Shown here piece after piece: positions 1-64,000 of a DNA stretch of 64,000 bases. Within the stretch, counting starts at the first letter, position 1, and every line of letters starts with the position of its first letter. The position numbers were made by a program, and so were the translations under genes. The stretch is from Gemmatimonadaceae bacterium. Its GTDB lineage: Bacteria > Gemmatimonadota > Gemmatimonadetes > Gemmatimonadales > Gemmatimonadaceae. The notes under the pieces are model-generated. The model was given only the letters and a program-made list of their open reading frames with translations, was not told the origin of the DNA and made no database searches. Location of the stretch: positions 124,001-188,000 of the forward strand of contig DASXKV010000067.1 of NCBI GenBank assembly GCA_036496605.1. Reading direction: 5' to 3'.

Positions 1-8
1 GCGCCAGC

Positions 9-1448
9 GTGATTACGCTCGAGCGACAGGTCGACCGCGCGTGCTCGCGGCTTCGCGAACTGCTTCCGGACCGGCAGAACGAGCCGCCGAAATCGGCGCC
101 AAGCCTGAGCGCAGCAATCGACCCGGTCGGTCCCTCATTCGCCGTTCGCATCGCAGTGCCCCTCCGCCGCGCCGAAGTCCTCAACGACAGCTTCGAGGAT
201 CGCCTTATGGCAAAGCTGCTTCGCCCAGGCGAGGCGCAGGAATCCGCGGCCAGTCCTGCAGCGACGGCGCCGAGCGAGCCAGGCGCGGCACCGGTTGCAG
301 TCGGCGCGCCGCCCCCGTCGCCGGCGACCCTGCCCGATCCACCATTCTTTGGTGGACGGATTGCGCTGCTTCCGCGCCAGTGGATCTACCCAGCGATCGC
401 CATCGGCTTGACGCTCGTCGCCTTCGGCGCTGGGTACGCCGTACGGGGTCACTCCACCGCGCGGACTCGGGCCGTGGTTGCCGACAAAACAAGTCCTGGA
501 TCCTCGAAGCTCGTTCGGCGCACCGACACGGTGCGGGTCGTCAAGAGCGATACGATGTTGGTCGCCCGCTTCGTCTTCAGCGAGTCAAATGCCAAGTCGG
601 TCGACCTCGCCGGCGACTTCAATCGGTGGGACCCGAGTGCAACGTCGCTCACACGCATGCCCAATGGCTCGTGGTCCCGCAGCCTGCGTCTCGCGCCCGG
701 CCGCTACGAGTACGCTTTCCTCGTCGACGGAAAGCGGTGGGCGGCCGATCGTTTCGCCCGGTCGTCGCACGATGCGTTCGACATCGAGAGCTCGGTGATC
801 GACCTGACTGCCTCGTCGCCGGTGACGCGCGATGACGCGTCGGCGGCTTCGCGGCTCAAGAAGCTTCTCCCGCGCGTGACCGCCGAGCGCGTGCTCGATA
901 CGATTGCCGTGGCGCGTGCGCATGGCCTGCCGTCAACGGCGTTGGAGAATCGCGCGCTCAAGTACGCCGTGCGTCATGTCGCTCCACACGAGATCGAGGA
1001 CGCGATCGCCGCGGACGCCGACGCGATGACCAAGTCGTCGGTGCTGCTCGCGGCTGCAACGCAACGCGATCCAAGTGGCGCCGAGATCGACGCTGCCGCG
1101 CAGTTGATCGGCGAAGGCGTGGACAGCACCAGTATCGCCGCGCTCGCGAAGGCAGCGGCGCCGCATCGATCGTTGGAGGTTCCACTCCGCGTGAGCGGGG
1201 AGCTTGTCGCGACGAGTATCGGAGCGACGGATGCACTGTCTCGCGTCGCGGCCCGCCTTCGCGATGGCGCGACTGACTCGCAGCTCTCGCATCTCCTCGA
1301 CGATGCGTCGGCGACGCTAGCAGGGAAGGGAAAGAAGCCGCCCGTGGTCGCCAAGTCGTCCACGTCGAACGCGACCGTGCGTCAGGCCGGCTCGCCCGCG
1401 AAGGCGCATCCCGCGACCAAACCGCGGCACAAGACGAACGACAAGTAG
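9..1448 (+). CDS. Membrane protein with CBM48/AMPK-type glycogen-binding domain (5' end may be cut)
   Basis: The 479-residue frame opens at a GTG only 8 bases inside the window, so the true start may lie outside it. Residues 1-75 look like a soluble N-terminal segment, followed by a Pro/Ala linker, one transmembrane helix at about 125-146, and an isoamylase-early-set/CBM48 fold at about 175-260, recognised from GDFNRWD and the later GRYEYAFLVDGKRW stretch. The C-terminal 200 residues are Ala-rich and helical without a recognised domain. This layout (cytoplasmic head, one helix, CBM48 outside) is common beside ECF sigma factors in this phylum, where the head acts as an anti-sigma-like module; no sigma gene is visible here, so that role is inference. 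The CBM48 call is firm; the function is unknown. Confidence 0.75.
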   Translation: MITLERQVDRACSRLRELLPDRQNEPPKSAPSLSAAIDPVGPSFAVRIAVPLRRAEVLNDSFEDRLMAKLLRPGEAQESAASPAATAPSEPGAAPVAVGAPPPSPATLPDPPFFGGRIALLPRQWIYPAIAIGLTLVAFGAGYAVRGHSTARTRAVVADKTSPGSSKLVRRTDTVRVVKSDTMLVARFVFSESNAKSVDLAGDFNRWDPSATSLTRMPNGSWSRSLRLAPGRYEYAFLVDGKRWAADRFARSSHDAFDIESSVIDLTASSPVTRDDASAASRLKKLLPRVTAERVLDTIAVARAHGLPSTALENRALKYAVRHVAPHEIEDAIAADADAMTKSSVLLAAATQRDPSGAEIDAAAQLIGEGVDSTSIAALAKAAAPHRSLEVPLRVSGELVATSIGATDALSRVAARLRDGATDSQLSHLLDDASATLAGKGKKPPVVAKSSTSNATVRQAGSPAKAHPATKPRHKTNDK

Positions 1449-1450
1449 CG

Positions 1451-1480
1451 GCACCTCAGGTGCTGGTGTCGTGACGACAC
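1451..1480. promoter_or_regulatory. Two adjacent perfect palindromes after the CBM48 gene
   Basis: GCACCT-C-AGGTGC (1451-1463) is followed directly by GTGTCGT-G-ACGACAC (1466-1480), each a perfect inverted repeat around one central base. They begin 2 bases after the upstream stop, and a TATAAA box-like hexamer sits at 1496-1501 before the DUF305 gene. They could be an operator or 3'-end hairpins; with no U-run a classical terminator is unlikely. Confidence 0.45.
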
Positions 1481-1621
1481 GACGCGCGCCCGCCGTATAA
1501 ACAATTTCTGTACGTCCGCCACTACTTACCGCGCCGGCGCACGGTGGTAATATCCATCGTTCGTTGGGCGCTGCGGGACGCCGTGGGGCGTTTGGCCGGC
1601 GCCGCCACAAGAATCATTCAT

Positions 1622-2311
1622 ATGACGAAGCCCTCTTCCTTTGTCGGCGCCTGGACGCCGGTGCTTGCCGTCATTGCTCTGGGCGCTGTCGCCGGCACTG
1701 CCGGCGCGCAGGTCTCGGCTCAATCGATGAGTGCGCGGGCGCAAAGCGATCTGGCCGCCATTGCCAAGGCGCGGCAGGACAGCGCGCGCCGACCCTATAC
1801 TGCCGCCGACGTCCACTTCATGTCCGGTATGATCGGTCACCATGCGCAGGCTCTCGTCATGGCCGGCTGGGCGCCGACCCACGGAGCGAGCCAGTCGATT
1901 CGGACGCTCTGTGAGCGAATCATCAACGCGCAGACTGACGAGATCACGCTCATGCAGCAGTGGCTTCGCGACCGTCAGCAGCCTGTTCCCGAGGCGTCGC
2001 CAAAGGGAATGAAGATGGTGATGGACGGCGTCGAGCACGTGATGCGGATGCCGGGCATGCTCACGGACGAGCAGATGCAGCAGCTGGACTCCGCTCGCGG
2101 AAAGGACTTCGACACCTTGTTCCTCACCTTCATGATTCAACATCACAAGGGCGCCGTGCAGATGGTGCATGACCTGTTCGACTCGTATGGCGCAGCGCAG
2201 GACGATCTCGTTTTCAAGTTCGCGTCTGACGTGCAGGTCGATCAGACCACGGAGATCGCGCGAATGCAACGGATGCTCGTTGCCATCAATTTCGGAATCG
2301 CACAGCACTAA
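1622..2311 (+). CDS. Secreted DUF305 protein, copy 1
   Basis: A 229-residue protein with an N-terminal signal sequence (helix ending in AGA-Q at about residue 30) and two His-rich helical motifs, FMSGMIGHHAQALVMAGW and FLTFMIQHHKGAVQMVHDLF, which define DUF305. The frame is open upstream to 1544, but the ATG at 1622 begins the signal peptide and is the better start. DUF305 proteins form ferritin-like helical bundles; the cyanobacterial member CopM binds copper in the periplasm, so a metal-related role is plausible but not shown here. The next gene, an LVIVD lipoprotein, starts 25 bases after the stop, and the same pair recurs on the other strand at 9.8-7.3 kb. Confidence 0.85.
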   Translation: MTKPSSFVGAWTPVLAVIALGAVAGTAGAQVSAQSMSARAQSDLAAIAKARQDSARRPYTAADVHFMSGMIGHHAQALVMAGWAPTHGASQSIRTLCERIINAQTDEITLMQQWLRDRQQPVPEASPKGMKMVMDGVEHVMRMPGMLTDEQMQQLDSARGKDFDTLFLTFMIQHHKGAVQMVHDLFDSYGAAQDDLVFKFASDVQVDQTTEIARMQRMLVAINFGIAQH

Positions 2312-2336
2312 CCACTCTCCCACGCAGAGGTCTCGC

Positions 2337-4316
2337 ATGCGCTTAGCACGTACGACTCACAATTTGCAGACAGGTGTGCTCGCCCTGGCAATTTGTTCGG
2401 CGGGCGCATGTGCCCGCTCGACAGCAACCACCGCGACGAGCATCGGTCCAACGCCGATGGGCAGCATGATGTCCGTGGCTGCCCCGAGCCCCGACCCGCG
2501 CGTCGGCCTCAAGGCGGGTTTGTTCGACGCCGGTCAAGCGACGTGGAACATGCGTCTGATGTCGAACACGCCGCCGTCGGAGCAGTTCAAGAACACGAAC
2601 TCCGATCTCGCGTTCCTCGGCAAGTACGCGATCCAGGGCAACTACAACGGCTACCAGGTCTGGGACATCTCCAATCCGAGTCACCCAACCTTGGCCGTCG
2701 GCAATTACTGCCCCGCGTCGCAGAGCGACGTTTCGGTTTACAAGAACTTGCTCTTCGTTTCCGCCGAGGGTCAGTCGGGCCGTATCGATTGCGGCGGCGA
2801 AGGTGTCAAAGACCCGGTGAGCAAGGCGCGCATGCGTGGTGTTCGCGTGTTCGATATCACCGATATCGCGCATCCGAAGAACGTCGCCGATGTACAGACG
2901 TGCCGCGGTTCGCACACGCACACCTTGCTCGTCGATCCAAAGGATCCCGAGAACGTCTATGTGTACGTGTCGGGCTCGTCGAGTGTGCGCTCGTCTAACG
3001 AGCTGTCTGGCTGTGTGAGCGCCGATCCGGAGAAGGACCCGAATTCGGCGCTCTTCCGCATCGAGGTCATCAAGGTTCCGCTTGCACATCCGGAAGAGGC
3101 GGCGATCGTCAGCTCCCCGCGCATCTTCAACGATCTCGTCGCGCCTCCGCGCCATGGTGAAGCGCAAGCCGACAAGGAGGAGATCGCTGCGGCACGCGCC
3201 AAGGGCGCCTTCGTCGCCGACATCATGGGTGAGCAGATGGTCCTTCCACCGTACTTCACGAAACCGATGCTCGATAGCATCATCGCGAAGCGAGGCGGGG
3301 CCGGCGCGCCGACAGCAGCCGACAGCGCGGCGCTGCGCGCGGAGATTCCAGCAATGGTCGCAAAGATGATTGGCACTCAGGGCCCGCCGCGCGGTCCGAC
3401 GCAGTGCCACGACATCACCGTCTATCCAGCGATCGGCTTCGCGGGTGGCGCCTGCGCTGGCTACGGCTTCCTCCTCGACATTCACGATCCGGCGCACCCG
3501 GTGCGTATCGCCGCCGTATCCGATTCGAACTTCTCGTATTGGCACTCGGCGACGTTCAACAACGATGGCACGAAGCTGCTCTTCTCGGATGAATGGGGCG
3601 GCGGTGGCGGCCCGAAGTGCCGTGCAACGGACCCGAAGGAGTGGGGCGCGGATGCGATCTTCACGATCGTCGGCAACGAGCTGAAGTTCCAGAGCTACTA
3701 CAAGATGTCTGCACCGCAGACGCCGCAGGAAAACTGCGTCGCGCATAACGGGTCGCTCATCCCGATTCCAGGGCGCGACGTCATGGTGCAGTCGTGGTAT
3801 CAGGGCGGCATTTCGGTATTCGACTTCACCGACGCCGCGCATCCGAAGGAGATCGCGTTCTTCGATCGCGGGCCCGTCGATTCGACGCGGATGGCGAGCG
3901 GCGGCACGTGGTCGGCGTACTGGTACAACGGCGTCATCGTGAGCTCGGAGATTTCGCGCGGCCTCGACGTTCTCGAGCTGACGCCGAGCGCTGTCCTCTC
4001 GCAGAACGAGATCGACGCGGCGAAGACGGTCCACATGGATTACATGAATACACAGGGGCAGCCGAAATTCGTCTGGCCGGCGAGCTTCGCGTTGTCGCGT
4101 GCGTACGTCGATCAGCTCGAGCGGTCGGGCGGATTGTCGGCGGCGCGCGTACAGGCCGTTAGGCAGTCGCTCTCATCGGCCGAGTCGAGCAGTGGCTCGT
4201 CGCGCGGTAGTGCGCTTTCGCAGCTCGCCTCACAGATCGACAGCGATGCCGGCAGCTCGAGCGATGCGGCGAAGGTTCGCACGTTGGCCGCGAGTGTGCG
4301 CCAGCTGGCAATGTAG
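2337..4316 (+). CDS. LVIVD-repeat beta-propeller lipoprotein, copy 1
   Basis: A 659-residue protein beginning with a lipoprotein signal ending in SAGAC. The body has LVIVD-type blade segments such as YNGYQVWDISNPSHPTL, GVRVFDITDIAHPKNV and GGISVFDFTDAAHPKEI, the pattern of a secreted propeller. The frame extends upstream to 2169, but the ATG at 2337 is preceded by an AGAGG ribosome site and starts the signal peptide. It follows DUF305 copy 1 by 25 bases, so the two are probably co-transcribed. Its paralogue at 7289-9157 is highly similar; this copy carries a central insert (about residues 270-340) ending before GPPRGPTQCHD that differs from the paralogue. Substrate unknown. Confidence 0.85.
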   Translation: MRLARTTHNLQTGVLALAICSAGACARSTATTATSIGPTPMGSMMSVAAPSPDPRVGLKAGLFDAGQATWNMRLMSNTPPSEQFKNTNSDLAFLGKYAIQGNYNGYQVWDISNPSHPTLAVGNYCPASQSDVSVYKNLLFVSAEGQSGRIDCGGEGVKDPVSKARMRGVRVFDITDIAHPKNVADVQTCRGSHTHTLLVDPKDPENVYVYVSGSSSVRSSNELSGCVSADPEKDPNSALFRIEVIKVPLAHPEEAAIVSSPRIFNDLVAPPRHGEAQADKEEIAAARAKGAFVADIMGEQMVLPPYFTKPMLDSIIAKRGGAGAPTAADSAALRAEIPAMVAKMIGTQGPPRGPTQCHDITVYPAIGFAGGACAGYGFLLDIHDPAHPVRIAAVSDSNFSYWHSATFNNDGTKLLFSDEWGGGGGPKCRATDPKEWGADAIFTIVGNELKFQSYYKMSAPQTPQENCVAHNGSLIPIPGRDVMVQSWYQGGISVFDFTDAAHPKEIAFFDRGPVDSTRMASGGTWSAYWYNGVIVSSEISRGLDVLELTPSAVLSQNEIDAAKTVHMDYMNTQGQPKFVWPASFALSRAYVDQLERSGGLSAARVQAVRQSLSSAESSSGSSRGSALSQLASQIDSDAGSSSDAAKVRTLAASVRQLAM

Positions 4317-4333
4317 TTCTCACGGTCATCCTG

Positions 4334-4384
4334 AACGACGTGACGGATCTGCTTTCAATACACGAAGGCAGATCCTTCGTCGTT
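4334..4384. repeat. TCATCCTG-class intergenic hairpin
   Basis: Eighteen bases after the LVIVD stop, AACGACG (4334-4340) plus GGATCTGC (4345-4352) pair with GCAGATCC (4368-4375) plus CGTCGTT (4378-4384) around a 15-base loop. It begins with TCATCCTGA (4327-4335), a word also seen at 7216 and 34385. It may work as a 3'-end stabiliser or terminator; no long U-run follows. Confidence 0.6.
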
Positions 4385-4488
4385 TCTAGGACGCCGATCT
4401 CGATAGTCGGCATGTCTGACCGTGGGCGCTCTGTCCGTCCGCGATAGACGGCCGTCAGTGGCCGGCGTCAACAGGTTCGGGCGATACC

Positions 4489-4522
4489 TTGACATTCGAC
4501 AACACGAGACTGTATTGTCGAA
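4489..4522 (+). promoter_or_regulatory. Sigma70-like promoter overlapped by an inverted-repeat operator
   Basis: TTGACA (4489-4494), 16 bases, then TGTATT (4511-4516) resembles a -35/-10 pair. A perfect inverted repeat, TTCGACAA (4495-4502) and TTGTCGAA (4515-4522) with 12 bases between, sits across the spacer and the -10, where a repressor would block polymerase. It lies 57 bases before the ADOP permease. Such permeases are often paired with PadR-type repressors; none is encoded next to it in this window, so a regulator acting from elsewhere is assumed. Confidence 0.55.
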
Positions 4523-4578
4523 CGACATAGCATCGCGCCTGCGATGCAGGCTCAGCGCCGTTAGCCACGAGGACGAAG

Positions 4579-7203
4579 ATGCTGTCGATTCGCCGCGTCG
4601 CCCGCAGACTGATACAGTGGGCGCACCGAGATCGTGTCGAAGCCGCGATGGACGTGGAGATCCGCGATCACCTCGATCGCGAGATCGCGGAACACATGGC
4701 CCACGGAGTGCCGCGTGAAGAGGCGACGCGGCTCGCGCGGCGCGATTTCGGTGGAGTAGAGCGACATAAGGAGGCGGCGCGCGACGTCCTCGGCGTGCGG
4801 ATCCTGGATGATGCGGGTCGCGACTTCCAATACGCCCTCCGCCTGCTGCGACGCAATCCAGGATTCACCCTCGGCGTCGTCCTCACCTTTGCCTTGGGTA
4901 TCGGATGCACGTCGGCCATCTTCACGCTCGTCGACGGCATTCTCCTCCGTCCGCTACCATACCAGCGTCCTAACGAGCTCGTCGCGCTCTGGGAGCGCAA
5001 CGTGCCAAGAGCGCTCGACCGGAACGTCGTCTCGGTTTCGCTGTTCGAGGCGTGGCGCGAACACGCGCACTCCTTTGCGGGCATCGCGGCGATGACCCCG
5101 GCGCCGCGCACCCTCCAGGGAACACCGGCGGAGCGCATCTCCGCCGCGCAGGTGTCGCCGTCGTACTTCCAGATTCTTGGTGTGCGCCCCGCCCTCGGAC
5201 GGGACTTCACAAACGCTGATGAACTCGACGAGGGCGCCGCGGTCACGATTCTCAGCGACGCTTTCTGGCGCACCCGATTCGGCGGCGACCCGTCGGTGAT
5301 CGGCCGATCGATCGTGATGGATGGCACCTCGTACAGAATCGTTGGTGTCATGCCGCAAGAGTTCGAGCCGCCGCGGTTCGGCTGGATGACCGAGCATCCG
5401 CTCTGGATCCCCTTCGCCCCGACCGCCGGCAACCGCAATTGGGGTCGCTTTCTGCACGTCATCGGCCGCCTTCGCCCGAACGCTTCCCTCGATCAGGCGC
5501 GGGCCGAACTCGCGGCCTTGAGCGAGCGTCGATCGCGGGAAGAAAAGGGAGACACCGGATGGTCGGCGACGATTGTGCCGTTAGGCGAACAGATCACGGG
5601 CGACGTGCGCCGGCCGCTGCTGACGTTGTTTGGCGCCGTCGGCTTTCTGCTCGCGATGGCGATCGTGAACGTCGTCAGCCTCGTGACGACGTTCACGCGC
5701 CGTCGGCAGCACGAGCTGGCACTGCGGCGCGCGATCGGTGCGACGCGAGCGCGCCTGCTCCGCCAACAGCTCGCGTTAGGTGGATCGCTTGGTATCGCGG
5801 CAACGATCGTTGGCCTGGGCGTCGCGTTCGCGGCGGCGCGTGGCCTCGTGGCCATGATGCCGCCCGATGTACCGCGCGTGGCGGATGCGCGCATCGACAG
5901 CGGTGTGCTCGCCTTCACGATCGTCGTTGCGAGCCTAACGACGATCGTGATCGGTGTCGTGTCGGCGGCACTCGGTATGCCGCGGCAAGCGGACTCACTC
6001 GACCTGGCAACGACGCGGGTCACGACGCGATTGCGTGGGGCACGCCTCATCACCGCCGAGATTGCGATCGGACTCGTGCTGAGCGTCCTCGCGACGCTCA
6101 TGATTCGAAGTTTCGTGAATCTCGACTCGGTGGATCTCGGTTTCCAGCCGGAGCACGTCGCCGTGGGGCGCGTGCCGCTGCCATCCGCCAAGTATCGAAC
6201 CGAGGCGCAATGGCGACAATTCTTCGATCTGCTGCGATCGCGGACCGAGGCAATCCCGGGTGTGACGTCGGTCAGCATCGCGACCACGAGCCCGTTCGCC
6301 TGCTGCGTGCCATCCACCAACGTCGGAGACGCGTCGCGCGTGAACGATCAGCGAGCCCCCGCACCCGTAACCGACGTTCGGTTCGTGGATGGGGCGTACT
6401 TCCCGACACTCCGCATTCGACTTCTCGAAGGCAGTGTATTTCCACCGAACGAGCCAGCCGACGGCGCACCGCGCGTGATCGTCTCTCAGTCGCTCGCGCG
6501 CACATTGTGGGGGCACGATGACCCGATCGGTCGGAAGCTGTCGATGAGCCTCTTTGGCACGACTACAGCCGAAGTGATTGGGGTCGTGGCGGACGTTCAT
6601 CGGGGCGATGCGCGCACGCCGCCGCGTGCCGCCGCATATCTGGCGGCGAATCGCTATCCGAACAGTGAACGCGACGTGATCGTCCGAGGGACCGGTGACG
6701 CGAATGCCATCGTCTCGGCGCTTCGCGATGTACTGCGCTCGATCGACGCGACGGTTCCGCTCTACAGAGCGACGAGCCTGGAGACCACGGTGAGCGAGAC
6801 GTTGGGCGAAGATCGGCTCGTGACGACGCTGCTCAGCGCCTTTGCGCTACTTGCGCTCGCATTGGCCGCGGTGGGCGTGCATGGTGTTCTCTCGGCCGAC
6901 GTGACACGCCGGCGCAAAGAGATCGGAATCCGGCTCGCGTTAGGCGCCGGCAAGCGCTCGGTCTACGCGTTCGTGATGCGCCAGGCAATTCCGGCCGCGC
7001 TTCGTGGAATTCTCATCGGCGTCGGGGTTGCGTTGCTCGCCTCGCGCGCGATGTCGGCGCTCGTGTTCGGCATCGGCACGTCGGATCCGTTGTCCTTCGG
7101 GATCGTCGTTGGGGTTCTGGCGATCGTCGCCATCGGGGCGACGTGGCTCCCGGCGTTCTTTGCGTCGCGCGTCTCGCCGCTCGAGGCGATTAGAGGAGAG
7201 TGA
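4579..7203 (+). CDS. ADOP-family ABC transporter permease (FtsX/MacB type)
   Basis: An 874-residue inner-membrane protein with the acidobacterial-duplicated-orphan-permease layout: a cytoplasmic N-terminal helical region (1-80), first transmembrane helix near 95-115, a MacB-like periplasmic domain, three FtsX-type helices at about 350-460, then a repeat of helix, periplasmic domain and helices ending in ASRVSPLEAIRGE. These proteins carry both FtsX units in one chain and usually lack an adjacent ATPase gene, as here. The ATG at 4579 has a GAGGA ribosome site. The upstream promoter/operator suggests regulation independent of the flanking DUF305-LVIVD operons. The transported substrate is unknown; export of peptides or toxic compounds is a family-level guess. 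Confidence 0.88.
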   Translation: MLSIRRVARRLIQWAHRDRVEAAMDVEIRDHLDREIAEHMAHGVPREEATRLARRDFGGVERHKEAARDVLGVRILDDAGRDFQYALRLLRRNPGFTLGVVLTFALGIGCTSAIFTLVDGILLRPLPYQRPNELVALWERNVPRALDRNVVSVSLFEAWREHAHSFAGIAAMTPAPRTLQGTPAERISAAQVSPSYFQILGVRPALGRDFTNADELDEGAAVTILSDAFWRTRFGGDPSVIGRSIVMDGTSYRIVGVMPQEFEPPRFGWMTEHPLWIPFAPTAGNRNWGRFLHVIGRLRPNASLDQARAELAALSERRSREEKGDTGWSATIVPLGEQITGDVRRPLLTLFGAVGFLLAMAIVNVVSLVTTFTRRRQHELALRRAIGATRARLLRQQLALGGSLGIAATIVGLGVAFAAARGLVAMMPPDVPRVADARIDSGVLAFTIVVASLTTIVIGVVSAALGMPRQADSLDLATTRVTTRLRGARLITAEIAIGLVLSVLATLMIRSFVNLDSVDLGFQPEHVAVGRVPLPSAKYRTEAQWRQFFDLLRSRTEAIPGVTSVSIATTSPFACCVPSTNVGDASRVNDQRAPAPVTDVRFVDGAYFPTLRIRLLEGSVFPPNEPADGAPRVIVSQSLARTLWGHDDPIGRKLSMSLFGTTTAEVIGVVADVHRGDARTPPRAAAYLAANRYPNSERDVIVRGTGDANAIVSALRDVLRSIDATVPLYRATSLETTVSETLGEDRLVTTLLSAFALLALALAAVGVHGVLSADVTRRRKEIGIRLALGAGKRSVYAFVMRQAIPAALRGILIGVGVALLASRAMSALVFGIGTSDPLSFGIVVGVLAIVAIGATWLPAFFASRVSPLEAIRGE

Positions 7204-7215
7204 CCAACTCATTTG

Positions 7216-7272
7216 TCATCCTGTGTGAAGCGACCCCCTCCTGCCCGCGAAGGATGACAGGACGGGGTCGCT
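7216..7272. repeat. TCATCCTG-class element with interleaved arms between convergent genes
   Basis: In the 85-base gap between the converging permease and LVIVD genes, TCATCCT (7216-7222) pairs with AGGATGA (7251-7257) and AGCGACCCC (7229-7237) with GGGGTCGCT (7264-7272). The order a-b-a'-b' allows either of two hairpins or a pseudoknot, not both as nested stems. It could end transcription in both directions. Confidence 0.55.
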
Positions 7273-7288
7273 GCGCTCGGGACGAGCT

Positions 7289-9157
7289 TCAGTTGCTGGC
7301 GAGCTTAGTCACCACTTCGCCAAGCTTCGTCTCGCGTTGTTGATCGACGCCATTCGCCGCGCCCGTCGGGAGCTGCGAGGCGAGTTGCGTCAGAATCGTT
7401 CGCCGCTCATTACCACTCGACGACTCCGCGCGGCTCAATTCAGCGTTGATGCGCGTCGCCTGATCGAGCGAGACCGTCCGGCTCCGTGATAACTGATCGA
7501 CGTACGCGCGTGCCACGGCGAAGTTCGCCGGCCAGGTGATCATCGGCTGATCCTGCACGTTCAGATAGTCGAAGTGCACCGACCTCGCCGCGTCGATCTC
7601 GTTCTTCGAGAGCAGTCCGCTCGGCTGGAGCTCGAACAAGTCGAGGCCGCGCGAGATCTCCGAGCCAACGATGTAGCCGTTGTACCAGTACGCCGACCAA
7701 TACCCACCGTCGACGAGCTTCGTCGCGTCCATCGGGCCACGATCGAAATAGGCGATCTCGGTGGGGTGGGACGGATCCGTCCAGTCGAAGACGCTGATCC
7801 CGCCCTGATACCACGCTTGCACCATTACATCGCGGCCCGGAATCGGGATGAGCGAGCCGTTATGCGCGACGCAATTCTCCTCCGGGGTCTGCGGCGCGGA
7901 CATCTTGTAATAACTCTTGAATGTCATCTGGTCGCCGTTGATCGTGAAGATCGCATCGGCGCCCCACTCGTGCTTGTCCGTCACGCGGCAGCGGGGCTGC
8001 GAGCCGCCGCCCCATTCGTCGGAGAAGAGCACCTTCGAGCCGTCGTTGCTGAAGGTGGCCGAGTGCCAGAAGGAGAAGTTGGAATCGGCCACGGCGCCAA
8101 TGCGGCGCGGATGCGCGACGTCATGAATGTCGAGCAAGAGTCCGTAGCCGGCGCACGCGCCACCCGCGAGTCCGATCGCCGGGTAAACCGTGATGTCGTG
8201 GCACTGCGTCGGTCCGCGCTGAGCGAGTGCGGGGTTGAACGGGCGACCACCGCGACCGGCCGCGGCATTCGGGTTGTTCCTCGCGGCCGCGGCGCGTGCG
8301 GAATCGCGCGCGGCGATGTCAGCGGGCATCTCGGCGTGCTTCGCGGGCGCGGCGAGATTATCGAAGATGCGCGGAGAGCTCACGATGTGCGCCTGTTCCG
8401 GGTGAGCGAGCGGCACCTGAATCACCTCGATGCGGAACAGCGCGCTGTTCGTATCCGCCTCGGGGAGCGCGCCGGAGCAGCCGGCGAGCTCGCTCGGTGA
8501 GCGTACCCCAGCCGAACCCGAGACGTAGATGTAGACGTTCTCGGCGTCCCGCGGATCGGTGACGACCGTGTGCGTGTGGGAACCGCGGCAGGTCTGCACG
8601 GTCGCGACGTATTTCGGATGCTTCGGATCAGCCATATCGATCACGCGAATGCCGCGCGCCCGCTCGCTGCTCACCGTGTCCGGAATGCCCTGCATCCCGC
8701 AGTCGACGCGTCCGTTCGTCGCCTCGGCGGAGACGAAGAGCAGGTTCCGGTACGCAGAGACGTCGCTCTGCGAACCAGGGCAGACGTACGCTGTCTCGAG
8801 TGTGGGGTGCGCGGGATTCGAGATGTCCCACATCTGCCAGCCGCTGTAGTTCCCCTGGAAGACGTAATGGCCCATGAATGCGAGGTCGGAATTGACCAGA
8901 CGCCGATCACCGGGCGTGCTCTCGTTGATGAAGTCCTTGGACGGCCGAGTCATCGAGACCGCGCGGAGGTTCCAGATCGCCTGGCCCGCGTCGAACCAGC
9001 CCGCCCTGAGACCGATGCGCGAATCAGGCGAGGGTGGGGTCGGAGACATGTCCGGTGCGCCGGAGAGCGAGACACCATTCATGGAGGAAGACCGGGCGCA
9101 CGCGCTGACGGCGAGGAGGACCAACGCGACGGAGGTGAGCAGCTTATTCGATGTCAT
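7289..9157 (-). CDS. LVIVD-repeat beta-propeller lipoprotein, copy 2
   Basis: A 622-residue paralogue of the protein at 2337-4316, with a lipoprotein signal ending in AVSAC and matching blade motifs (YSGWQMWDISNPAHPTL, GGISVFDWTDPSHPTEI). Large blocks are near-identical to copy 1, for instance the segment around GPTQCHDITVYPAIG, while the central insert is shorter and Ala/Asn/Gly-rich. It lies 27 bases downstream of DUF305 copy 2, repeating the gene order of the first operon. Secreted and membrane-anchored; function unknown. Similarity to copy 1 suggests a local inverted duplication followed by divergence. Confidence 0.85.
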   Translation of the reverse strand: MTSNKLLTSVALVLLAVSACARSSSMNGVSLSGAPDMSPTPPSPDSRIGLRAGWFDAGQAIWNLRAVSMTRPSKDFINESTPGDRRLVNSDLAFMGHYVFQGNYSGWQMWDISNPAHPTLETAYVCPGSQSDVSAYRNLLFVSAEATNGRVDCGMQGIPDTVSSERARGIRVIDMADPKHPKYVATVQTCRGSHTHTVVTDPRDAENVYIYVSGSAGVRSPSELAGCSGALPEADTNSALFRIEVIQVPLAHPEQAHIVSSPRIFDNLAAPAKHAEMPADIAARDSARAAAARNNPNAAAGRGGRPFNPALAQRGPTQCHDITVYPAIGLAGGACAGYGLLLDIHDVAHPRRIGAVADSNFSFWHSATFSNDGSKVLFSDEWGGGSQPRCRVTDKHEWGADAIFTINGDQMTFKSYYKMSAPQTPEENCVAHNGSLIPIPGRDVMVQAWYQGGISVFDWTDPSHPTEIAYFDRGPMDATKLVDGGYWSAYWYNGYIVGSEISRGLDLFELQPSGLLSKNEIDAARSVHFDYLNVQDQPMITWPANFAVARAYVDQLSRSRTVSLDQATRINAELSRAESSSGNERRTILTQLASQLPTGAANGVDQQRETKLGEVVTKLASN

Positions 9158-9184
9158 TGTCGACCTGGGAAGAATCGTAAGGCG

Positions 9185-9853
9185 TTATCGAGTATTAGCG
9201 CCCAACATCAGGCGCATGCGATCGATTTCTGTCGTCTGATCAGCATTCACGTCCGACGCGAAGCGGAACACGTACAGCTCCTGGCCCGCGCCGGGGCTGG
9301 CGAAGAGTTGATCGACCATCGTGATCGCTCCCTGATGGTGCTGGATCATGTAGGTGAGAAAGAGTCGATCGAATTCGGGGCCTCGCGCTGCGTCGAGTTG
9401 TTTCATCTGCTCCGGCGTGAGCATGCCAGGCATCATCTCCATCTTCATGTCACCCATGTCGTGGCCCATCTCGTAATGCGCGAGCGGGTCTGGTACCTCC
9501 TGGTGGCGCTCGCGGAGCCAGCGCTGCATGAAGGCCATCTCATCGCGCTGGCCGACGTCGATGCGCTGCGCGAGGTTCTTGACGTCAGACCGCGCATTGT
9601 GCGTCTGGGCCCAGCCGGCCATAACGACGGCCTGTGCATGGTGATGAATCATGCCTTGCATGAAGTGCACGTCGGCGGCGGTGAAAGGCATTCGTCCGCT
9701 GTCCGCACGCGCCTGCTCGGCCGGTGTCGTCGCACGTGCGGGCGCGCTACTCTGCACGCTGGCGTGCGCCGATTGAACCGCGCTGCTGCAGGCAGTTCCG
9801 GCGGCAGCTGCGACCAGGCTCGCGACGCCGGCCAACCGAGGCAGGATGCTCAT
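9185..9853 (-). CDS. DUF305 lipoprotein, copy 2
   Basis: A DUF305 protein of 222 residues with the motifs FMQGMIHHHAQAVVMAGW and FLTYMIQHHQGAITMVDQLF. An ATG five codons upstream (9868) is possible, but a GAGAGG ribosome site sits 7 bases before the ATG at 9853, so that start is chosen. Unlike copy 1 it has a lipobox-like GTACSS after the signal helix, so it is probably lipid-anchored. Between its two motifs it carries a Met/His/Asp-rich stretch (GHDMGDMKMEMMPG) absent from many homologues, compatible with metal binding. First gene of an operon with LVIVD copy 2. Confidence 0.83.
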   Translation of the reverse strand: MSILPRLAGVASLVAAAAGTACSSAVQSAHASVQSSAPARATTPAEQARADSGRMPFTAADVHFMQGMIHHHAQAVVMAGWAQTHNARSDVKNLAQRIDVGQRDEMAFMQRWLRERHQEVPDPLAHYEMGHDMGDMKMEMMPGMLTPEQMKQLDAARGPEFDRLFLTYMIQHHQGAITMVDQLFASPGAGQELYVFRFASDVNADQTTEIDRMRLMLGANTR

Positions 9854-9928
9854 GGTGGGACCTCTCATTCATCGGGGTTGATCTCGAGTTGAGAACGTAC
9901 GCCGCGGCGCAGTCGTTGGAAGGGGACC

Positions 9929-9966
9929 GAGGCTAGGGCTGGGGGCTAGGGGGGTAGGGGTTAGCC
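9929..9966. repeat. CTAG-rich iterated words upstream of DUF305 copy 2
   Basis: Repeats of GGGGCTAGG-like words fill this stretch, the same vocabulary as the 17.75, 45.54 and 53.40 kb gene-end spacers. CTAG is otherwise scarce in the window. No matching inverted arm was found within 100 bases, so this is a one-armed copy. Confidence 0.5.
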
Positions 9967-10101
9967 TCACTCGACACTCGCCAGTCACGTCTCCGGAATT
10001 TTCCTGAGCGACGTCTCCGTAACCCCTAATCGGGTAAATCGTCCGGGATATGGCGAAGCGGCCGCGACTTCCAGCTTCGGACAAGCTTCAAAGGCAGCAA
10101 C

Positions 10102-10710
10102 ATGCGCTTTCGCCCGTTAACTCGGCACGACGCCTGGCGCTCGATACCGCAGACGCTCTGCATGCGGGGCCTTGGCATCGTCATTCTTGCGGTGTGCGGT
10201 CTCCTCTGGCCCGATCTCGCGCTCACCGTAACCCTCGTCGACATCGGCATTATCTGTCTGCTCTTCGCTCTCGCCGATCTATTCGTGGCGGCGGCGATTC
10301 GGCGGGAGTCGACATGTAGCGCGCGAAAGTTTGGCGCGCTTGGAGTACTCGGCTTGAGCTTTGGCGCCCTCGCTTTGTCGATGGTCGTAATGCCGCCGCG
10401 ATGGACCGGACTCGCGGCGCTCGTTTGGCTCGTCACGAGTGGAATGGTGATCGCCCTTCTTGGCGCATCCTTTCCAAGCCGCCGTCGCTCGGGCGGTATC
10501 ATCACCCAGTGTGGCGCGGTGCAACTCGTGCTGGCGTTCCTGTTCGTGATGGCGCATTTGTCGCAGGCCGACATGGTGCTTCACGCAAGTGCCACGTACG
10601 CCGCGTCGCTCGGCGGAGCGCAAGTCGCTCTCGGATTGTCCTTGCGACGAGCGAAGGGCGTTCGGCCGCCATGGAAGCCACAGCTCGTCGACGCTCGGAA
10701 GGCGCTCTGA
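10102..10710 (+). CDS. HdeD/DUF308-like inner-membrane protein
   Basis: A 202-residue protein with six predicted membrane helices arranged in three hairpins (about 22-65, 75-125 and 135-185), matching the HdeD/DUF308 pattern, for example GLGIVILAVCGLLWPDLALT. E. coli HdeD is an inner-membrane acid-resistance protein; other members have no assigned role, so only location and family are claimed. It stands alone, convergent with the large kinase, from which it is separated by a 95-base spacer with a hairpin. No clear ribosome site precedes the ATG. Confidence 0.7.
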   Translation: MRFRPLTRHDAWRSIPQTLCMRGLGIVILAVCGLLWPDLALTVTLVDIGIICLLFALADLFVAAAIRRESTCSARKFGALGVLGLSFGALALSMVVMPPRWTGLAALVWLVTSGMVIALLGASFPSRRRSGGIITQCGAVQLVLAFLFVMAHLSQADMVLHASATYAASLGGAQVALGLSLRRAKGVRPPWKPQLVDARKAL

Positions 10711-10750
10711 CCGGCTGAATCCCTCCGCGCCTCCGGCGGCGGTACGAGTA

Positions 10751-10793
10751 GGTCGTTGCTGGCTGGTGTTGTCTTCGCCAACCACCAACGACC
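10751..10793. terminator. Hairpin between convergent genes
   Basis: GGTCGTTG (10751-10758) pairs with CAACGACC (10786-10793), and GGTG/CACC words repeat inside and after it. It sits between the ends of the HdeD-like gene and the kinase gene and could serve both strands. There is no T-run, so termination is inference from position. Confidence 0.5.
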
Positions 10794-10805
10794 AGTCACC
10801 AACTA

Positions 10806-13800
10806 TCACTCGAGCTTGTCGAGCGCGCGGAGCGTTGCCGACGTCCAGACGCCGTCAGTGCGAGTGGACCGTGCCTGGAACTTGTACTTTCCGTCGCGCG
10901 ACTGACCGTTAGGCGCCGTCCAGGCGAGAAAGAACGTGAACTCCTGCGTCGCTTCGGTATCGCCGACTTTCGCGCGGTTGCCCTGCGCCGGTCGCGTGAG
11001 GTGAAAATTCGCCTCACTCGACCGGACCTTGTCGAGCAGCCACGCGAGATTGTTCTTATCGTCGGCCGACTCTCCGGCGATGAAGCCCGACAGCTGACGG
11101 GCATCGTGGTTGGTAATCGCCGCGGCGAAACGCGCCGCTGCGTTCATGAGTGCGGAGGGAGCATCGCCGAAGGTCACAGCCTTCGCGCTCACCGTAACCG
11201 CGACGCGCGCCGTTTGCTGTTCGCTCGTCGCGACGATTTCCGTCGTTCCCGCGGCATGCGCCGTGACAACACCGAAATTGTCGACCGATGCGATTTCAGG
11301 GTGCGTCGACTGCCACGTCACCTTGTGATCGAGCAGCGACTGGCCCTTGGCGTCGAGCGGGGCGGCGGTGACTCTGATCGTGTCGCCCGGGTGCAGCGCG
11401 GACTTCACTTCCGTCATCAAGATCTGCGCAACGGCAGCCTTTCCCGGGACCACGGCATTGCCAGCCTGGATAACGCGGAGCTGAGTCGTACCGGTCGCCC
11501 CGTTTGCCCTACCGGTGATGGTCGCCGAGCCTTCTTTGAGCGCGATGATTCGTCCGGTGCGCTGATCAACCCGAGCAATGCGCGGCGCGCTGGAGCTCCA
11601 CACGATAGCGCTGACCGGTGCCTTCGGATCGCCAGCCACTTTTGCGCGCAGCAGGGCAGTGTCGCCAACGCGTAGCGGCTTGAGCGGCGTGATCGTGAGC
11701 TTCGTGCTGATCGACGTCGATGAATCCGCCGCCGCCGGGACAGTGTGCTGTGTGTCGACAGCCGCGGGTGCCGTGTCCGGCTTCTGTTGCGGCATGGTGT
11801 CCGCGATCGCCCCCTGCGATGCGGCAACCAGTTGCTGCTGTTCGGGCGCGCTCTTGCCTGACGAGAGCCGCCAGGTAATCAACGCCAACACGAGCACGGC
11901 CGCACCCGCGGCAGCAAGCCGCTTTGTGCCGATGCGCTCGATGAACGCAAAGCGATTGTTACTCGCTCCGGCGAGATCCATGTACGTCGGACCGCTGACC
12001 GATTGCCAGGGTTCGGTCGCAACCGGCGCTACGCTCTCCTCGGTGGCTTCCGCGTCGATGGTGGACTCTGTCGGCGCGACGACTTCGGCGCTCGGCTCCT
12101 CGACGCCCGCATCGTTGTCCGAGAGATGTGGAACCGGTACCGCGAGCGCCTCCTCGTCCGTAGGCTCCGGAATCGCGCGAAGACTCGCGATCGACGCGCG
12201 CGGATCGCTCTGGGCGAGCAATCGGCGCGCCTCCTCCAGCTCGAACACCTGGGTCGCGGAGACGTCGCCGAACGGTAGTGCCAGCTCCGGCGGCGGATTC
12301 ACGTGAAGACGGACCGACGCTTCGATGCCGTCGGCGGTTGCGGTGATCGTCGCCCGGCCCTCGCGGAGCGGGAGCACGACGCCCTTGGCGTCGACCGATG
12401 CGACATTGGGCGGCTCGGCTTTCCAGTGGAGCGGGCGATCGATGCGGACTCCGCGCGCGCTGACGACTTCGGCGTGAAGCGTCACTGGCAGACCGAGGTC
12501 GACGTGCGGTGGCGGCGGCTCGATGAGTATCTTCGCAACGACGGGCAGGACGATTGCGACGGCTGCCGTCGCAAGCTTGCCCTCGGAATTGCACGTCAGC
12601 CGCGCGACGCCCGCACTGCGCGCCCGCACGACGCGATCGCCGATGATCTCGGCGATCGATGAATCGCTCGAGCTCCATCGCACAGGTCGCCCGTCCAGCA
12701 CCTCGCCACTCGCGTCGAACATCTTGGCCGAGAGCTCGGCGGACTCGCCGACTTCGAGGACGGAGGGGACGACCGGCTGTACGCTCACGACTGGCGCCGG
12801 TGAGACCTCGATGCGCGCCATAGCGCGAACGCCTTGCGACTCGGCCCAGACGAGCACCTCGCCTGGCGACTTGGCCGAAACCACTCCTTCCTGGGAAACG
12901 ATGGCGATGGCTTCGTCGGCGCTCGCCCAGTGCACTGCGGTCTGGACGGCTTCGTGTCGCTTGTCCTCCGGCGTCGCGACGAGCTGGACGCGGTCGCCCG
13001 CGTGCAGCGCACCCGGCGGGAGAGAAACGCTGATCGTCGCGACGCGCTTCGGCACGACGGTCAACCGTACCTCGTTATGCACGCCGCCGACGCTCGCGGT
13101 GATCTGCACTTCGCCAGCGCTGATGGCCTGCACCGTGCCGCGCGCGTCGTCGACCGTCGCCACGGCGTCGTCACTGGACATCCAGCGGAGCCGGACGCCA
13201 GGCACTGTGTCGCCCGACGGATTTCGCGGCGACCCGGAGAGCGTGAAGGTGTCGCCAACCTCGACGATGCTCGGCGGTGCGAAAATCTCGACCGCGGCGA
13301 CGTATGGCTTCACGTCGCCTGGCGACTTCACTCCCGACGCGGGCTCCGGGGTCGCGCTCGCGCCCGGGCGGAGCACCTCATCCGAGCGGCGGAAGGGCGC
13401 GGGCATCGACAGCTGAGCCAGTGCAAGGCGGTCAGGATCGCCGTCGCCTAACGGCGAGGCACCCAAGGCGGCGAGCGCGTGCTGCACCGAGGGCCAGCGC
13501 TGCAGCGGGTCCTTGGCCAGCATGCGCTGAATCGCGGCGTCGAGCTCGGGGTCGCAATCGGGCCGCTGCTCGCAGATCGGCGGCGCGGGCCGCTCCGTGT
13601 GCGCATGCATAACGACGAACGGCGACCCACTGAAGGGCGGCCGTCCCGTGATCAGCTCGTAGGCGACGAGGCCAAGGGAGTACTGATCGGACGCGGCAGA
13701 TACCGGCCTCGCCAGGCACTGCTCAGGGCTCATGTACGTCGGCGTTCCGACAATGACGCCCGTTTGCGTCTCTCCGCCACGAGACGCGCGCGGAATGCTG

Positions 13801-14549
13801 GTATTCTCGCGCACCACGAGCTTCGCGATGCCGAAGTCGGTCACGACCCCGTTTCCGTCTTCGTCGATGAGGATGTTGGCCGGCTTCACGTCGCGGTGAA
13901 CGACGCCGCGACGATGCGCGTACGCAAGCGCGTTTCCGACCATCCAGAGCAATCCGCGTACGGTGCGAATGGGCAGTGCGCCCGCGGAACGGATCACGTG
14001 CTCGAGCGAGCGTCCCTCGACGAACTTCATCACGAAGAAGTGCAAGTCGTCGATCTGCCGGACGGCGTGAATGGTGATGATGTGCGGGTGGCTCATGTTG
14101 GCCACCGTAACTGCCTCCTGCCGGAAGCGACGCACCATTCCTTCGCCCGTGAGGAGGGCAGGGGACATCACCTTGATCGCGACCTTGCGATTGAGCGCGA
14201 CCTCGTGCGCCAGATACACGGCCGCCATGCCGCCACGGCCAAGCTCGCGGAGGATCTCGAATTCGCCCGATGTCGCGGCGCGTAGTCGCGCGGCGACTTG
14301 GCTCCAGGGATTTGCCTCATCGCCCGCCGCCTGGTTCGGGGAGACGATTCCGCTTTCGGTACCGGTGCGAGTACCGGTGCCGCAGCGGGGGCAGAAGCGG
14401 TCGGCTGCGCCGAGTGGGGCGCCGCAGCGTTCACAACCCGCGACGGGAGCGGCCGTTCCGCAGAGAGCGCAGAAGCGGTCGCCGGCCCTGAGTGGCTCGC
14501 CGCATCGGCTGCATTTGATTCCGGACGACTCCACGGGACGACCTGTCAT
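10806..14549 (-). CDS. Ser/Thr protein kinase with zinc ribbons, six Big2 repeats and NTF2-like tail
   Basis: A 1,247-residue protein. Two CxxC zinc ribbons lie at about 11-57, a Hanks-type kinase at about 97-360 with P-loop GRGGMAAVY, catalytic Lys126, HRD Asp220, DFG Asp238 and GTPTYMSPEQ. Four Big2 Ig-like repeats follow (about 400-740), then a linker, one transmembrane helix (876-895), two more Big2 repeats (about 945-1125) and an NTF2/SnoaL-like C-terminal domain. All key kinase residues are present. The frame is open to 14660, but the ATG at 14549 starts directly before the zinc ribbon and is preferred. If the single helix is real, four Big2 repeats are cytoplasmic and two extracytoplasmic. 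Stands alone; substrates unknown. Confidence 0.85.
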   Translation of the reverse strand: MTGRPVESSGIKCSRCGEPLRAGDRFCALCGTAAPVAGCERCGAPLGAADRFCPRCGTGTRTGTESGIVSPNQAAGDEANPWSQVAARLRAATSGEFEILRELGRGGMAAVYLAHEVALNRKVAIKVMSPALLTGEGMVRRFRQEAVTVANMSHPHIITIHAVRQIDDLHFFVMKFVEGRSLEHVIRSAGALPIRTVRGLLWMVGNALAYAHRRGVVHRDVKPANILIDEDGNGVVTDFGIAKLVVRENTSIPRASRGGETQTGVIVGTPTYMSPEQCLARPVSAASDQYSLGLVAYELITGRPPFSGSPFVVMHAHTERPAPPICEQRPDCDPELDAAIQRMLAKDPLQRWPSVQHALAALGASPLGDGDPDRLALAQLSMPAPFRRSDEVLRPGASATPEPASGVKSPGDVKPYVAAVEIFAPPSIVEVGDTFTLSGSPRNPSGDTVPGVRLRWMSSDDAVATVDDARGTVQAISAGEVQITASVGGVHNEVRLTVVPKRVATISVSLPPGALHAGDRVQLVATPEDKRHEAVQTAVHWASADEAIAIVSQEGVVSAKSPGEVLVWAESQGVRAMARIEVSPAPVVSVQPVVPSVLEVGESAELSAKMFDASGEVLDGRPVRWSSSDSSIAEIIGDRVVRARSAGVARLTCNSEGKLATAAVAIVLPVVAKILIEPPPPHVDLGLPVTLHAEVVSARGVRIDRPLHWKAEPPNVASVDAKGVVLPLREGRATITATADGIEASVRLHVNPPPELALPFGDVSATQVFELEEARRLLAQSDPRASIASLRAIPEPTDEEALAVPVPHLSDNDAGVEEPSAEVVAPTESTIDAEATEESVAPVATEPWQSVSGPTYMDLAGASNNRFAFIERIGTKRLAAAGAAVLVLALITWRLSSGKSAPEQQQLVAASQGAIADTMPQQKPDTAPAAVDTQHTVPAAADSSTSISTKLTITPLKPLRVGDTALLRAKVAGDPKAPVSAIVWSSSAPRIARVDQRTGRIIALKEGSATITGRANGATGTTQLRVIQAGNAVVPGKAAVAQILMTEVKSALHPGDTIRVTAAPLDAKGQSLLDHKVTWQSTHPEIASVDNFGVVTAHAAGTTEIVATSEQQTARVAVTVSAKAVTFGDAPSALMNAAARFAAAITNHDARQLSGFIAGESADDKNNLAWLLDKVRSSEANFHLTRPAQGNRAKVGDTEATQEFTFFLAWTAPNGQSRDGKYKFQARSTRTDGVWTSATLRALDKLE

Positions 14550-14685
14550 GCGGCAGCAACCGAGATATGGGAAATCGATAAGCGGCAAGGCCGAATGACA
14601 CTTACGCCATCGCCGCGCGGGACCGCGGCCGAAGTTGCTAGTCAGCGCCGAGGCGCGCAAGACTGGCGAAATGCGATGGTGCGTC

Positions 14686-14715
14686 TTGCGAACGCGCCCA
14701 GACTTTCCTTATACT
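14686..14715 (+). promoter_or_regulatory. Sigma70-like promoter for the structured leader/ABC operon
   Basis: TTGCGA (14686-14691), 18 bases, TATACT (14710-14715). The first ABC gene starts about 270 bases later, so either a long leader or a separate small RNA is made. It lies in the 441-base gap 14550-14990 between divergent genes; the rest of that gap holds the leader and terminator listed below. Confidence 0.5.
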
Positions 14716-14721
14716 GCTCAT

Positions 14722-14956
14722 TCGTCCGTAAACCAACTGAGTTCCCGAACCGGACCATGATACAGCTCTTCACACTCACCTCCTCAATCCGCCGCATCGC
14801 GCCGCTCGCGTGGATGCTCCTGGGCGTTGTGCGCCCTGGGACGCGGATTTCCGGCGTCTACGACGCCGACGCTCGAGGTCGAGCACCTTAGAAGAGCAGG
14901 ATTCGATGTCGTGATCCGGCCTTTCGGGTGCTTCGGCAGACCCGAAAGGCCGTTTT
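14722..14956 (+). ncRNA. Candidate structured small RNA or attenuated leader
   Basis: Between a promoter and a strong terminator, with no credible reading frame, the strand folds into ordered helices: GCTCTTC (14765-14771) pairs with GAAGAGC (14891-14897) as a closing stem around hairpins GGGCG/CGCCC (about 14822-14836), GGCGTC-tac-GACGCC (14853-14867) and GCTCG/CGAGC (14871-14884). Length and layout allow a free small RNA (a 6S-like shape was considered) or a cis leader controlling the ABC operon. No Rfam family could be assigned by eye. Confidence 0.4.
14917..14956 (+). terminator. Intrinsic terminator upstream of the ABC exporter
   Basis: A perfect 13-bp stem, CGGCCTTTCGGGT (14917-14929) with ACCCGAAAGGCCG (14940-14952), 10-base loop, followed by TTTT. 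It is 34 bases before the ABC start codon, so it must end an upstream RNA or act as an attenuator for the operon. Confidence 0.75.
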
Positions 14957-14990
14957 GCTGACCACCAGCACCCTTCAGTGGATCACGACA

Positions 14991-17243
14991 ATGAATCACG
15001 AAATAATCAGCCGCTATATCCGCCAGCCTACCCAGCTCCCGAACGAGCTGCGCGCGCGCATCGAGCTGGCGTGGGACGCAGAGCCAGTCCGCCTGTACGC
15101 ACTCGCCGACCTGGATCAGGGGCTCACGCTGGGCGAGACCTGGATGACGTTAGGCAACCGGCACGTGGCGATTGCGCGGACGGCACCGAGCGGCGTCTGG
15201 GAGGTGCAATCCATCGAGCGCACGCGGATCCGCGCCGTACAGCTGTCACCGGGGCTCAGCGCGAACGTGCTGCTGCTCCTCGGTGAGCCCAACGATGCCC
15301 CGCTGGCGATGGTACGCTACACGCAGCGACAGCGCGGTGCCTTCGAGAACATCCGGTTCGTGCTCGAGGAGTCGATCGCCGGCCGGATCGTCACTCCGAT
15401 GCCGGAAGAGGCCGACCGCGTTTATGCGGACGCGGTCGCGCGGCCCGTGCGCGATGCACAAGCGCTGGTCGCTGGGCGCGAGTCGGCGGTGATCCTTCGC
15501 TTGCTCGGGTACCTCGCGCCCTACGGTCGCCAAGTCACGATCGGTTTGATCGCCGCGGCCATTGTGACGTTGGCCAGCCTCGTGCCGCCGTACCTTGCGG
15601 GATTTCTGCTCGACAAAGTCGTTAGGCCTGCGCAAGCGGGCACGCTCGCGCATGCACAGGCGGTGCGGCTGGCGTGGCTTGCCGTCGGCGCGATGGCGCT
15701 GCTCTATGTCGTGCGCCAGGGCGCCGCGCACATGCGTCTTCGCTTGATGTCAGTCCTGGGGGAGTGGGTCGCGCGCGATCTGCGCTCCGAGCTGTACTCG
15801 CACATTCAGCGCCTCAGTCTCTCCTTCTTCTCTCGCAAGAAGACGGGAAGCCTGATCACGCGCGTCACGGCGGACACCGATCGCCTGTGGGAATTCATCG
15901 CCTTCGGCGTCGTCGACGTGTCACTGTCGGCAGTGATGTTGCTCGGCCTGGGCGTCGTGCTGCTCACGCTCGACTGGAGGCTCGGTCTCGTGATGACCTT
16001 ACCCGTGCCGCTGTTCTGTTGGCTGATCTACTGGCACGGCGAATCGCTCAACGGGCGATTCATTCGGGCCTGGCGAAAGTGGTCGCGGCTGACGGATGTG
16101 CTCGGCGACACCATCCCGGGCATTCGCGTGGTGAAGGCGTTCAATCAGGAAACGCGCGAGATCGGCCGCTTCGTCGATCGCAATGACGCGGTCACGGACG
16201 AGTTCAACCAGATCCACCGGATGTGGACCACCTTCTGGCCGCTGCTGATGTTCGCGGTGCACACGACGACGGTGGTCGTGTGGGTGTTCGCGGTGCCGCG
16301 CTTGTTAGGCATCGGCCAGCCATTGTCCGCCGGCGTGTTTGTTTCCTTTTTACTCTACACCACGATGTTCGTGGCGCCGATCGAAGTCATCGGCCAGATG
16401 GTGCGGACAGTAAATCGGGCAACTTCATCCGCGCACCGAGTCTTCGAAGTACTCGACAGCGAGCCGGAAGTGCGCGACATCCCGGATCCGGTGCGGCTCT
16501 CGCCAGTGCGCGGGCGCGTCGAGTTCGAGAATGTGACGTTCGCCTACGACGGCGTGCGTCAGATTCTTCGCGGCGTGAGCTTCATCGTGGAGCCGGGCGA
16601 GTTGATCGGACTCGTCGGACAGTCGGGCGGCGGCAAGTCGACGGTCGTGAGCCTGGTCGCGCGTTTCTACGATGCGACGGGCGGCGCCGTACGCGTCGAC
16701 GGCGTCGATCTGCGCACGATCGACACGGGCCACTACCGGGAGCAGATCGGCATCGTGTTGCAGGATCCGTATCTGTTCCACGGTACGGTGCTCGAGAATA
16801 TTCGGTACGGCTTGCCGAGCGCGTCGTTAGGTGCGGTGATCGCGGCGGCCAAGGCGGCGAACGCGCATGACTTCATCTGTAAGCTCGGGCAGGGCTACGA
16901 TACGATCGTTGGCGAGCGTGGGCACACGCTCTCGGGCGGCGAGCGCCAGCGCATCTCGATTGCGCGGGCGATTCTGCACAATCCGCGCATTCTCATTCTC
17001 GACGAAGCCACGAGCAGCGTCGACACCGAGACCGAGCGACAGATCCAGGAGGCGTTGGAGCGACTGATCAAAGGGCGAACCGTGTTTGCGATTGCTCACC
17101 GGCTGTCGACGCTCCGTCGTGCATCGCGGCTGTTCGTGATCGAGAAAGGCCGCCTGGCCGAAGCAGGAACGCATCGCGAATTGCTCGGGAAGCCTAACGG
17201 TATTTACAAGCGACTGTATGAGATGCAGTTGCAACTGCAATGA
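14991..17243 (+). CDS. ABC exporter (permease-ATPase fusion) of the cyanophycin-associated type
   Basis: A 750-residue half-transporter. Residues 1-150 form an extra N-terminal soluble domain, followed by six transmembrane helices (about 185-470) and an ATPase domain with Walker A GQSGGGKST, signature LSGGERQRIS, Walker B ILILDEATS and the switch His in IAHRLST. A GTG at 14928 is in frame but lies inside the terminator stem, so the ATG at 14991 is used. The stop overlaps the start region of the following DUF1854 gene. This ABC-DUF1854 pair is, from memory of protein-family naming, associated with cyanophycin metabolism in other bacteria; no cyanophycin synthetase or cyanophycinase is in this window, so the substrate is open. 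Confidence 0.85.
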   Translation: MNHEIISRYIRQPTQLPNELRARIELAWDAEPVRLYALADLDQGLTLGETWMTLGNRHVAIARTAPSGVWEVQSIERTRIRAVQLSPGLSANVLLLLGEPNDAPLAMVRYTQRQRGAFENIRFVLEESIAGRIVTPMPEEADRVYADAVARPVRDAQALVAGRESAVILRLLGYLAPYGRQVTIGLIAAAIVTLASLVPPYLAGFLLDKVVRPAQAGTLAHAQAVRLAWLAVGAMALLYVVRQGAAHMRLRLMSVLGEWVARDLRSELYSHIQRLSLSFFSRKKTGSLITRVTADTDRLWEFIAFGVVDVSLSAVMLLGLGVVLLTLDWRLGLVMTLPVPLFCWLIYWHGESLNGRFIRAWRKWSRLTDVLGDTIPGIRVVKAFNQETREIGRFVDRNDAVTDEFNQIHRMWTTFWPLLMFAVHTTTVVVWVFAVPRLLGIGQPLSAGVFVSFLLYTTMFVAPIEVIGQMVRTVNRATSSAHRVFEVLDSEPEVRDIPDPVRLSPVRGRVEFENVTFAYDGVRQILRGVSFIVEPGELIGLVGQSGGGKSTVVSLVARFYDATGGAVRVDGVDLRTIDTGHYREQIGIVLQDPYLFHGTVLENIRYGLPSASLGAVIAAAKAANAHDFICKLGQGYDTIVGERGHTLSGGERQRISIARAILHNPRILILDEATSSVDTETERQIQEALERLIKGRTVFAIAHRLSTLRRASRLFVIEKGRLAEAGTHRELLGKPNGIYKRLYEMQLQLQ

Positions 17244-17254
17244 GGGAGGATCAC

Positions 17255-17746
17255 ATGACTGCTCTGGAAATCGAACGTGAGGAAGAGAGCGAATCAATCC
17301 GGTTGCGCAGTTCACCGGACGGCCGGCTGATCGCCTTCACCGAACGAGGCCCCGTAACGGTGCGGGTACGGCAATGCTTTCCGTGGTCCGAGCCGCAGCG
17401 GCATCTGTCGTTGCGCGACATGGAAGAGCGCGAGGTCGCGCTCGTCGAGGATCCGGCGATGCTCGATCCGGCATCGCGCGAAGCCTTGGAGCGCGCGCTG
17501 GCCGAGGCGGGCTTCGTGCTCGAGGTGACGCGCGTCGTCTCGATCGAGGAGGAAGTGGAGATCCGCCAGTGGGAGGTCGAGACGCGTCACGGCGTGCGGT
17601 CGTTTCAGACGCATCTAGACGACTGGCCGCGATCGCTGCCGGGCGGCGGGCTGCTCATCCGCGACGTCGCGGGTGACTTGTACCGCCTAACGGTGACGGA
17701 GATGGACAAGCACAGCAGAGATTTGCTCTGGGCGTTCGTCGACTAG
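17255..17746 (+). CDS. DUF1854 protein partnered with the ABC exporter
   Basis: A 163-residue soluble acidic protein of the DUF1854 family. An ATG at 17240 overlaps the ABC stop, but the ATG at 17255 has GGGAGGA 5 bases upstream and is the likelier start. Sequence features are a conserved FPWSEPQRHLSLRD segment, an acidic middle, and a C-terminal YRLTVTEMDKHSRDLLWAFVD stretch typical of the family. No catalytic motif is visible. Fusion-like proximity to the ABC gene suggests an accessory or regulatory subunit. Confidence 0.8.
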   Translation: MTALEIEREEESESIRLRSSPDGRLIAFTERGPVTVRVRQCFPWSEPQRHLSLRDMEEREVALVEDPAMLDPASREALERALAEAGFVLEVTRVVSIEEEVEIRQWEVETRHGVRSFQTHLDDWPRSLPGGGLLIRDVAGDLYRLTVTEMDKHSRDLLWAFVD

Positions 17747-17840
17747 AAAAGGGGCTAGGGTCTAGGGGCTAGGGTCTAAGGGGAGCAAGACCCTAGCCCT
17801 AGCCCCTCGTCCCCTAGCGCCTCGTCCCCTAGCCCCTTTT
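17747..17840. terminator. Bidirectional terminator made of iterated CTAG words
   Basis: AAAAGGGGCTAGGG (17747-17760) and its exact complement CCCTAGCCCCTTTT (17827-17840) bound a spacer built from GGGGCTAGGGTCTA repeats and then CCCTAGCCC repeats. The A-run and T-run make it look like a terminator on both strands, and it fills the gap between the convergent DUF1854 and sthA genes to the base. Confidence 0.75.
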
Positions 17841-19227
17841 ACAGTCGATTCAAGCCCGCCAGCGCCGCCACCTTGTACGCTTCCGCCAACGTCGGATAGT
17901 TGAACACCGTGTCCCGGAAGTATTCGATCGTTCCGCCGAACGCGAGCACCGCCTGCGCAATGTGAATCAGCTCGGCGGCGCCGTCGCCGATCGCGTGTAC
18001 GCCTAACAAGAGGAGCGTCTCGGGATCGAAGAGCATCTTGAGCAGCCCCGTCTCGTCGCCGAGGATCTGGCCCTTCGCGAGCTCCTCATACTTCGCGATC
18101 CCGACTTCGTAAGGGATGCGTGCAGCTGTGAGCTGTTGCTCGGTCCGTCCGATCATCGACATCTCCGGCACCGTGTAAATCCCGTACGGAAGAAGCTCCG
18201 CCGCGGCGCGGCGATGATTGCCACCGAACATATGATTGCTCGCGAGCCGGCCCTGCTCGCTCGACGACGAGGCGAGCGAGGGGAAGCCGATGACGTCGCC
18301 CGCGGCGTAGACGTGCGGCACCGACGTTCGAAAGTTCTCATCGACGGTAATTCGGCCGCGAGGGTCTGCCTCGAGACCGGCAGCCGCGAGGTCGAGGAGG
18401 TCGGTATTTGGCTGGCGGCCGACGGTGTAGAGCAACGCGCCCCCGTGCACGCGTTTCCCACTCTCGAGATGCGCGACGACACGACCCTGCGGCTCGCGTT
18501 CGACGCGCGTCACCGTCTCACCAAGACGGAACGTCGCTCCTCGGCGACGCATGTGATAGCTCAAGGCCTCGATCATCTCGCGGTCGACGAAATCGAGCAA
18601 CGCTGGACGTTGATCGATGATCGTGACCTTGATGTCGAGCGCCGTGAGCATCGACGCGTATTCGAGTCCGATGACGCCCGCGCCGACGACAATGAGCTCA
18701 CGCGGCAGATCGGGCACGTCGGGCAGTTGATCGGAGTCGAAGACGAAGCGCCCGTCGAGTGGAATCTCTGGCGTACACGCGGACCGCGTACCACACGCGA
18801 TGAGAATATGCGCACCGCTGACCCGAATGACGGGCGCGTTCTCGGGGACCACCTCGATCGTGTGGGGATCGATGAAGCGGGCGGTGCCGATCAGCGAGGT
18901 GACGCCGTTCCGCCGCAACTGATTCCGAACGACCTCGACCTCACGCTCGACCACGCGCTGAACCCGATGAGCGAGGTCGCGCGCGGAGATATGATCGCTG
19001 ACGACGTAGTCCTTTCCGTAGAACGTCCGCTGCCGGAATCCCGAAAGGTAGAGAATTGCCTCGCGGAGCGTTTTGCTCGGAATAGTGCCGGTGTGAACGC
19101 ACACGCCGCCCGTCATCTCGCGTCGGTCGACGACGGCGACTCGCTTGCCTAGCTTCGCCGCCGCGATCGCGCCCTTCTGTCCCGCGGGACCGCTCCCGAT
19201 GACGACGAGGTCGTATTCGTATTCCAT
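17839..19227 (-). CDS. sthA: Soluble pyridine nucleotide transhydrogenase
   Basis: A 462-residue flavoprotein. It has the FAD-binding GSGPAGQKGA motif at about 11-20, the family-specific GTIPSKTLREA stretch with a single Cys (GVCVHTGT) instead of the CxxxxC redox pair of lipoamide dehydrogenases, an NAD-binding GAGVIGLEY near 180-190, a second FAD segment VYAAGDVIGFPSL and a dimerisation domain. SthA exchanges reducing equivalents between NADPH and NAD in the cytoplasm. The lone Cys and length separate it from lipoamide dehydrogenase and mercuric reductase. The stop codon abuts the bidirectional terminator, and the gene is probably monocistronic. Confidence 0.9.
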   Translation of the reverse strand: MEYEYDLVVIGSGPAGQKGAIAAAKLGKRVAVVDRREMTGGVCVHTGTIPSKTLREAILYLSGFRQRTFYGKDYVVSDHISARDLAHRVQRVVEREVEVVRNQLRRNGVTSLIGTARFIDPHTIEVVPENAPVIRVSGAHILIACGTRSACTPEIPLDGRFVFDSDQLPDVPDLPRELIVVGAGVIGLEYASMLTALDIKVTIIDQRPALLDFVDREMIEALSYHMRRRGATFRLGETVTRVEREPQGRVVAHLESGKRVHGGALLYTVGRQPNTDLLDLAAAGLEADPRGRITVDENFRTSVPHVYAAGDVIGFPSLASSSSEQGRLASNHMFGGNHRRAAAELLPYGIYTVPEMSMIGRTEQQLTAARIPYEVGIAKYEELAKGQILGDETGLLKMLFDPETLLLLGVHAIGDGAAELIHIAQAVLAFGGTIEYFRDTVFNYPTLAEAYKVAALAGLNRL

Positions 19228-19248
19228 GTGCGTAGAGCGTAGAGCATA

Positions 19249-19284
19249 GAGCGCGGAGCGTCAAAGGGTGGGCGCTCCGCGCTC
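19249..19284. terminator. 12-bp hairpin downstream of a small gene, inside iterated GAGCG words
   Basis: GAGCGCGGAGCG (19249-19260) and CGCTCCGCGCTC (19273-19284) form a perfect 12-bp stem with a 12-base loop. Flanks repeat GTAGAGC (19230-19250) and GCTCAGCGC (19281-19300). It is 22 bases beyond the end of the 19306-19611 gene and just upstream of sthA, so it likely separates the two transcripts. Confidence 0.55.
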
Positions 19285-19305
19285 AGCGCAGCGCTCAGCG
19301 CACGC

Positions 19306-19611
19306 TCACTCGCCGGCGCCCCCCCCGCCGCCCCCGGATGCCGCCTGCTTCCGACGCTGCCACCAGGCCTGGGGCGATACCGCAGGCGCCGAGCGGCGCT
19401 CGAGCAACGCGGCGTGCCACGCAACGATCCGCTTTGCGACGGCGTCCCGTGACTCCCCGGCGACAACCTCGAAGGGGGCGTAGCGCTGCGCGTCGCCAGA
19501 GACTCTGAACCACCACCACATCTCTTTCTGGCCACCAGCTCGGGCCTCGGGAGTGCACAGGTAGTTTCGGCCGCCGTGCTCGAACTCAAAAGCTTCGATC
19601 GTGCGTCGCAT
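19306..19611 (-). CDS. Small hypothetical protein
   Basis: A 101-residue protein starting at the ATG at 19611 (MRRTIEAFEFEHGGRNYLC); the frame is open 48 bases further up but that part looks non-coding. The body is a compact alpha/beta sequence with Trp-rich EMWWWFRVSGD and a helical EVVAGESRDAVAKRIVAWHAALLERR region, ending in a poly-Gly tail. No family was recognised. Codon use matches neighbours and it is followed by a clear hairpin, both supporting a real gene. Confidence 0.6.
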   Translation of the reverse strand: MRRTIEAFEFEHGGRNYLCTPEARAGGQKEMWWWFRVSGDAQRYAPFEVVAGESRDAVAKRIVAWHAALLERRSAPAVSPQAWWQRRKQAASGGGGGGAGE

Positions 19612-19981
19612 GATCCTCCGTGGTTCCGCAAACAGCGCAGCGCCACGCACTTGTGGCATCGCCGCATGGGCCGGGTGTCCCGTTCGCGTCGCCTACGCGG
19701 GGCAGACGCAGTGACTACCTACGCTCGCACTCCCGCAAGGAGAGCGATCTTCTCCAGGCTCCGGCTGACAATTTGTTTGACCCTCCGCCGCAGGACGTCG
19801 CGGGTTCGAACGTCCTCGTGCAGCGGCGAAAGATCGGGGGCGGAGCGATGACTATTCGCTCGACTTCGAGCAATATAGCACGGTTGCGTGGGACGCGGGG
19901 CCCGCTGATGCCTGGGCGCTCGTTGCTGGCGGCTCATCGACTTCATCCAACCACCGACCACCAACCACCAACAATGAGTCG
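19612..19981. other. 370-base gap with an ACCACC repeat hairpin at its end
   Basis: No gene is supported here. At 19919-19978, next to the end of the response-regulator gene, CTCGTTG (19919-19925) can pair with CAATGAG (19972-19978), with ACCACC-type words repeated between 19948 and 19972. The same vocabulary occurs in the hairpin at 10751-10793. The rest shows nothing recognisable; a short open stretch on the minus strand (19719-19860) lacks a start codon. Confidence 0.4.
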
Positions 19982-20794
19982 CTAGCGCGCAGGAACCTCC
20001 GCTCCTTCCCCGCGAACGCCAAGGAGCCGCGAATGGAGTCGCTCGCGATAAGTCCGCGACAGGCGCAGCTTTGCGCCACCTTTGAGGAGCACAATACTGT
20101 CGCCGCCGAACCACGGCTGGACCTCGACCACCCGATCGATATTGACGATGTACCGCCGATGAATCCGGAGGAACTGCTTCGGGTCGAGTTGGGTCTCGAT
20201 GCTCGTCGCGGTCGCCCGGATCAGATGGTTCGCCGGTCCGACATGCAGCCGCACGTAGTTCCCGTCCGTCTCCCACCAGTCCACGTCGGTGGTCCGCACG
20301 ATCCGGAGCACGCCGTCGACCTTCACCGCCACTCGGTCCAGGTAGTCCCGAGCGGCGTTCGCCCGCACGTCGTCGGAGAGATAGTCTCGAAGCAGCGATC
20401 GAAGCCGGCCGTCCTCGTCCGAGCGGACACACGTTTCGATCCGCTCCTTGGCGCGCGCAAAGGCTTCGCGGAAGCGGGACGTGTCGTACGGCTTGAGCAG
20501 ATAATCAACGGCGTGCACGTCGAAGGCGCGAACCGCGTACTGGTCGAACGCGGTAACGAACACGATCGCCGGCAAGGGACTGCCGTCGAGCGCTTGCAGC
20601 ACGCCGAAGCCGTCGAGGTCGGGCATCTGCACGTCGAGAAAAACCATCTCCGGTTCGAGCGTCGCAATCCGGCCGACGGCGTCGCGGCCGCCCGCGCACT
20701 CCGCGACGACCTTGGCTTCACCGGTCTCTTCGATGAGACGGGCAAGGCGACGTCGCGCGATGTTCTCGTCGTCTACGACGATGACGCTGATCAT
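19982..20794 (-). CDS. LytTR-family response regulator
   Basis: A 270-residue regulator. The N-terminal receiver (1-120) has the acidic pair VVDDE, phospho-acceptor Asp in FLDVQMPDLDG, and Lys in the LLKPYDTSRF loop. The C-terminal LytTR DNA-binding domain (about 150-255) includes LRIHRRYIVNIDRV. The start at 20794 overlaps the stop of the histidine kinase gene by four bases (ATGA), so they are translationally coupled. LytTR regulators bind paired direct repeats; the target genes cannot be told from this window. Confidence 0.9.
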   Translation of the reverse strand: MISVIVVDDENIARRRLARLIEETGEAKVVAECAGGRDAVGRIATLEPEMVFLDVQMPDLDGFGVLQALDGSPLPAIVFVTAFDQYAVRAFDVHAVDYLLKPYDTSRFREAFARAKERIETCVRSDEDGRLRSLLRDYLSDDVRANAARDYLDRVAVKVDGVLRIVRTTDVDWWETDGNYVRLHVGPANHLIRATATSIETQLDPKQFLRIHRRYIVNIDRVVEVQPWFGGDSIVLLKGGAKLRLSRTYRERLHSRLLGVRGEGAEVPAR

Positions 20795-22746
20795 AAGCGT
20801 GTGAGAGTGGAGGGGGAGGAGGGAACTGACCCAGGGATGGGCGGTCCTGCGAGGCGCTCGAGGTGCGCGAGACTTCGCGCAAGCGACTGCTCGCGCTCGG
20901 CGGTCACATCTCCCTCGTCGCTGCACTCGATCGCGACGCGGAGATAGTCGCCAAGGCGCGTCGTCAACTGCTCCGTGCGGCGCGGCGACGGCTCGGCGTT
21001 CACCGCGTCGATCACGCGATCGAGTGCCCGTAGCACGACGGGCGGAATCGCCTGCATCCGCGTGGCCCGCTGTCGTGCCGTACGCAATTCAGCCGAGAGC
21101 GCGGCGGCTGCCCGCTCGCGCTCCCGCATCCATTCGATCAATTGCCGGCGATGGCCGATGCACTCGAGAACGGCAACGATGAGAACATTCAAAACGAACG
21201 TATTCGCGTTCGCCGACGACCAGAGTGCGAGCTTCGGCGTGAATACCCGGATCAGGACCGCGGCGTGGACGATCGCAATCGCCGCTGTGCCGAGGAGATA
21301 GAGCGGCAAACGTAAGGCAAGACGCGCACGCGTCAGTGGGAAGCGGGCGGTCGCGGCGAACGCGATCGGCGCGATGCCCGCCCAGAGGAGCGCCGCCGAC
21401 ACGTCGTGCACAGTGAGCCCGAACAATGTGTAATCGCCGAGGCGGTTGCGAATGCGCAGATAGGCGTAGCTCTGGATCGTCCAGAGCAGACCACATGTAA
21501 TCCAGATACCCGTGAGGCTGGCGGCGCGACGGAGCCGGTCGTACGGCACAACGGGATGGAGGCTATCGCCTGTGTCCTTGCCGTCAGGCGACTCGGTGAG
21601 ATCGTCGGGCAGCGGAACGACATTTGGCGTTGCTGGTGCATCGACGCTCCGTCGCGCGGGCAGCGCAACTTCGGCGACCGCGCCGCCGCCCTCGGCGTCG
21701 ACGAGCCGGAGCTGGTCGCCAGGTCCGTAGAGTGTCGTTAGTCGATCGCGCACGTTGGTGAGGCCGATGCCATACCCCGAGCGCGACCCGACCTGTCGCA
21801 GCCCAACGCCATTGTCGGCGACCCGCAACACGAGCCGGCCGTCGACGAGCTTCGAGGAGATCTCGATGCACCCTGCGGCGATCCGGCCGGTGAGCCCGTG
21901 ACGGATCGCATTCTCCACGAGGGGCTGAAGCACGAAGCGTGGGACGAGACAGTCGAGCGTATCACCGCCGACGTCGTAGTCGATGCGCAGCCAGTCCGGG
22001 AAGCGCAGTCGCTGAATATCGAGATAGGGCTCGATGGCGACGAGCTCCTCGCCCAACGTGACCTCACCCGACCGAGCGTTGAGCGCCGTCCGAAAGATGA
22101 GGGCGAGCTGGCGCAGAACGCGGAGCGCAGCCGCCGGTGCTTCGTAGGCAAGCTCCGAGACCGCGCCGAGGGCGTTGAAGAGGAAGTGCGGCTGCAGCTG
22201 CGCCTCGAGGTATTCGAGCCTTGCCCGACCGAGAAGCGCCTCGAGACGCGCGGTGCGTCGCTCACCGGCCAGCGCGGCGTCGCGCGCGATCAGGCCATCG
22301 ACCACGACGATGACGCCGAGGTAGCACAGCGTGTCGAAGTCGGCGAAGAAGGTGAGCGTCGCGATGAACGGCGCGGCGGGCGTGACCCCGGCGAAATAGT
22401 GCAGACTCGAGCGCGTGACCATCGTGTCTCCGATTGTCGCGAGCACCAGCAGCGGAAAGTGCAGAACGAGCATGCCGCCCACACCCCGACCCGACGCACG
22501 GACACGCCGGTGCCAGGCAGCAATGGGGACGGTGATCGCGCTCCAGTAGACCGCCATCGTTAGGTCGACGAGGATCTCGCGGCTCCAAACCGTCGCCGCG
22601 TCGTGATCGAGCGCGGCGCTCACGATCAACTCGACGGCGGCGAAAGCGAGCCATGCCAACAGCACGAATAGGGCGGCACGGGCCCGCTGCATGAGCGACC
22701 CCCGGCCGACGGCCGCCATCGGCGAGGCGTCGAGGCTCATGGACAT
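20791..22746 (-). CDS. LytS-type histidine kinase with a second degenerate sensor-kinase half
   Basis: A 651-residue membrane kinase. Module one has membrane helices (about 22-155), a His_kinase motif LQPHFLFN with phospho-acceptor His187, and an ATPase with N-box PLVENAIRHG (about 275-284), DNGVGL (311-316) and GYGIGLTNV. Module two (about 405-651) repeats the plan with further membrane helices (410-545) and a coiled helix where the His motif should be, but it reads MQAIPPVVLRAL, with no His and no ATPase. The upstream frame to 22866 is open, but the ATG at 22746 starts the first membrane segment. Coupled to the LytTR regulator by a 4-base overlap. Module two may sense a second signal or control dimerisation. 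Confidence 0.82.
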   Translation of the reverse strand: MSMSLDASPMAAVGRGSLMQRARAALFVLLAWLAFAAVELIVSAALDHDAATVWSREILVDLTMAVYWSAITVPIAAWHRRVRASGRGVGGMLVLHFPLLVLATIGDTMVTRSSLHYFAGVTPAAPFIATLTFFADFDTLCYLGVIVVVDGLIARDAALAGERRTARLEALLGRARLEYLEAQLQPHFLFNALGAVSELAYEAPAAALRVLRQLALIFRTALNARSGEVTLGEELVAIEPYLDIQRLRFPDWLRIDYDVGGDTLDCLVPRFVLQPLVENAIRHGLTGRIAAGCIEISSKLVDGRLVLRVADNGVGLRQVGSRSGYGIGLTNVRDRLTTLYGPGDQLRLVDAEGGGAVAEVALPARRSVDAPATPNVVPLPDDLTESPDGKDTGDSLHPVVPYDRLRRAASLTGIWITCGLLWTIQSYAYLRIRNRLGDYTLFGLTVHDVSAALLWAGIAPIAFAATARFPLTRARLALRLPLYLLGTAAIAIVHAAVLIRVFTPKLALWSSANANTFVLNVLIVAVLECIGHRRQLIEWMRERERAAAALSAELRTARQRATRMQAIPPVVLRALDRVIDAVNAEPSPRRTEQLTTRLGDYLRVAIECSDEGDVTAEREQSLARSLAHLERLAGPPIPGSVPSSPSTLTRL

Positions 22747-22982
22747 ACGGTGCGTTGGCGGCTCCCTCGCCGCGCCGGTGACGTGACGAGTCGCGCCGCC
22801 CCGGGGTGAAACGCGCCTCCGTGGGGATGAAGGTGAGCGACACGGCTCGGCACGCCGCAGCACCACTTGGTGGCGCCGCCATGCACCTCGTCCCGAGCGA
22901 CGCGCGAATCCGTGGAGCGGCTGCCTACACTCGTCGGGCGCACCGCACAGGTGATGGCATCATTCGCTTCCAGGAGTAGCCG

Positions 22983-23900
22983 ATGATCATGACGCGACGA
23001 CACGTGATATGTACCCTCAGCTCCCTCGCGACGGTCGGATGCATGGCGCAGCGCGCGGTGGTGCCCATGGCGCCGACGGGTCCTGGCCTCCACGTGTTGT
23101 TCGTGGGCAACAGTCTGACGTATGTGAACAACCTGCCAGGGATTCTCGAGGCCATGGCGGATTCCGGTGGCGAGCCGTTGCTGGAGACGCGCATGGTCGC
23201 GAAGCCTGATTACAGCTTGGAGGACCAGTGGAACGATGGAGACGCGCGCACCGCGATCGCGAACGGCGGTTGGAACGTCGTCGTGCTGCAGCAGGGGCCC
23301 TCCTCGTTGGAGACGAGTCGTGCGGTCCTCATCGAATACGGGCGTCGCTTCGCCGATGCGATTCGACAGGTCGGTGCGCGACCAGCGCTCTATCAGGTGT
23401 GGCCAACCTCCGATCGCGCCACAGACTTTGCGCGCGCGAACGAATCGTACCGGCTCGCCGCCGACACCGTGCACGGGGTCCTGTTTCCAGTCGGCGAAGC
23501 GTGGCTCGCCGCCCAACGTATCGATCCGTCGATTCCCCTCTATGCGTTCGACGGGCTCCATCCGAGCGCCGAAGGCAGCTACCTCGCGGCGCTCGTGATC
23601 TACGCAACGTTGTACGCTCGAACGCCGATCGGCTTGCCGGCAACGCTGCGCTTGCGCAACGGGACCACGGTCGGAGTCGGGGGGGAAGCGGCGGCGACGC
23701 TGCAGGCGGCGGCCAATGAGGTCACCGCCGCCTCGCGCCTTCAGCGCTGCGTGCCTAACGTCGGCGGACTCCAGAAGCCCGAGGCACCGTGCGCCTGCGC
23801 CGCCACGTCGCCGCCAAAGAGCGCCGCATTGAAGACGACCCGGAACGTCCCTGTCGACTGCCCGCGCCACTCCGGTTGGAAGGCAACGAGGATGACGTGA
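22983..23900 (+). CDS. SGNH/GDSL-type hydrolase lipoprotein with odd C-terminal tail
   Basis: The ATG at 22983 follows an AGGAG ribosome site by 7 bases. The protein begins with a lipoprotein-like signal ending in TVGC. The SGNH block I is FVGNSLTY (nucleophile Ser) and block V is DGLHPS, giving the Asp-His of the triad; GNSLT rather than GDSL is common in secreted esterases. The recognised fold ends near residue 250. The last 50 or so residues (from 23741) overlap the end of the oppositely directed M14 gene for 160 bases, are Cys/Pro/Lys-rich and look like antisense of that gene, so the natural stop was probably lost or shifted. Substrate unknown. Confidence 0.72.
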   Translation: MIMTRRHVICTLSSLATVGCMAQRAVVPMAPTGPGLHVLFVGNSLTYVNNLPGILEAMADSGGEPLLETRMVAKPDYSLEDQWNDGDARTAIANGGWNVVVLQQGPSSLETSRAVLIEYGRRFADAIRQVGARPALYQVWPTSDRATDFARANESYRLAADTVHGVLFPVGEAWLAAQRIDPSIPLYAFDGLHPSAEGSYLAALVIYATLYARTPIGLPATLRLRNGTTVGVGGEAAATLQAAANEVTAASRLQRCVPNVGGLQKPEAPCACAATSPPKSAALKTTRNVPVDCPRHSGWKATRMT

Positions 23901-26419
23901 CCCCGATCGTGCTTCACGTCGAGCGCCGCGGCCAGTCCCTGCATGTACTTCTGGCCGACGAGATACCCGGAACGGAGGATCGGGCCATCGTTAGGGTACT
24001 TCGCGAGCACGGACCCGTCGAAACCGTCGAGCGTCGTGAACACAGGGCTATTGAACACGAACACATCGGCGTGGGCCGGCATACCCGACATCACCGGATG
24101 GGTCGTGTCGACCACGACCTGCATGATCGAGCCGCCGGTGAAGTACTCCCGACGCGGAATGCCGGCGACAACGTTGCGCACGGGGAGGTGGAGCGCCGTC
24201 GCCGCTGCTGTTGCTCCCTGATTCCAGGCGACGAGCGTCCCGCCGGAGCGGACGAAGTCGTCGAACGCATGCACACGCACGGTGTCTTCAGCGCGCTGAC
24301 TCGCCGTGTCCGCTGGAGCGCCACCGCCGCCGCCGCCCCGACCGCCCCGACCGCCACTCGTTAGGCCCTGCGACGCGACGATGACGACGTCGAAGCGACT
24401 GGCAAGATTGCCCGCGTGCAGATCGGCGGGTGAAATGAGCGTGTAGTGAAAGTCGTGTGTGTCGAGCAACCACTCGGTCCACCCCTCATCCATGTTGCCC
24501 GGCGCACCCTTGTACAGCGCAATGCGCTTTGGTGCCGGCACCGCGTTCGGCTTTTCGTCGTTGCCCGCCCAGGTGGCCCGAACGAAGAGATCCGATGCCA
24601 ACTGCTGCGCGGCAGTCGAATCGAGCCCGCCGACAACCCACCGCGCGCTGCGCATCGCGCTTGCGGGCAGGAAGCTCGCCGTCCCGCCCGACGTCAGGGC
24701 ACGATTGAGAAAGCGGAAGGAATTATTCTGCGCCGGATCGAGGACGATTGCATTTCCACTGCCGGTGATCTGTCCGGGCAACGGCACGATGCCCGCCGCT
24801 TCGGCGTTCGTGGTGAAGGGTGCGTCTGGGGCCGTATGCCAATCGACGGTCTTGCCCTGAACGCTCTGGAGCGCGGCGCGGAAATCTGCCGTGAGCGGTG
24901 CACGCCCCTCGACGACGCTCACGTTCATCTGATATGGAAGGGTCCAACCGGCTGCGTCGTAGGGAGTGTCGTCCTTGATCTCCGGATATTTTTGCGGCTC
25001 GAAGAGCTCGCGCACGAGCTGCGCGTACTCCTGATCCATGGGAATGACCCATGTGCCCTTGGGATAGGACGTGCCGTCGTACGTGACATCGCGATCGAGC
25101 TGCTTCACGTGGACTCCCATGAACGCGATGCGCTTGAGCAACTCCGCCGGCGCAACTGGATCGTACTGCGCCTGTGGAATGAGGTAGGCGTAGGGCGCGC
25201 TCGTGCGGTATTGCTGAATCGTGTTGCGTCCGGCCTGATAGCGATTGTAGAGAATTTCCTCACGGAATTTCGCGGCATAGTTCAGCGTCGCGAGCGACGC
25301 GGTCACCATGTAGTTCACGGCGTCGCGCAGGCCCCACTTCCCCTGCGCCCAGGGGCTCAGATACATCGTGGTCGGACGCAGATCCCGATAGTCGGACGGC
25401 AGACTGTCGACGGTCGTCGTGCGCGGCGTGGCGCAGTTGCCGCCCTGCGTCTCGGTCCACCAGGAGGGGATGTTCTGGTACATCGGCATGTAGTCGATGT
25501 AGCCGGGATACCACGCATCGTACGTCGCCAGTTGATGAACGGCGCCCGGCTGTCCGTTCGCGTCGAGCTCCTCGGCGATGCGCGTACCGATCGCGTTCAC
25601 TTCGCGCGCCATGATCGGCGGAACGCGCAGGCCGACCGGATCGGCAAAAGGCGGGATCCAGATTCGCGTCGGGAAGGGCGACGACTGGTGATGCACATAA
25701 ATGATATCGGGCTCCCAGTCGCGCCAAGTGCGCTGAATGACCCGTGATTCAACGACGTTAAGCATATAAGAATCACGGTTGTTGTCGTGTCCCACGTACT
25801 TCTCGTAGAGCTCCATCGGGGCCGTCGGCTTTTTCTCGTCGCGCGCCTTGCACCAGTTGACGACGATGTCCTGGCCGTCGGGATTGATGGATGGCCAAAG
25901 AAAGAGCACGACATTGTCGAGGATGGCTTTGTTCCGAGGGTCGTCAGGATGCGCGAGGAGCTCGTAGGCGACCAGCGGCGTGTGCTGGGAGCCGGCGATC
26001 TCCGAAGCGTGCAGCCCGCCGCTGATGTCGACGATCGCCTTCGCGTCACGGGCAAGGCGGTGCGCTTCGGCATCGGTCAGCCCCTCGGGATGCGCGAAGC
26101 GCAGATTCGTGCGGCGAATCTGATCGAGCCGCGCGAGGTTTTCGGGAGACGAGATGAGAGCGACGGTAATCGTCCTGCCGAAGGCGGTCTTGCCGACGTC
26201 GATGAGCTTGATGCGGTTGCTCGCGGCCGCGAGGCGGCGGAAGTACGTGATCGACTGCTCGTAATCGAACAGCTTGTAGTCCGCGCCGACGGGGAAGCCA
26301 AATGACGACTCGGGCGTGGGGATCGGCTTCTGCGCGTCGGTCGGGCGCGGGATGGCGATGCCCAACAACAGCGTGACGAGCGTAGCACGCACGGCCAGGT
26401 ATCGAACGGATTGAGACAT
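23741..26419 (-). CDS. Secreted M14-family zinc carboxypeptidase
   Basis: An 892-residue protein with a signal peptide (about 1-28, ending near TDAQ). The M14 peptidase domain (about 45-380) shows the zinc motif GGLHASE (HxxE), NPDGQD, and GHDNNRDS, which supplies the substrate-binding Asn-Arg. A long C-terminal region follows, with a Gly-rich low-complexity loop (GGRGGRGGGGGG, around residue 685-700) and a class-I-glutamine-amidotransferase-like fold feel but no clear motif. Such large M14 proteins are common in Gemmatimonadota and Bacteroidota and probably trim peptides outside the cytoplasm. It converges on the SGNH gene with 160 bases of overlap. Confidence 0.85.
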   Translation of the reverse strand: MSQSVRYLAVRATLVTLLLGIAIPRPTDAQKPIPTPESSFGFPVGADYKLFDYEQSITYFRRLAAASNRIKLIDVGKTAFGRTITVALISSPENLARLDQIRRTNLRFAHPEGLTDAEAHRLARDAKAIVDISGGLHASEIAGSQHTPLVAYELLAHPDDPRNKAILDNVVLFLWPSINPDGQDIVVNWCKARDEKKPTAPMELYEKYVGHDNNRDSYMLNVVESRVIQRTWRDWEPDIIYVHHQSSPFPTRIWIPPFADPVGLRVPPIMAREVNAIGTRIAEELDANGQPGAVHQLATYDAWYPGYIDYMPMYQNIPSWWTETQGGNCATPRTTTVDSLPSDYRDLRPTTMYLSPWAQGKWGLRDAVNYMVTASLATLNYAAKFREEILYNRYQAGRNTIQQYRTSAPYAYLIPQAQYDPVAPAELLKRIAFMGVHVKQLDRDVTYDGTSYPKGTWVIPMDQEYAQLVRELFEPQKYPEIKDDTPYDAAGWTLPYQMNVSVVEGRAPLTADFRAALQSVQGKTVDWHTAPDAPFTTNAEAAGIVPLPGQITGSGNAIVLDPAQNNSFRFLNRALTSGGTASFLPASAMRSARWVVGGLDSTAAQQLASDLFVRATWAGNDEKPNAVPAPKRIALYKGAPGNMDEGWTEWLLDTHDFHYTLISPADLHAGNLASRFDVVIVASQGLTSGGRGGRGGGGGGAPADTASQRAEDTVRVHAFDDFVRSGGTLVAWNQGATAAATALHLPVRNVVAGIPRREYFTGGSIMQVVVDTTHPVMSGMPAHADVFVFNSPVFTTLDGFDGSVLAKYPNDGPILRSGYLVGQKYMQGLAAALDVKHDRGHVILVAFQPEWRGQSTGTFRVVFNAALFGGDVAAQAHGASGFWSPPTLGTQR

Positions 26420-26515
26420 CGGCGGATTCGGATCGGCGAGTTGAGGCGGCGTGAGGCGACGGCGGGAAGTCGGCCCCGTGCGTGACCAACACCGCCAGTG
26501 GTGTGGTTGACGTGC

Positions 26516-26544
26516 ATATAGAATGCGCGCGCTGGTTGACGCAA
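26516..26544 (-). promoter_or_regulatory. Sigma70-like promoter for the M14 gene
   Basis: On the minus strand TTGCGT (26544-26539), 17 bases, then CTATAT (26521-26516). Transcription would begin near 26509, about 90 bases before the M14 start. It lies in the 314-base gap between divergent genes (26420-26733); no equally good promoter was seen for the plus-strand SusC gene, though GGAGGT at 26719-26724 is its ribosome site. Confidence 0.42.
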
Positions 26545-26733
26545 GTACGACCGGCGCTTACCCTCACGCCGGTGCCAACCGGCCCGATTCGCTCACGCAA
26601 GTCTCGTCGCGGGCGCTGAGCCTTCCGCGGCGTTCACGTGCTGGTCCGGACAGGTGGTCCCACAGCGGGTCCGTGTTGAGCATTTGTGAAAGTCCTGCCC
26701 ACCCCTCACTTTCCGGTCGGAGGTAAGCAACCG

Positions 26734-29700
26734 ATGAATGTTCGTCGCTCGGCGTTCATCGCGGCGGCCATGGCCGCTGTTGGATTCGCCAGTCCAGTCG
26801 TGCGCAGCGCTGCCGCGCAGGGCTCGATCAGGGGTCGTGTGACGGCCGTCGAGAGCGGCCGCCCCCTCTCTGGCGCTCACGTGCTGCTCGTTGGGTCGAC
26901 TTCGGTCGCGACGACGGGCGACGACGGTTCGTTCACCTTGAGAGGTGTCGCGGCCGGGACCTGGCAGCTGCAGGCCCTCCACGTCGGCTATGAATCACAA
27001 AAGAAGCCGGTAACCGTGACGAGTGGCGATTCGGCGCGAGTCGAGTTCGCGCTCACGGCGGCGGTGGTGCAGCTGCAAGAGGTGGTGACGACCGCGACGG
27101 GACAACAACGACGCGCTGAGCTGGGCAATGCTGTCTCGGTGCTCGACATCTCGAAAAAGGTCGAGGAGAGTCCGAACAACAACCTTACGTCGATGATGAT
27201 CGCGAAGTCGCCGAGCGTCACGATCTTGCCCGGCACGGAGTTGGGCGGCGCGCCGACGGTGCGCATTCGCGGCGTCTCGTCGATCAGTCTTTCCAACGCG
27301 CCAATCTGGTATGTGGACGGCGTGCGCTACTCGGCGTCCGGCTTGTCGTCGGGCACGGACGTCGGCTTCTCGCTTCTCAATTCGCTCAACCCGGACGAGA
27401 TCGAAGACATCGAGATCGTGAAGGGTCCATCGGCGGCAACGCTGTACGGGACGAACGCCGCGAACGGCGTCGTGCTCATCACAACAAAGAAAGGCCGCGC
27501 GGGACCAGCCCGATGGGCGTGGACCGCTGAGAATCGCACCATCGACGATCGCGTGCCGTACCAGGACATGTACGCCAACTTCGGTCACGACCCGGTAACG
27601 GGCGACGTCCTTCGTTGCCAGCTGGCGACGATGGTGACGAGCGCGAATTCGACTGGTTCGTGCGTTTCCGACAGCCTCACGCACTACAACTGGATGAAGG
27701 ATCCGCAAAACACCTTCGTGCATCTCGGGCGCGGCAGTCTCTATGGCATGAACGTGAACGGAGGCACCGACGTCCTCCACTACTTCGCCAGCGGCGACAT
27801 CGATAACGAGATTGGGCCGATTCAGATGCCCTCGTACGAGGTCAATCGATTCAATTCCCAGAACATCCCTGTGCGCAACGAGTGGTTCCATCCGGAAGCC
27901 CAGCAGCGTTCTTCGTGGCGTGGCAATCTTTCGGCAGCGCTCTCGCCGACGGTGGACCTCAACCTCAACACGGGGTTCGCGAAGCTCGACAATCGCATCC
28001 CGCCGGAGAGCGATCTGATCATCGCGCTTTATTACGTCGGGATGCAGAACTACGGATACAAAGGATGTCCGGGCGGAGTGGCGCCTTGTGGTCTCGACAA
28101 GGATCCGAACCAGGCCAATGGTACGCCCCTACATGATGCGCTCCAGTGGGCACCGGGCGACATCATGCAGGTGACGCAAAATTCGGACGTGCAGCGTTTC
28201 ACGGGAAGCGCGAACACGAGTTGGCGGCCCTTCTCGTGGATGCATAATGATGGCACGCTCGGTCTCGACCTTGCGGCCGTCGACTTCTTCCAGCTGTGCC
28301 GCTTGAACGAGTGTCCGCCGCAGACCTCGACGGCGCGTCTCGGAAGCGTTACGGACAATCAGACGAAGTTCCGCAACCTGTCGGCGAAGATCTCGAGCAC
28401 GTCGACGTACAATTACCGCTCGTGGATCAATTTCCAAACGAGCGTCGGAGGCGACTACACGAACGTCGAAGTCGACTCCGTTCGCACCAGTGGAACAACG
28501 CTCCCGCCGGGTGGCTCGACCGTCGGCGCTGCCGCGACGCGGAGTGCCTCCAACGGGCAACCGATGGCAGTGAAGACGCTTGGCATCTACGCGCAGGAGC
28601 AGGCTGGCTTCAACGACCGGCTCTTCCTTACAGCGGCCGTTCGCACGGATCAGAACAGCGCGTTCGGCACGAACTTCCAGCGGGTTGTCTATCCGAAGGC
28701 GAGTGCGTCGTGGGTGGTTTCGGATGAAAGTTTCTTCCCGCATTACTCCTGGCTGGATCAGCTCCGACTTCGCACCGCGTATGGTGCGAGCGGCGTTCAG
28801 CCGGGCGCGACCTCAGCCCTGATTCTGTATACGCCGGCGAGTGTGAGCATTCCGACGAAGTCATCGACGGCGACGGGTGGCACGGACACGCCGAGCCTAA
28901 CGTTGAATCAACCCGGCAATGTGGACCTCAAGCCGGAAACGTCGACGGAATTCGAGGGCGGCTTCGATTCACAGTTCCTGAGTAATCGCCTGCACTTCGA
29001 GTACACGTTCTGGAGGAAGAAGACGAAGAATGCGCTCATCAATGTCAACCTCGCGCCCTCGTCAGGCGCCGCGCTGCTCAGCCCTCTGCTCAATATCGGA
29101 TCGACCGAAGGATGGGGACACGAAGCGCAGGTGACGGCGCAGCTCTGGCAGTCACGCCGCTTTGGCTGGGACGTGTTGCTCACCGGGTCGCACTTCAGCA
29201 ACAAGATTCTCGATCTCGGCATCGATCCGAGCACGGGACAAGGGCGCGTGCTGATCGCGAACAGCGGCAGCACGAGCGGCCAGGTCCGGCAGATGGTCGG
29301 TTATCCGATCAACGCGCAGTGGTACCGTCCGTACACGTACTCCGATGCCAACCACGATGGCATCGTGCAAGTGAGCGAGGTGCACGTCGACTCGTCCTTC
29401 CAGTATTTCGGCTACCGTGTACCGCGCGACCTCATGTCGATCCAGAACGGTTTCGATTTCCTCGGCGGCATGGTTCGCATCACGATGATGTTCGATTACA
29501 AGGGCGGAGCAAGCACGCTCGACGGCGCGAACAACTTCCAGTGCAACACGGGACCGTTCGCATGCCGAGACACGCAGGATCCAACGGTCTCGCTCGACCG
29601 TCAGGCGGCGGCGATCGCCAAGACGTACGGCACGACGCTCAACGGAACGAACTACAAGACCTCGCTCGGCTACTTCCGCAACAACCAGTTCTGGAAGTTC

Positions 29701-29928
29701 CGCGAGCTATCGGCGGTCCTGCAGCTGCCTAACGCGGTACGATCGCGGATTCGTGCACAGCAGGGATCCTCGATCGTGTTCGGCGCGCGCAATCTGCACA
29801 CGTGGAGCTCATGGACGGGCATCGACCCCGAAGCGAACTACGGTTTGACGCAGACGGAAGCGCAGAACGAGTTCCAGACGACGGGTCTCCCGACGTATTT
29901 CACCGTTCGACTCAATCTCAAGTACTGA
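26734..29928 (+). CDS. SusC/RagA-type TonB-dependent outer-membrane receptor, locus 1
   Basis: A 1,064-residue protein: signal peptide (1-30), carboxypeptidase-regulatory-like domain (about 31-115, GSIRGRVTAVESGRPLSGA), plug domain with VRIRGVSSISLSNAPIWYVD (about 185-205) and GPSAATLYGTNAANGVVLI, then a 22-strand barrel ending in TYFTVRLNLKY. The ATG at 26734 has GGAGGT 9 bases upstream; the longer frame to 26686 is rejected. Partners with the SusD-like gene 17 bases downstream. SusC-SusD pairs import oligosaccharides or peptides through a lidded barrel; here the following gene is an S9 peptidase, favouring peptides. Confidence 0.9.
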   Translation: MNVRRSAFIAAAMAAVGFASPVVRSAAAQGSIRGRVTAVESGRPLSGAHVLLVGSTSVATTGDDGSFTLRGVAAGTWQLQALHVGYESQKKPVTVTSGDSARVEFALTAAVVQLQEVVTTATGQQRRAELGNAVSVLDISKKVEESPNNNLTSMMIAKSPSVTILPGTELGGAPTVRIRGVSSISLSNAPIWYVDGVRYSASGLSSGTDVGFSLLNSLNPDEIEDIEIVKGPSAATLYGTNAANGVVLITTKKGRAGPARWAWTAENRTIDDRVPYQDMYANFGHDPVTGDVLRCQLATMVTSANSTGSCVSDSLTHYNWMKDPQNTFVHLGRGSLYGMNVNGGTDVLHYFASGDIDNEIGPIQMPSYEVNRFNSQNIPVRNEWFHPEAQQRSSWRGNLSAALSPTVDLNLNTGFAKLDNRIPPESDLIIALYYVGMQNYGYKGCPGGVAPCGLDKDPNQANGTPLHDALQWAPGDIMQVTQNSDVQRFTGSANTSWRPFSWMHNDGTLGLDLAAVDFFQLCRLNECPPQTSTARLGSVTDNQTKFRNLSAKISSTSTYNYRSWINFQTSVGGDYTNVEVDSVRTSGTTLPPGGSTVGAAATRSASNGQPMAVKTLGIYAQEQAGFNDRLFLTAAVRTDQNSAFGTNFQRVVYPKASASWVVSDESFFPHYSWLDQLRLRTAYGASGVQPGATSALILYTPASVSIPTKSSTATGGTDTPSLTLNQPGNVDLKPETSTEFEGGFDSQFLSNRLHFEYTFWRKKTKNALINVNLAPSSGAALLSPLLNIGSTEGWGHEAQVTAQLWQSRRFGWDVLLTGSHFSNKILDLGIDPSTGQGRVLIANSGSTSGQVRQMVGYPINAQWYRPYTYSDANHDGIVQVSEVHVDSSFQYFGYRVPRDLMSIQNGFDFLGGMVRITMMFDYKGGASTLDGANNFQCNTGPFACRDTQDPTVSLDRQAAAIAKTYGTTLNGTNYKTSLGYFRNNQFWKFRELSAVLQLPNAVRSRIRAQQGSSIVFGARNLHTWSSWTGIDPEANYGLTQTEAQNEFQTTGLPTYFTVRLNLKY

Positions 29929-29945
29929 CAGCGAGGACGATACTC

Positions 29946-31391
29946 ATGCGGAATCAGACGAATCGCGCCTGGTCGGTTGGCGCGGCCGCGATCGTGCTCG
30001 CGGCGGGTGTGTTCACGCTCGGCGGCTGTGATCGTATCAAAAACGAGCTGCTCGAGCCGCAGAATCCGGGACTGGTGGACCAAAGCGCCGTCAATTCGGC
30101 AGCTGCGGCGGCAGCGCTTAAGATTGGAGCGATCGGACGGCTGAAGGTTCTCTCCAACGACCCGAGCGCCACAGGCTTCGCTTATTCGTCGCTCTGGGTG
30201 GCTTCCGGACTCTTCAGCGACGAGTTCTCGAATTCGGACTTTCAGAATTCGCAGAACGACGTGGATGCGCGCACGATCAGCCCGGATAATGTTGTGAGTG
30301 ATTATTCACGCGTTACCCAGTCGCGAGGTTTCATTCGTGACGCGATTACCGCGGAGCGGCAGTGGGAGCCTCAGAAGACCACCGACATCGCGGAATTGTA
30401 CCTCGGCCTCGGCTTCCTCGAGATGAGTCTCGGCGAGGACTTTTGCAATGGTATCCCGTTAGGCAGCAACAAGGCGGGCGTCGCCGACTATAGCAGCCCC
30501 GACTTCAAGCCCTTGACGAATCAGCAGGTCTACGTGATTGCGTTGGCGCACGTTGACACTGCCATCTCCACGATCGGGACGGCGACAGACGCCGCGTCGA
30601 CCTTTGTGATGCAGGCAGCGCTCATTACGCGAGCGCGCATAATGATCGATCAAAATCGGAACCAAGCTGGCGCTGCCGCCGCGCTCGTGCCGACGACGGT
30701 CGTACCCTCCACCTATCAGTATCTGTGGACTTCCTCGACCGCATCCAACGGCGACGACATCGGTATATGGCGGTTCAACAACTCCGTCGGGCGCACCACC
30801 GTAGGCGACAGCACGATCAACTTCCAGGGAAAGATCTACACGACCCTGAACGCGATTCCCTTTGCGTCGGCGAAGGATCCGCGCGTGCCGGTGCTGGATG
30901 GCAAAGGTGCAGGGCTGTCTTCCGAAGATGGCCTCACGCCCTTCTTTCTGCAGCAGATCTGGAAGAATCGCGACGACCCGGTTCCGATGGTTTCCGGTAT
31001 CGATGCGCGCCTCATCGAGGCGGAAGCGGCGCTCAACGCCAGTACGCCCGATATCACGACGATGATGACGATCCTGAACGCGCTTCGTGCCACGCCGCCA
31101 AAGATCGGTACGTATCAGCCGGCGGCGATGGCGCCGCTCGCGACGCCCGCCACGACCGACGATGCGACGACGCTGTTCTTCCGAGAGAAGGCGTTCTGGA
31201 CCTTCGGCCGCGGACAGCGCATGGGTGATCTGCGGCGCCTCGTCCGCCAGTATGGGCGGACGCAGGACAAGGTGTTCCCGTCTGGCCAGCAGTATAAGGG
31301 CGTGAACTACGGCGCCGACGTGAATTTCCCGGTGCCCGATGGTGAGCGCGTGAACCCGCAATTCCAGGGGTGCATCGATCGGAGCGCGTAG
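29946..31391 (+). CDS. SusD/RagB-like surface lipoprotein, locus 1
   Basis: A 481-residue protein with a lipoprotein signal ending in LGGC and the SusD-like opening DRIKNELLEPQNPGLVD. Helical TPR-like segments follow, with LYLGLGFLEMSLGEDFCNGIPL typical of the family, and a C-terminal FFREKAFWTFGRGQRMGDLRRL motif. It is expected to cap the SusC barrel on the cell surface and bind the nutrient. The ATG at 29946 starts the signal; upstream in-frame sequence overlaps the SusC end and is excluded. Confidence 0.86.
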   Translation: MRNQTNRAWSVGAAAIVLAAGVFTLGGCDRIKNELLEPQNPGLVDQSAVNSAAAAAALKIGAIGRLKVLSNDPSATGFAYSSLWVASGLFSDEFSNSDFQNSQNDVDARTISPDNVVSDYSRVTQSRGFIRDAITAERQWEPQKTTDIAELYLGLGFLEMSLGEDFCNGIPLGSNKAGVADYSSPDFKPLTNQQVYVIALAHVDTAISTIGTATDAASTFVMQAALITRARIMIDQNRNQAGAAAALVPTTVVPSTYQYLWTSSTASNGDDIGIWRFNNSVGRTTVGDSTINFQGKIYTTLNAIPFASAKDPRVPVLDGKGAGLSSEDGLTPFFLQQIWKNRDDPVPMVSGIDARLIEAEAALNASTPDITTMMTILNALRATPPKIGTYQPAAMAPLATPATTDDATTLFFREKAFWTFGRGQRMGDLRRLVRQYGRTQDKVFPSGQQYKGVNYGADVNFPVPDGERVNPQFQGCIDRSA

Positions 31392-31501
31392 CGACACATA
31401 ACGAGTGAGGGATTCGGTCAGCTCGAGCAAAGCGAGGGATCTGAGCTTGTGATAAGTTGATCGCTGTACCCAGCCAGTTCGTTCGCATTCACGGAGCTTT
31501 T

Positions 31502-34375
31502 ATGATCTCCACGATTCGCACCGCGACGCTCGCAATGCTCGTCGGAGCGACCTCGCTCGTCGCGCAGCAGCCACAAGGCGCGCCGTCGGCTGCGTCCGCT
31601 GCCAGGCCCGTTCTCACCGAAGCCGACTTTGCGCGCATCGAGGCGCTTGGCGCGGTCGCATTGTCACCGGATGGAAAATGGGTGGCATATGACTTTCGGC
31701 GTGGCGTGGCCGGTCCCACCGAGCTGCGATATCGGCCGGTAGCTGGAGGCAGCGAAGCGAGTGCTGCGTTAGGCAACGTGCCCGTCTTCAGCTCGAACAG
31801 CCGCTGGCTGCTCTTCACCGTGAGTCCGGACACGATCGGTGGCCGCGGCGCGGGCCGCGCTGGACGCGGCGCCGGCGGGCGCGGTTCGGTCACGGGCGCG
31901 GGCGCCACGTCGGAGGCCGCGCGCAACAAGGTTGGCATCGTCGATCTGAGATCCGGGACGACGACCATCCTCGCCGACGTGGCGTCGTTCGCGTTGAGCA
32001 AAGACGGATCGCACGTTGCACTGCGTCGCTATGCGCCGCCTGAAACGAAGAGTCGCGGCGCGGACCTGGTCATCCGTGACCTGGATCAGGGAAGCGACAT
32101 CACCTTCGGCAACGTGGCTGATTTCGCCTGGAGTGACGATGGTGCACTGCTCGCGATGGCCGTCGACGTCGATGGCCATACGGGCGATGGCGTACAGATC
32201 CTCAACGTCACCACCGGTGTCATCCGCGAGCTCGACAGCGGCGATCACTTCTATAGCGCCGTCGCGTGGCGCAGGCACGCCGATGATCTCGCCGTTTTGC
32301 GAAGCCGATCGGACAGCGCGTTCGCGGACACGAGCTATGCGGTGATCGCGTGGCGCGGCCTCGCTGGCCCGCGTCCGACGAAGAGCGTCTATGATTTCGG
32401 GGTCGACGCGAGCTTCCCGAACGGAATGCGCGTCACCAGCTACCGTCCGCCACTCTGGTCCGAAGACGGTAGCGCCGTGTTCGTCGGGTTGGCGGCACGC
32501 GAGCCGAAGGAATCACGTCAATGGAACGCGTCGCAACCCGCGCGCGTCGAAGTCTGGCACTGGAAGGACCGGCGCGAGTACCACCAGCAGGATCGTCAGG
32601 CCGCGCAAGACCGCCAGAAGACCGAGCTTGCGGCGTGGCGGCTCGCCGACAATCGGCTCGTTAGGTTGGCGGACGATTCCTCGGATGTGGTGCAACTGTC
32701 CGAGAATCAGCGCGTCGCGCTGGTGAACGACGAGCAGCCGTATTTTTCGGAGATCATCTCGGGGCGGCAGTACCGCGACGTCTATTCCATCGACCTGGCG
32801 ACTGGTCGGCGTGATCGCGTCGTCACGAAGAGCGTCTATCCGGCATCGGCAAGCCCGACGGGCCGCTACGTGCTGTATCCACAGGGCGGCCACTGGTGGA
32901 CGTACGATCTCACGACCAAAGCGCGCGCGAATCTCACGGCCAAGATCTCGAGCGCGTTCGTCAACATGGAAGACGATCACCCGATCCACGAGCGTCGTCC
33001 CTATGGTGTCGGCGGCTGGACGACCGGCGACCGCTCCGTGATTCTGTACGATCGCTCCGATCTGTGGCAAGTGGCCTCGGACGGCTCGAATCCCGTTAGG
33101 CTCACGCGTGGTCGCGAGGACAGCACCGTGTATCGGATCGAGGTGCTCGACCCGGACGCGCGCGCAATCGATCCCGCGAAGCCGATCATTCTCTCGGCCG
33201 TGGGCGACTGGAACAAGAAGAGCGGATTCGCTCGCCTGACCATCGGTCAACCGGCGCAGCGCCTCGTGTGGCTGGACAAGAGTGTCGGTCGGCTGCTGCA
33301 GGCCAAGAACGCAGCGAACACATTTGCCTTCGTGGAGCAGAGCGCCGACGAGCCGCCTAACGTCTTCGTCACGGCGGCCGGCTTCGATGCGGCGCAGCAG
33401 GTATCGCACACCAATGCGTTCCTCGCCGATCACGCGTGGGGAAAACAGGTGCTGATGCCGTACACCAACTCCCGCGGCGATAAGTTGCAGATGATGCTGA
33501 CGTACCCGGCGGATTATCAGCCGGGCAGACAATACCCGATGGTCGTGTACTACTACGAGAAGCTGTCGCAGGGATTTCACCAGTGGGTGGCGCCCACCGA
33601 TCGATCGACGTACAACACCAGCGTCTTTAGCCAGAATGGCTACTTCGTCCTGCGTCCCGACGTCGTTTTCCGGTATCGAGAGCCCGGGTACTCAGGGCTG
33701 GATTGCGTGACGTCGGCGGTGAAGGCGGCACTCGCGACGGGCATGATCGACCCCAAGCGCGTCGGCAACATGGGACACTCGTGGGGCGGCTATCAGTCGG
33801 CGTTCTACGCGGTGCACGGCCACGGCATGTTCGCCGCGACGATTGCCGGAGCGCCGCTCACGGACTTGATCAGCATGTACGGTTATACGTCTTTTAACAG
33901 CGGTTTGCCCGAGACGGGACACTACGAAACCGGGCAGGAGCGGATGCAGGTCCCGCTCTGGGAAGATCCGCAAGCGTACGTCCGCAACTCGACCGTCTTC
34001 GCCGTGGACTCGCTGCAGACACCCCTGCTTCTCGAGGAGGGAGACGCCGACGGCAACGTCAACTACTGGCAGAGCATGGAGCTCTATAACTTCGGCCGCC
34101 GCCTGGGCAAGGAAGTCGTCTTTCTGATCTATAACGACGAGAATCACGGCGTCGCGCGGCCGGAGAGCCAGATCGATTATCATCGGCGACAACTCGAGTG
34201 GTTCGCGCACTACCTCAAGGGCGAGCCGGCGGCGGATTGGATCACGCACGGTGAAACGTATCTGGCGCGTCAGAAGATGCTCAACGCGTACAATGCGTCG
34301 AAGGACGTGTCACCCACGCCGGCGATTCAGGCCGGTGCGACAAGCAATAGCGGGGGGAGGACGCGGCGTCCGTGA
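31502..34375 (+). CDS. S9-family serine peptidase (prolyl oligopeptidase clan), secreted
   Basis: A 957-residue protein with a signal peptide (1-22). A beta-propeller-like region (about 40-640) has a Gly/Arg-rich loop GRGAGRAGRGAGGRG near 115. The catalytic alpha/beta-hydrolase domain is C-terminal: Ser760 in GHSWGGY, Asp850 in DADGNV and His882 in NDENHGV, in the order and spacing of S9 peptidases. The ATG at 31502 starts the signal; an upstream in-frame start at 31457 is unlikely. It follows SusC-SusD locus 1 by 110 bases and probably shortens peptides outside or in the periplasm before uptake. Confidence 0.9.
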   Translation: MISTIRTATLAMLVGATSLVAQQPQGAPSAASAARPVLTEADFARIEALGAVALSPDGKWVAYDFRRGVAGPTELRYRPVAGGSEASAALGNVPVFSSNSRWLLFTVSPDTIGGRGAGRAGRGAGGRGSVTGAGATSEAARNKVGIVDLRSGTTTILADVASFALSKDGSHVALRRYAPPETKSRGADLVIRDLDQGSDITFGNVADFAWSDDGALLAMAVDVDGHTGDGVQILNVTTGVIRELDSGDHFYSAVAWRRHADDLAVLRSRSDSAFADTSYAVIAWRGLAGPRPTKSVYDFGVDASFPNGMRVTSYRPPLWSEDGSAVFVGLAAREPKESRQWNASQPARVEVWHWKDRREYHQQDRQAAQDRQKTELAAWRLADNRLVRLADDSSDVVQLSENQRVALVNDEQPYFSEIISGRQYRDVYSIDLATGRRDRVVTKSVYPASASPTGRYVLYPQGGHWWTYDLTTKARANLTAKISSAFVNMEDDHPIHERRPYGVGGWTTGDRSVILYDRSDLWQVASDGSNPVRLTRGREDSTVYRIEVLDPDARAIDPAKPIILSAVGDWNKKSGFARLTIGQPAQRLVWLDKSVGRLLQAKNAANTFAFVEQSADEPPNVFVTAAGFDAAQQVSHTNAFLADHAWGKQVLMPYTNSRGDKLQMMLTYPADYQPGRQYPMVVYYYEKLSQGFHQWVAPTDRSTYNTSVFSQNGYFVLRPDVVFRYREPGYSGLDCVTSAVKAALATGMIDPKRVGNMGHSWGGYQSAFYAVHGHGMFAATIAGAPLTDLISMYGYTSFNSGLPETGHYETGQERMQVPLWEDPQAYVRNSTVFAVDSLQTPLLLEEGDADGNVNYWQSMELYNFGRRLGKEVVFLIYNDENHGVARPESQIDYHRRQLEWFAHYLKGEPAADWITHGETYLARQKMLNAYNASKDVSPTPAIQAGATSNSGGRTRRP

Positions 34376-34384
34376 CAGAATTAT

Positions 34385-34528
34385 CATCCTGACCGACGCG
34401 AAGGATCTGCTTTTGGACCTCTCAGACCATCGCTGGCTCCGTCGCGGCCGCGTTCAACCCAGTAAATGATTGCTGCCGAGACGAAGCCAGCGATCCTTTG
34501 AGAGATCCAAAAAGCAAAGAGCAGATCG
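34385..34528. repeat. TCATCCTG-class long imperfect inverted repeat
   Basis: After TCATCCTGA (34385-34393), the arm 34405-34438 pairs imperfectly with 34487-34528: GATCTGC with GCAGATC at the outer ends, CTCTCA with TGAGAG in the middle and ATCGCTGGC (34430-34438) with GCCAGCGAT (34487-34495) inside. The stem is about 35-40 bp with a 48-base loop, like a small palindromic mobile repeat. It occupies most of the 200-base gap before the kinase gene. Confidence 0.65.
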
Positions 34529-34575
34529 TCGCACGCCGCATTGGCGTATCGCTGCTCGATGTCGTAGCATGGGGG

Positions 34576-36252
34576 ATGACGGACACCGCTGAATTCACAG
34601 CCCGTTCGCGCGCGCTCGCGCCCGACTTCACGCTCGAGCGCGAGATCGGACGCGGCGGGATGGGCATCGTCTACCTCGGTGTCGACGTACAGCTCGATCG
34701 GGCGGTCGCCATCAAGGTACTCCCCGAGCTGCTCTCGGGTGTGCCCGAAGTGCGTGAGCGCTTCCTGCGCGAGGCGCGCACGGCCGCGAAGCTCTCGCAT
34801 CCGAGCATCGTGCCGATCTACCGCGCTGACGAGACGGACGGCGTCGTCTACATCGTGATGGCCTACGTTGATGGTGCATCGCTCGCCGATCGGCTCGCGA
34901 CGCAGCCAGTGCCGGCAATTCGCGACACCTGTCTCATTCTCCGCGACGTCGCGCTAGCGCTCGACTACGCGCATGCGCACGGCGTGGTGCATCGCGACAT
35001 CAAGCCCGAGAACATTCTCGTCGAGCGGGCGAGAGGCCGCGCCTGGGTTACGGACTTCGGGATCGCGAGATTGGCCGAAGCGAAGCCGCTGACGGCGACT
35101 GGGCAGGTCCTCGGCACGGTACACTACATGAGCCCCGAGCAGATCAGCGGGGAAGCCGTGGACGGCCGCAGCGATCTCTATTCGTTAGGCGTCGTCGCCT
35201 TTCGCGCGCTCACCGGCCGCTTGCCCTTCGACAGCGAGACGGCGTCGGCGGTGCTCGTCGCGCACGTCGTGAAGCAGCCACCCAAAGTCCGTGACGTCGC
35301 GCCGCACATTCCCGTGGCACTCGCCGCCCTGATCGATCGCTGCCTCGCCAAGGACGTCGCGGTGCGCTGCGCATCGGGCGGGGACTTCGCCGATGCACTC
35401 GACCGCGTGCTGCAGGAGCTCGATGCGAATGCGCCAACGCCGACGGCCGACGCGATCATCTCCGAGCGCGAAGCACGCGCGCTCTGGTCGCGCGCTGCCG
35501 AGCTGCAGGCGTTCACGGGTACCTTGACGCGTCCACCCGCGCCGGAGCGAGCCGCAGCAGTCGCCAAGGAAAGCGATCGGCGGACCATGACGAGCGGGTA
35601 TCGTCTCGATGACGCGCGCTCGGCCGCGCTCGAGGCAGGGATTCCGGAGCGGTATGTCGAGCGTGCGGCGGCCGAGCTGGGGCTGGCGCGCGCGATGCCT
35701 AACGCGGACGCACCGCCGGTCGTGCACAATGGGACGCCGAGTGGATCGCGCTGGGCGGGCTCGCCGACGTCGATTCTCTACGAGGTCGAGGTCGTGGGCG
35801 AGGTTCCCGAGTCGGAGATGTATATCCTGATCGACACGATTCGGCGTCGCATCGGCGAGGCGGGACACGCGGGCGCGATCGGTCGCAGCGTGTCGTGGAG
35901 CTCGGCGTCCAAAAATCGGAACCTGCTGGTGACGATCATCGCGCGCCACGGGAAGACGTCGATTCGCGTCGACGAGCGTTTGACGCCGCTTGCGGGAGGG
36001 ATCTTCGGCGGCGTGATGGGCGGCGTTGGGGGCGGTTCCGGGGGATTGGCGTTCGGGATCGGTATGGGCGCGATGCATTCAGCCGCGATGGCTTTCGGCA
36101 TCTGGGGCGCGATTATCGCCAGCAGCTATGCGCTCGCGCGAACCATCTACGGAGCGCAGGTGCGCAAGCGGCTCACAGCGTTAGGCGAGCTGACGGATGA
36201 GTTGGCGGCGCAGGCTCGTGATGCGATCAAGCTGTTACCGCGAGGATCCTGA
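34576..36252 (+). CDS. Hanks-type Ser/Thr protein kinase, membrane-attached
   Basis: A 558-residue kinase. The kinase domain (about 15-285) has P-loop GRGGMGIVY, Lys in VAIKVL, HRDIKPEN, DFGIARL and GTVHYMSPEQ, all intact. A middle segment (about 290-410) is soluble, with a short RLDDARSAALEAGIPERYVERAA helix pair. The C-terminal part has a Gly-rich membrane region (about 475-530). The ATG at 34576 follows GGGGG without a normal spacer; an earlier start at 34498 falls inside the palindromic repeat and is rejected. It stands between two SusC loci but shares no obvious operon with either. Targets unknown. Confidence 0.85.
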   Translation: MTDTAEFTARSRALAPDFTLEREIGRGGMGIVYLGVDVQLDRAVAIKVLPELLSGVPEVRERFLREARTAAKLSHPSIVPIYRADETDGVVYIVMAYVDGASLADRLATQPVPAIRDTCLILRDVALALDYAHAHGVVHRDIKPENILVERARGRAWVTDFGIARLAEAKPLTATGQVLGTVHYMSPEQISGEAVDGRSDLYSLGVVAFRALTGRLPFDSETASAVLVAHVVKQPPKVRDVAPHIPVALAALIDRCLAKDVAVRCASGGDFADALDRVLQELDANAPTPTADAIISEREARALWSRAAELQAFTGTLTRPPAPERAAAVAKESDRRTMTSGYRLDDARSAALEAGIPERYVERAAAELGLARAMPNADAPPVVHNGTPSGSRWAGSPTSILYEVEVVGEVPESEMYILIDTIRRRIGEAGHAGAIGRSVSWSSASKNRNLLVTIIARHGKTSIRVDERLTPLAGGIFGGVMGGVGGGSGGLAFGIGMGAMHSAAMAFGIWGAIIASSYALARTIYGAQVRKRLTALGELTDELAAQARDAIKLLPRGS

Positions 36253-36270
36253 CCCGTTTCCGCGAAGCCC

Positions 36271-36300
36271 TTGACACCACCGCAAGAGGGCTGTCATGAT
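36271..36300 (+). promoter_or_regulatory. Sigma70-like promoter of the SusC locus 2 operon
   Basis: TTGACA (36271-36276), 18 bases, CATGAT (36295-36300), 100 bases before the SusC start and 19 bases after the kinase stop. A perfect -35 in such a GC-rich setting makes chance less likely. Confidence 0.6.
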
Positions 36301-36399
36301 AGCGCCGTAAGGTTTGGCATACCAAAATTGTGTACCACGCGGACGGACGGTCGTCCGTGCGGCGACGTGGCCCCAGTCTCTCGCTCCGGGAGAATTCCC

Positions 36400-39342
36400 A
36401 TGCGACTTGCCGCTCTGGTGTCCCTCCTCCTCACGACAATCCCCACACTCAGTGCGGCGCCGCAAGCGACGGGCGTCGTCAGCGGTGTCGTCCTCGCCCA
36501 TCAGTCGCTGCGCCCACTCGCGGGCGCGCAAGTCGGCGTGGTCGGCACGCGCCTCGGTGCGCTGAGCGACGCCAACGGCCGCTTCCGCCTCGCGGGAGTA
36601 GAGGGCGACAGCGTCTCGCTCGACGTCCGTCTCATCGGATTCCAGCCTGCCAAACTCGTCGCGCGTGTGGGCGACGCCAATGTGCGCGTCCTGCTCAGCG
36701 AGGTCGCCGTCTCACTCGACCAGGTGGTCGTCACGGGGACCGCTGGGGTCACCGAACAGCGTGCGATGGGCAATCTGCTCGAGAAGGTGCAGACGGAAGA
36801 CGTCGTGCGCACCGCGCCAGTTGTGACGCCGCAGCAGCTGCTCGAGGGACGCGTTGCGGGGCTCGTCGTGTTGCCGGGATCGGGAAATATCGGTACCGGC
36901 AGCACGATGCACATCCGTGGCGTTGCGAGTCTGTCCCTCACGAATCAGCCGCTCATCTACGTCGACGGCGTGCGTGTCGACAATTCGGCATCGGGTGGCC
37001 CTTCGATTCGAGACGGCGCGCAAGTCGCGCGCATCAACGACATCAACCCCGAGGACATCGAGTCGATGGAGGTCATCAAGGGGCCGGCGGCGGCAACGCT
37101 CTACGGCACCGAGGCCTCGAGCGGCGTGATCCAGATCATTACGAAGCGCGGACATGCGGGCGTGGAGACGTACGATTTCGCGATGCAGCAGGGCACGAGC
37201 TGGCTCGCCGATCTCGGGCAGAAGGTGCCGACGCTCTGGGGAGTCGACAGCACCGGCGCCCTAACGAGCGTCAACCTCTATGAAAAAGAGAAGGCCGCGG
37301 GCCGCGATCCATTCCAGACCGGCACGATCCAGGGATATACGGCGCGCATGAACGGCGGCACGGACGCCGCCCGCTACTACGTGTCCGGCGCGTACGATCG
37401 GTCGACGGGAATCGAGTCCTACAACTGGCAAGACAAATACTCCGGCCGCACCAACCTGAATCTGATGCGGAGCGAGAAGGTGCAGGTGTCGGCCGATCTC
37501 GGGTACACGCACACGTTGACGCGGCTCGGCCAATCGGCAACGGGATGGGATCTTTGGAGCAACATCGTGTGGGGCTCGCCGGCGCGCCTCAACACCGCGA
37601 CGCGTGGTTTCCTGCGCGCCCCGCCCGAGGCCTCGTCGCAGATCGAGTCGATGGAGGACATCCAGCGCGTCACGGGCAGCCTGCAGCTGCTGAACAAGCC
37701 GACGCGATGGTTCAGCCATCGCCTAACGATCGGGACCGACGCCGCCAACTCCATCAGCTCCGTGCTCTTTCCACGCGATCCGGCGGGCGCGGCGTACTTC
37801 TTCGGAACGCTGAGTCTCGGACAGAAGACGGAAGATCGCCTAACGACGACCTTCAACACCATCGATTACTCGGCGACGGCCACCGCCAGCCTCCCCTTCG
37901 CGCTCGCCTCGGCGAGCTCGTTCGGATTCCAGGACTACTCGAAGCGATACGCCAGTGCCGAAGCCGTGGGCAAGTCGTTTCCGTCTCCATCCGTGACGTC
38001 CATCGGCGGCGCGGCGATCACGACCTCCACTGAAGATCTCATCGAGAACAAGACGGTCGGATTCTACGTCCAGGAGCAGGTGAGCCGAGCGAACCGACTG
38101 TTCCTCACCGCGGCGCTGCGGGGCGACAACAACAGCGCATTCGGCGCAAACTTCAAGCACGCGCTCTATCCGAAATTCAGCGGCAGCTGGGTCGCGAACG
38201 AGGAGCCTTTCTGGCACTGGACCAGTGTGAATGCGCTGCGTATTCGCGCCGCATATGGCAAAGCGGGAAAGCAGCCCGACGTCTTCGCCGCGCAGCGATT
38301 GTATCAGCCCGCCACGGGTCCGGGCGATGCCGCTGTGATCACGCCGCTCGCGATCGGCAATCCGGATTTGCGTCCCGAAGTCAGCAGTGAAGTCGAGCTC
38401 GGATTTGACCTCGGTGCGTTCGACGATCGGATCGGCGTCAATTTCACCTACTACGACCAGATGGCGCGCGATGCCATCGTCCAGCGTCAGGTCGAGCCAT
38501 CGCTCGGTTTTCCTGGATTCCAATATGTGAATGGTGGACGCGTCGCCAATCACGGGACGGAGCTCTCTCTCGATACGCACCCCATACGTCGCCGCCGTCT
38601 GGACTGGGCGATCGGCGGGCAGATCGCGACCAATAACAACCGCGTCGTGACGTTAGGCGGTCTTCCACCGATCTCGCTCGGCAGCAGCCAGTTCGACCGG
38701 GTTGGCTACCCCGTCGCCGGCTTCTTCGCGAAGCGCGTGATCTCGGCGCAGCTCGATCAGACGGGCAAGCCGTCCAACCTCATTTGCGCGGGAGACGCCA
38801 GCACGAACAACCAATCGGTGCCGTGTGCATCGGCCCCTTTGGTGTACTGGGGCACACCGACCGCGCGATGGACCGGCAACGTCAGTAGTAGCGTGACACT
38901 CTGGCGCAGTCTGCGGCTGTACGGGCTCGTCGACTTCCGCGGCGGCCAAACGATCAATGACGGCGACGTCTCCGCAGCACATACGGCGTTCCGCAACAGC
39001 AAGGCGATCAACGAGAAGACCGATCCGATTCTGATGGCGTACGACCAGCTCGGCACCATCGACCAGCTCGGATTCTTCAAGGCCGGTTTCGCGAAGCTCC
39101 GTGAGCTGTCCGCGACGTACACGCTCAGCGGGCGCCCCCTTCAGCGCCTGGGCGCATCGGGCGCATCGATCAGCATTGCCGGCCGCAACCTCGCGACGCT
39201 CTGGCGCGCACAGAAAGACATCTTCGGGGAGATCATCGCCGATCCGGAGATCGGCATCCCGAGCAGTGAGCTATCCAACTACGTCCAATCCGTCGTCCCG
39301 CCGCTAGCGCAATTCGTGGCGACGTTCCGGCTCACCTTCTAG
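36400..39342 (+). CDS. SusC/RagA-type TonB-dependent receptor, locus 2
   Basis: A 980-residue outer-membrane protein: signal peptide (about 1-22), carboxypeptidase-regulatory-like domain (GVVSGVVLAHQSLRPLAGAQ), plug with MHIRGVASLSLTNQPLIYVDG and GPAAATLYGTEASSGVIQI, and a long barrel. The longer frame back to the TTG at 36271 coincides with the promoter -35 and is rejected in favour of the ATG at 36400. It heads a four-gene run: the SusD-like gene starts 17 bases later, then CocE and an amidohydrolase overlap by four bases each. Only distantly similar to the locus 1 receptor, so probably tuned to another substrate. Confidence 0.9.
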   Translation: MRLAALVSLLLTTIPTLSAAPQATGVVSGVVLAHQSLRPLAGAQVGVVGTRLGALSDANGRFRLAGVEGDSVSLDVRLIGFQPAKLVARVGDANVRVLLSEVAVSLDQVVVTGTAGVTEQRAMGNLLEKVQTEDVVRTAPVVTPQQLLEGRVAGLVVLPGSGNIGTGSTMHIRGVASLSLTNQPLIYVDGVRVDNSASGGPSIRDGAQVARINDINPEDIESMEVIKGPAAATLYGTEASSGVIQIITKRGHAGVETYDFAMQQGTSWLADLGQKVPTLWGVDSTGALTSVNLYEKEKAAGRDPFQTGTIQGYTARMNGGTDAARYYVSGAYDRSTGIESYNWQDKYSGRTNLNLMRSEKVQVSADLGYTHTLTRLGQSATGWDLWSNIVWGSPARLNTATRGFLRAPPEASSQIESMEDIQRVTGSLQLLNKPTRWFSHRLTIGTDAANSISSVLFPRDPAGAAYFFGTLSLGQKTEDRLTTTFNTIDYSATATASLPFALASASSFGFQDYSKRYASAEAVGKSFPSPSVTSIGGAAITTSTEDLIENKTVGFYVQEQVSRANRLFLTAALRGDNNSAFGANFKHALYPKFSGSWVANEEPFWHWTSVNALRIRAAYGKAGKQPDVFAAQRLYQPATGPGDAAVITPLAIGNPDLRPEVSSEVELGFDLGAFDDRIGVNFTYYDQMARDAIVQRQVEPSLGFPGFQYVNGGRVANHGTELSLDTHPIRRRRLDWAIGGQIATNNNRVVTLGGLPPISLGSSQFDRVGYPVAGFFAKRVISAQLDQTGKPSNLICAGDASTNNQSVPCASAPLVYWGTPTARWTGNVSSSVTLWRSLRLYGLVDFRGGQTINDGDVSAAHTAFRNSKAINEKTDPILMAYDQLGTIDQLGFFKAGFAKLRELSATYTLSGRPLQRLGASGASISIAGRNLATLWRAQKDIFGEIIADPEIGIPSSELSNYVQSVVPPLAQFVATFRLTF

Positions 39343-39358
39343 CGGCATCGAGGCTACC

Positions 39359-40636
39359 ATGCGTCTTCCGACACTTGCGATGTCTCTGCTTCGCGGTCGC
39401 GCGCGCGACACGGTCCTCGCCGCGCTGACGCTGAGCAGTCTTGGCGTGGCGGCGTGCAAGGGAATTCTCAGCGTCGATCTGCCAACACGCGTCTCCGCCG
39501 GAGTCCTCGATGATCCGTCGTTCGCGCCGACGATGGTGCAGGGCGCCATCGCGGATTTCGAGTGCGCGTATACCAACTATGCGGCCGCGACCGGCCTCTT
39601 GACCGACGAGCTGATCGAGTCCACCGGCTTCATTGCCTGGTTCAGTTGGGACCTGCGACGCATTCCGTCCAGCAACTCGAGTCTTGGCGGCAACACCTGT
39701 ACCGGTGCTGGTTATGGCGTCTACACGCCGCTGCAGACGGCGCGGTTCTCCGCATCGGATTCGTACAAGCGCGTTCAGGGGTTCGCGGACGCGTCCGTGC
39801 CTAACAAGACCTCGCTTCTCGCGACCGCCGCGGCCTACGAAGGTTTTTCGCTGACGCTCCTTGGCGAGGGTTTCTGCCAGATGGCGGTCGATGGCGGGCC
39901 GTTGATGACTCCAGCGCAAACGCTCGCGCTCGCGGAGGCGCGATTCACCGACGCGATGCAGCTTGCGACGACGGCGAGCAACGCCTCCATTCTCGACTTC
40001 GCCACGCTCGGGCGGGCGCGCGCCAGGCTGGACGAAGGCAACAAAGCGGGAGCGGACGCCGACGCGAAGCTGGTGCCGCAAGGCTTCGTGCTGAACGCGA
40101 CATACGACGCCGCCGCGGAGCGACATCGCAATCGCGTCTACGTCGACAACTTCGTCAATCTGTATACCTCGGTCGATCCACGCTTCCGCAGCCTGACCTT
40201 CGGCGGCGTCGCCGATCCGCGCGTCCCGACGAAGAACGCCGGCCGCCTCGGTAACGATGGCGTGACGCAACTCTGGCAGGAGCTCCGCTACACCGGAGAA
40301 ACGTCCCCGATGCCCATCGCTACGTGGAACGAAGCGCAGCTCATCATCGCCGAGGCGGAAGGCGGACAGGCAGCCGTGGACGCGATCAATCGCCTGCACA
40401 CGGCAGCGGGTCTGCCGGCGTTCAGCAGCACCGACGACGCAACGACCATGGCGCAAGTGTACGAGGAGCGGCGGCGCGAGCTGTTCCTCACCGGGCACCG
40501 GATCAACGATATGCTGCGCCTGAGCATTCCATTTGATACCGGAAACGACGCGAAGGGTCAGCCCTTCGGGACGACGACGTGCCTGCCGCTTCCCGATGTA
40601 GAAACACTAAACAACCCCAACATCACGCATCCATGA
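39359..40636 (+). CDS. SusD/RagB-like surface lipoprotein, locus 2
   Basis: A 425-residue lipoprotein with a signal ending in GVAAC, followed by ILSVDLPTRVSAGVLDD, which matches the start of short SusD-like proteins of this phylum. TPR-like helices and a late MAQVYEERRRELFLTGHRINDMLRL segment, a family hallmark, are present. A GAGG ribosome site precedes the ATG. Its stop overlaps the CocE start (ATGA at 40633-40636). Likely binds substrate for the adjacent SusC barrel. Confidence 0.84.
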   Translation: MRLPTLAMSLLRGRARDTVLAALTLSSLGVAACKGILSVDLPTRVSAGVLDDPSFAPTMVQGAIADFECAYTNYAAATGLLTDELIESTGFIAWFSWDLRRIPSSNSSLGGNTCTGAGYGVYTPLQTARFSASDSYKRVQGFADASVPNKTSLLATAAAYEGFSLTLLGEGFCQMAVDGGPLMTPAQTLALAEARFTDAMQLATTASNASILDFATLGRARARLDEGNKAGADADAKLVPQGFVLNATYDAAAERHRNRVYVDNFVNLYTSVDPRFRSLTFGGVADPRVPTKNAGRLGNDGVTQLWQELRYTGETSPMPIATWNEAQLIIAEAEGGQAAVDAINRLHTAAGLPAFSSTDDATTMAQVYEERRRELFLTGHRINDMLRLSIPFDTGNDAKGQPFGTTTCLPLPDVETLNNPNITHP

Positions 40637-42396
40637 CAGCGCGCAGCGTAGCGACTCTCTTCGCTCTGCTCTCGCTCGGAGCGAGCTCGGCCCGAGCACA
40701 GGACACGTCGGTCATCAAGTATCCGATGCTCGTGCGATACAACGTCCGAGTCCCGATGCGGGACGGCGTTCATCTCTCCATCAACGTGTTCCAACCACGG
40801 ACGAGGACGAAGCATGCCACGGTGATGATCCTGACGCCGTACGGTAAGGACCTCGGCAATCCGTTCGAGGAAGCGTGGTCTTTCGTGAAGCATGGCTACG
40901 CGTTCGTGTCCATCGACGCGCGCGGCCGTTATGACTCGGACGGCGATTTCACGCCCAATCGGGGAGATGGCCCGGATGGCAGTGACGTGATGAACTGGAT
41001 CGCGCGGCAACCGTGGTCCGACGGACGGATCGCAACCTACGGCGGTTCGTACCTGGGCAAGGTGCAGTGGGAAATGGCGAAGCAGAACAATCCGCACCAT
41101 GTCGCCATCATGTCCTACGTGTCTCCCGCCGACGACTGGAACGACGAATCCCGCTACAACGGCGTGCCCAAGCTCGACCTCATGTACACCTGGATGATGG
41201 GTATGTACGGGCGCGTCGGGCATCCAGCCGCCGGCTTCGATTGGGGCAAGTTGATGCGAGGTCTGCCGCTCACATCGCTCGACACCGCCGCCGGACGCGA
41301 CATGCCGTTCTGGCGACAGCTCATGCTCCATGATCGGCTGGATGCGTTCTGGATGCCGTCGCAGATGACCGGCTCGTACGGCAAGTTCGACATTGCGAGC
41401 TTCAATGTGACGGGCTGGTACGAGGGTCAGCTCAAGGGCGCGGTGCAGAACTTCACGAACGCGGTGAAGTACTCCAAGACGCCTGGCGCGCACATGTTGG
41501 TCGTCGGCCCCTGGCTCCATGGCGTGAATCGCAATCGCGTCATCGGCGACCGCGATGCAGGCCCGCATGCGATCATCAATCTCGACAGCATTCGGGACGC
41601 CTGGCTCGACAGCCGATTGCTCGGCGCACCGAATCCGGATCTGCCGCACGTCTTGTATTTCCTGCCGGTCAAGAACGAGTGGCACAGCGCAGCGTCCTGG
41701 CCGGTTCCCGGAACGACATTCACGTCTTTTTATCTCGCGAGCAATGGCAACGCGAACACTCTGCACGGCGACGGGTTGTTAGGCAGCGATGCCGCCGCGC
41801 AGCGCGTGCCGTCCGACACGTTCACGTATGATCCCGCGAACCCCACGCCGTCGCTGAGCAGCCGTACCGCGGGCGCGCGCGGCGGTCTGCCGCAAGGTTC
41901 CGTCGACAGCCGGAAGAACGAGGAGCGAGGCGACGTACTCGTCTACACTGGAGAGCCGCTGGCCCAAGGCATGGAGGTCACCGGTCCGGTGCGCGCGACG
42001 ATCTACCTCTCGACGAACGTTGTCGACACGGACATCGCGCTGAAGCTGCTCGACGTGTACCCGGACGGTCGAGCGCACAACCTCACCGAAGGGATCGCGC
42101 GCGCGAAATATCGCACCTCGCCCAGCTCACCGGAGCTGATGCGACCCGGGCAAGTCTACAAGATCGACGTGGAGCTCTTCCCGACGAGCAACTGGTTCGA
42201 GGCTGGTCACCGGATCCGGCTCGAGGTCGCGAGCAGTGACTTCCCGAACTTCGCTCGCAATCTCAACACGGCCAACTCCGATTCGGGGACAGAGATCAAA
42301 GTGGCACACACCACGATCCTGCATTCGCGTCAATACCCGTCGGCGATCGTGTTGCCGGTTGTGGGTGCGGGCCAGACCGTAACGCTGGTGCCGTGA
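40633..42396 (+). CDS. CocE/NonD-family hydrolase (X-Pro peptidase-like), secreted
   Basis: A 587-residue protein with a signal peptide ending near ARAQ (about 22). The alpha/beta-hydrolase core has the nucleophile elbow GGSYLG with Ser139, DARGRYDSDGDF as oxyanion-region sequence, and a C-terminal jelly-roll-like domain (about 380-580) ending in GAGQTVTLVP, as in CocE and S15 X-prolyl dipeptidyl peptidases. Members cleave esters, beta-lactams or N-terminal peptide bonds; with a SusCD pair and an amidohydrolase next to it, acylated peptides or amino acids are the likely class. Starts and ends with 4-base overlaps, so it is translationally coupled on both sides. Confidence 0.87.
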   Translation: MTARSVATLFALLSLGASSARAQDTSVIKYPMLVRYNVRVPMRDGVHLSINVFQPRTRTKHATVMILTPYGKDLGNPFEEAWSFVKHGYAFVSIDARGRYDSDGDFTPNRGDGPDGSDVMNWIARQPWSDGRIATYGGSYLGKVQWEMAKQNNPHHVAIMSYVSPADDWNDESRYNGVPKLDLMYTWMMGMYGRVGHPAAGFDWGKLMRGLPLTSLDTAAGRDMPFWRQLMLHDRLDAFWMPSQMTGSYGKFDIASFNVTGWYEGQLKGAVQNFTNAVKYSKTPGAHMLVVGPWLHGVNRNRVIGDRDAGPHAIINLDSIRDAWLDSRLLGAPNPDLPHVLYFLPVKNEWHSAASWPVPGTTFTSFYLASNGNANTLHGDGLLGSDAAAQRVPSDTFTYDPANPTPSLSSRTAGARGGLPQGSVDSRKNEERGDVLVYTGEPLAQGMEVTGPVRATIYLSTNVVDTDIALKLLDVYPDGRAHNLTEGIARAKYRTSPSSPELMRPGQVYKIDVELFPTSNWFEAGHRIRLEVASSDFPNFARNLNTANSDSGTEIKVAHTTILHSRQYPSAIVLPVVGAGQTVTLVP

Positions 42397-44621
42397 CGAC
42401 GCGTCGACCCCTGAGGATTGGAGCTGCGTTCGCCGCCGCGCTCGTACTCACTGCGGCGGTCGAGCGAGAGACGCATCACGAGTCGGATATCGTGCGTAGG
42501 TCGGTGCCGGTCGCGCCGACCTACGACCTCGTGATCGCGAACGCGCGCGTCATCGATCCCGAGACCAAACTCGACGCGACACGAAACGTGGGGATTGCGA
42601 AAGGAAAGATCGCGGTGATGTCCAGCGCGCCGCTCGCTGGCCGCACGAGCATCGATGCGCGAGGCCTCGTCCTCGCGCCCGGTTTCATCGATGTGCACGC
42701 CCACGGACAGGACGCGGAGAACTATCGCTACTACGCAATGGACGGCGTGACCTCGGCCATGGAGCTCGAGCTCGGGACCGACGACGTCGATGCATGGTAT
42801 GCCGAGCGGGCGGGGAAGGCGCTCGTGAACTATGGCGTTTCGATCGGGCACATGCGCGTCCGCATGCGCGTGATGAAAGACTCGAGCCGCACGTATGCGA
42901 GCGGCGATGCGGCGCACCGGGCGGCGAGCGATTCGGAAATTGCGTTGATACGCGCGCGAATCGTGGATGGTTTGGAGCGTGGTGCGATCGGCGTCGGCTT
43001 CGGGCTCTCGTACACTCCCGCGGCATCTCGATGGGAAGTTCTCGAGGGATTTCGCGCAGCCGCTGCCGTGGACGCGCCGGTGTTCGTGCACATGCGGTAC
43101 ATCGGCGAGCAGGAGCCGGCGAGCAGCGTTGACGCGCTCGAGGAAGTACTTGCTGCGGCGGCGGTCTCCGGAGCTTCGCTGCACGTGATGCACGTTCATA
43201 GCAGCGGGCTGCGCGCCACGCCACGGCTGCTGCAGATGATTCGTGAGGCACGCGCGCGAGGACTCGATGTCACGACCGAGGCCTACCCATATACGGCCGG
43301 GAGCTCGGGAATCGAGTCGGCGCTTTTCGACCCCGGCTGGCAGCAGGCGCTCGGGATCGACTACCACGATATCGAGTGGGCGGCGACGGGCGAGCGCCTA
43401 ACGGCGAGCACCTTCGCGATCTACCGCAAGCAACATGGCATCGTGATTGTCCATATGATCCCCGAGGACGTCGTCGCCACGGCGATTGCGAGTCCACTCA
43501 CATTCGTTGCAAGCGATGCCCGGATGCAGAACGGGCATGGCCACCCGCGGAGTGCCGGCACCTTTGCGCGTGTACTCGGCCACGATGTTCGCGACACGCA
43601 TACGCTGTCCCTCATGGACGCGCTGACGAAGATGACGTTGATGCCGGCGCGCCGTCTCGAGCATCGACTGCCGGCGATGCGGCACAAGGGGCGCGTTCAG
43701 ATCGGAGCCGATGCCGACCTGGTGGTATTCGATCCAGCAAGCGTGATCGATCGTGCGACCTACGCGCAGCCGGCGCAGTACTCAGAAGGCTTCGAGTATG
43801 TGCTGGTGGGTGGCGTGCCGGTCGTCTGGCACGGGAAGTTGAGAGAAGACTCGTTACCGGGCCGGCCCCTGCGCGCGCCGCCGGCGCCGCAACGGCCGAT
43901 CGGGGCCGCAGCGTTAGGCGACTCTGACCGCGGGCGTCCGACGGGTTCCGATCGGACGCAGCGGAACGGCTTCCATCGGCAAGTCGGCGTTGGCGGCCGC
44001 GACGCGACGCGCGGTGCGCCGGCGCAGCCGAAACAAGCGACGGACCGCTTCGCTCATCCCGAGGGCGACGATGCTGTGCCTAACGGTCTCCTCGCAGTAT
44101 CCGATGCGCGCGGCGACTTCCTTGAGCGAGATAGTTCCCTGACGCCGGACCTCGCGCAGGATCGCCAGCACGTCGATGTGCTTCGTCGCGCGATGCCTCC
44201 CGAGTCCCGCCTCCATGACACACTGCCGCACCGACGTGCGGCCGCTGCCAAGGACGAAAGCGATCTCTTCGACCGTCGCGCCGCCCAGGTAGAGCGCCAT
44301 CACCCACGCGTCCCGCTGCTCGCGGTTCAGTCGCGGTGTGCGCGGAATGTCGGTGCGGGCGGGAGCGTCGGCGCTCGTGATGACAGTCCGTGCGGTGAAG
44401 GTGCGCATCCGAAATACCTGGGTGTGAGGGAACGCATGCGTCGCATCGTCGCGAGTGCCAACGACTACATCAGAGGAGGGAAGCGCCTGCGCAATGGAGA
44501 CGCCGTGACTGGAAGCGCGGTAACAGTGTCCCTTGCGCCGCCACTCGGGTGTCGAACCGGTCGGCCCTTCCGGGTAGGGCAGCGTGTCCGAGCCGTTGAG
44601 TGCACTCGTGAGCGCGACTAG
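42393..44621 (+). CDS. N-acyl-D-amino-acid deacylase-like amidohydrolase with read-through tail
   Basis: Starts at GTG overlapping the CocE stop (GTGA). Residues 1-500 form a metal-dependent amidohydrolase of the D-aminoacylase/dihydroorotase type: signal-like N-terminus, FIDVHAHG (metal HxH), HVHSSG, and late SDARMQNGHGHPRS, closing with ADLVVFDPASV and a GKLREDSLPGRPLRAP ending typical of the family. The frame then continues for about 240 residues of Arg/Asp-rich sequence antisense to the HTH gene at 43914-44408, with no homology expected. A one-base shift would end the protein at TAG 43915-43917, so the tail is likely a lost stop or frameshift. Probable role: freeing D-amino acids from N-acyl forms. 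Confidence 0.75.
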   Translation: MTTRRPLRIGAAFAAALVLTAAVERETHHESDIVRRSVPVAPTYDLVIANARVIDPETKLDATRNVGIAKGKIAVMSSAPLAGRTSIDARGLVLAPGFIDVHAHGQDAENYRYYAMDGVTSAMELELGTDDVDAWYAERAGKALVNYGVSIGHMRVRMRVMKDSSRTYASGDAAHRAASDSEIALIRARIVDGLERGAIGVGFGLSYTPAASRWEVLEGFRAAAAVDAPVFVHMRYIGEQEPASSVDALEEVLAAAAVSGASLHVMHVHSSGLRATPRLLQMIREARARGLDVTTEAYPYTAGSSGIESALFDPGWQQALGIDYHDIEWAATGERLTASTFAIYRKQHGIVIVHMIPEDVVATAIASPLTFVASDARMQNGHGHPRSAGTFARVLGHDVRDTHTLSLMDALTKMTLMPARRLEHRLPAMRHKGRVQIGADADLVVFDPASVIDRATYAQPAQYSEGFEYVLVGGVPVVWHGKLREDSLPGRPLRAPPAPQRPIGAAALGDSDRGRPTGSDRTQRNGFHRQVGVGGRDATRGAPAQPKQATDRFAHPEGDDAVPNGLLAVSDARGDFLERDSSLTPDLAQDRQHVDVLRRAMPPESRLHDTLPHRRAAAAKDESDLFDRRAAQVERHHPRVPLLAVQSRCARNVGAGGSVGARDDSPCGEGAHPKYLGVRERMRRIVASANDYIRGGKRLRNGDAVTGSAVTVSLAPPLGCRTGRPFRVGQRVRAVECTRERD
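43914..44408 (-). CDS. Protein with two helix-turn-helix segments
   Basis: A 164-residue protein. HTH one (about 33-70) is LNREQRDAWVMALYLGGATVEEIAFVLGSGRTSVRQCV; HTH two (about 88-125) is centred on ISLKEVAARIGYCEETVRHSI, followed by a very basic RRLFRLRRRTARR tail suited to DNA contact. The ATG at 44408 follows an AGG-containing stretch; an upstream open frame to 44786 overlaps the GNAT gene and is not used. The stop TAA lies in a GCCTAACG word. It converges on the amidohydrolase and diverges from the acyltransferase gene, so it may regulate either. Family not recognised. Confidence 0.6.
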   Translation of the reverse strand: MRTFTARTVITSADAPARTDIPRTPRLNREQRDAWVMALYLGGATVEEIAFVLGSGRTSVRQCVMEAGLGRHRATKHIDVLAILREVRRQGTISLKEVAARIGYCEETVRHSIVALGMSEAVRRLFRLRRRTARRVAAANADLPMEAVPLRPIGTRRTPAVRVA

Positions 44622-44661
44622 CTTCTCGCCTTCCCCGAGAACGAGCACGCCTCCGTCGCGC

Positions 44662-45495
44662 ATGTCAGCTTCCGACGTCGATATCCGTCCGCTCCGCACG
44701 CAGAAGGAGCTCCACGCCTGCGTCGCGCTCCAGCACGAAACATGGGGCGACGAGTTCACGGACGTGGTGCCCGCGAGCATTCTCAAGGTCTCACAGCGCG
44801 TCGGCGGTGTCGCCGCCGGTGCCTTCGACGCGCACGATCGGCTGCTCGGCTTCGTCTACGGGCTCACCGGCGTCGAGCATGGCCGGATCGTCCACTGGTC
44901 CGACATGCTCGCGGTTCGTCCCGAAGCGCGGAACCTTGGCCTGGGCCGCCGGCTGAAGGAATATCAGCGCAGAGTCGTGCAGCAGCTCGGCGGCGTCGTC
45001 ATCTATTGGACCTACGATCCACTCGTTGCGCGCAACGCTCATCTCAACTTCAACGTGTTCGGCGTGCGGATCGCCGAGTACGTGGAAGACATGTACGGCG
45101 AGACGGAGAGTCCCTTACATCAGGGCATTGGCACGGATCGTTTCGTGGTCGCGTGGCCAGTGCCTGACGCGGACGTGAAGCGGCGGCTGGCGGAGACGCA
45201 CGCCGCGGCGGTCGACCGCCAGCTTCTCGAATCGCCGGTCCTGAATCCCGGCAACAGTGCTGCCGCAGCGGACGGCGCAATCCCTGATCGCGCGCGCATC
45301 GAGGTGCCGACCGACATCAATGACCTGCAACATTCGGATCGCAACCGCGCGATCGCCTGGCGTCACTCGACACGGGCCGCGTTCGCCCGTGCACTCGCGG
45401 CGAAGCTCACCGTTCAGGGTTTTGTAATCGATGAGTGCGCGCACCGCGGCCATTACCTGTTGGCGAGAGGCGATGGGCGAGGGGCCCGCATCTAG
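44662..45495 (+). CDS. GNAT-family N-acyltransferase of the N-succinylamino-acid pathway type
   Basis: A 277-residue GNAT protein. The acetyl-CoA/succinyl-CoA binding motif is VRPEARNLGLGRRLKEYQRR, preceded by VHWSDMLAV; a second half (about 150-277) has no separate fold call. The start at 44662 (MSASDVDIRPL) is preferred over an in-frame ATG-less stretch to 44584. Its next neighbours are an OSBS/N-acylamino-acid racemase and an M20 deacylase. In Geobacillus a GNAT N-succinyltransferase, N-succinylamino-acid racemase and a desuccinylase form a route from D- to L-amino acids, and the same trio and order here supports that role. Confidence 0.75.
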   Translation: MSASDVDIRPLRTQKELHACVALQHETWGDEFTDVVPASILKVSQRVGGVAAGAFDAHDRLLGFVYGLTGVEHGRIVHWSDMLAVRPEARNLGLGRRLKEYQRRVVQQLGGVVIYWTYDPLVARNAHLNFNVFGVRIAEYVEDMYGETESPLHQGIGTDRFVVAWPVPDADVKRRLAETHAAAVDRQLLESPVLNPGNSAAAADGAIPDRARIEVPTDINDLQHSDRNRAIAWRHSTRAAFARALAAKLTVQGFVIDECAHRGHYLLARGDGRGARI

Positions 45496-45580
45496 GGAAC
45501 GGCAGGCCCAGCCTAACGCGTGACCGTTCCTCGCCCCTCGTCCTGAATCCCTAGCCCCTATTCTCTAGCCCCTAGCCCCT
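45496..45580. repeat. Hairpin plus iterated CCCCTAG words
   Basis: GGAACGG (45496-45502) pairs with CCGTTCC (45524-45530) right after the acyltransferase stop, with a GCCTAACG word in the loop. Repeats of CCCTAGCCC then run to 45580, six bases before the racemase ATG. The word set matches the 17747-17840 terminator. It may reduce read-through from the acyltransferase into the racemase. Confidence 0.5.
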
Positions 45581-45586
45581 CCTTCC

Positions 45587-46729
45587 ATGCTCCGTCTCGA
45601 CCGCCTCGTCCTGCGCGAGATCCGTCTCGCGCTCAAGGAGCCCTTCCGGATTTCGTCTGGCGTTTGCACCGAACGCCGCATTCTTCTCCTCGAGCTGTAT
45701 GACGCCGACGGCGCCGCGACGTGGGCCGAATGTGTCGCCGGCGAGCAACCGAATTACACTCCGGAAACAATCGACACGGCATGGTTCGCGATTCGCGAGT
45801 GGCTCGCGCCGCGCCTGCTCGGCCGGAGCTTCGACGGCCCCGAGGTAATTCACAGCGTGCTCGAGCAGAATGTGCGCGGCCATAACATGGCGAAAGCGTC
45901 GCTCGAGATGGGGATGTGGGCGCTCGCGGCGACGAAGGAGGGTGTCTCGCTGTCGCATCGCCTCGGCGGCACGCGCGAGCGCATTCCCACCGGAATCTCG
46001 CTCGGCATCCAGGCCACGCCCGACGCACTCGTCCAGCGCGCGAAGGCCGCGTTCGCTCAAGGGTATCGCAAAATCAAGCTCAAGATTCAGCCGGGACAGG
46101 ATGTCGAGTACGTGCGCGCGGTCCGTAACGCGCTCGGGCCGGCGGTGCACCTCATGGCCGACGCCAACTCCGCCTACACGTTGTCCGACGCCGACCATCT
46201 CGCGCAGCTCGATGCGTTCGATCTGATCATGATCGAGCAGCCACTCGGCCGCGACGATATCGTTAGGCATGCCAAGCTCCAGAAGCGTCTCAAGACCCGC
46301 TTGTGTCTCGACGAGTCGATCACCGACGCCGACCGCGCCGAGGACATGATCGAGCTGGGCTCGGGGAAGATCATCAACATCAAGCCCGGCCGCGTTGGCG
46401 GGTTCACGGTCTCGAAAACGATTCACGACATCTGTGAGCGCAACAAGATCCCGGTGTGGTGCGGCGGCATGCTCGAGAGCGGCGTCGGTCGCGCGCATAA
46501 CGTGGCGCTCGCATCGCTACCGAATTTCAGCCTGCCGGGCGATCTCAGCCCGAGCGCGCGCTACTGGGAACGCGACGTGGTGACGCCCGAATGGACGATG
46601 GACGCCGACGGAATGGTCCTCGTCCCACGCAGCCAGCCTGGGATCGGGATCACTGTCGATACCGGCCGAGTCGAGGATTTGACGGTGAAGCGCGAGGCGC
46701 TCGAGAGCCGCTCGATGGCCACACGATGA
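45587..46729 (+). CDS. N-acylamino-acid racemase / o-succinylbenzoate synthase-type enolase
   Basis: A 380-residue enolase-superfamily enzyme of the OSBS/NSAR class. Catalytic Lys residues lie in KIKLKIQPG (KxK) and INIKPGRVGG, metal ligands in DANSAYT, IEQPL and DES. Such proteins can dehydrate SHCHC to o-succinylbenzoate for menaquinone or racemise N-succinylamino acids. No other men genes are near; the flanking acyltransferase and M20 deacylase favour the racemase function, though both activities may be present. The stop overlaps the M20 start by four bases (ATGA at 46726-46729), so the two are coupled. Confidence 0.85.
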   Translation: MLRLDRLVLREIRLALKEPFRISSGVCTERRILLLELYDADGAATWAECVAGEQPNYTPETIDTAWFAIREWLAPRLLGRSFDGPEVIHSVLEQNVRGHNMAKASLEMGMWALAATKEGVSLSHRLGGTRERIPTGISLGIQATPDALVQRAKAAFAQGYRKIKLKIQPGQDVEYVRAVRNALGPAVHLMADANSAYTLSDADHLAQLDAFDLIMIEQPLGRDDIVRHAKLQKRLKTRLCLDESITDADRAEDMIELGSGKIINIKPGRVGGFTVSKTIHDICERNKIPVWCGGMLESGVGRAHNVALASLPNFSLPGDLSPSARYWERDVVTPEWTMDADGMVLVPRSQPGIGITVDTGRVEDLTVKREALESRSMATR

Positions 46730-47940
46730 CGGTCGCGCCGGCAGCATCGGACCTCCCGGCGGCTGTTGAGAATCTTTTTACTGGGGCGCTCCGGCAATCG
46801 CTGATCGAGCTGCGTCGCGCGATCCACTCCGATCCCGAGCTGTCGTTTCAGGAGGAGCGTACGGCACAGAAGCTCGAGCGTGCGCTCGCGTCGATCACTG
46901 GCGCGACCGTACGCCGCGTCGCGAAGACCGGCGTCGTCGCTCGGATTCGCGGCCGGAATAGTGCCGCGCCGCTCGTCGCTGTTCGGGGCGACATCGATGC
47001 GCTGCCGGTACGCGAAGAAACCGGTCTGGCCTTCGCATCGCATAACGATGGCGTCATGCATGCGTGTGGACACGATGTGCACGCAACGTGGGCAGTTGGT
47101 GCTGCGGCGCTTCTCGCCGAACATCCGGCCGCCGGTGACGTGCTGATAGTGCTCCAGCCCGCCGAGGAGACCGGCCGCGGCGCGCCGGCGATCATCGAGA
47201 CCGGCGCGCTCGACGACGTCCGCGCGATCTTCGGCGGCCACGTCGACCGCCGCTTCCCCGTCGGCCAGGTCGTTGCCGACGAAGGGCCGCTCGCGGCGTC
47301 CGCCGACATGTTCGTGATCGAGTTGCTCGGGCAGGGTGCACACGCGGCGCGCCCGCACGAGTCGGCGGATCCCATCGTCGGACTTGGCGCGCTCATTGGC
47401 GCGATCCAGACTATCGTGTCGCGACGTTTGAATCCGGCCAATCCCGGTGTCGTCACGATCGGCACGGTGCGCGCGGGCACCGCGTCGAATGTGATTCCCG
47501 ATCGCGCGACGCTCACCGGCACGGTACGAGCCGTAGACGCCCCCTCGCGACGCCTGATGCTCGACGAGGTGCGTCGCATCGCCGAGAGCATCGCTGCTGC
47601 CTATCGACTCACCGCGAACGTCGAGCTCGAGCTGGGCACACCGCCGATCGTCAATCCGCCTAACGCGACGGCATGGGCGCGCCGTGCGGCGACATCGCTT
47701 CTCGGGGAGTCGAGCGTGGTCCCACTCGGCTTTCTCAACCTGGCGGGTGAGGACTTCGCCCATTATATGGAGCGTATTCCGGGTTGCTTCCTTCGTATTG
47801 GCGCCCGCGAGCCCGGTGGTGTCGCCATTCCCGCGCACGCGCCGAAGTTCTACGCAGCCGAGGAGAGCATCTTCGTGGGCGCTGCGGTGCTCGCCGAGGC
47901 GGCGCGAGTCGCGTCGGCCGCACTGAGTCCCGAACGGTGA
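46726..47940 (+). CDS. M20-family amidohydrolase (N-acyl-L-amino-acid deacylase type)
   Basis: A 404-residue metallopeptidase-fold enzyme. Metal-binding and catalytic motifs are HACGHDVHAT, PAEETGRGAP and, near the end, GEDFAHYME, the pattern of the M20D/HipO-AbgB branch. The start at 46726 overlaps the racemase stop and gives a normal length; the frame upstream to 46591 lies in the racemase gene. In the D-to-L route, this enzyme would remove the acyl group from the L-isomer and make the sequence irreversible. No signal peptide, so cytoplasmic. Confidence 0.86.
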   Translation: MTVAPAASDLPAAVENLFTGALRQSLIELRRAIHSDPELSFQEERTAQKLERALASITGATVRRVAKTGVVARIRGRNSAAPLVAVRGDIDALPVREETGLAFASHNDGVMHACGHDVHATWAVGAAALLAEHPAAGDVLIVLQPAEETGRGAPAIIETGALDDVRAIFGGHVDRRFPVGQVVADEGPLAASADMFVIELLGQGAHAARPHESADPIVGLGALIGAIQTIVSRRLNPANPGVVTIGTVRAGTASNVIPDRATLTGTVRAVDAPSRRLMLDEVRRIAESIAAAYRLTANVELELGTPPIVNPPNATAWARRAATSLLGESSVVPLGFLNLAGEDFAHYMERIPGCFLRIGAREPGGVAIPAHAPKFYAAEESIFVGAAVLAEAARVASAALSPER

Positions 47941-48024
47941 GGGCTGAGGGCAGAGGGCAGTGGGTGGTTCTGACTGGCGGCGGCCTGCTCCGCGATTAAC
48001 TTCGCTGCGGTCTCGACTGCCCTC
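47939..48024. repeat. Iterated GAGGGC words with inverted partner
   Basis: GAGGGC recurs at 47939, 47946 and 47953 with a 7-base period, beginning on the last bases of the M20 stop codon. GAGGGCAGT (47953-47961) is exactly complemented by ACTGCCCTC (48016-48024), 54 bases apart. It fills much of the 132-base gap before the permease. Confidence 0.55.
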
Positions 48025-48072
48025 CAACGCGCTACGCTCTGCGCACAGCGCTCTATCGCTCTACCAAGAAAA

Positions 48073-49437
48073 ATGGCCTCCCTCAATCGCACGCTCACGC
48101 TTCGCGATCTGATCCTCATCGTCATCGGCACAGTCATCGGCTCGGGGATCTTCCTCGTGCCCGGCGTGGTGCTGAAGCAGAGTGGCGGATCGATTGGTGT
48201 TTCGTTGCTCGTCTGGCTGGCGGCCGGCGTGCTCTCGCTCCTCGGTGCGTTCACCTATGGCGAGATGGGGGCGTCGAAGCCGGACGCCGGCGGTCTCTAC
48301 GTCTATCTTCGCGACGCGTTAGGCCCGCTTCCGGCTTTTCTCTACGGCTGGACGATGTTCTTCGTCATCGCTGCGGGATCCTGCGCGACGCTCGCGGTCG
48401 CCTTCACGAACTACCTCGGGCAGTTCGTTGCGCTCTCGCCGATTGCCGGAAAGATCGTTGCCGTCCTCATGATCGTTGTCGTGATGGTGATCAACGTGCG
48501 CGGTACGCGACAGGGTGCGAATGTCCAGGGCATCGCCACGGGGATCAAGGTCGCCGCGATTCTCATCATGAGCGTGCTCCTGATCGCGGTCGGCCACGGC
48601 TTCTCGCAAACGCCGCAGATCTGGCCGGCGGCGTGGAATGGATCGCTCTTCGCGGGCGTCGGTGTGGCGATGATCGGCGTGCTCTGGGCGTACGAGGGTT
48701 GGCAGTACGTGACGTTCTCCGCCGGCGAGACGAAGGATCCACAACGCGTTTTCCCGTTAGGCATCGCCATCGGCACGGCGGCGATCATCGTCATCTACGT
48801 CCTAGCCAACGTTGGCTACTTCGCCGCGCTCGGCGCTGACGGTGCGATGAAGAGCGAGCGGATTGCCGCGGAGTCGATGGCGCTGGCGTTCGGTCCGGCA
48901 GCGGGGAAGCTCATTGCCGCGACGATTCTCGTCTCGATGTTCAGTGCGGCGAACGGCATCACGCTCACGGCGCCGCGACTCTATTACTCCATGTCGCGCG
49001 ATGGCGTCTTCTTCGCCAAGCTCGCGGAGGTGCACCCACGCTTCAGCACGCCCGCGATCGCGATCGTGACGAGCTCGGTGTGGGCGATGGTCCTTGCCGC
49101 GACCGGGACATTCCAGCAGCTGCTGACATACGTTGTGTTTGTCGGTTGGATTTTCTACGCCTTGGGCGCGCTCGCGATCTTCGTCTACCGGCGGCGCGAG
49201 CCCAACCTGCCGCGGCCATTTCGCACGCCGGGATATCCGCTGACGCCGATTCTCTTCGTGCTTTCCGCCGCGGCGATCGTTATCAACACGATCGCGACGC
49301 AACCGCAGAATGTGATCTTCGCGCTCGCGCTCATGGTGCTCGGTGTGCCCGCCTATTACATGTGGCGGAGCCGATTGGCGAAAGCACCGGCGGATGCGTT
49401 GAAGTCGCCGTCGTCAAAGGTGCGCGAAAGGGTCTAG
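48073..49437 (+). CDS. APC-superfamily amino acid permease
   Basis: A 454-residue, 12-helix transporter. Helix one contains IGTVIGSGIFLVPG, the unwound substrate-binding segment of the family, and FTYGEMGASKPDAGGLYVYL is the usual helix 2-3 region. Helices run to about residue 435. LAT-like members exchange or import neutral amino acids through the inner membrane. Its place 132 bases after the deacylase suggests supply or release of amino acids handled by the preceding enzymes; the substrate is not deducible. Confidence 0.88.
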   Translation: MASLNRTLTLRDLILIVIGTVIGSGIFLVPGVVLKQSGGSIGVSLLVWLAAGVLSLLGAFTYGEMGASKPDAGGLYVYLRDALGPLPAFLYGWTMFFVIAAGSCATLAVAFTNYLGQFVALSPIAGKIVAVLMIVVVMVINVRGTRQGANVQGIATGIKVAAILIMSVLLIAVGHGFSQTPQIWPAAWNGSLFAGVGVAMIGVLWAYEGWQYVTFSAGETKDPQRVFPLGIAIGTAAIIVIYVLANVGYFAALGADGAMKSERIAAESMALAFGPAAGKLIAATILVSMFSAANGITLTAPRLYYSMSRDGVFFAKLAEVHPRFSTPAIAIVTSSVWAMVLAATGTFQQLLTYVVFVGWIFYALGALAIFVYRRREPNLPRPFRTPGYPLTPILFVLSAAAIVINTIATQPQNVIFALALMVLGVPAYYMWRSRLAKAPADALKSPSSKVRERV

Positions 49438-49524
49438 CCGCCGCGCGTATCTTGGTGCGCGCCGTGTGAGGCCGGTCACCGCACGCCGCGCAAAAATCGG
49501 CACCTTCAGGCGTCCGGAGGTGTC

Positions 49525-49746
49525 ATGTTTGAGAAGCAACTCGAGGTTGGCGCGAAGCTCGTCGTGTCGACCGCTGATGGTGACGAGGAAGACGAAGTGA
49601 CGCGCGTGCTCGTGACCGCCGTCGATGCCGGAGTGTGGGTCGTCGAGACCGCGCGCAACGGCCGGGTCATCGTTATGAAGGGCCGTGGAGCTTCCCACTG
49701 GACGAATCCCCAGCCTTTCGTCCTGGATAACAACACGCTGGCGTAG
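49525..49746 (+). CDS. Small acidic hypothetical protein
   Basis: A 73-residue protein starting at an ATG with GGAGG four bases upstream (49516-49520). It is a likely small beta-barrel: alternating strands such as LVVSTADGDEEDEVTRVLV and GVWVVETARNGRVIVMK. No family was recognised. The strong ribosome site and normal codon use support a real gene. Confidence 0.62.
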   Translation: MFEKQLEVGAKLVVSTADGDEEDEVTRVLVTAVDAGVWVVETARNGRVIVMKGRGASHWTNPQPFVLDNNTLA

Positions 49747-49771
49747 CGTCGCAAAGCCTAACGGGAAATGG

Positions 49772-50668
49772 TCAGGGTGTCATATCCGGGTCGTACGTGC
49801 CGATGAATTCCAGAAACTTCGACACTTGCAGAATATCCCGACCTTCGAAGCGAATCGCATGGGACGAGGTCCGCTGCACGATCGGCAGGAAGCTGAGCAT
49901 CTCTGCAGGCGTATAGTTCTTGAACGTCACGTCGAGACGCACGGGCGCGCGCACGACAAATGGCCGCAGCGACGCGCGGCGCTGCACGCCGGCCTTCACC
50001 TTCTGCCTGACGAGTAACTGTGCGGCCTCCGGCGTCATCGTCGCCGCCGCGTGGAAGCTGATCGCTTGTTTCACGACGGCACCCTCCATTGCTCCGATGA
50101 GCGTCTGCGCTTCGGCGACGGCGACGTTGTCCCCCGAGATCGCGACGATCGGTACGCCGAAATAGCCCGCGATGGCCGCGTTGATTCCGGACTCCGGCAT
50201 CGCGACGCCATTGAGCTCGACGGCCGCATAGTGAGCGCTCGAGATGGTGTGCGCCCGCACGCCGGCGGGGTTGGTCGTGGCCGCGTGATAGCCGATGAAG
50301 ACCGCCGCGTCGAAGGTGGAGTCGATGCCCTGCATCATCATCAATGGACGGGGCCACGATCGAATGATGGTCACGTCCGGAGGAAACTTGTCGATGAGCA
50401 GACTCTCACCATTGCCGTGCGAGTCGCTGACGACGATCTGCGTCGCGCCGGCGTCGCGCGCTCCAGCGATCGCCGCGAGCGCTTCGCCGGTCATGAACTC
50501 CCGAGCACGCTGGTACTCGAAGCCGGTCGGCGAGAGTTGATCCGCCGTGACGACGCCAGCGATTCCCTCCATATCGACCGAGATGTACACCTTCAGGGGG
50601 CGTTGGGCGGCGAGCGGAGTGCCCAACAGCAGGAGGAACAATGCGAAACAATGGAAAGAGCGACGCAT
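49772..50668 (-). CDS. M55-family D-aminopeptidase, secreted
   Basis: A 298-residue protein with a signal peptide (1-21, ending in PLAAQ). VYISVDMEGIAGV at the mature N-terminus is the M55/DppA hallmark, with further metal-site motifs SDSHGNGES, FIGYHA and EVSAI-like NAAIAGYFGVP. Bacillus DppA is a decameric zinc aminopeptidase releasing D-Ala from D-Ala-D-Ala peptides. The frame extends upstream to 51028, overlapping the FKBP gene, but the ATG at 50668 starts the signal. It converges on the 73-residue gene and lies next to the D-amino-acid-related cluster. Confidence 0.88.
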   Translation of the reverse strand: MRRSFHCFALFLLLLGTPLAAQRPLKVYISVDMEGIAGVVTADQLSPTGFEYQRAREFMTGEALAAIAGARDAGATQIVVSDSHGNGESLLIDKFPPDVTIIRSWPRPLMMMQGIDSTFDAAVFIGYHAATTNPAGVRAHTISSAHYAAVELNGVAMPESGINAAIAGYFGVPIVAISGDNVAVAEAQTLIGAMEGAVVKQAISFHAAATMTPEAAQLLVRQKVKAGVQRRASLRPFVVRAPVRLDVTFKNYTPAEMLSFLPIVQRTSSHAIRFEGRDILQVSKFLEFIGTYDPDMTP

Positions 50669-50882
50669 GGCAGGGAAGGAGGGCGGGGAGCACCGGGATT
50701 GTAGCCGCGGCGCAGGGTGAGGCGTCGGAATATCGGCCAACTTAACTCTGGCGGGGTTAGCCGCCAGTAACGGTCCATTCGTCACACTCGTCTCGTCGCG
50801 CGAGGGAATCCCCCTCCCGTCCGGCGGATTCCTCACACAGTTTGTACATGCTCCGCGCACCCACCACCCTGGATTCCCGCAA

Positions 50883-51350
50883 ATGAAGCGAATAGCGTTC
50901 GTCCTCCTGCCTTGCCTCCTCCTCGCCGCCTGCCTAACGTCGCCCAAGGAGTGCCTGCTGAACCCGAGCGACCCCGCGACCGAGACATTCTCGCCCGCGC
51001 TTGGCGTCAATCTCGACTCGATGTTCAAGACGCAGCTTGGCGACTATCTCCAGGACAACGTCGTCGGAACCGGCGTGCTGCTGGACTCGTTGCAGGTGGT
51101 GCAGATTCACTATTCGGCCTACCTCAAGGACGGCACACTGATCGATCAAGAGATCAGCACGCCGTTTCCGATCGATCTGAGTAGCACGGCGACACTCGGA
51201 TTGGCCGACGGGATGCTCGGCATGAACGTCGGCGGACAACGGACCATCGTCGCGCCCTCGGCGAACGCGCTCGGTGCGTGTCCGAATGGACCCGTGCCCG
51301 GCAACTCGACGCTCGTGTACAAGGTCGAGCTGCTGCAGATCGGGACCTGA
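50883..51350 (+). CDS. FKBP-type peptidyl-prolyl isomerase lipoprotein
   Basis: A 155-residue lipoprotein with signal LLLAAC. The FKBP core shows VVQIHYSAYLKDGTLIDQE, the late GLADGMLGMNVGGQRTIVAPS and a final LVYKVELLQI strand, matching the minimal FKBP fold. Several active-site aromatic residues of FKBP12 are absent or replaced, so isomerase activity may be weak. It acts in the periplasm if active. The 214-base region before it (50669-50882) holds no gene; its stop is 52 bases before the acetoacetyl-CoA synthetase start. Confidence 0.8.
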   Translation: MKRIAFVLLPCLLLAACLTSPKECLLNPSDPATETFSPALGVNLDSMFKTQLGDYLQDNVVGTGVLLDSLQVVQIHYSAYLKDGTLIDQEISTPFPIDLSSTATLGLADGMLGMNVGGQRTIVAPSANALGACPNGPVPGNSTLVYKVELLQIGT

Positions 51351-51401
51351 CGGTCGGCTGGGTTCGCAACGTCGACGCTCCGCACCAATCGGCAACCCTC
51401 C

Positions 51402-53395
51402 GTGAGCGGCCCGCTGTGGACGCCGTCACCGGCGGACGTCGCGCAGGCTAACGTCACGCGATTCATATCGTTCGTGAACGGTCGCGGCGCGGCTGTTCAC
51501 GATTATTCGAGCTTGTACGCCTGGTCTATCGCGCGGCCGGAGGAGTTCTGGAGCGCGCTGTGGGAATTCTCCGGCATCGTCGCCGAACGCGATGCGCTGG
51601 GGAGCGGGCGAGCATGGCGGTCGGTGCTCATCGGCGGCGATCGCATGGCGCCTCCTGACCCGACGCGTGGTCCCCGCTGGTTCGATGGCGCGCGGCTCAA
51701 CTTCGCCGAGAATCTGCTCCGCTTTCGCGACGAGCACGTTGCGATCATCGCGTGGAATGAGCTCGGTGCGGGCAGACGCCTCACGTATGCTCAGCTGTAC
51801 GCGGAGACCGCGCGCCTGGCCGCCACGCTCCGCGCACACGGCGTCCGGGCCGGAGACCGCATCGCGGCGTTCATGCCTAACGTTCCCGAAACGATCATCG
51901 CGATGCTCGCGACGGCAAGCATTGGCGCGATCTGGTCTTCCTGTTCTCCCGATTTCGGAGTTCAGGGAGTCATGGATCGATTTGGCCAGATCGAGCCTCG
52001 CATCCTGTTCTGTGCCGATGGGTATCGATACTCGGGCAAGGAGGTCGATTCGCTCCGGACAGTCGCCGGGATTGCGCAGCGGATCTCGAAGATCGAGCGC
52101 ATCGTCGTCGTCCCTTACATGCGCGAAAGACCAGATGTGAGCGAGGTGCCCCGAGCCGTCATGTACGAAGATTTCATTGGCTCGACGCCGGAGCACGAAT
52201 TGGAGTTCGCGCGACTTCCATTCGATCAGCCGCTCTACGTGATGTACTCGTCAGGCACGACGGGCCTCCCCAAGTGCATGGTCCACGGTGCCGGCGGGAC
52301 GCTTTTGCAGCACCAGAAAGAGCACCTCCTGCACTGCAATCTCACGCGGGGCGACCGAGTGTTCTACTTCACGACCTGCGGTTGGATGATGTGGAATTGG
52401 CTCGCCTCCGCGCTCGCTGTCGGGTCCACGCTCGTGCTCTACGACGGAGCAGCGTTTCTTCGCGGGCGAGCGATTCTGTGGGACATGGCGGCGGCCGAGC
52501 GGATCACAGTCTTCGGAACGAGCGCGAAATGGCTCGCGCTCGCCGAGAAGGAAGGGCTCAGGCCACGCCAGACTCACGACTTGTCGGCGCTCGAGTCGAT
52601 CCTGTCCACAGGCAGCCCGCTTGCCGCGAACAGCTTCGACTACGTGTATGAGCATGTGAAATCCGACGTGCGCCTCAGCAGCATCAGCGGCGGTACTGAT
52701 CTCGTCTCCTGCTTTGCGCTCGGCAACCCCATCGGTCCCGTCTGGCGCGGAGAAATTCAAGTGCGGGGCCTCGGCATGAAGGTCGAAGTCTTCGACGAAG
52801 AAGGACATTCCATCATCGAGCGCCCGGGAGAGCTGGTGTGTACCGCACCGTTCCCGAGCATGCCGATTTACTTCTGGAACGACTCCTCCGGCGAGAAATA
52901 TCGGTCGGCGTACTTCGATCACTTTCCGAACGTGTGGCGTCACGGCGACTGGGCGGAATTGACCAGCCACGATGGTGTGGTGATCTACGGCCGGAGCGAC
53001 GCGACGCTCAATCCCGGCGGGATTCGCATCGGCACGGCCGAGATTTACCGTCAGGTCGATCAATTACCGGAAGTGCTCGAGAGTCTCGTCGTTGCTCAGG
53101 AGCTGCCCGGCGCGCATGACGACGTGCGAATCGTGCTCTTCGTACGCCTCGTCGCGGGCGAGCTCCTCAGCGAAGCGCTGAAGGAGCGGATCCGCTTACA
53201 GATTCGAAGGAACGCGAGCCCGCACCACGTTCCGAAGAAGATTGTCCAGGTCGCGGACATTCCGCGCACGATCAGCGGCAAGATCACGGAGCTCGCGGTG
53301 CGCGACGTGATTCACGGTCGGCCGGTAAGGAACCGGGATGCCCTGGCGAACCCGGATGCGCTGGAGCTGTTTCGCGATCTGCCAGAGCTGCGCGA

Positions 53396-53399
<4 letters not shown>
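51402..53399 (+). CDS. aacS: Acetoacetyl-CoA synthetase
   Basis: A 665-residue ANL-superfamily ligase starting at GTG. ATP-binding motif YSSGTTGLPK, middle motif GTSAKWLALAEKEGL, TTCGWMMWN, and the C-terminal GRSDATLNPGGIRIGTAE hinge with the acyl-adenylate Lys in ISGKITE. Length and the N-terminal WTPSP segment fit AacS better than acetyl-CoA synthetase. It turns acetoacetate, CoA and ATP into acetoacetyl-CoA. The next two genes are HPPD and homogentisate dioxygenase, whose pathway ends in acetoacetate, a good metabolic fit. Confidence 0.88.
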
Positions 53400-54593
<1,194 letters not shown>

Positions 54594-54615
54594 CGAGCTG
54601 CCAGGTGATACGCAT

Positions 54616-55809
54616 ATGCCCATCTATCACACGTTAGGCTCCATCCCGCGCAAACGGCACATCGCCTTCCGAAAGCCGAACGGCGGCATCTACGCGGAAG
54701 AGCTGATGGGTCACGAGGGTTTCACCGGGACGTCGGCGCTGCTGTATCATGTGCATCCGCCCACGACGGTGAAATCGGTGAAGCGGATAAGAGATCTCAA
54801 ATACGAAGCCGACCCCGAATCGGCGTTGCGGCACCGCCATTTTCGGACGTCGCAAGCAAAGAGTGGCGGCAGCCCGACGCTCGACCGGCTACCGCTGCTG
54901 TTCAACGCCGACATTGCGATGCTCTATGTCGAGCCGGACGAGCAGGACGCGCATTTCTACCGGAATGCGCAGGCCGACGAGGTGGTCTACGTCGCCAAAG
55001 GCAGCGGGACGCTCGAATCGGTCTTCGGCGACATCCCGTTTCGTGAGGGGGATTACCTCATCATCCACCGCGGCATCCTCCACCGGTACAAGCTCGACAT
55101 GAAAGGGGATCATCCAAAGTTCCTCATCATGGAGAGCCGGGGTCACGTGCGCTGGCCCAAGCGATACCGAAACGAATTCGGTCAGCTCAAGGAAGGCGCG
55201 CCGTACTCGGAGCGCGACATTCGACGCCCGATCGAGCTCAAGACGCACGACGAGATGGGCGACTTTCGTCTCCTCGTGAAGCAGTACGACGGCCTCAACG
55301 AGTTTATCCTGGATCACCATCCATTCGACGTCGTCGGTTGGGACGGCTACTTCTATCCCTGGGCGTTCAATATCTATGACTTCGAGCCGATCGTCGGCCG
55401 CGTGCATCAGCCGCCGCCGGTGCACCAGACGTTCGAAGGCGATGGGTTTGTCATCTGCTCATTCTGTCCGCGGCCCTATGATTTCGACCCGGAGGCGGTG
55501 CCGGCACCCTACAATCACAGCAACGTCGATTCGGACGAAGTGTTGTATTACGCATCGAGCGAGTTCATGAGCCGCAAGGGCATCGAATTTGGCAGTATCA
55601 CGCATCATCCGGACGGAATTCCGCACGGTCCGCATCCGGGGCGCGCTGAGGCATCGATTGGCGCGAAGCGCACCGACGAGCTGGCGGTCATGATGGATTC
55701 TTTCCGTCCTCTGCACATCGCGAAGCAAGCGCTCGCCATCGAGGAGCCGAATTACCAGAAGAGCTGGATCGAGCAACAGCACGCCGGCTTCAATCCGCCG
55801 ACGAGCTGA
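54616..55809 (+). CDS. hmgA: Homogentisate 1,2-dioxygenase
   Basis: A 397-residue dioxygenase starting at the ATG at 54616; the longer frame back to 54151 is antisense noise within hpd. Motifs include HAHFYRNAQADEVVYV-like cupin strands, HHPFDVVGWDGYFYPWAFN, and HPDGIPHGPHPGR with iron-binding His and the Glu of YNHSNVDSDEVLYY. It opens homogentisate to maleylacetoacetate. The isomerase and fumarylacetoacetate hydrolase needed to finish the route are not in the window; AacS two genes upstream would use the acetoacetate released. Confidence 0.92.
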   Translation: MPIYHTLGSIPRKRHIAFRKPNGGIYAEELMGHEGFTGTSALLYHVHPPTTVKSVKRIRDLKYEADPESALRHRHFRTSQAKSGGSPTLDRLPLLFNADIAMLYVEPDEQDAHFYRNAQADEVVYVAKGSGTLESVFGDIPFREGDYLIIHRGILHRYKLDMKGDHPKFLIMESRGHVRWPKRYRNEFGQLKEGAPYSERDIRRPIELKTHDEMGDFRLLVKQYDGLNEFILDHHPFDVVGWDGYFYPWAFNIYDFEPIVGRVHQPPPVHQTFEGDGFVICSFCPRPYDFDPEAVPAPYNHSNVDSDEVLYYASSEFMSRKGIEFGSITHHPDGIPHGPHPGRAEASIGAKRTDELAVMMDSFRPLHIAKQALAIEEPNYQKSWIEQQHAGFNPPTS

Positions 55810-55820
55810 CACGAACGCGC

Positions 55821-56699
55821 CTAACGGCTATTCGCGAGCGAATACAATTGGGCTGCCTGGGCTGCCGTGAGATCGTACGGATCGATCGATTTCGCGACGG
55901 GATGGGTGCCGTCCATGCCGATGGCCGCCGCACGGATCCAGCTTCGCCGACACGACGGACAGGTCGCGATACTGAGATTCAGCCCAACAAGGCGCCGCCT
56001 GCCGAGCGCTCGCGCGATACGTTCACCGACGTTCGGTAGCTTGATACCGGCTCGCGCGAGCACGTCGTCGAACACCGCGGACGGTGCGCGCTGTAAGAGC
56101 TTCCTTGTCCGCGCATAACGACTGCAGGCCGTACATGCTTCGCGCGCCTTGAGCCCGAGCCACATCGTCAATCCGCCGACGAGGAATCCGGCGACCTGCA
56201 GCAGCTCGTGCGCATAGCCCAGAAGCCCGAGCTCCGGTGTCGTGTCGATCGTCCGGCCGCCCTGATTCTGAAGCACGAGCTGCATGTGCTCGGTGCGCAG
56301 GCGAAGGTAGTACCAGAACGGCACTTCGTCGCTGACTGGCGTCCCGTCCGACAGGCTGACGGTGGCAAAGTCGACCCAGTGCATCAGTAGCCACGTCGAC
56401 AAGCCGATCGCGAGCATCTCGAAGAGCATTCGTCGGGTGGGCAGCGTCTGCGTCGCTCGCGCCGCGGCGTAATAGCCGCTTGCGGCACCGAGTCCGCCAA
56501 GCAGCGCACCCGCCGGAATGACGAACCACAGGGTGAGGCCGAGCATGTCGAGATCGAGCCAGTGTTGCAGTCCGACGTTGACGGCGACGACGGTGATGGC
56601 GGCGACAATGCCCGCGAAGGTCGTGAAGACCTCCGCGGACATGTCGCGCATCTCGGAGGCAAATGCCGACCGAACGGGGACCGCGAGCGGCGTGTTCAT
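55821..56699 (-). CDS. Membrane protein with C-terminal CxxC motifs
   Basis: A 292-residue protein with about four membrane helices in the first 180 residues (around 22-45, 52-78, 90-115 and 165-185). The C-terminal soluble part has CTACSRYA and, 60 residues later, ATCPSCRRS, so a zinc or disulfide site is possible. No family was recognised. It starts 15 bases after the stop of the membrane protein upstream, so the two form one transcript, converging on hmgA. Confidence 0.65.
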   Translation of the reverse strand: MNTPLAVPVRSAFASEMRDMSAEVFTTFAGIVAAITVVAVNVGLQHWLDLDMLGLTLWFVIPAGALLGGLGAASGYYAAARATQTLPTRRMLFEMLAIGLSTWLLMHWVDFATVSLSDGTPVSDEVPFWYYLRLRTEHMQLVLQNQGGRTIDTTPELGLLGYAHELLQVAGFLVGGLTMWLGLKAREACTACSRYARTRKLLQRAPSAVFDDVLARAGIKLPNVGERIARALGRRRLVGLNLSIATCPSCRRSWIRAAAIGMDGTHPVAKSIDPYDLTAAQAAQLYSLANSR

Positions 56700-56714
56700 C
56701 GTGCGCGATCGACG

Positions 56715-57185
56715 TTAGGCAGCGCGTCGCGGTGTCGTGCCGGTGCCGCCCGACGGCATCGGCTGTGTCGCGGCGGCTTGGTACACCGGGCGGCCGTGCT
56801 GAGTGAAGACGAGCACGGCGATGCTCCAGAGCACGGAGAAGACGAACATCGTGAGCCACAAGTCCGTCACCTCACCTGGCGTTTCGAGCCAGGCACAGAG
56901 CGCGACGGGGAGTGCTGCGATCAGATCGATCGCGTATATCCGCAGCACGCGACGCCAGTTCATCGGGCGCTTGCCGACGAGCTGGAAGTTGTACTGCATC
57001 ATCGTGCCGTGCCCTTCGGCGCTACCGGGCCGGACGAGCAGCGTCCCGATCGGCAGGATCGGAATGAAGAGAATCGTCAACCACCGCGTTGCTTCGTACG
57101 TGTCTTCGGATACGCGACGATAATCGAGAAGCCGAATTCCGGTTCCATTCACGGAGTACGGCTTGAGGAACAAGCGCGTCGACAT
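56715..57185 (-). CDS. Small two-to-three-helix membrane protein
   Basis: A 156-residue protein with membrane helices near 35-55, 80-98 and 108-128 and a soluble N-terminus (MSTRLFLKPYSVNGTGIRLL). The GKRPMNWRRVLRIYAIDLIAALPVAL stretch precedes the second helix. No family was recognised. First gene of a pair with the CxxC membrane protein. The stop TAA lies in a GCCTAACG word. Confidence 0.62.
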   Translation of the reverse strand: MSTRLFLKPYSVNGTGIRLLDYRRVSEDTYEATRWLTILFIPILPIGTLLVRPGSAEGHGTMMQYNFQLVGKRPMNWRRVLRIYAIDLIAALPVALCAWLETPGEVTDLWLTMFVFSVLWSIAVLVFTQHGRPVYQAAATQPMPSGGTGTTPRRAA

Positions 57186-57383
57186 GATTGGTTAGTGGCT
57201 GAGACCCCGAGCCGGGGGCGGGGAATACACCAGCGTGGCTCGCGTTGGTTCGACGTGCCGATGGGCAGTCGCGTCACGCGTTCGCGTTATGCAATGCCGG
57301 GCAGATTAGCCGTGTCGTCGCCCTGTGGCGAGAATGCTTTTCTTATCGGAGTGAGCGAACGATCTACATGGAGTTCTGTCCGA

Positions 57384-57561
57384 CCGTCTCGAACTCGTCT
57401 TTGAGACGGGTTTCAACTGTTCTCAACACGGACACGGCCGGACACGCGCGGACACCGCCGGACAACAGAAAGAAACCGTGAACAGCTTTTTCAGAAGATC
57501 GTCGACGCCCTTTGGTCGTGTCCGGCCGTGTCCGCGCTGTGTCCGGCTATGTCCGTGTCCG
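57384..57561. repeat. Inverted array of CGGACAC words with 10-base period, plus hairpin
   Basis: In the 461-base gap 57186-57646, otherwise empty, CGGACAC/CGGACAA recurs at 57429, 57439, 57449 and 57459, exactly every 10 bases with three variable bases between. After a 52-base spacer the complement GTGTCCG recurs at 57518, 57528, 57539, 57549 (ATGTCCG) and 57555. A separate hairpin, CCGTCTC (57384-57390) with GAGACGG (57403-57409), sits before it. The architecture matches the 61 kb array with a different word. Confidence 0.75.
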
Positions 57562-57646
57562 CGTTCAATTGTTGATCGCTGCGCCGCCAGTGAGCGGCGA
57601 CGGTCGGAGATCTCAAAACTGGTGATCCCGCAGTCCGACGACGGCA

Positions 57647-58447
57647 TTAGCTCCTCGCGCCTTGATCGAACGCCGCAATCGCGTTCCTCGTGAAATCGGA
57701 CAGCACCAGCGTTCCGCTCATCTCGGCCCGCGACTCGAGCAACCGATCCCAGTCATCGGTGCCTTGCCAGAAGATTGCTTTCAGCTGCGCGAGCGCTTGC
57801 GGGTTCGATCGTGCGAGCTTGCGAGCGAAGGAATCGAGGCCGCTATCGAGCGCGTTCACGCTGTCGAACACCTTCGCGTAGAGACCGAATTCCTCCGCCC
57901 AACGAGCCGTTCGCCAATCGGCGTCGATTGCCATGGCGCCAAAACCGCCGAGGCCAATCTTCTTCTGGATGACCGGTCCGACGACGAACGGGCCGATTCC
58001 CACCGCGAGCTCGCTCAATCGTATCGATGCCGATTCCACGGCCATCGCATAGTCGGCCGCCGCGACGAGGCCGACACCTCCGCCGACGGTTTTTCCGTGC
58101 ACCCGCGCGATGATCACCTTGGGGCACCGCGTCATCGCGAGGATCACGCGCGCGAAGCCCATGAAAAACTCCTTACCGCCAGCGGCGTCGCGGATGCTCC
58201 TCAGCTCATCGAACGATGCGCCGGCACAGAACGGGCTACCCCCCGTGTCGCCGCTCCGGAGGACGATCACGCGCACCTCGTTCTGCGTTCCGAGTCGGTG
58301 AATCTCGGACGCGAGTCGAGCGAGCAGGGCGGCGGGCAGCGAGTTGCCCTTGGGATGCGTGAAGCGAACGGTGGCGATCGCATCGGTGATGGCGACGTCC
58401 ACCTCGCCGTCGGCGGTTTGCGACCTCGAGATCGTCAAATCGGGCAT
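57647..58447 (-). CDS. Enoyl-CoA hydratase/isomerase family protein
   Basis: A 266-residue crotonase-fold enzyme. Oxyanion-hole segments are [10 protein letters not shown] and [18 protein letters not shown], and the C-terminal region includes the usual [11 protein letters not shown]. The Glu residues expected at the two crotonase catalytic sites are not both obvious (the GIGPFV loop replaces the common GIVPG), so the exact reaction is open: hydratase, isomerase or hydrolase. It is divergent from paaA with 77 bases between, suggesting a part in phenylacetyl-CoA or related acyl-CoA breakdown. Confidence 0.8.
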
Positions 58448-58455
58448 TGCAACAC

Positions 58456-58515
58456 GCTATACGCGCCGTGGCCGGCGCGCCACGCTTCACGCCTCCCGCG
58501 ACCCGCGTGTATAAT
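58456..58515. promoter_or_regulatory. Divergent promoters giving near-leaderless transcripts
   Basis: Plus strand: TTCACG (58486-58491), 18 bases, a perfect TATAAT (58510-58515) ending only 9 bases before the paaA ATG at 58525, so the RNA would begin within a few bases of the start codon. Minus strand: TATAGC (58461-58456) ends 8 bases before the hydratase ATG at 58447, without a good -35. No Shine-Dalgarno site precedes either gene. Confidence 0.6.
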
Positions 58516-58524
58516 TCGAGTGTC

Positions 58525-59514
58525 ATGACGCCAATCCAGCCTCAACAGACCCCTGTTTCGTCGCCCGAGGATCCCGAGCGCGTCGCGGCGTTCGAGGCGC
58601 GCATTGCCGCGGGGGAGACGATCGAGCCGAAGGACTGGATGCCGGAGCGCTATCGCCGGCAGTTGGTTCGGATGATGTCGCAGCATGCCCACTCGGAGAT
58701 CGTGGGGATGCTCCCGGAGGGCAACTGGATCACGCGCGCGCCATCGCTCCGGCGCAAGATGTCGCTACTCGCCAAGGTCCAGGACGAGGCGGGGCACGGT
58801 CTCTACATCTATTGCGGGACGGAGACGCTCGGCGTCGATCGCCAGGAGCTCATTGAGCAGTTGCTCACCGGCACGGCGAAGTACTCGAGCATCTTCAATT
58901 ATCCGACGCTCAGCTGGGCGGATATCGGCGCGATTGGCTGGCTGGTGGATGGCGCTGCCATCGTCAATCAGACGATGCTCGCGAAAGCGTCGTACGGACC
59001 GTACGCGCGAGCGATGGTGCGCATCTGTAAGGAAGAGAACTTCCACAAGCGTCAGGGCTACGAGATCATGGTGACGCTCGCAGCCGGGACGCCAGCGCAA
59101 CGGCGCATGGCGCAGGACGCGCTCGACCGCTGGTGGTGGCCGTCGTTGATGATGTTCGGACCGCACGATGGCCAGTCGTCGAATAGCGACGAGCTGATGC
59201 GGTGGGGTGTGAAGCGCAAGAGCAATGACGAGCTGCGTCAGCGTTTCATCAACTTGACCGTTGCTCAAGCCAAAGCGATCGACCTGGTCATTCCAGATCC
59301 GCAGTTGGGCTTTGACGAGACCACGCAGGACTGGAGGATTGGACCCATCGATTGGGACGAGTTCTGGCGGGTAGTGAAGGGGAACGGCCCCTGCAATCAG
59401 GAGCGGCTCGCCGCTCGCCGTGACGCGCACGCCGATGGCGAATGGGTACGGGTTGCGGCCGCGGCGTACGCCGCGAAGCAGGCGAAGATCGATTCCGCCT
59501 TCGAGGCAGCCTAA
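58525..59514 (+). CDS. paaA: 1,2-phenylacetyl-CoA epoxidase, catalytic subunit A
   Basis: A 329-residue ferritin-like di-iron protein starting at the ATG at 58525; upstream in-frame sequence contains the promoter. Di-iron ligand motifs are seen in [31 protein letters not shown] (ExxH) and [14 protein letters not shown] (ExxH). With PaaC it forms the epoxidase core that adds oxygen to the ring of phenylacetyl-CoA. paaB, paaC and paaD follow closely. The stop TAA sits in a GCCTAACG word. Confidence 0.93.
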
Positions 59515-59542
59515 CGAGGCAGCAGCTTTCTTCACGACGACG

Positions 59543-59875
59543 ATGGCGAACGAGAGCACGACGCAGGGATCGCGCGCCGACGCGGCGGAGCCGCGCGACA
59601 GCCAATGGCCGCTCTGGGAGGTGTTCGTCCAGCCGCCCGGGGGCGATCCCCACGAGCACGCGGGCAGCGTGCACGCGGTCGACGCCGAATCGGCGCTGCA
59701 GAACGCGCGCGACGTGTACGCGCGACGTGGCGAAGCGGTCAGCATCTGGGTCGTCCGCTCGGGGCAGATCACCGCGTCGACACCCGAAGACATGGGTCCA
59801 TTCTTCGATCCGGGCAACGACAAGCCCTACCGGCATCCGCAGTTCTACAAGATCCCTCGTGGCATCAAAGTCTGA
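59543..59875 (+). CDS. paaB: Phenylacetyl-CoA epoxidase subunit B
   Basis: A 110-residue protein starting at the ATG at 59543. WPLWEVFVQPPGGDPHEHAGSVHA and the helix DAESALQNARDVYARRGEAVSIWVV are the PaaB signature; it ends in KPYRHPQFYKIPRGIKV. PaaB bridges PaaAC heterodimers in the epoxidase complex. The paaC start overlaps its end by 17 bases. The first 18 residues are extra and low-complexity compared with the short E. coli form. Confidence 0.9.
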   Translation: MANESTTQGSRADAAEPRDSQWPLWEVFVQPPGGDPHEHAGSVHAVDAESALQNARDVYARRGEAVSIWVVRSGQITASTPEDMGPFFDPGNDKPYRHPQFYKIPRGIKV

Positions 59876-60620
59876 GCAGCGCGCCGAGTATCTCCTCCGC
59901 CTCGGCGACGACCGGCTCGTGCTCGGTCATCGCCTGTCGGAGTGGTGCGGTCACGCGCCCATCCTCGAGGAGGACATCGCGCTCGCGAACATCGCGCTCG
60001 ATCTCGTCGGTCAGGCGACGCTGCTGCTCGGCCGCGCCGGCACGGTCGAAGGGAAGGGACGCGACGCCGACGCGCTCGCCTATCTGCGCGAGGCGGTCGA
60101 GTTTCGAAACGCATTGCTCGTCGAGCTCCCCAAAGGTGACTTCGCGCTCACGATCGTTAGGCAGCTCTTCTTCGGCGTCTTCGTACTGCTGCAGGCGGAA
60201 GCCCTTCAGAAGAGCACCGATCGCGATCTCGCCGGCATTGCGGCGAAGGGCGTGAAGGAATCGCGCTATCACGTGCGCCACAGCGCCGATTGGGTCGTGA
60301 AGCTCGGCGCCGGCACGGAGGAGAGCCATGCGCGCACGCAACGCGGCGTCGACGACCTCTGGCGCTATACCGGCGAGCTCTTTCTCGCCGACGACGTCGA
60401 CCGCGCCGTTGCCGCCGAGAGCTTCGGCGTCGATCCGTCGACGTTGGAGAGCGCCTGGCAAGCGACGGTACGAGACGTTCTCTCCCGCGCCGGCCTAACG
60501 ATTCCCGCCACTACCTACATGCAGCGCGGCGGACGCGAGGGCCGGCACACCGAGCACCTCGGCCACATGCTCGCCGAGATGCAGATCGTCGCACGCTCGC
60601 ACCCGGGAGCGTCATGGTGA
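59859..60620 (+). CDS. paaC: Phenylacetyl-CoA epoxidase subunit C
   Basis: A 253-residue protein beginning at GTG (59859), overlapping paaB by 17 bases; no ATG lies between there and the conserved EYLLRLGDDRLVLGHRLSEWCGHAP. Helical ferritin-like fold without a full di-iron set, as for PaaC, with DLWRYTGELF near 180 and a late EGRHTEHLGHMLAEMQ helix. It is the structural partner of PaaA. Its end overlaps the paaD start by 7 bases. Confidence 0.9.
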   Translation: MASKSEQRAEYLLRLGDDRLVLGHRLSEWCGHAPILEEDIALANIALDLVGQATLLLGRAGTVEGKGRDADALAYLREAVEFRNALLVELPKGDFALTIVRQLFFGVFVLLQAEALQKSTDRDLAGIAAKGVKESRYHVRHSADWVVKLGAGTEESHARTQRGVDDLWRYTGELFLADDVDRAVAAESFGVDPSTLESAWQATVRDVLSRAGLTIPATTYMQRGGREGRHTEHLGHMLAEMQIVARSHPGASW

Positions 60621-61123
60621 GCGCAGGCGCCTCGAGCCGAGACGAGATCTTCGCGATCCTCGATGAGGTAAAGGATCCAGAGGTGCCGGTGCTGAGCGTC
60701 GTCGAACTCGGCATCGTGCGCGATGTCGCGGTCGACGGGTCGGCGGTGACGGTCACGATCACTCCGACGTATTCGGGCTGCCCGGCAATGCGCGTGATCG
60801 AGGAAGAGATCAGGGCCGCGCTCGAAGCTCGGGGGCTGTCGCCGGTGCGACTCGAAACGGTATTCGCCCCGGCCTGGACGACGGAATGGATGAGCGCCGA
60901 CGCGAAGCGAAAGCTCGCCGCCTACGGCATCGCACCACCCGGCCGGGCGCGTGAGGAGTCGCTCGTTAGCCTCACGCGTGCGCCGGTCGTCGAGCGAGTG
61001 CCATGCCCCTACTGTGGCTCGCGGGACACGGAAGTGCGAAGCGAGTTCGGCTCGACGGCGTGCAAGTCGATCGCATACTGCCGTACATGCGCGCAACCGT
61101 TCGAAGCGTTCAAGGCGATTTGA
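60614..61123 (+). CDS. paaD: PaaD-type iron-sulfur/maturation protein of the epoxidase
   Basis: A 169-residue protein. The N-terminal MIP18-like (DUF59) domain has DEVKDPEVPVLSVVELGIV and TPTYSGCPAM with its conserved Cys; the C-terminal zinc-ribbon-like part has CPYCGS and CRTCAQPFEAFK. PaaD is needed for assembling the epoxidase, probably for cluster insertion. Starts within the paaC end (ATG at 60614). The usual next gene, paaE reductase, does not follow; instead a large inverted repeat array begins 26 bases after the stop. Confidence 0.9.
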   Translation: MVSAGASSRDEIFAILDEVKDPEVPVLSVVELGIVRDVAVDGSAVTVTITPTYSGCPAMRVIEEEIRAALEARGLSPVRLETVFAPAWTTEWMSADAKRKLAAYGIAPPGRAREESLVSLTRAPVVERVPCPYCGSRDTEVRSEFGSTACKSIAYCRTCAQPFEAFKAI

Positions 61124-61148
61124 CGGTCCAGAAGTAAGAGAGCATGAG

Positions 61149-61584
61149 GGCGCGTCGAGAGAGGCGCGTCGAGAAAGGCGCGTCGAGAAAGGCGCGTCGA
61201 GAGGGGCGCGTCGAGAAAGGCGCGTCGAAAAGGGCGCGTCGAGAAAGGCGCGTCGAAAAGGGCGCGTCGAAAGAGGCGCGTCGAAAAGGGCGCTGACCAA
61301 CAGAGCGGAGAGCCTCGAGCGGCGAGTCCTCAGCCGGGAGTTGAGTTGAGCTGGGGGTTCCGGCTGTGAGAGCTTCGAGCTGAGAGCTCGTAGTTCGGCG
61401 CTGGTCTCGACGCGCCCCTTTCGACGCGCCTTTCTCGACGCGCCTTTCTCGACGCGCCCCTCTCGACGCGCCCCTCTCGACGCGCCCTTTTCGACGCGCC
61501 CTTTTCGACGCGCCTTTCTCGACGCGCCCTTTTCGACGCGCCTTTCTCGACGCGCCCTTTTCGACGCGCCCCTCTCGACGCGCC
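61149..61584. repeat. Inverted array of a 14-base unit, 10 plus 13 copies
   Basis: The 479-base gap 61124-61602 between convergent paaD and a lipoprotein gene is filled by this array. Left arm: GGCGCGTCGA plus a purine tetramer at exactly 14-base steps from 61149 to 61275 (10 copies). Right arm: the complement TCGACGCGCC at 14-base steps from 61407 to 61575 (13 copies). All 23 decamers are identical; only the tetramer varies, mostly GAAA, AAAG or GAGG. The 110-base spacer has GAG/CTC-rich words (around 61368-61392). A stem well over 130 bp is possible. Confidence 0.9.
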
Positions 61585-61602
61585 CTTATAGGCCGTTCCG
61601 AC

Positions 61603-62568
61603 TCACCGCTCGACCAGGACCAGCCACTTGCTCCCTCTCCAGAACCCCTCGGGATCGCGTATGTGCAAACTTCCGCGGAACGTCCCGTCCGCGCTCAGCT
61701 TCGTCTCGAGCGCGGAGGTACTCTGTGGAGACAGGATCTGATACTCGCGCCCTTCCTCGAGCTTGATCACGCGACTTCGCATGTGCCCCACCGTGAAGTG
61801 CGTGCTGTCGCGGATGTCGGAAGGTTGCAGGATACGTCCCCACCCGGTGACCGGCACGCCGCCGACTTCGCGCGCGAGGTGCCAATCGACGAGCTGCTTG
61901 CGGGTCCCGACGACGTAGTAGACCGTGCTGTCGCGCGCCGCGTCGGCGGTAATCACAGCCGTTAGGCGCTCATTCTCGTCGTGCAGTACGCGCGAGTACG
62001 TCGTCAGCGAATCGACCTGGTGCTGGAGATCGTCCAGGCGCATGCGAAGGTCGGCGACCAGCACGCGCACGCTGGCAAGGGCCGTGCGGCTCGAGTCGCG
62101 TTCGGTGCCGCTGGCGAGGGCGCTGTCCGCGCTCGCACGCACGCTGTCGCGCAACGCCGTCAGCACCCGTCCCTGACGCTCGGCCGCCGCCTCGAGACGC
62201 GCCAACCGCAGCCGCGCCGACCGGGCCTCGGTCAGAATGTGCGACCGTTCCGATTCGACGCTCGATAGCGGATCTTCGTGCGGATCCAGCGCGCCTGCTT
62301 CCTGCTGCAGCGTTCTAATCTTGCGAAACTCCGATTGCAGCTGCTCCATGAAGTAGTCGAACCCGTGGATCTCGCGAACCAGCAGGTCCTTCTCCATGGT
62401 CTGCCGCTCGGTGACGCCGCGAATCACGCGCAGCGACTCGTCGAGCGCCGCGTTGCGCAATCGGAGAATCATGGCATCGCCGGCGGCGCTGTCGCTGATG
62501 CTCGCTCCGTGTGATTCCGCACACGAGCCCAGCACCAGCAACCACACGAGCCCCTTCAATCGCTTCAT
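61603..62568 (-). CDS. Coiled-coil lipoprotein
   Basis: A 321-residue lipoprotein starting at the ATG at 62568 (signal ending in VLGSC). Residues 40-215 are almost wholly helical with heptad-like Leu/Arg spacing, forming long coiled coils; the end (about 215-321) is a compact beta domain opening with TVYYVVGTRKQLVDWHLA. A similar coiled-coil plus YYVIGT domain layout occurs in Bacteroidota surface lipoproteins. The start overlaps the stop of the P-loop NTPase gene by four bases, so they are coupled. No enzymatic motif; a structural or anchoring role is likely. Confidence 0.72.
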   Translation of the reverse strand: MKRLKGLVWLLVLGSCAESHGASISDSAAGDAMILRLRNAALDESLRVIRGVTERQTMEKDLLVREIHGFDYFMEQLQSEFRKIRTLQQEAGALDPHEDPLSSVESERSHILTEARSARLRLARLEAAAERQGRVLTALRDSVRASADSALASGTERDSSRTALASVRVLVADLRMRLDDLQHQVDSLTTYSRVLHDENERLTAVITADAARDSTVYYVVGTRKQLVDWHLAREVGGVPVTGWGRILQPSDIRDSTHFTVGHMRSRVIKLEEGREYQILSPQSTSALETKLSADGTFRGSLHIRDPEGFWRGSKWLVLVER

Positions 62569-64000
62569 TGCACAACCACCGTGTCCCCGACCAGCGCGGC
62601 ACGGAGACGTCGCGCTCGGTCCTGCTCCACTGGCGTCCCGAGCAGAATCACCCACGCGAGATCCTCGCGTATCTGGTCGGCGGGACAGTCGAGATGTCCG
62701 CCCATACACGCGCCCGCGCGCGCGAGCGACAGCGGGGCCACCACCGCCGTACCCGGGTGAGCGCGGTCAATGGCCGCTGACGTCGATGCCACGATCAACT
62801 GCAGTACATCCGCCGCGGGCGTCGGAGCATTCAAGGTTTGCTCGGTCGCGGCTACCGCGGCGATCGCGAGTACGCTGTCGGCGACGATGCGCTCGCTGCT
62901 GCTGTCGCGCAATCGCAAGGCGGCGAGTATCCGCAAGCTCCCAACGCCGTCCCCACGCTCCACCGCTGCGGCGGCGGAGTCGACTGTCCGTGGCGCGATC
63001 ACTCGCGGCGGACTCGCCGGCGGTGCGGTGTCCTGCGTTCCCTGCGCGGCCACCGAGCCCGCCGAAGACGCCCACGTCTGAGCGCGCTGACCTAACAGAC
63101 GCGCTGCTGCGACACCAGCGAAGACGACGATAGCCGCGCCCGCGGCGATGGTCGCCACGAATGGTGCGCGGCTCCGCGCTCTGGCGACGCCGGCGGAGAT
63201 ACGTGCCGATCTGCGTGCCGCGTCCGCATCGTGTTCCTCGCGACGCCACTCGTCCGTGAACCAATCCAGCAGAGTCGTTAGGCCCGCCGGCCGAATCGCG
63301 TTCCGCACCGTACCAGCCGACGAGAAGGCAAAGCAGCGAAGTCGCGGGAAAGCAGCCAGGAGCCACCCGAATGCGGCATCGCCGAGCGCGGCGCGAAGCG
63401 CTGCCTCTGGGGAGTCGATCATGCGCTGCATGTCCGCAAGCGGCAGCCGATCGATCTTGGTCAACGCGACGGCAACCGGGACACCGAGCTCCGTGGCCGA
63501 CGCGGCGTCGAGCATCGCGATCAGTTGACGCAGCAGCGCTGGACGATCTGGCGCGGGGACGGAGCCCGGCACCGGCGCCTCGAGCAGCCACAGAATCGCG
63601 TCCGCCGTTTTCGCGGCTGCCATCGTCCGACGCGCGCTGGCGCTCGACGGGTCGGCCGCGAGCTCGCCGCGCGGATCGAGAACGGTCAGATCGGCGGCGA
63701 GCGTTGCGCGCCGGCCGGTGTAGCGCCTAACGGGCGCCGTGAATGCGCGCTCGGCGCGCCGGACGGGCGTCTCTTTGACGCCCCGGAGCCGCAACGCGAG
63801 CGAGGAACTGTCCGCATAGGTGAGGACATCGGGCGAGGCCGCCTCGAGGTCGATCGTCCAGCGATCCCCGACGCTTTTCGCGCCATCGCTGAGCAGCGCG
63901 CCAATCAGGCCGCTCTTGCCGCTGTTCACACCGCCCCAGAGCACGATCGTGCGCCGGCGCTCCACCTCGGGAGCGCGTGGCTGGCCGCGCGTCGAGATGC
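62565..64000 (-). CDS. Membrane-anchored P-loop NTPase (GTPase-like), 5' end cut or near the window edge
   Basis: The recognised start is a GTG at 63965, but the frame stays open to the window edge, so the protein may begin outside. Walker A is GGVNSGKSGL, a switch-like ADLTVLDPRGE follows, and ALTKIDRL matches the G4 TKxD motif, so a GTPase of the TRAFAC type is likely. One transmembrane helix lies at about 270-292 and an Ala-rich C-terminal domain with several Cys (GACMGGHLDC) follows, probably outside the cytoplasm. Coupled by a 4-base overlap to the coiled-coil lipoprotein, suggesting a membrane complex. Function unknown. Confidence 0.68.
   Translation of the reverse strand, partial: ISTRGQPRAPEVERRRTIVLWGGVNSGKSGLIGALLSDGAKSVGDRWTIDLEAASPDVLTYADSSSLALRLRGVKETPVRRAERAFTAPVRRYTGRRATLAADLTVLDPRGELAADPSSASARRTMAAAKTADAILWLLEAPVPGSVPAPDRPALLRQLIAMLDAASATELGVPVAVALTKIDRLPLADMQRMIDSPEAALRAALGDAAFGWLLAAFPRLRCFAFSSAGTVRNAIRPAGLTTLLDWFTDEWRREEHDADAARRSARISAGVARARSRAPFVATIAAGAAIVVFAGVAAARLLGQRAQTWASSAGSVAAQGTQDTAPPASPPRVIAPRTVDSAAAAVERGDGVGSLRILAALRLRDSSSERIVADSVLAIAAVAATEQTLNAPTPAADVLQLIVASTSAAIDRAHPGTAVVAPLSLARAGACMGGHLDCPADQIREDLAWVILLGTPVEQDRARRLRAALVGDTVVVQ

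Follow-up and report, generated by a model that had tools for sequence, protein, structure and literature searches.

In the organic matter of soils and sediments, D-amino acids derived from cell walls, among other sources, form a lasting fraction, and to our knowledge few complete routes for their use are known. A pathway from D- to L-amino acids that employs an NSAR was reportedly set out by Sakai in 2006. The route of Geobacillus kaustophilus is reported to consist of an N-succinyltransferase of the GNAT type, an NSAR and an N-succinyl-L-amino-acid desuccinylase, the same three protein families as in the gene trio analysed here. Side activity of NSAR enzymes in making menaquinone has long obscured their physiological role. 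The Sakai pathway is cited in PMC8762209, and an NSAR is in use with the L-succinylase from G. kaustophilus (PMC7431475). In the gammaproteobacterium NOR5-3, a TonB receptor gene next to one for a D-aminoacylase is read as serving N-acyl-D-amino-acid uptake (PMC3400609).

The window, the whole stretch of 64,000 nucleotides analysed here, lies on contig C67 of a 5.97-Mb genome; its closest named relatives are Gemmatimonadetes metagenome assemblies, with a racemase identity of 91% to a “Gemmatimonas sp.” soil assembly. A preliminary description had placed six candidate genes of D-amino-acid and D-peptide salvage in it, and all six lie where it put them, the deacylase, racemase, M20, APC and M55 genes recognized by family matches and the GNAT gene by its fold. 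The features of the region are as follows:

36271..39342, plus strand, SusC-type TonB-dependent outer-membrane receptor (Plug, TonB_dep_Rec and CarbopepD_reg_2 Pfam matches)
39359..40636, plus strand, SusD-type outer-membrane partner (SusD_RagB Pfam, 37.3 bits, cut-off 23.1)
40633..42396, plus strand, S15/CocE-NonD hydrolase (TIGR00976, 371 bits)
42393..44621, plus strand, N-acyl-D-amino-acid deacylase-like amidohydrolase (NF006560/PRK09061, 541.9 bits, cut-off 340, residues 39-496)
43914..44786, minus strand, HTH protein (weak HTH_DeoR match, 23.6 bits; conserved at 68-71% in two same-genus genomes)
44662..45495, plus strand, GNAT acyltransferase (ATG at 44662; predicted fold and co-occurrence with the racemase)
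45587..46729, plus strand, NSAR/OSBS-subfamily racemase (TIGR01928, 338.7 bits, cut-off 200.65)
46726..47940, plus strand, M20 amidohydrolase (TIGR01891, 335.8 bits; nearest solved relative YxeP, 1ysj)
48073..49437, plus strand, APC-family amino-acid permease (AA_permease_2, 192.8 bits)
49772..50668, minus strand, M55 (DppA-like) D-aminopeptidase (PF04951, 300 bits; aligns with DppA, 1hi9)

The genes stand, but the single neighbourhood that the preliminary description made of them does not, the deacylase belonging to a separate upstream unit and the M55 gene being convergent. This upstream unit begins with SusC, whose true start is probably downstream of 36271, and is tightly joined further on, SusD and the S15 hydrolase (with a signal-like N-terminus) overlapping by ATGA at 40633-40636 and the S15 hydrolase and deacylase by GTGA at 42393-42396. 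SusC-SusD-S15-deacylase is a unit apart from GNAT-racemase-M20-APC, with the antisense HTH gene between them. The latter, divergent from the GNAT gene, encodes a probable regulator; its start is uncertain, and one near 44660 would remove the overlap with GNAT. GNAT, racemase, M20 and APC then follow in this order with operon-like spacing on the plus strand, the racemase and M20 genes overlapping by ATGA, and M55 lies on the minus strand after APC. A promoter scan returned no promoter-like sites, and terminator-like sites in a terminator scan were no more numerous than in shuffles.

Both sequence match and nearest solved members, the N-acylamino acid racemases of Deinococcus and Amycolatopsis (1r0m, 1sja), place the racemase in the NSAR/OSBS subfamily. 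The catalytic KxK, the metal D/E/D, the second lysine and an arginine are all present (K164, K166, D192, E217, D242, K266 and R269), and these seven positions are invariant across all scorable related loci (113-115 for each position). The arginine, three residues past the second catalytic lysine, occupies the position tied to NSAR activity (R266). The best NCBIfam model for this protein bears the name o-succinylbenzoate synthase and members of the subfamily are often bifunctional, so that a role as the MenC of menaquinone synthesis has to be weighed. Against it, the best menD match in the assembled genome reaches 74.5 bits where 244.2 are required, and only 3 of 119 relatives have a menD over the cut-off, whereas MqnC of the futalosine route is over its cut-off both here (468.8 bits against 428.1, another member of the family adjoining) and in 104 of the 119 relatives. 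With no menD over the cut-off and MqnC present, the racemase is very unlikely to serve menaquinone, and its gene sits with GNAT and M20 rather than with men genes. We therefore rejected the MenC reading as scarcely credible; the racemase confined to OSBS activity for menaquinone, which the preliminary description had named as the case against salvage, is not what this genome holds, as it uses the futalosine route. If the salvage reading is true, the physiological role of NSAR enzymes becomes testable where the menaquinone side activity is absent.

The genome holds three further genes of the enolase superfamily, which score as sugar-acid dehydratase-like or DgcA/epimerase-like, none of them over a menC cut-off. 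At L004 1471-2523 (G000:C41, in this genome) lies a DgcA / L-Ala-D/L-Glu epimerase-like protein of the superfamily (230.7 bits for DgcA, cut-off 400), possibly a second D-amino-acid or wall-peptide enzyme.

In Pfam, the GNAT protein finds no more than a match below threshold. Its structure model, a confident one (pLDDT 94.3), adopts a GNAT fold over residues 2-173 (fold search: best Z 15.9, rmsd 2.7, 151 aligned); the search confirmed the domain by matching diverse acetyltransferases and named no specific function, and a sequence search of the PDB gave weak aminoglycoside acetyltransferase matches only, none close. N-acylation of D-amino acids is its probable role, and the M20 protein is a probable N-acyl-L-amino-acid deacylase. 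No NCBIfam cut-off was passed by the APC permease; M20 and APC are both broad families, which counts against the salvage reading. A second GNAT paralogue (47% identity) lies elsewhere in the genome, at G000:C38:114275-115054, and the only strong match to the racemase query in the whole genome is the window gene.

The trio is conserved as such. Close homologs of the racemase occur in 56 of 119 related genomes, and GNAT is found in 54 of these 56 and in 0 of the 63 without racemase (p = 5e-32), so that the lack of co-conservation envisaged in the preliminary description as a refutation does not apply to the trio. It might still be that the trio serves to process N-acylamino acids taken up from outside, or to render D-amino acids harmless, and not to feed on them, or that the GNAT has another role, such as acylating another amine, given that NSARs accept many N-acyl groups (PMC7431475) and that the GNAT fold matches diverse acetyltransferases with no close solved relative among them. 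We consider such uses improbable: a GNAT type never found without the racemase among the 119 genomes suits one pathway, and coupling to the M20 enzyme would yield an L-amino acid as the end product. The Geobacillus-type pathway is represented by GNAT, NSAR and M20 genes lying together, with a racemase not required for menaquinone, and the protein families, their co-conservation and the lack of a menaquinone role support the trio as a predicted route from D- to L-amino acids, as had been proposed.

The sister locus L064 keeps HTH, GNAT, racemase, M20, APC, M55, FKBP, acetoacetyl-CoA synthetase, HPPD and HGO genes. It is without the SusCD-S15-deacylase unit, so that no deacylase lies beside its trio, and the corresponding place is taken by another SusD together with an S9 peptidase gene and one resembling metallophosphatases. 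In the genus labelled g1, FKBP, acetoacetyl-CoA synthetase, HPPD and homogentisate dioxygenase (tyrosine breakdown; 50883-55809 in the window) are kept 3' of the trio, and in genera g15 and g2 acetoacetyl-CoA synthetase is kept downstream of it, often with FKBP and sometimes with HPPD. At L033 a FAD/NAD-dependent oxidoreductase (8514-10004) lies between GNAT and racemase, with similar spacing at L030, L036 and L037; these four loci come from assemblies annotated as Gemmatimonadetes or Gammaproteobacteria, and the M20 query had no match at them. Acidobacterial neighbours of GNAT and racemase (EamA transporter, TPR protein, isocitrate/isopropylmalate dehydrogenase, RecO) include none bearing on D-amino acids.

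The window also carries intergenic tandem heptamers, (CCCTAGC)n, at 9941-9951, 17750-17837, 45549-45580 and 53408-53425, some forming facing inverted arms; near matches number 12 against 0.3 expected. One tract lies just 5' of the racemase start and another 5' of HPPD. The 15-mer CCCTAGCCCCTAGCC is present in 61 copies at about 30 places in this genome, in 0-1 copies in each of 20 relatives and in 0 copies in both same-genus genomes.

The deacylase aligns with D-aminoacylase (1rjp) and also matches N-acyl-D-glutamate deacylase (3gip). Metal-site H102 and H104 and the later His and Asp positions align with these two and with NF006560; the window protein differs in having a Glu (in MELELG) where D-aminoacylase carries a ligand Cys. 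The family match stops at residue 496 of the 742-residue ORF (near 43880), and the remaining ∼245 residues, up to 44621, are a doubtful tail that overlaps the antisense HTH gene. As the latter is conserved in the genus, the deacylase appears to lack its stop or to have it shifted; either an indel in the sequence or a genuine extension may account for the tail. The deacylases of relatives form another subfamily, their identity to the window protein being mostly 25-40%, and the one inspected, at L092, has QxQ in place of the HxH metal motif, making D-aminoacylase-like activity in the relatives uncertain.

The M55 protein, with a signal-like N-terminus, clearly belongs to its family and, at 207.6 bits, stays below the 430-bit cut-off of the DppA equivalog NF058634. 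It resembles DppA of Bacillus subtilis (1hi9) in a near full-length match with metal and active-site positions aligned, and differs in that its gene stands alone, convergent with the APC permease and outside its operon, rather than in a dpp operon. M55 genes also lie near the racemase at L064, L021 and L022, an adjacency in few lineages that is suggestive at most. Across the 119 genomes, whether M55 or the NF006560 deacylase is present bears no relation to whether the racemase is (Fisher p = 1 in each case). We therefore rejected both as conserved members of the cluster, and the earlier six-gene set does not survive as a conserved unit.

Neighbourhoods were compared between 58 racemase stretches of relatives and 60 control stretches of ∼20 kb from the same genomes (tblastn, 1e-10). 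GNAT shared the stretch of the racemase at 55 of the 58 loci and M20 at 50, each against 0 of 60 controls. For the remaining genes, p values are guides and not tests of independent events because the control coordinates were picked by hand on the racemase's own contigs and the loci share ancestry: GntR/FCD regulator, 19/58 against 0/60 (p = 2e-7); D-aminoacylase-like amidohydrolase, 21/58 against 2/60 (p = 4e-6), or 14 of 34 genera against 2 of 27 control genera (p = 0.003); SusD, 13/58 against 2/60 (p = 0.002); APC, 8/58 against 2/60 (p = 0.05), with 8 genera having loci in which it adjoins the racemase; M55, 2/58 against 0/60 (p = 0.24), with 0.21 loci expected; and S12 beta-lactamase-like genes, 16/58 against 7/60 (p = 0.04). 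The last enrichment is weak because S12 genes are common, and a role for them was rejected.

Five relatives have GNAT, racemase, APC, D-aminoacylase-like, SusC and SusD genes on one strand within ∼11 kb, four of them with M20 as well. At L074, on the same contig as L038 in assembly 2013_60CM_65_52, GNAT, racemase, M20, APC, D-aminoacylase-like, SusC and SusD genes succeed one another with overlaps or short gaps, the D-aminoacylase-like protein has a lipobox-like N-terminus, and a GntR/FCD gene is divergent from GNAT. Gene order is the same at L008 (where APC is divided between two frames), L009 and L014, and at L015 minus M20. The complete path from wall-derived D-peptides put forward in the preliminary description is no conserved unit with exactly the genes it listed, and its general idea survives in the form of D-aminoacylase-like and SusCD genes recurring beside the trio; it is best seen in the L074-type tight run.

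These runs bear on the possibility that only the GNAT-racemase-M20(-APC) core is a functional unit and that the genes for the deacylase, SusCD and M55 scavenge peptides independently of it, lying beside it by chance. The separateness of the upstream unit, the SusC-SusD-S9 block in its place in the sister genome and the independence of M55 and NF006560 from the racemase all speak for chance, and the FKBP-acetoacetyl-CoA synthetase-HPPD-HGO block illustrates that seemingly unrelated genes also stay put. We nevertheless think it the less likely reading, in view of the enrichment of D-aminoacylase-like and SusD genes over control stretches, the several arrangements in which D-aminoacylase-like neighbours occur across the 14 genera, and the near-gapless run at L074.

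We lean towards reading the window as a SusCD-fed D-amino-acid salvage locus that has been split and reshuffled here. In the mechanism we infer, as regards substrates, acyl group, direction, protein location and the joint working of the window's two transcription units, the APC permease would import the amino acid, the GNAT, acting in the cytoplasm, would N-acylate (probably N-succinylate) D-amino acids, the NSAR-type racemase would interconvert the N-acyl-D- and N-acyl-L-amino acids, and the M20 enzyme would deacylate the L form, a step proposed to make the conversion one-way. In the outer part, SusC and SusD may carry D-amino-acid-containing material across the outer membrane, and exported D-acting hydrolases (the deacylase and, here, perhaps also M55) may free D-amino acids for the permease. 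The core is the best supported part of the mechanism, ahead of the outer part, and N-acyl-D-amino acids or other D-amino-acid sources fit the substrate role equally as well as wall peptides do.

More tentatively, and with less than even confidence in the reading as a whole, the window may hold a rearranged version of a locus dedicated to D-amino-acid use in Gemmatimonadota, a counterpart of the polysaccharide utilisation loci. Such a locus would combine SusCD uptake, a D-aminoacylase on the surface or in the periplasm, for which other D-acting peptidases substitute depending on the lineage, an inner-membrane permease and then CoA-dependent stereo-inversion by GNAT-NSAR-M20, with one regulator over all. 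Should the locus function in this way, a phylum that is common in soil and seldom cultivated has a gene kit of its own for D-amino-acid use.

The GNAT-racemase-M20 core is the published Geobacillus D-to-L route and is not new. Searches of the open-access literature brought up no NSAR locus described together with SusCD, and the packaging of the trio with SusCD import and deacylation genes, tightest in the relatives, appears to be undescribed. The window resembles the system of NOR5-3 in that an outer-membrane receptor adjoins a D-aminoacylase in both, and differs in that SusC is here accompanied by SusD and that no racemase trio is mentioned in the available part of that source (PMC3400609). 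It resembles the Geobacillus kaustophilus pathway in its intact racemase catalytic residues and in its gene coupling, and differs from it in adding an adjacent APC permease and a divergent HTH gene, and in having SusCD and D-aminoacylase-like genes nearby that in relatives join the trio in one run.

Follow-up and report, generated by a model that had tools for sequence, protein, structure and literature searches.

An inverted array of 14-bp units in a Gemmatimonadaceae genome belongs to a dispersed repeat family, some copies of which bear 23S_rRNA_IVP genes

The array and its setting

The window analysed here is a 64,000-nucleotide stretch of a Gemmatimonadaceae genome, taken at its full length. 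It includes, on the + strand, a gene for a PaaD-like protein (60614..61123; Zn_ribbon_PaaD and FeS_assembly_P domains, with matches to PF23451 and PF01883), which is preceded by a PaaA_PaaC gene, and, on the - strand, a gene without a Pfam match (61603..62568) that has an ortholog in the congener G001. The two genes are convergent, and between their stops lies an array of short repeats (61149-61584) that begins 25 bp past the stop of the PaaD-like gene and ends 18 bp short of that of its right neighbour. The array is thus located between two protein genes and outside any 23S rRNA gene.

The array comprises 23 units of 14 bp, 10 direct and 13 inverted, each made up of the decamer GGCGCGTCGA, which is exact in 23/23 units, and a variable tetramer. 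The left arm (61149..61288, + strand) holds 10 tandem copies, the exact decamers of which start at 61149, 61163 and so on up to 61275, and the right arm (61403..61584, - strand) holds 13 tandem copies in the inverse orientation, with decamers starting from 61407 to 61575; both arms keep a strict 14-bp period. These positions bear out the unit counts, the perfect period and the unchanged decamer claimed in the earlier note on this DNA, and its description of the tetramers as purine-only, save in the copy nearest the spacer, is likewise accurate: the words are GAGA, GAAA, GAGG, AAAG, AAGA and AAGG, with GACC, the sole non-purine word, found only in the spacer-adjacent copy. Tandem Repeats Finder scores the arrays at 213-275, and the window holds one further copy of GGCGCGTCGA outside it, at 16513. 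The array lies within the contig, yet its exact copy number may be wrong, since many contigs of this assembly break at such arrays.

In their best register the two arms are complementary at 91% over 150 nt. Folded as DNA, the array region yields a z-score of -20, with none of the shuffled sequences folding equally well, and in the RNA fold 131/140 bases of the left arm have a partner in the right; both results support the long hairpin that the earlier note had offered as one reading. The spacer (61289..61402) is an imperfect palindrome without a notable ORF, and in particular no PF05635 ORF is found in its ~118 nt. Searches of the window with Rfam and a tRNA scan gave no matches. At high identity the spacer recovered only itself from the genome, and we accordingly rejected it as a genome-wide repeat; a plasmid origin was also rejected, as a DNA search against plasmids gave no match.

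A dispersed intergenic family

In the genome we counted 191 occurrences of the dimer pattern of GGCGCGTCGA and none of its reversed form. Using a 66-bp array query and the regions fetched with it, we resolved these occurrences into about 27 sites, every one of which is intergenic by the gene calls, and wherever both arms are visible their order is always + arm, spacer, - arm. The pattern is absent from the 40 relatives searched; in other species its exact form was met in 24 stretches with one match each, which we treated as chance. The array in the window is therefore one member of a dispersed family, some copies of which bear genes for an IVP, the kind of protein known from 23S rRNA intervening sequences (IVS). 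As had been suggested, the predicted hairpin does stand at the end of the paa operon here, but this placement is not a rule, since the genes on either side of sibling sites may be convergent, tandem or divergent.

The decamer is likewise invariant in the window array but not genome-wide, being exact in 238/323 units of the family; 33 others have AGCGCGTCGA and 17 have GGCGCGGCGA. Free variation of the decamer in close relatives, which the earlier note had named as counting against its reading, was not seen: the array is missing from the relatives, and few positions differ among its sibling copies. Over the 323 units, each decamer position carries 1.4-2.0 bits of information as against 0.6-1.0 for the tetramer, and hence the conservation of the decamer is not merely a product of local homogenisation; at the level of sequence, it would fit recognition of the unit. 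The tetramer words, on the other hand, are local to each site, and the left and right arms share words at the window site and on contigs C16 and C35. Arm similarity is higher within a site than between sites (mean cosine 0.28 vs 0.17 after shuffling, p = 0.019), an effect driven mainly by these three sites. Together, the site-local tetramers and the likeness of the two arms support the recent expansion proposed earlier.

Two kinds of spacer can be distinguished. Type A, found at six sites including the window, is a palindrome built around GAGCTGTCAG, and the window spacer aligns loosely with the other five; type B has a hairpin of the form GGGCGC..GCGCCCGATTTCC, followed at some sites by a T-rich stretch. 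The arrays also leave a mark on the assembly: 16 contigs have an end at or close to a GGCGCGTCGA array (C5, C6, C10, C19, C32, C40, C45, C46, C48, C49, C50, C52, C54, C55, C58 and C60), which indicates that the assembler was unable to pass many of them and makes this family one of the main causes of breaks in the assembly.

Comparison with G001 indicates what the array adds to this locus. In the congener the same convergent gene pair is present, with stops only 6 bp apart (TAA CTGACA TCA) as against 479 bp here, so the window array lies within lineage-specific extra DNA. At the site on C16, where a sibling copy bears an IVP gene, G001 lacks both the arrays and the gene. A presence/absence difference at orthologous sites, as looked for in foldback transposons, is hence seen at two sites, at neither of which was a target-site duplication apparent by eye. 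On this comparison, the simplest reading is a lineage-specific gain of the arrays, the alternative being loss in G001.

Several other repeats occur in the window and beyond. A second inverted array (17748-17842), with a 7-bp unit around TAGGGGC, lies between two convergent genes; copies of this unit are found at many places in the genome and also on either side of the IVP gene at C4:41507. A third (57424-57561), with the 10-bp unit CGGACACGGC, lies between two - strand genes and has a similar array at C4:28265-28376, and a short CCTAGCCCC array (45529-45581) sits between two + strand genes. A separate inverted repeat of 46 nt (34411-34512; 80% complementarity, 10-nt loop) is unrelated to the arrays. 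On contig C4, we further noted a non-coding element (13640-13910 of region L103) with a 17-bp unit, which resembles the unit of the IVP locus on C59, and an outer 12-bp inverted repeat (AAAGTGATACCA/TGGTATCACTTT).

IVP genes between inverted arrays

On C16 a gene matching PF05635 (23S_rRNA_IVP) and TIGR02436 (four helix bundle protein) lies between two GGCGCGTCGA arrays, and there 166/179 arm bases are paired in the RNA fold; on C10 a PF05635 gene lies beside one such array at the contig start. The genome encodes 11 IVP genes, 8 of which have matching inverted flanks on both sides; for the C10 gene only one side is visible, and it carries an array, while the other two genes have none. The units of the 8 flanked loci are diverse: they include the heptamers GGGCGAC, GTAGAGG, GGTGGTT and TAGGGGC, the 14-mers GGCGCGTCGAGAAG and GGCGCGCGAGGAAC and a 17-mer, in addition to which there is one long plain inverted repeat. 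The units at C10, C16 and C15b are near-identical 14-mers, and their IVPs look like one subgroup. That array units follow the IVP phylogeny overall was rejected (Spearman 0.00), with only the C10/C16 pair clearly sharing both. The IVP gene is the only cargo seen in the GGCGCGTCGA family; no transposase, nor any other enzyme that cuts or joins DNA, was seen in any copy.

To compare loci, we counted the 10-mers of the left flank that recur, reverse-complemented, in the right flank, with a cut-off of 10; both the measure and the cut-off were picked after the first cases in the genome of the window, and relatives and plasmids served as further sets. Among the relatives, matching inverted flanks occur at 25/40 IVP loci as opposed to 4/307 control genes from the same contigs (Fisher p = 9e-24), and random positions reach the same cut in 48/2487 cases. 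The flanks of these loci show periodicity peaks at 7, 14, 21, 28 and 35, of which 7, 14 and 21 are the commonest. On named complete plasmids of cyanobacteria, Azospirillum and Riemerella, 10/15 IVP genes pass the cut and several others have a short version of the arrays, whereas in two 50-kb control stretches only 3/486 positions lie above it. Heptamer inverted flanks also accompany the IVP gene of a Bacteroidetes MAG (L219). The association of IVP genes with inverted arrays of short repeats is thus general, spanning several bacterial phyla.

The association has exceptions, as the arrays are absent or weak at about one third of the IVP loci. A Polyangia MAG (G066; L221, L227, L243-L247) has about 12 weak-scoring IVP genes, several of which adjoin long arrays with a period of 6, 12 or 14 that are direct and not inverted. 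Certain IVP genes of cyanobacterial plasmids (L249, L250, L254 and L258) lie inside operons, for instance between cas6 and cas4, between cas10 and cmr3 or, on pNe_5, between the two genes for ribonucleotide reductase; most of these IVP genes have heptamer arrays.

The arms also have a constant polarity: read inward, they carry more G than C in 42/43 IVP loci with matching arms (p = 1e-11). A search for elements blind to the presence of IVP genes recovered the same trend, with inward G-rich arms in 25/28 elements; in 638 kb this search found 12 elements, and none after block shuffling. The convergent GGGAATC pairs of Xanthomonas have the same G-rich-inward polarity (PMC4692102).

IVP genes and heptamer arrays were each known before; among the open-licence PMC papers that we searched we found none linking IVP genes with inverted heptad arrays, though an earlier description elsewhere is possible.

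Proposed nature of the element and its known counterparts

On balance, we favour the view that the array in the window is one of the non-coding copies of an IVS-like insertion element of the foldback type, dispersed over the genome. Such an element ends on either side in a tandem array of one short unit, the two arrays being inverted relative to each other; between them lies either a short palindrome, as in the window, or, as in sibling copies, a gene for an IVP (PF05635), a four-helix bundle that has been described as Avd-like. The IVP or a partner could recognise the arm unit, nearly always G-rich inward, on folded-back DNA or RNA; acting in trans from a coding copy, it would allow non-coding copies to be copied into intergenic DNA as well, and the window copy was probably mobilised in this way by its IVP-bearing siblings. 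The putative function of the hairpin would come with transcription, when the arms could form one long duplex that RNase III might cut, such that insertion between genes would be tolerated. The number of units may change locally by slippage and by copying between the arms. Counting against this view are the lack of an IVP gene in the window copy and of a DNA-cutting or DNA-joining enzyme in every copy seen, the independence of unit sequence from IVP phylogeny, and the IVP loci with weak, absent or direct arrays.

Four other explanations deserve consideration. The arrays could be large bidirectional terminators or 3'-end processing hairpins under host selection, in which IVP genes merely lodge. 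The very stable hairpin of the window array, the convergent genes at the window, C41 and C44 sites, and the resemblance of type B spacers to a hairpin followed by a T-rich stretch all speak for this. However, these three are the only convergent sites among those with both neighbours known, the rest having tandem or divergent neighbours, and roughly half of the adjoining gene ends face an array, which is the chance expectation; the orientations of the sites thus led us to reject a convergent-gene terminator as a general rule. The window array also departs from the canonical intrinsic terminator, a GC-rich hairpin with a T-run, as no T-run follows its stem (CTTATAGG on the + strand, CTCATGCTCTC on the - strand), and G001 does without such a hairpin at the same convergent pair. 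Since the IVP association in several phyla is left unaccounted for as well, we consider this explanation unlikely. Quite improbable, in our estimate, is an origin in place by tandem slippage and hairpin template switching, without dedicated mobility and with IVP genes preferring to insert at the result. The fast turnover of unit sequences between loci agrees with it, as do the site-local tetramers common to both arms at three sites, which need slippage together with arm-to-arm copying; but independent origins cannot account for one 14-mer, with spacers that align, recurring at about 27 unrelated loci, and slippage does not produce a constant G-rich inward polarity.

Selection could instead have spread the decamer as an array of sites bound by a nucleoid protein or a regulator of the host, an explanation close to the binding sites raised in the earlier note. 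Its genome-wide conservation is in keeping with this, and heptamer arrays have been proposed to be regulator sites in Geobacter (PMC2700814) and G-quadruplex elements in Xanthomonas (PMC4692102). We nevertheless give such selection little credence: this genome holds several unrelated units built into the same architecture, the decamer lacks a run of three G, and the IVP link stays unexplained. Finally, next to no weight can be given to the idea that a Y1 (RAYT) transposase moved the arrays as REP/BIME-like palindromes. The scatter of palindromes between the genes of a single genome does recall such elements; however, the units are not single short palindromes, and the 97%-complete genome has no match to Y1_Tnp (PF01797), which control genomes do match. 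For want of a Y1 transposase, we rejected this enzyme as the mover and did not class the feature as REP/RAYT.

The foldback-type insertion element favoured here may have a wider counterpart. More tentatively, and as somewhat less likely than not, IVP genes with inverted heptad arrays could constitute a widespread, unrecognised class of bacterial mobile elements, which lack a known transposase, move via folded-back DNA or RNA and are the source of many reported heptamer arrays, such as the cyanobacterial STRR and the Xanthomonas GGGAATC pairs. The heptamer arrays of cyanobacteria and xanthomonads and the IVPs of 23S IVS and cas loci have until now been separate puzzles, to both of which there would be one testable answer, namely that IVP elements have these arrays as their ends. 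The link places a widespread protein family, the function of which is not established in the literature cited here, in a genomic context, predicts non-coding copies moved in trans and accounts for the breaks that such arrays cause in draft assemblies.

In Xanthomonas, GGGAATC heptamer arrays are dispersed, intergenic and often in convergent pairs, and Nostoc heptamer arrays are described in the same study, which found no general tie of the Xanthomonas arrays to mobile elements (PMC4692102). These arrays share their distribution, frequent inversion and inward G-rich strand with the family described here, but have a 7-bp unit with G tracts instead of 14 bp without them, and no link to IVP was reported for them; elsewhere in the genome studied here, other IVP-associated families do have 7-bp units. 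The cyanobacterial STRR heptamers and the Beggiatoaceae TAACTGA repeats are also dispersed, mostly intergenic tandem heptamers, but are described as direct, with proposed regulatory roles and no IVP link (PMC4679880). 23S_rRNA_IVP genes have been reported between cas genes, with a CRISPR-related role proposed for them (PMC3936711); we see such genes in cas loci on three cyanobacterial plasmids, where the flanking arrays suggest insertion instead. PF05635 has been described as similar to Avd of diversity-generating retroelements, with 4DWL and 2GSC being alignable (PMC10053308), whereas no reverse transcriptase or template repeat was noticed beside the loci here, though not in a systematic search.

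Two further counterparts come from eukaryotes and from rRNA genes. Eukaryotic foldback transposons have long inverted ends of short tandem repeats, a variable centre and non-coding copies. Such ends are also those of the window array; these transposons, of which Tm1 is an example (PMC3169594), are however eukaryotic and related to DNA transposases, a type of enzyme not seen in the family here. The 23S rRNA IVS, such as that of Coxiella burnetii, carry an IVP/S23p ORF and end repeats, have stems processed by RNase III and have been suggested to be mobile elements (PMC4990558). As in the sibling copy on C16 and, in part, that on C10, their PF05635 ORF lies between stem-forming inverted repeats, and their distribution is sporadic; the elements here differ in lying outside rRNA, in having stems of tandem short units and in that many copies are ORF-less, and the window feature itself is not classed as an IVS because it is outside rRNA and has no ORF. 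In its anatomy, the element thus resembles both an IVS and a foldback transposon.
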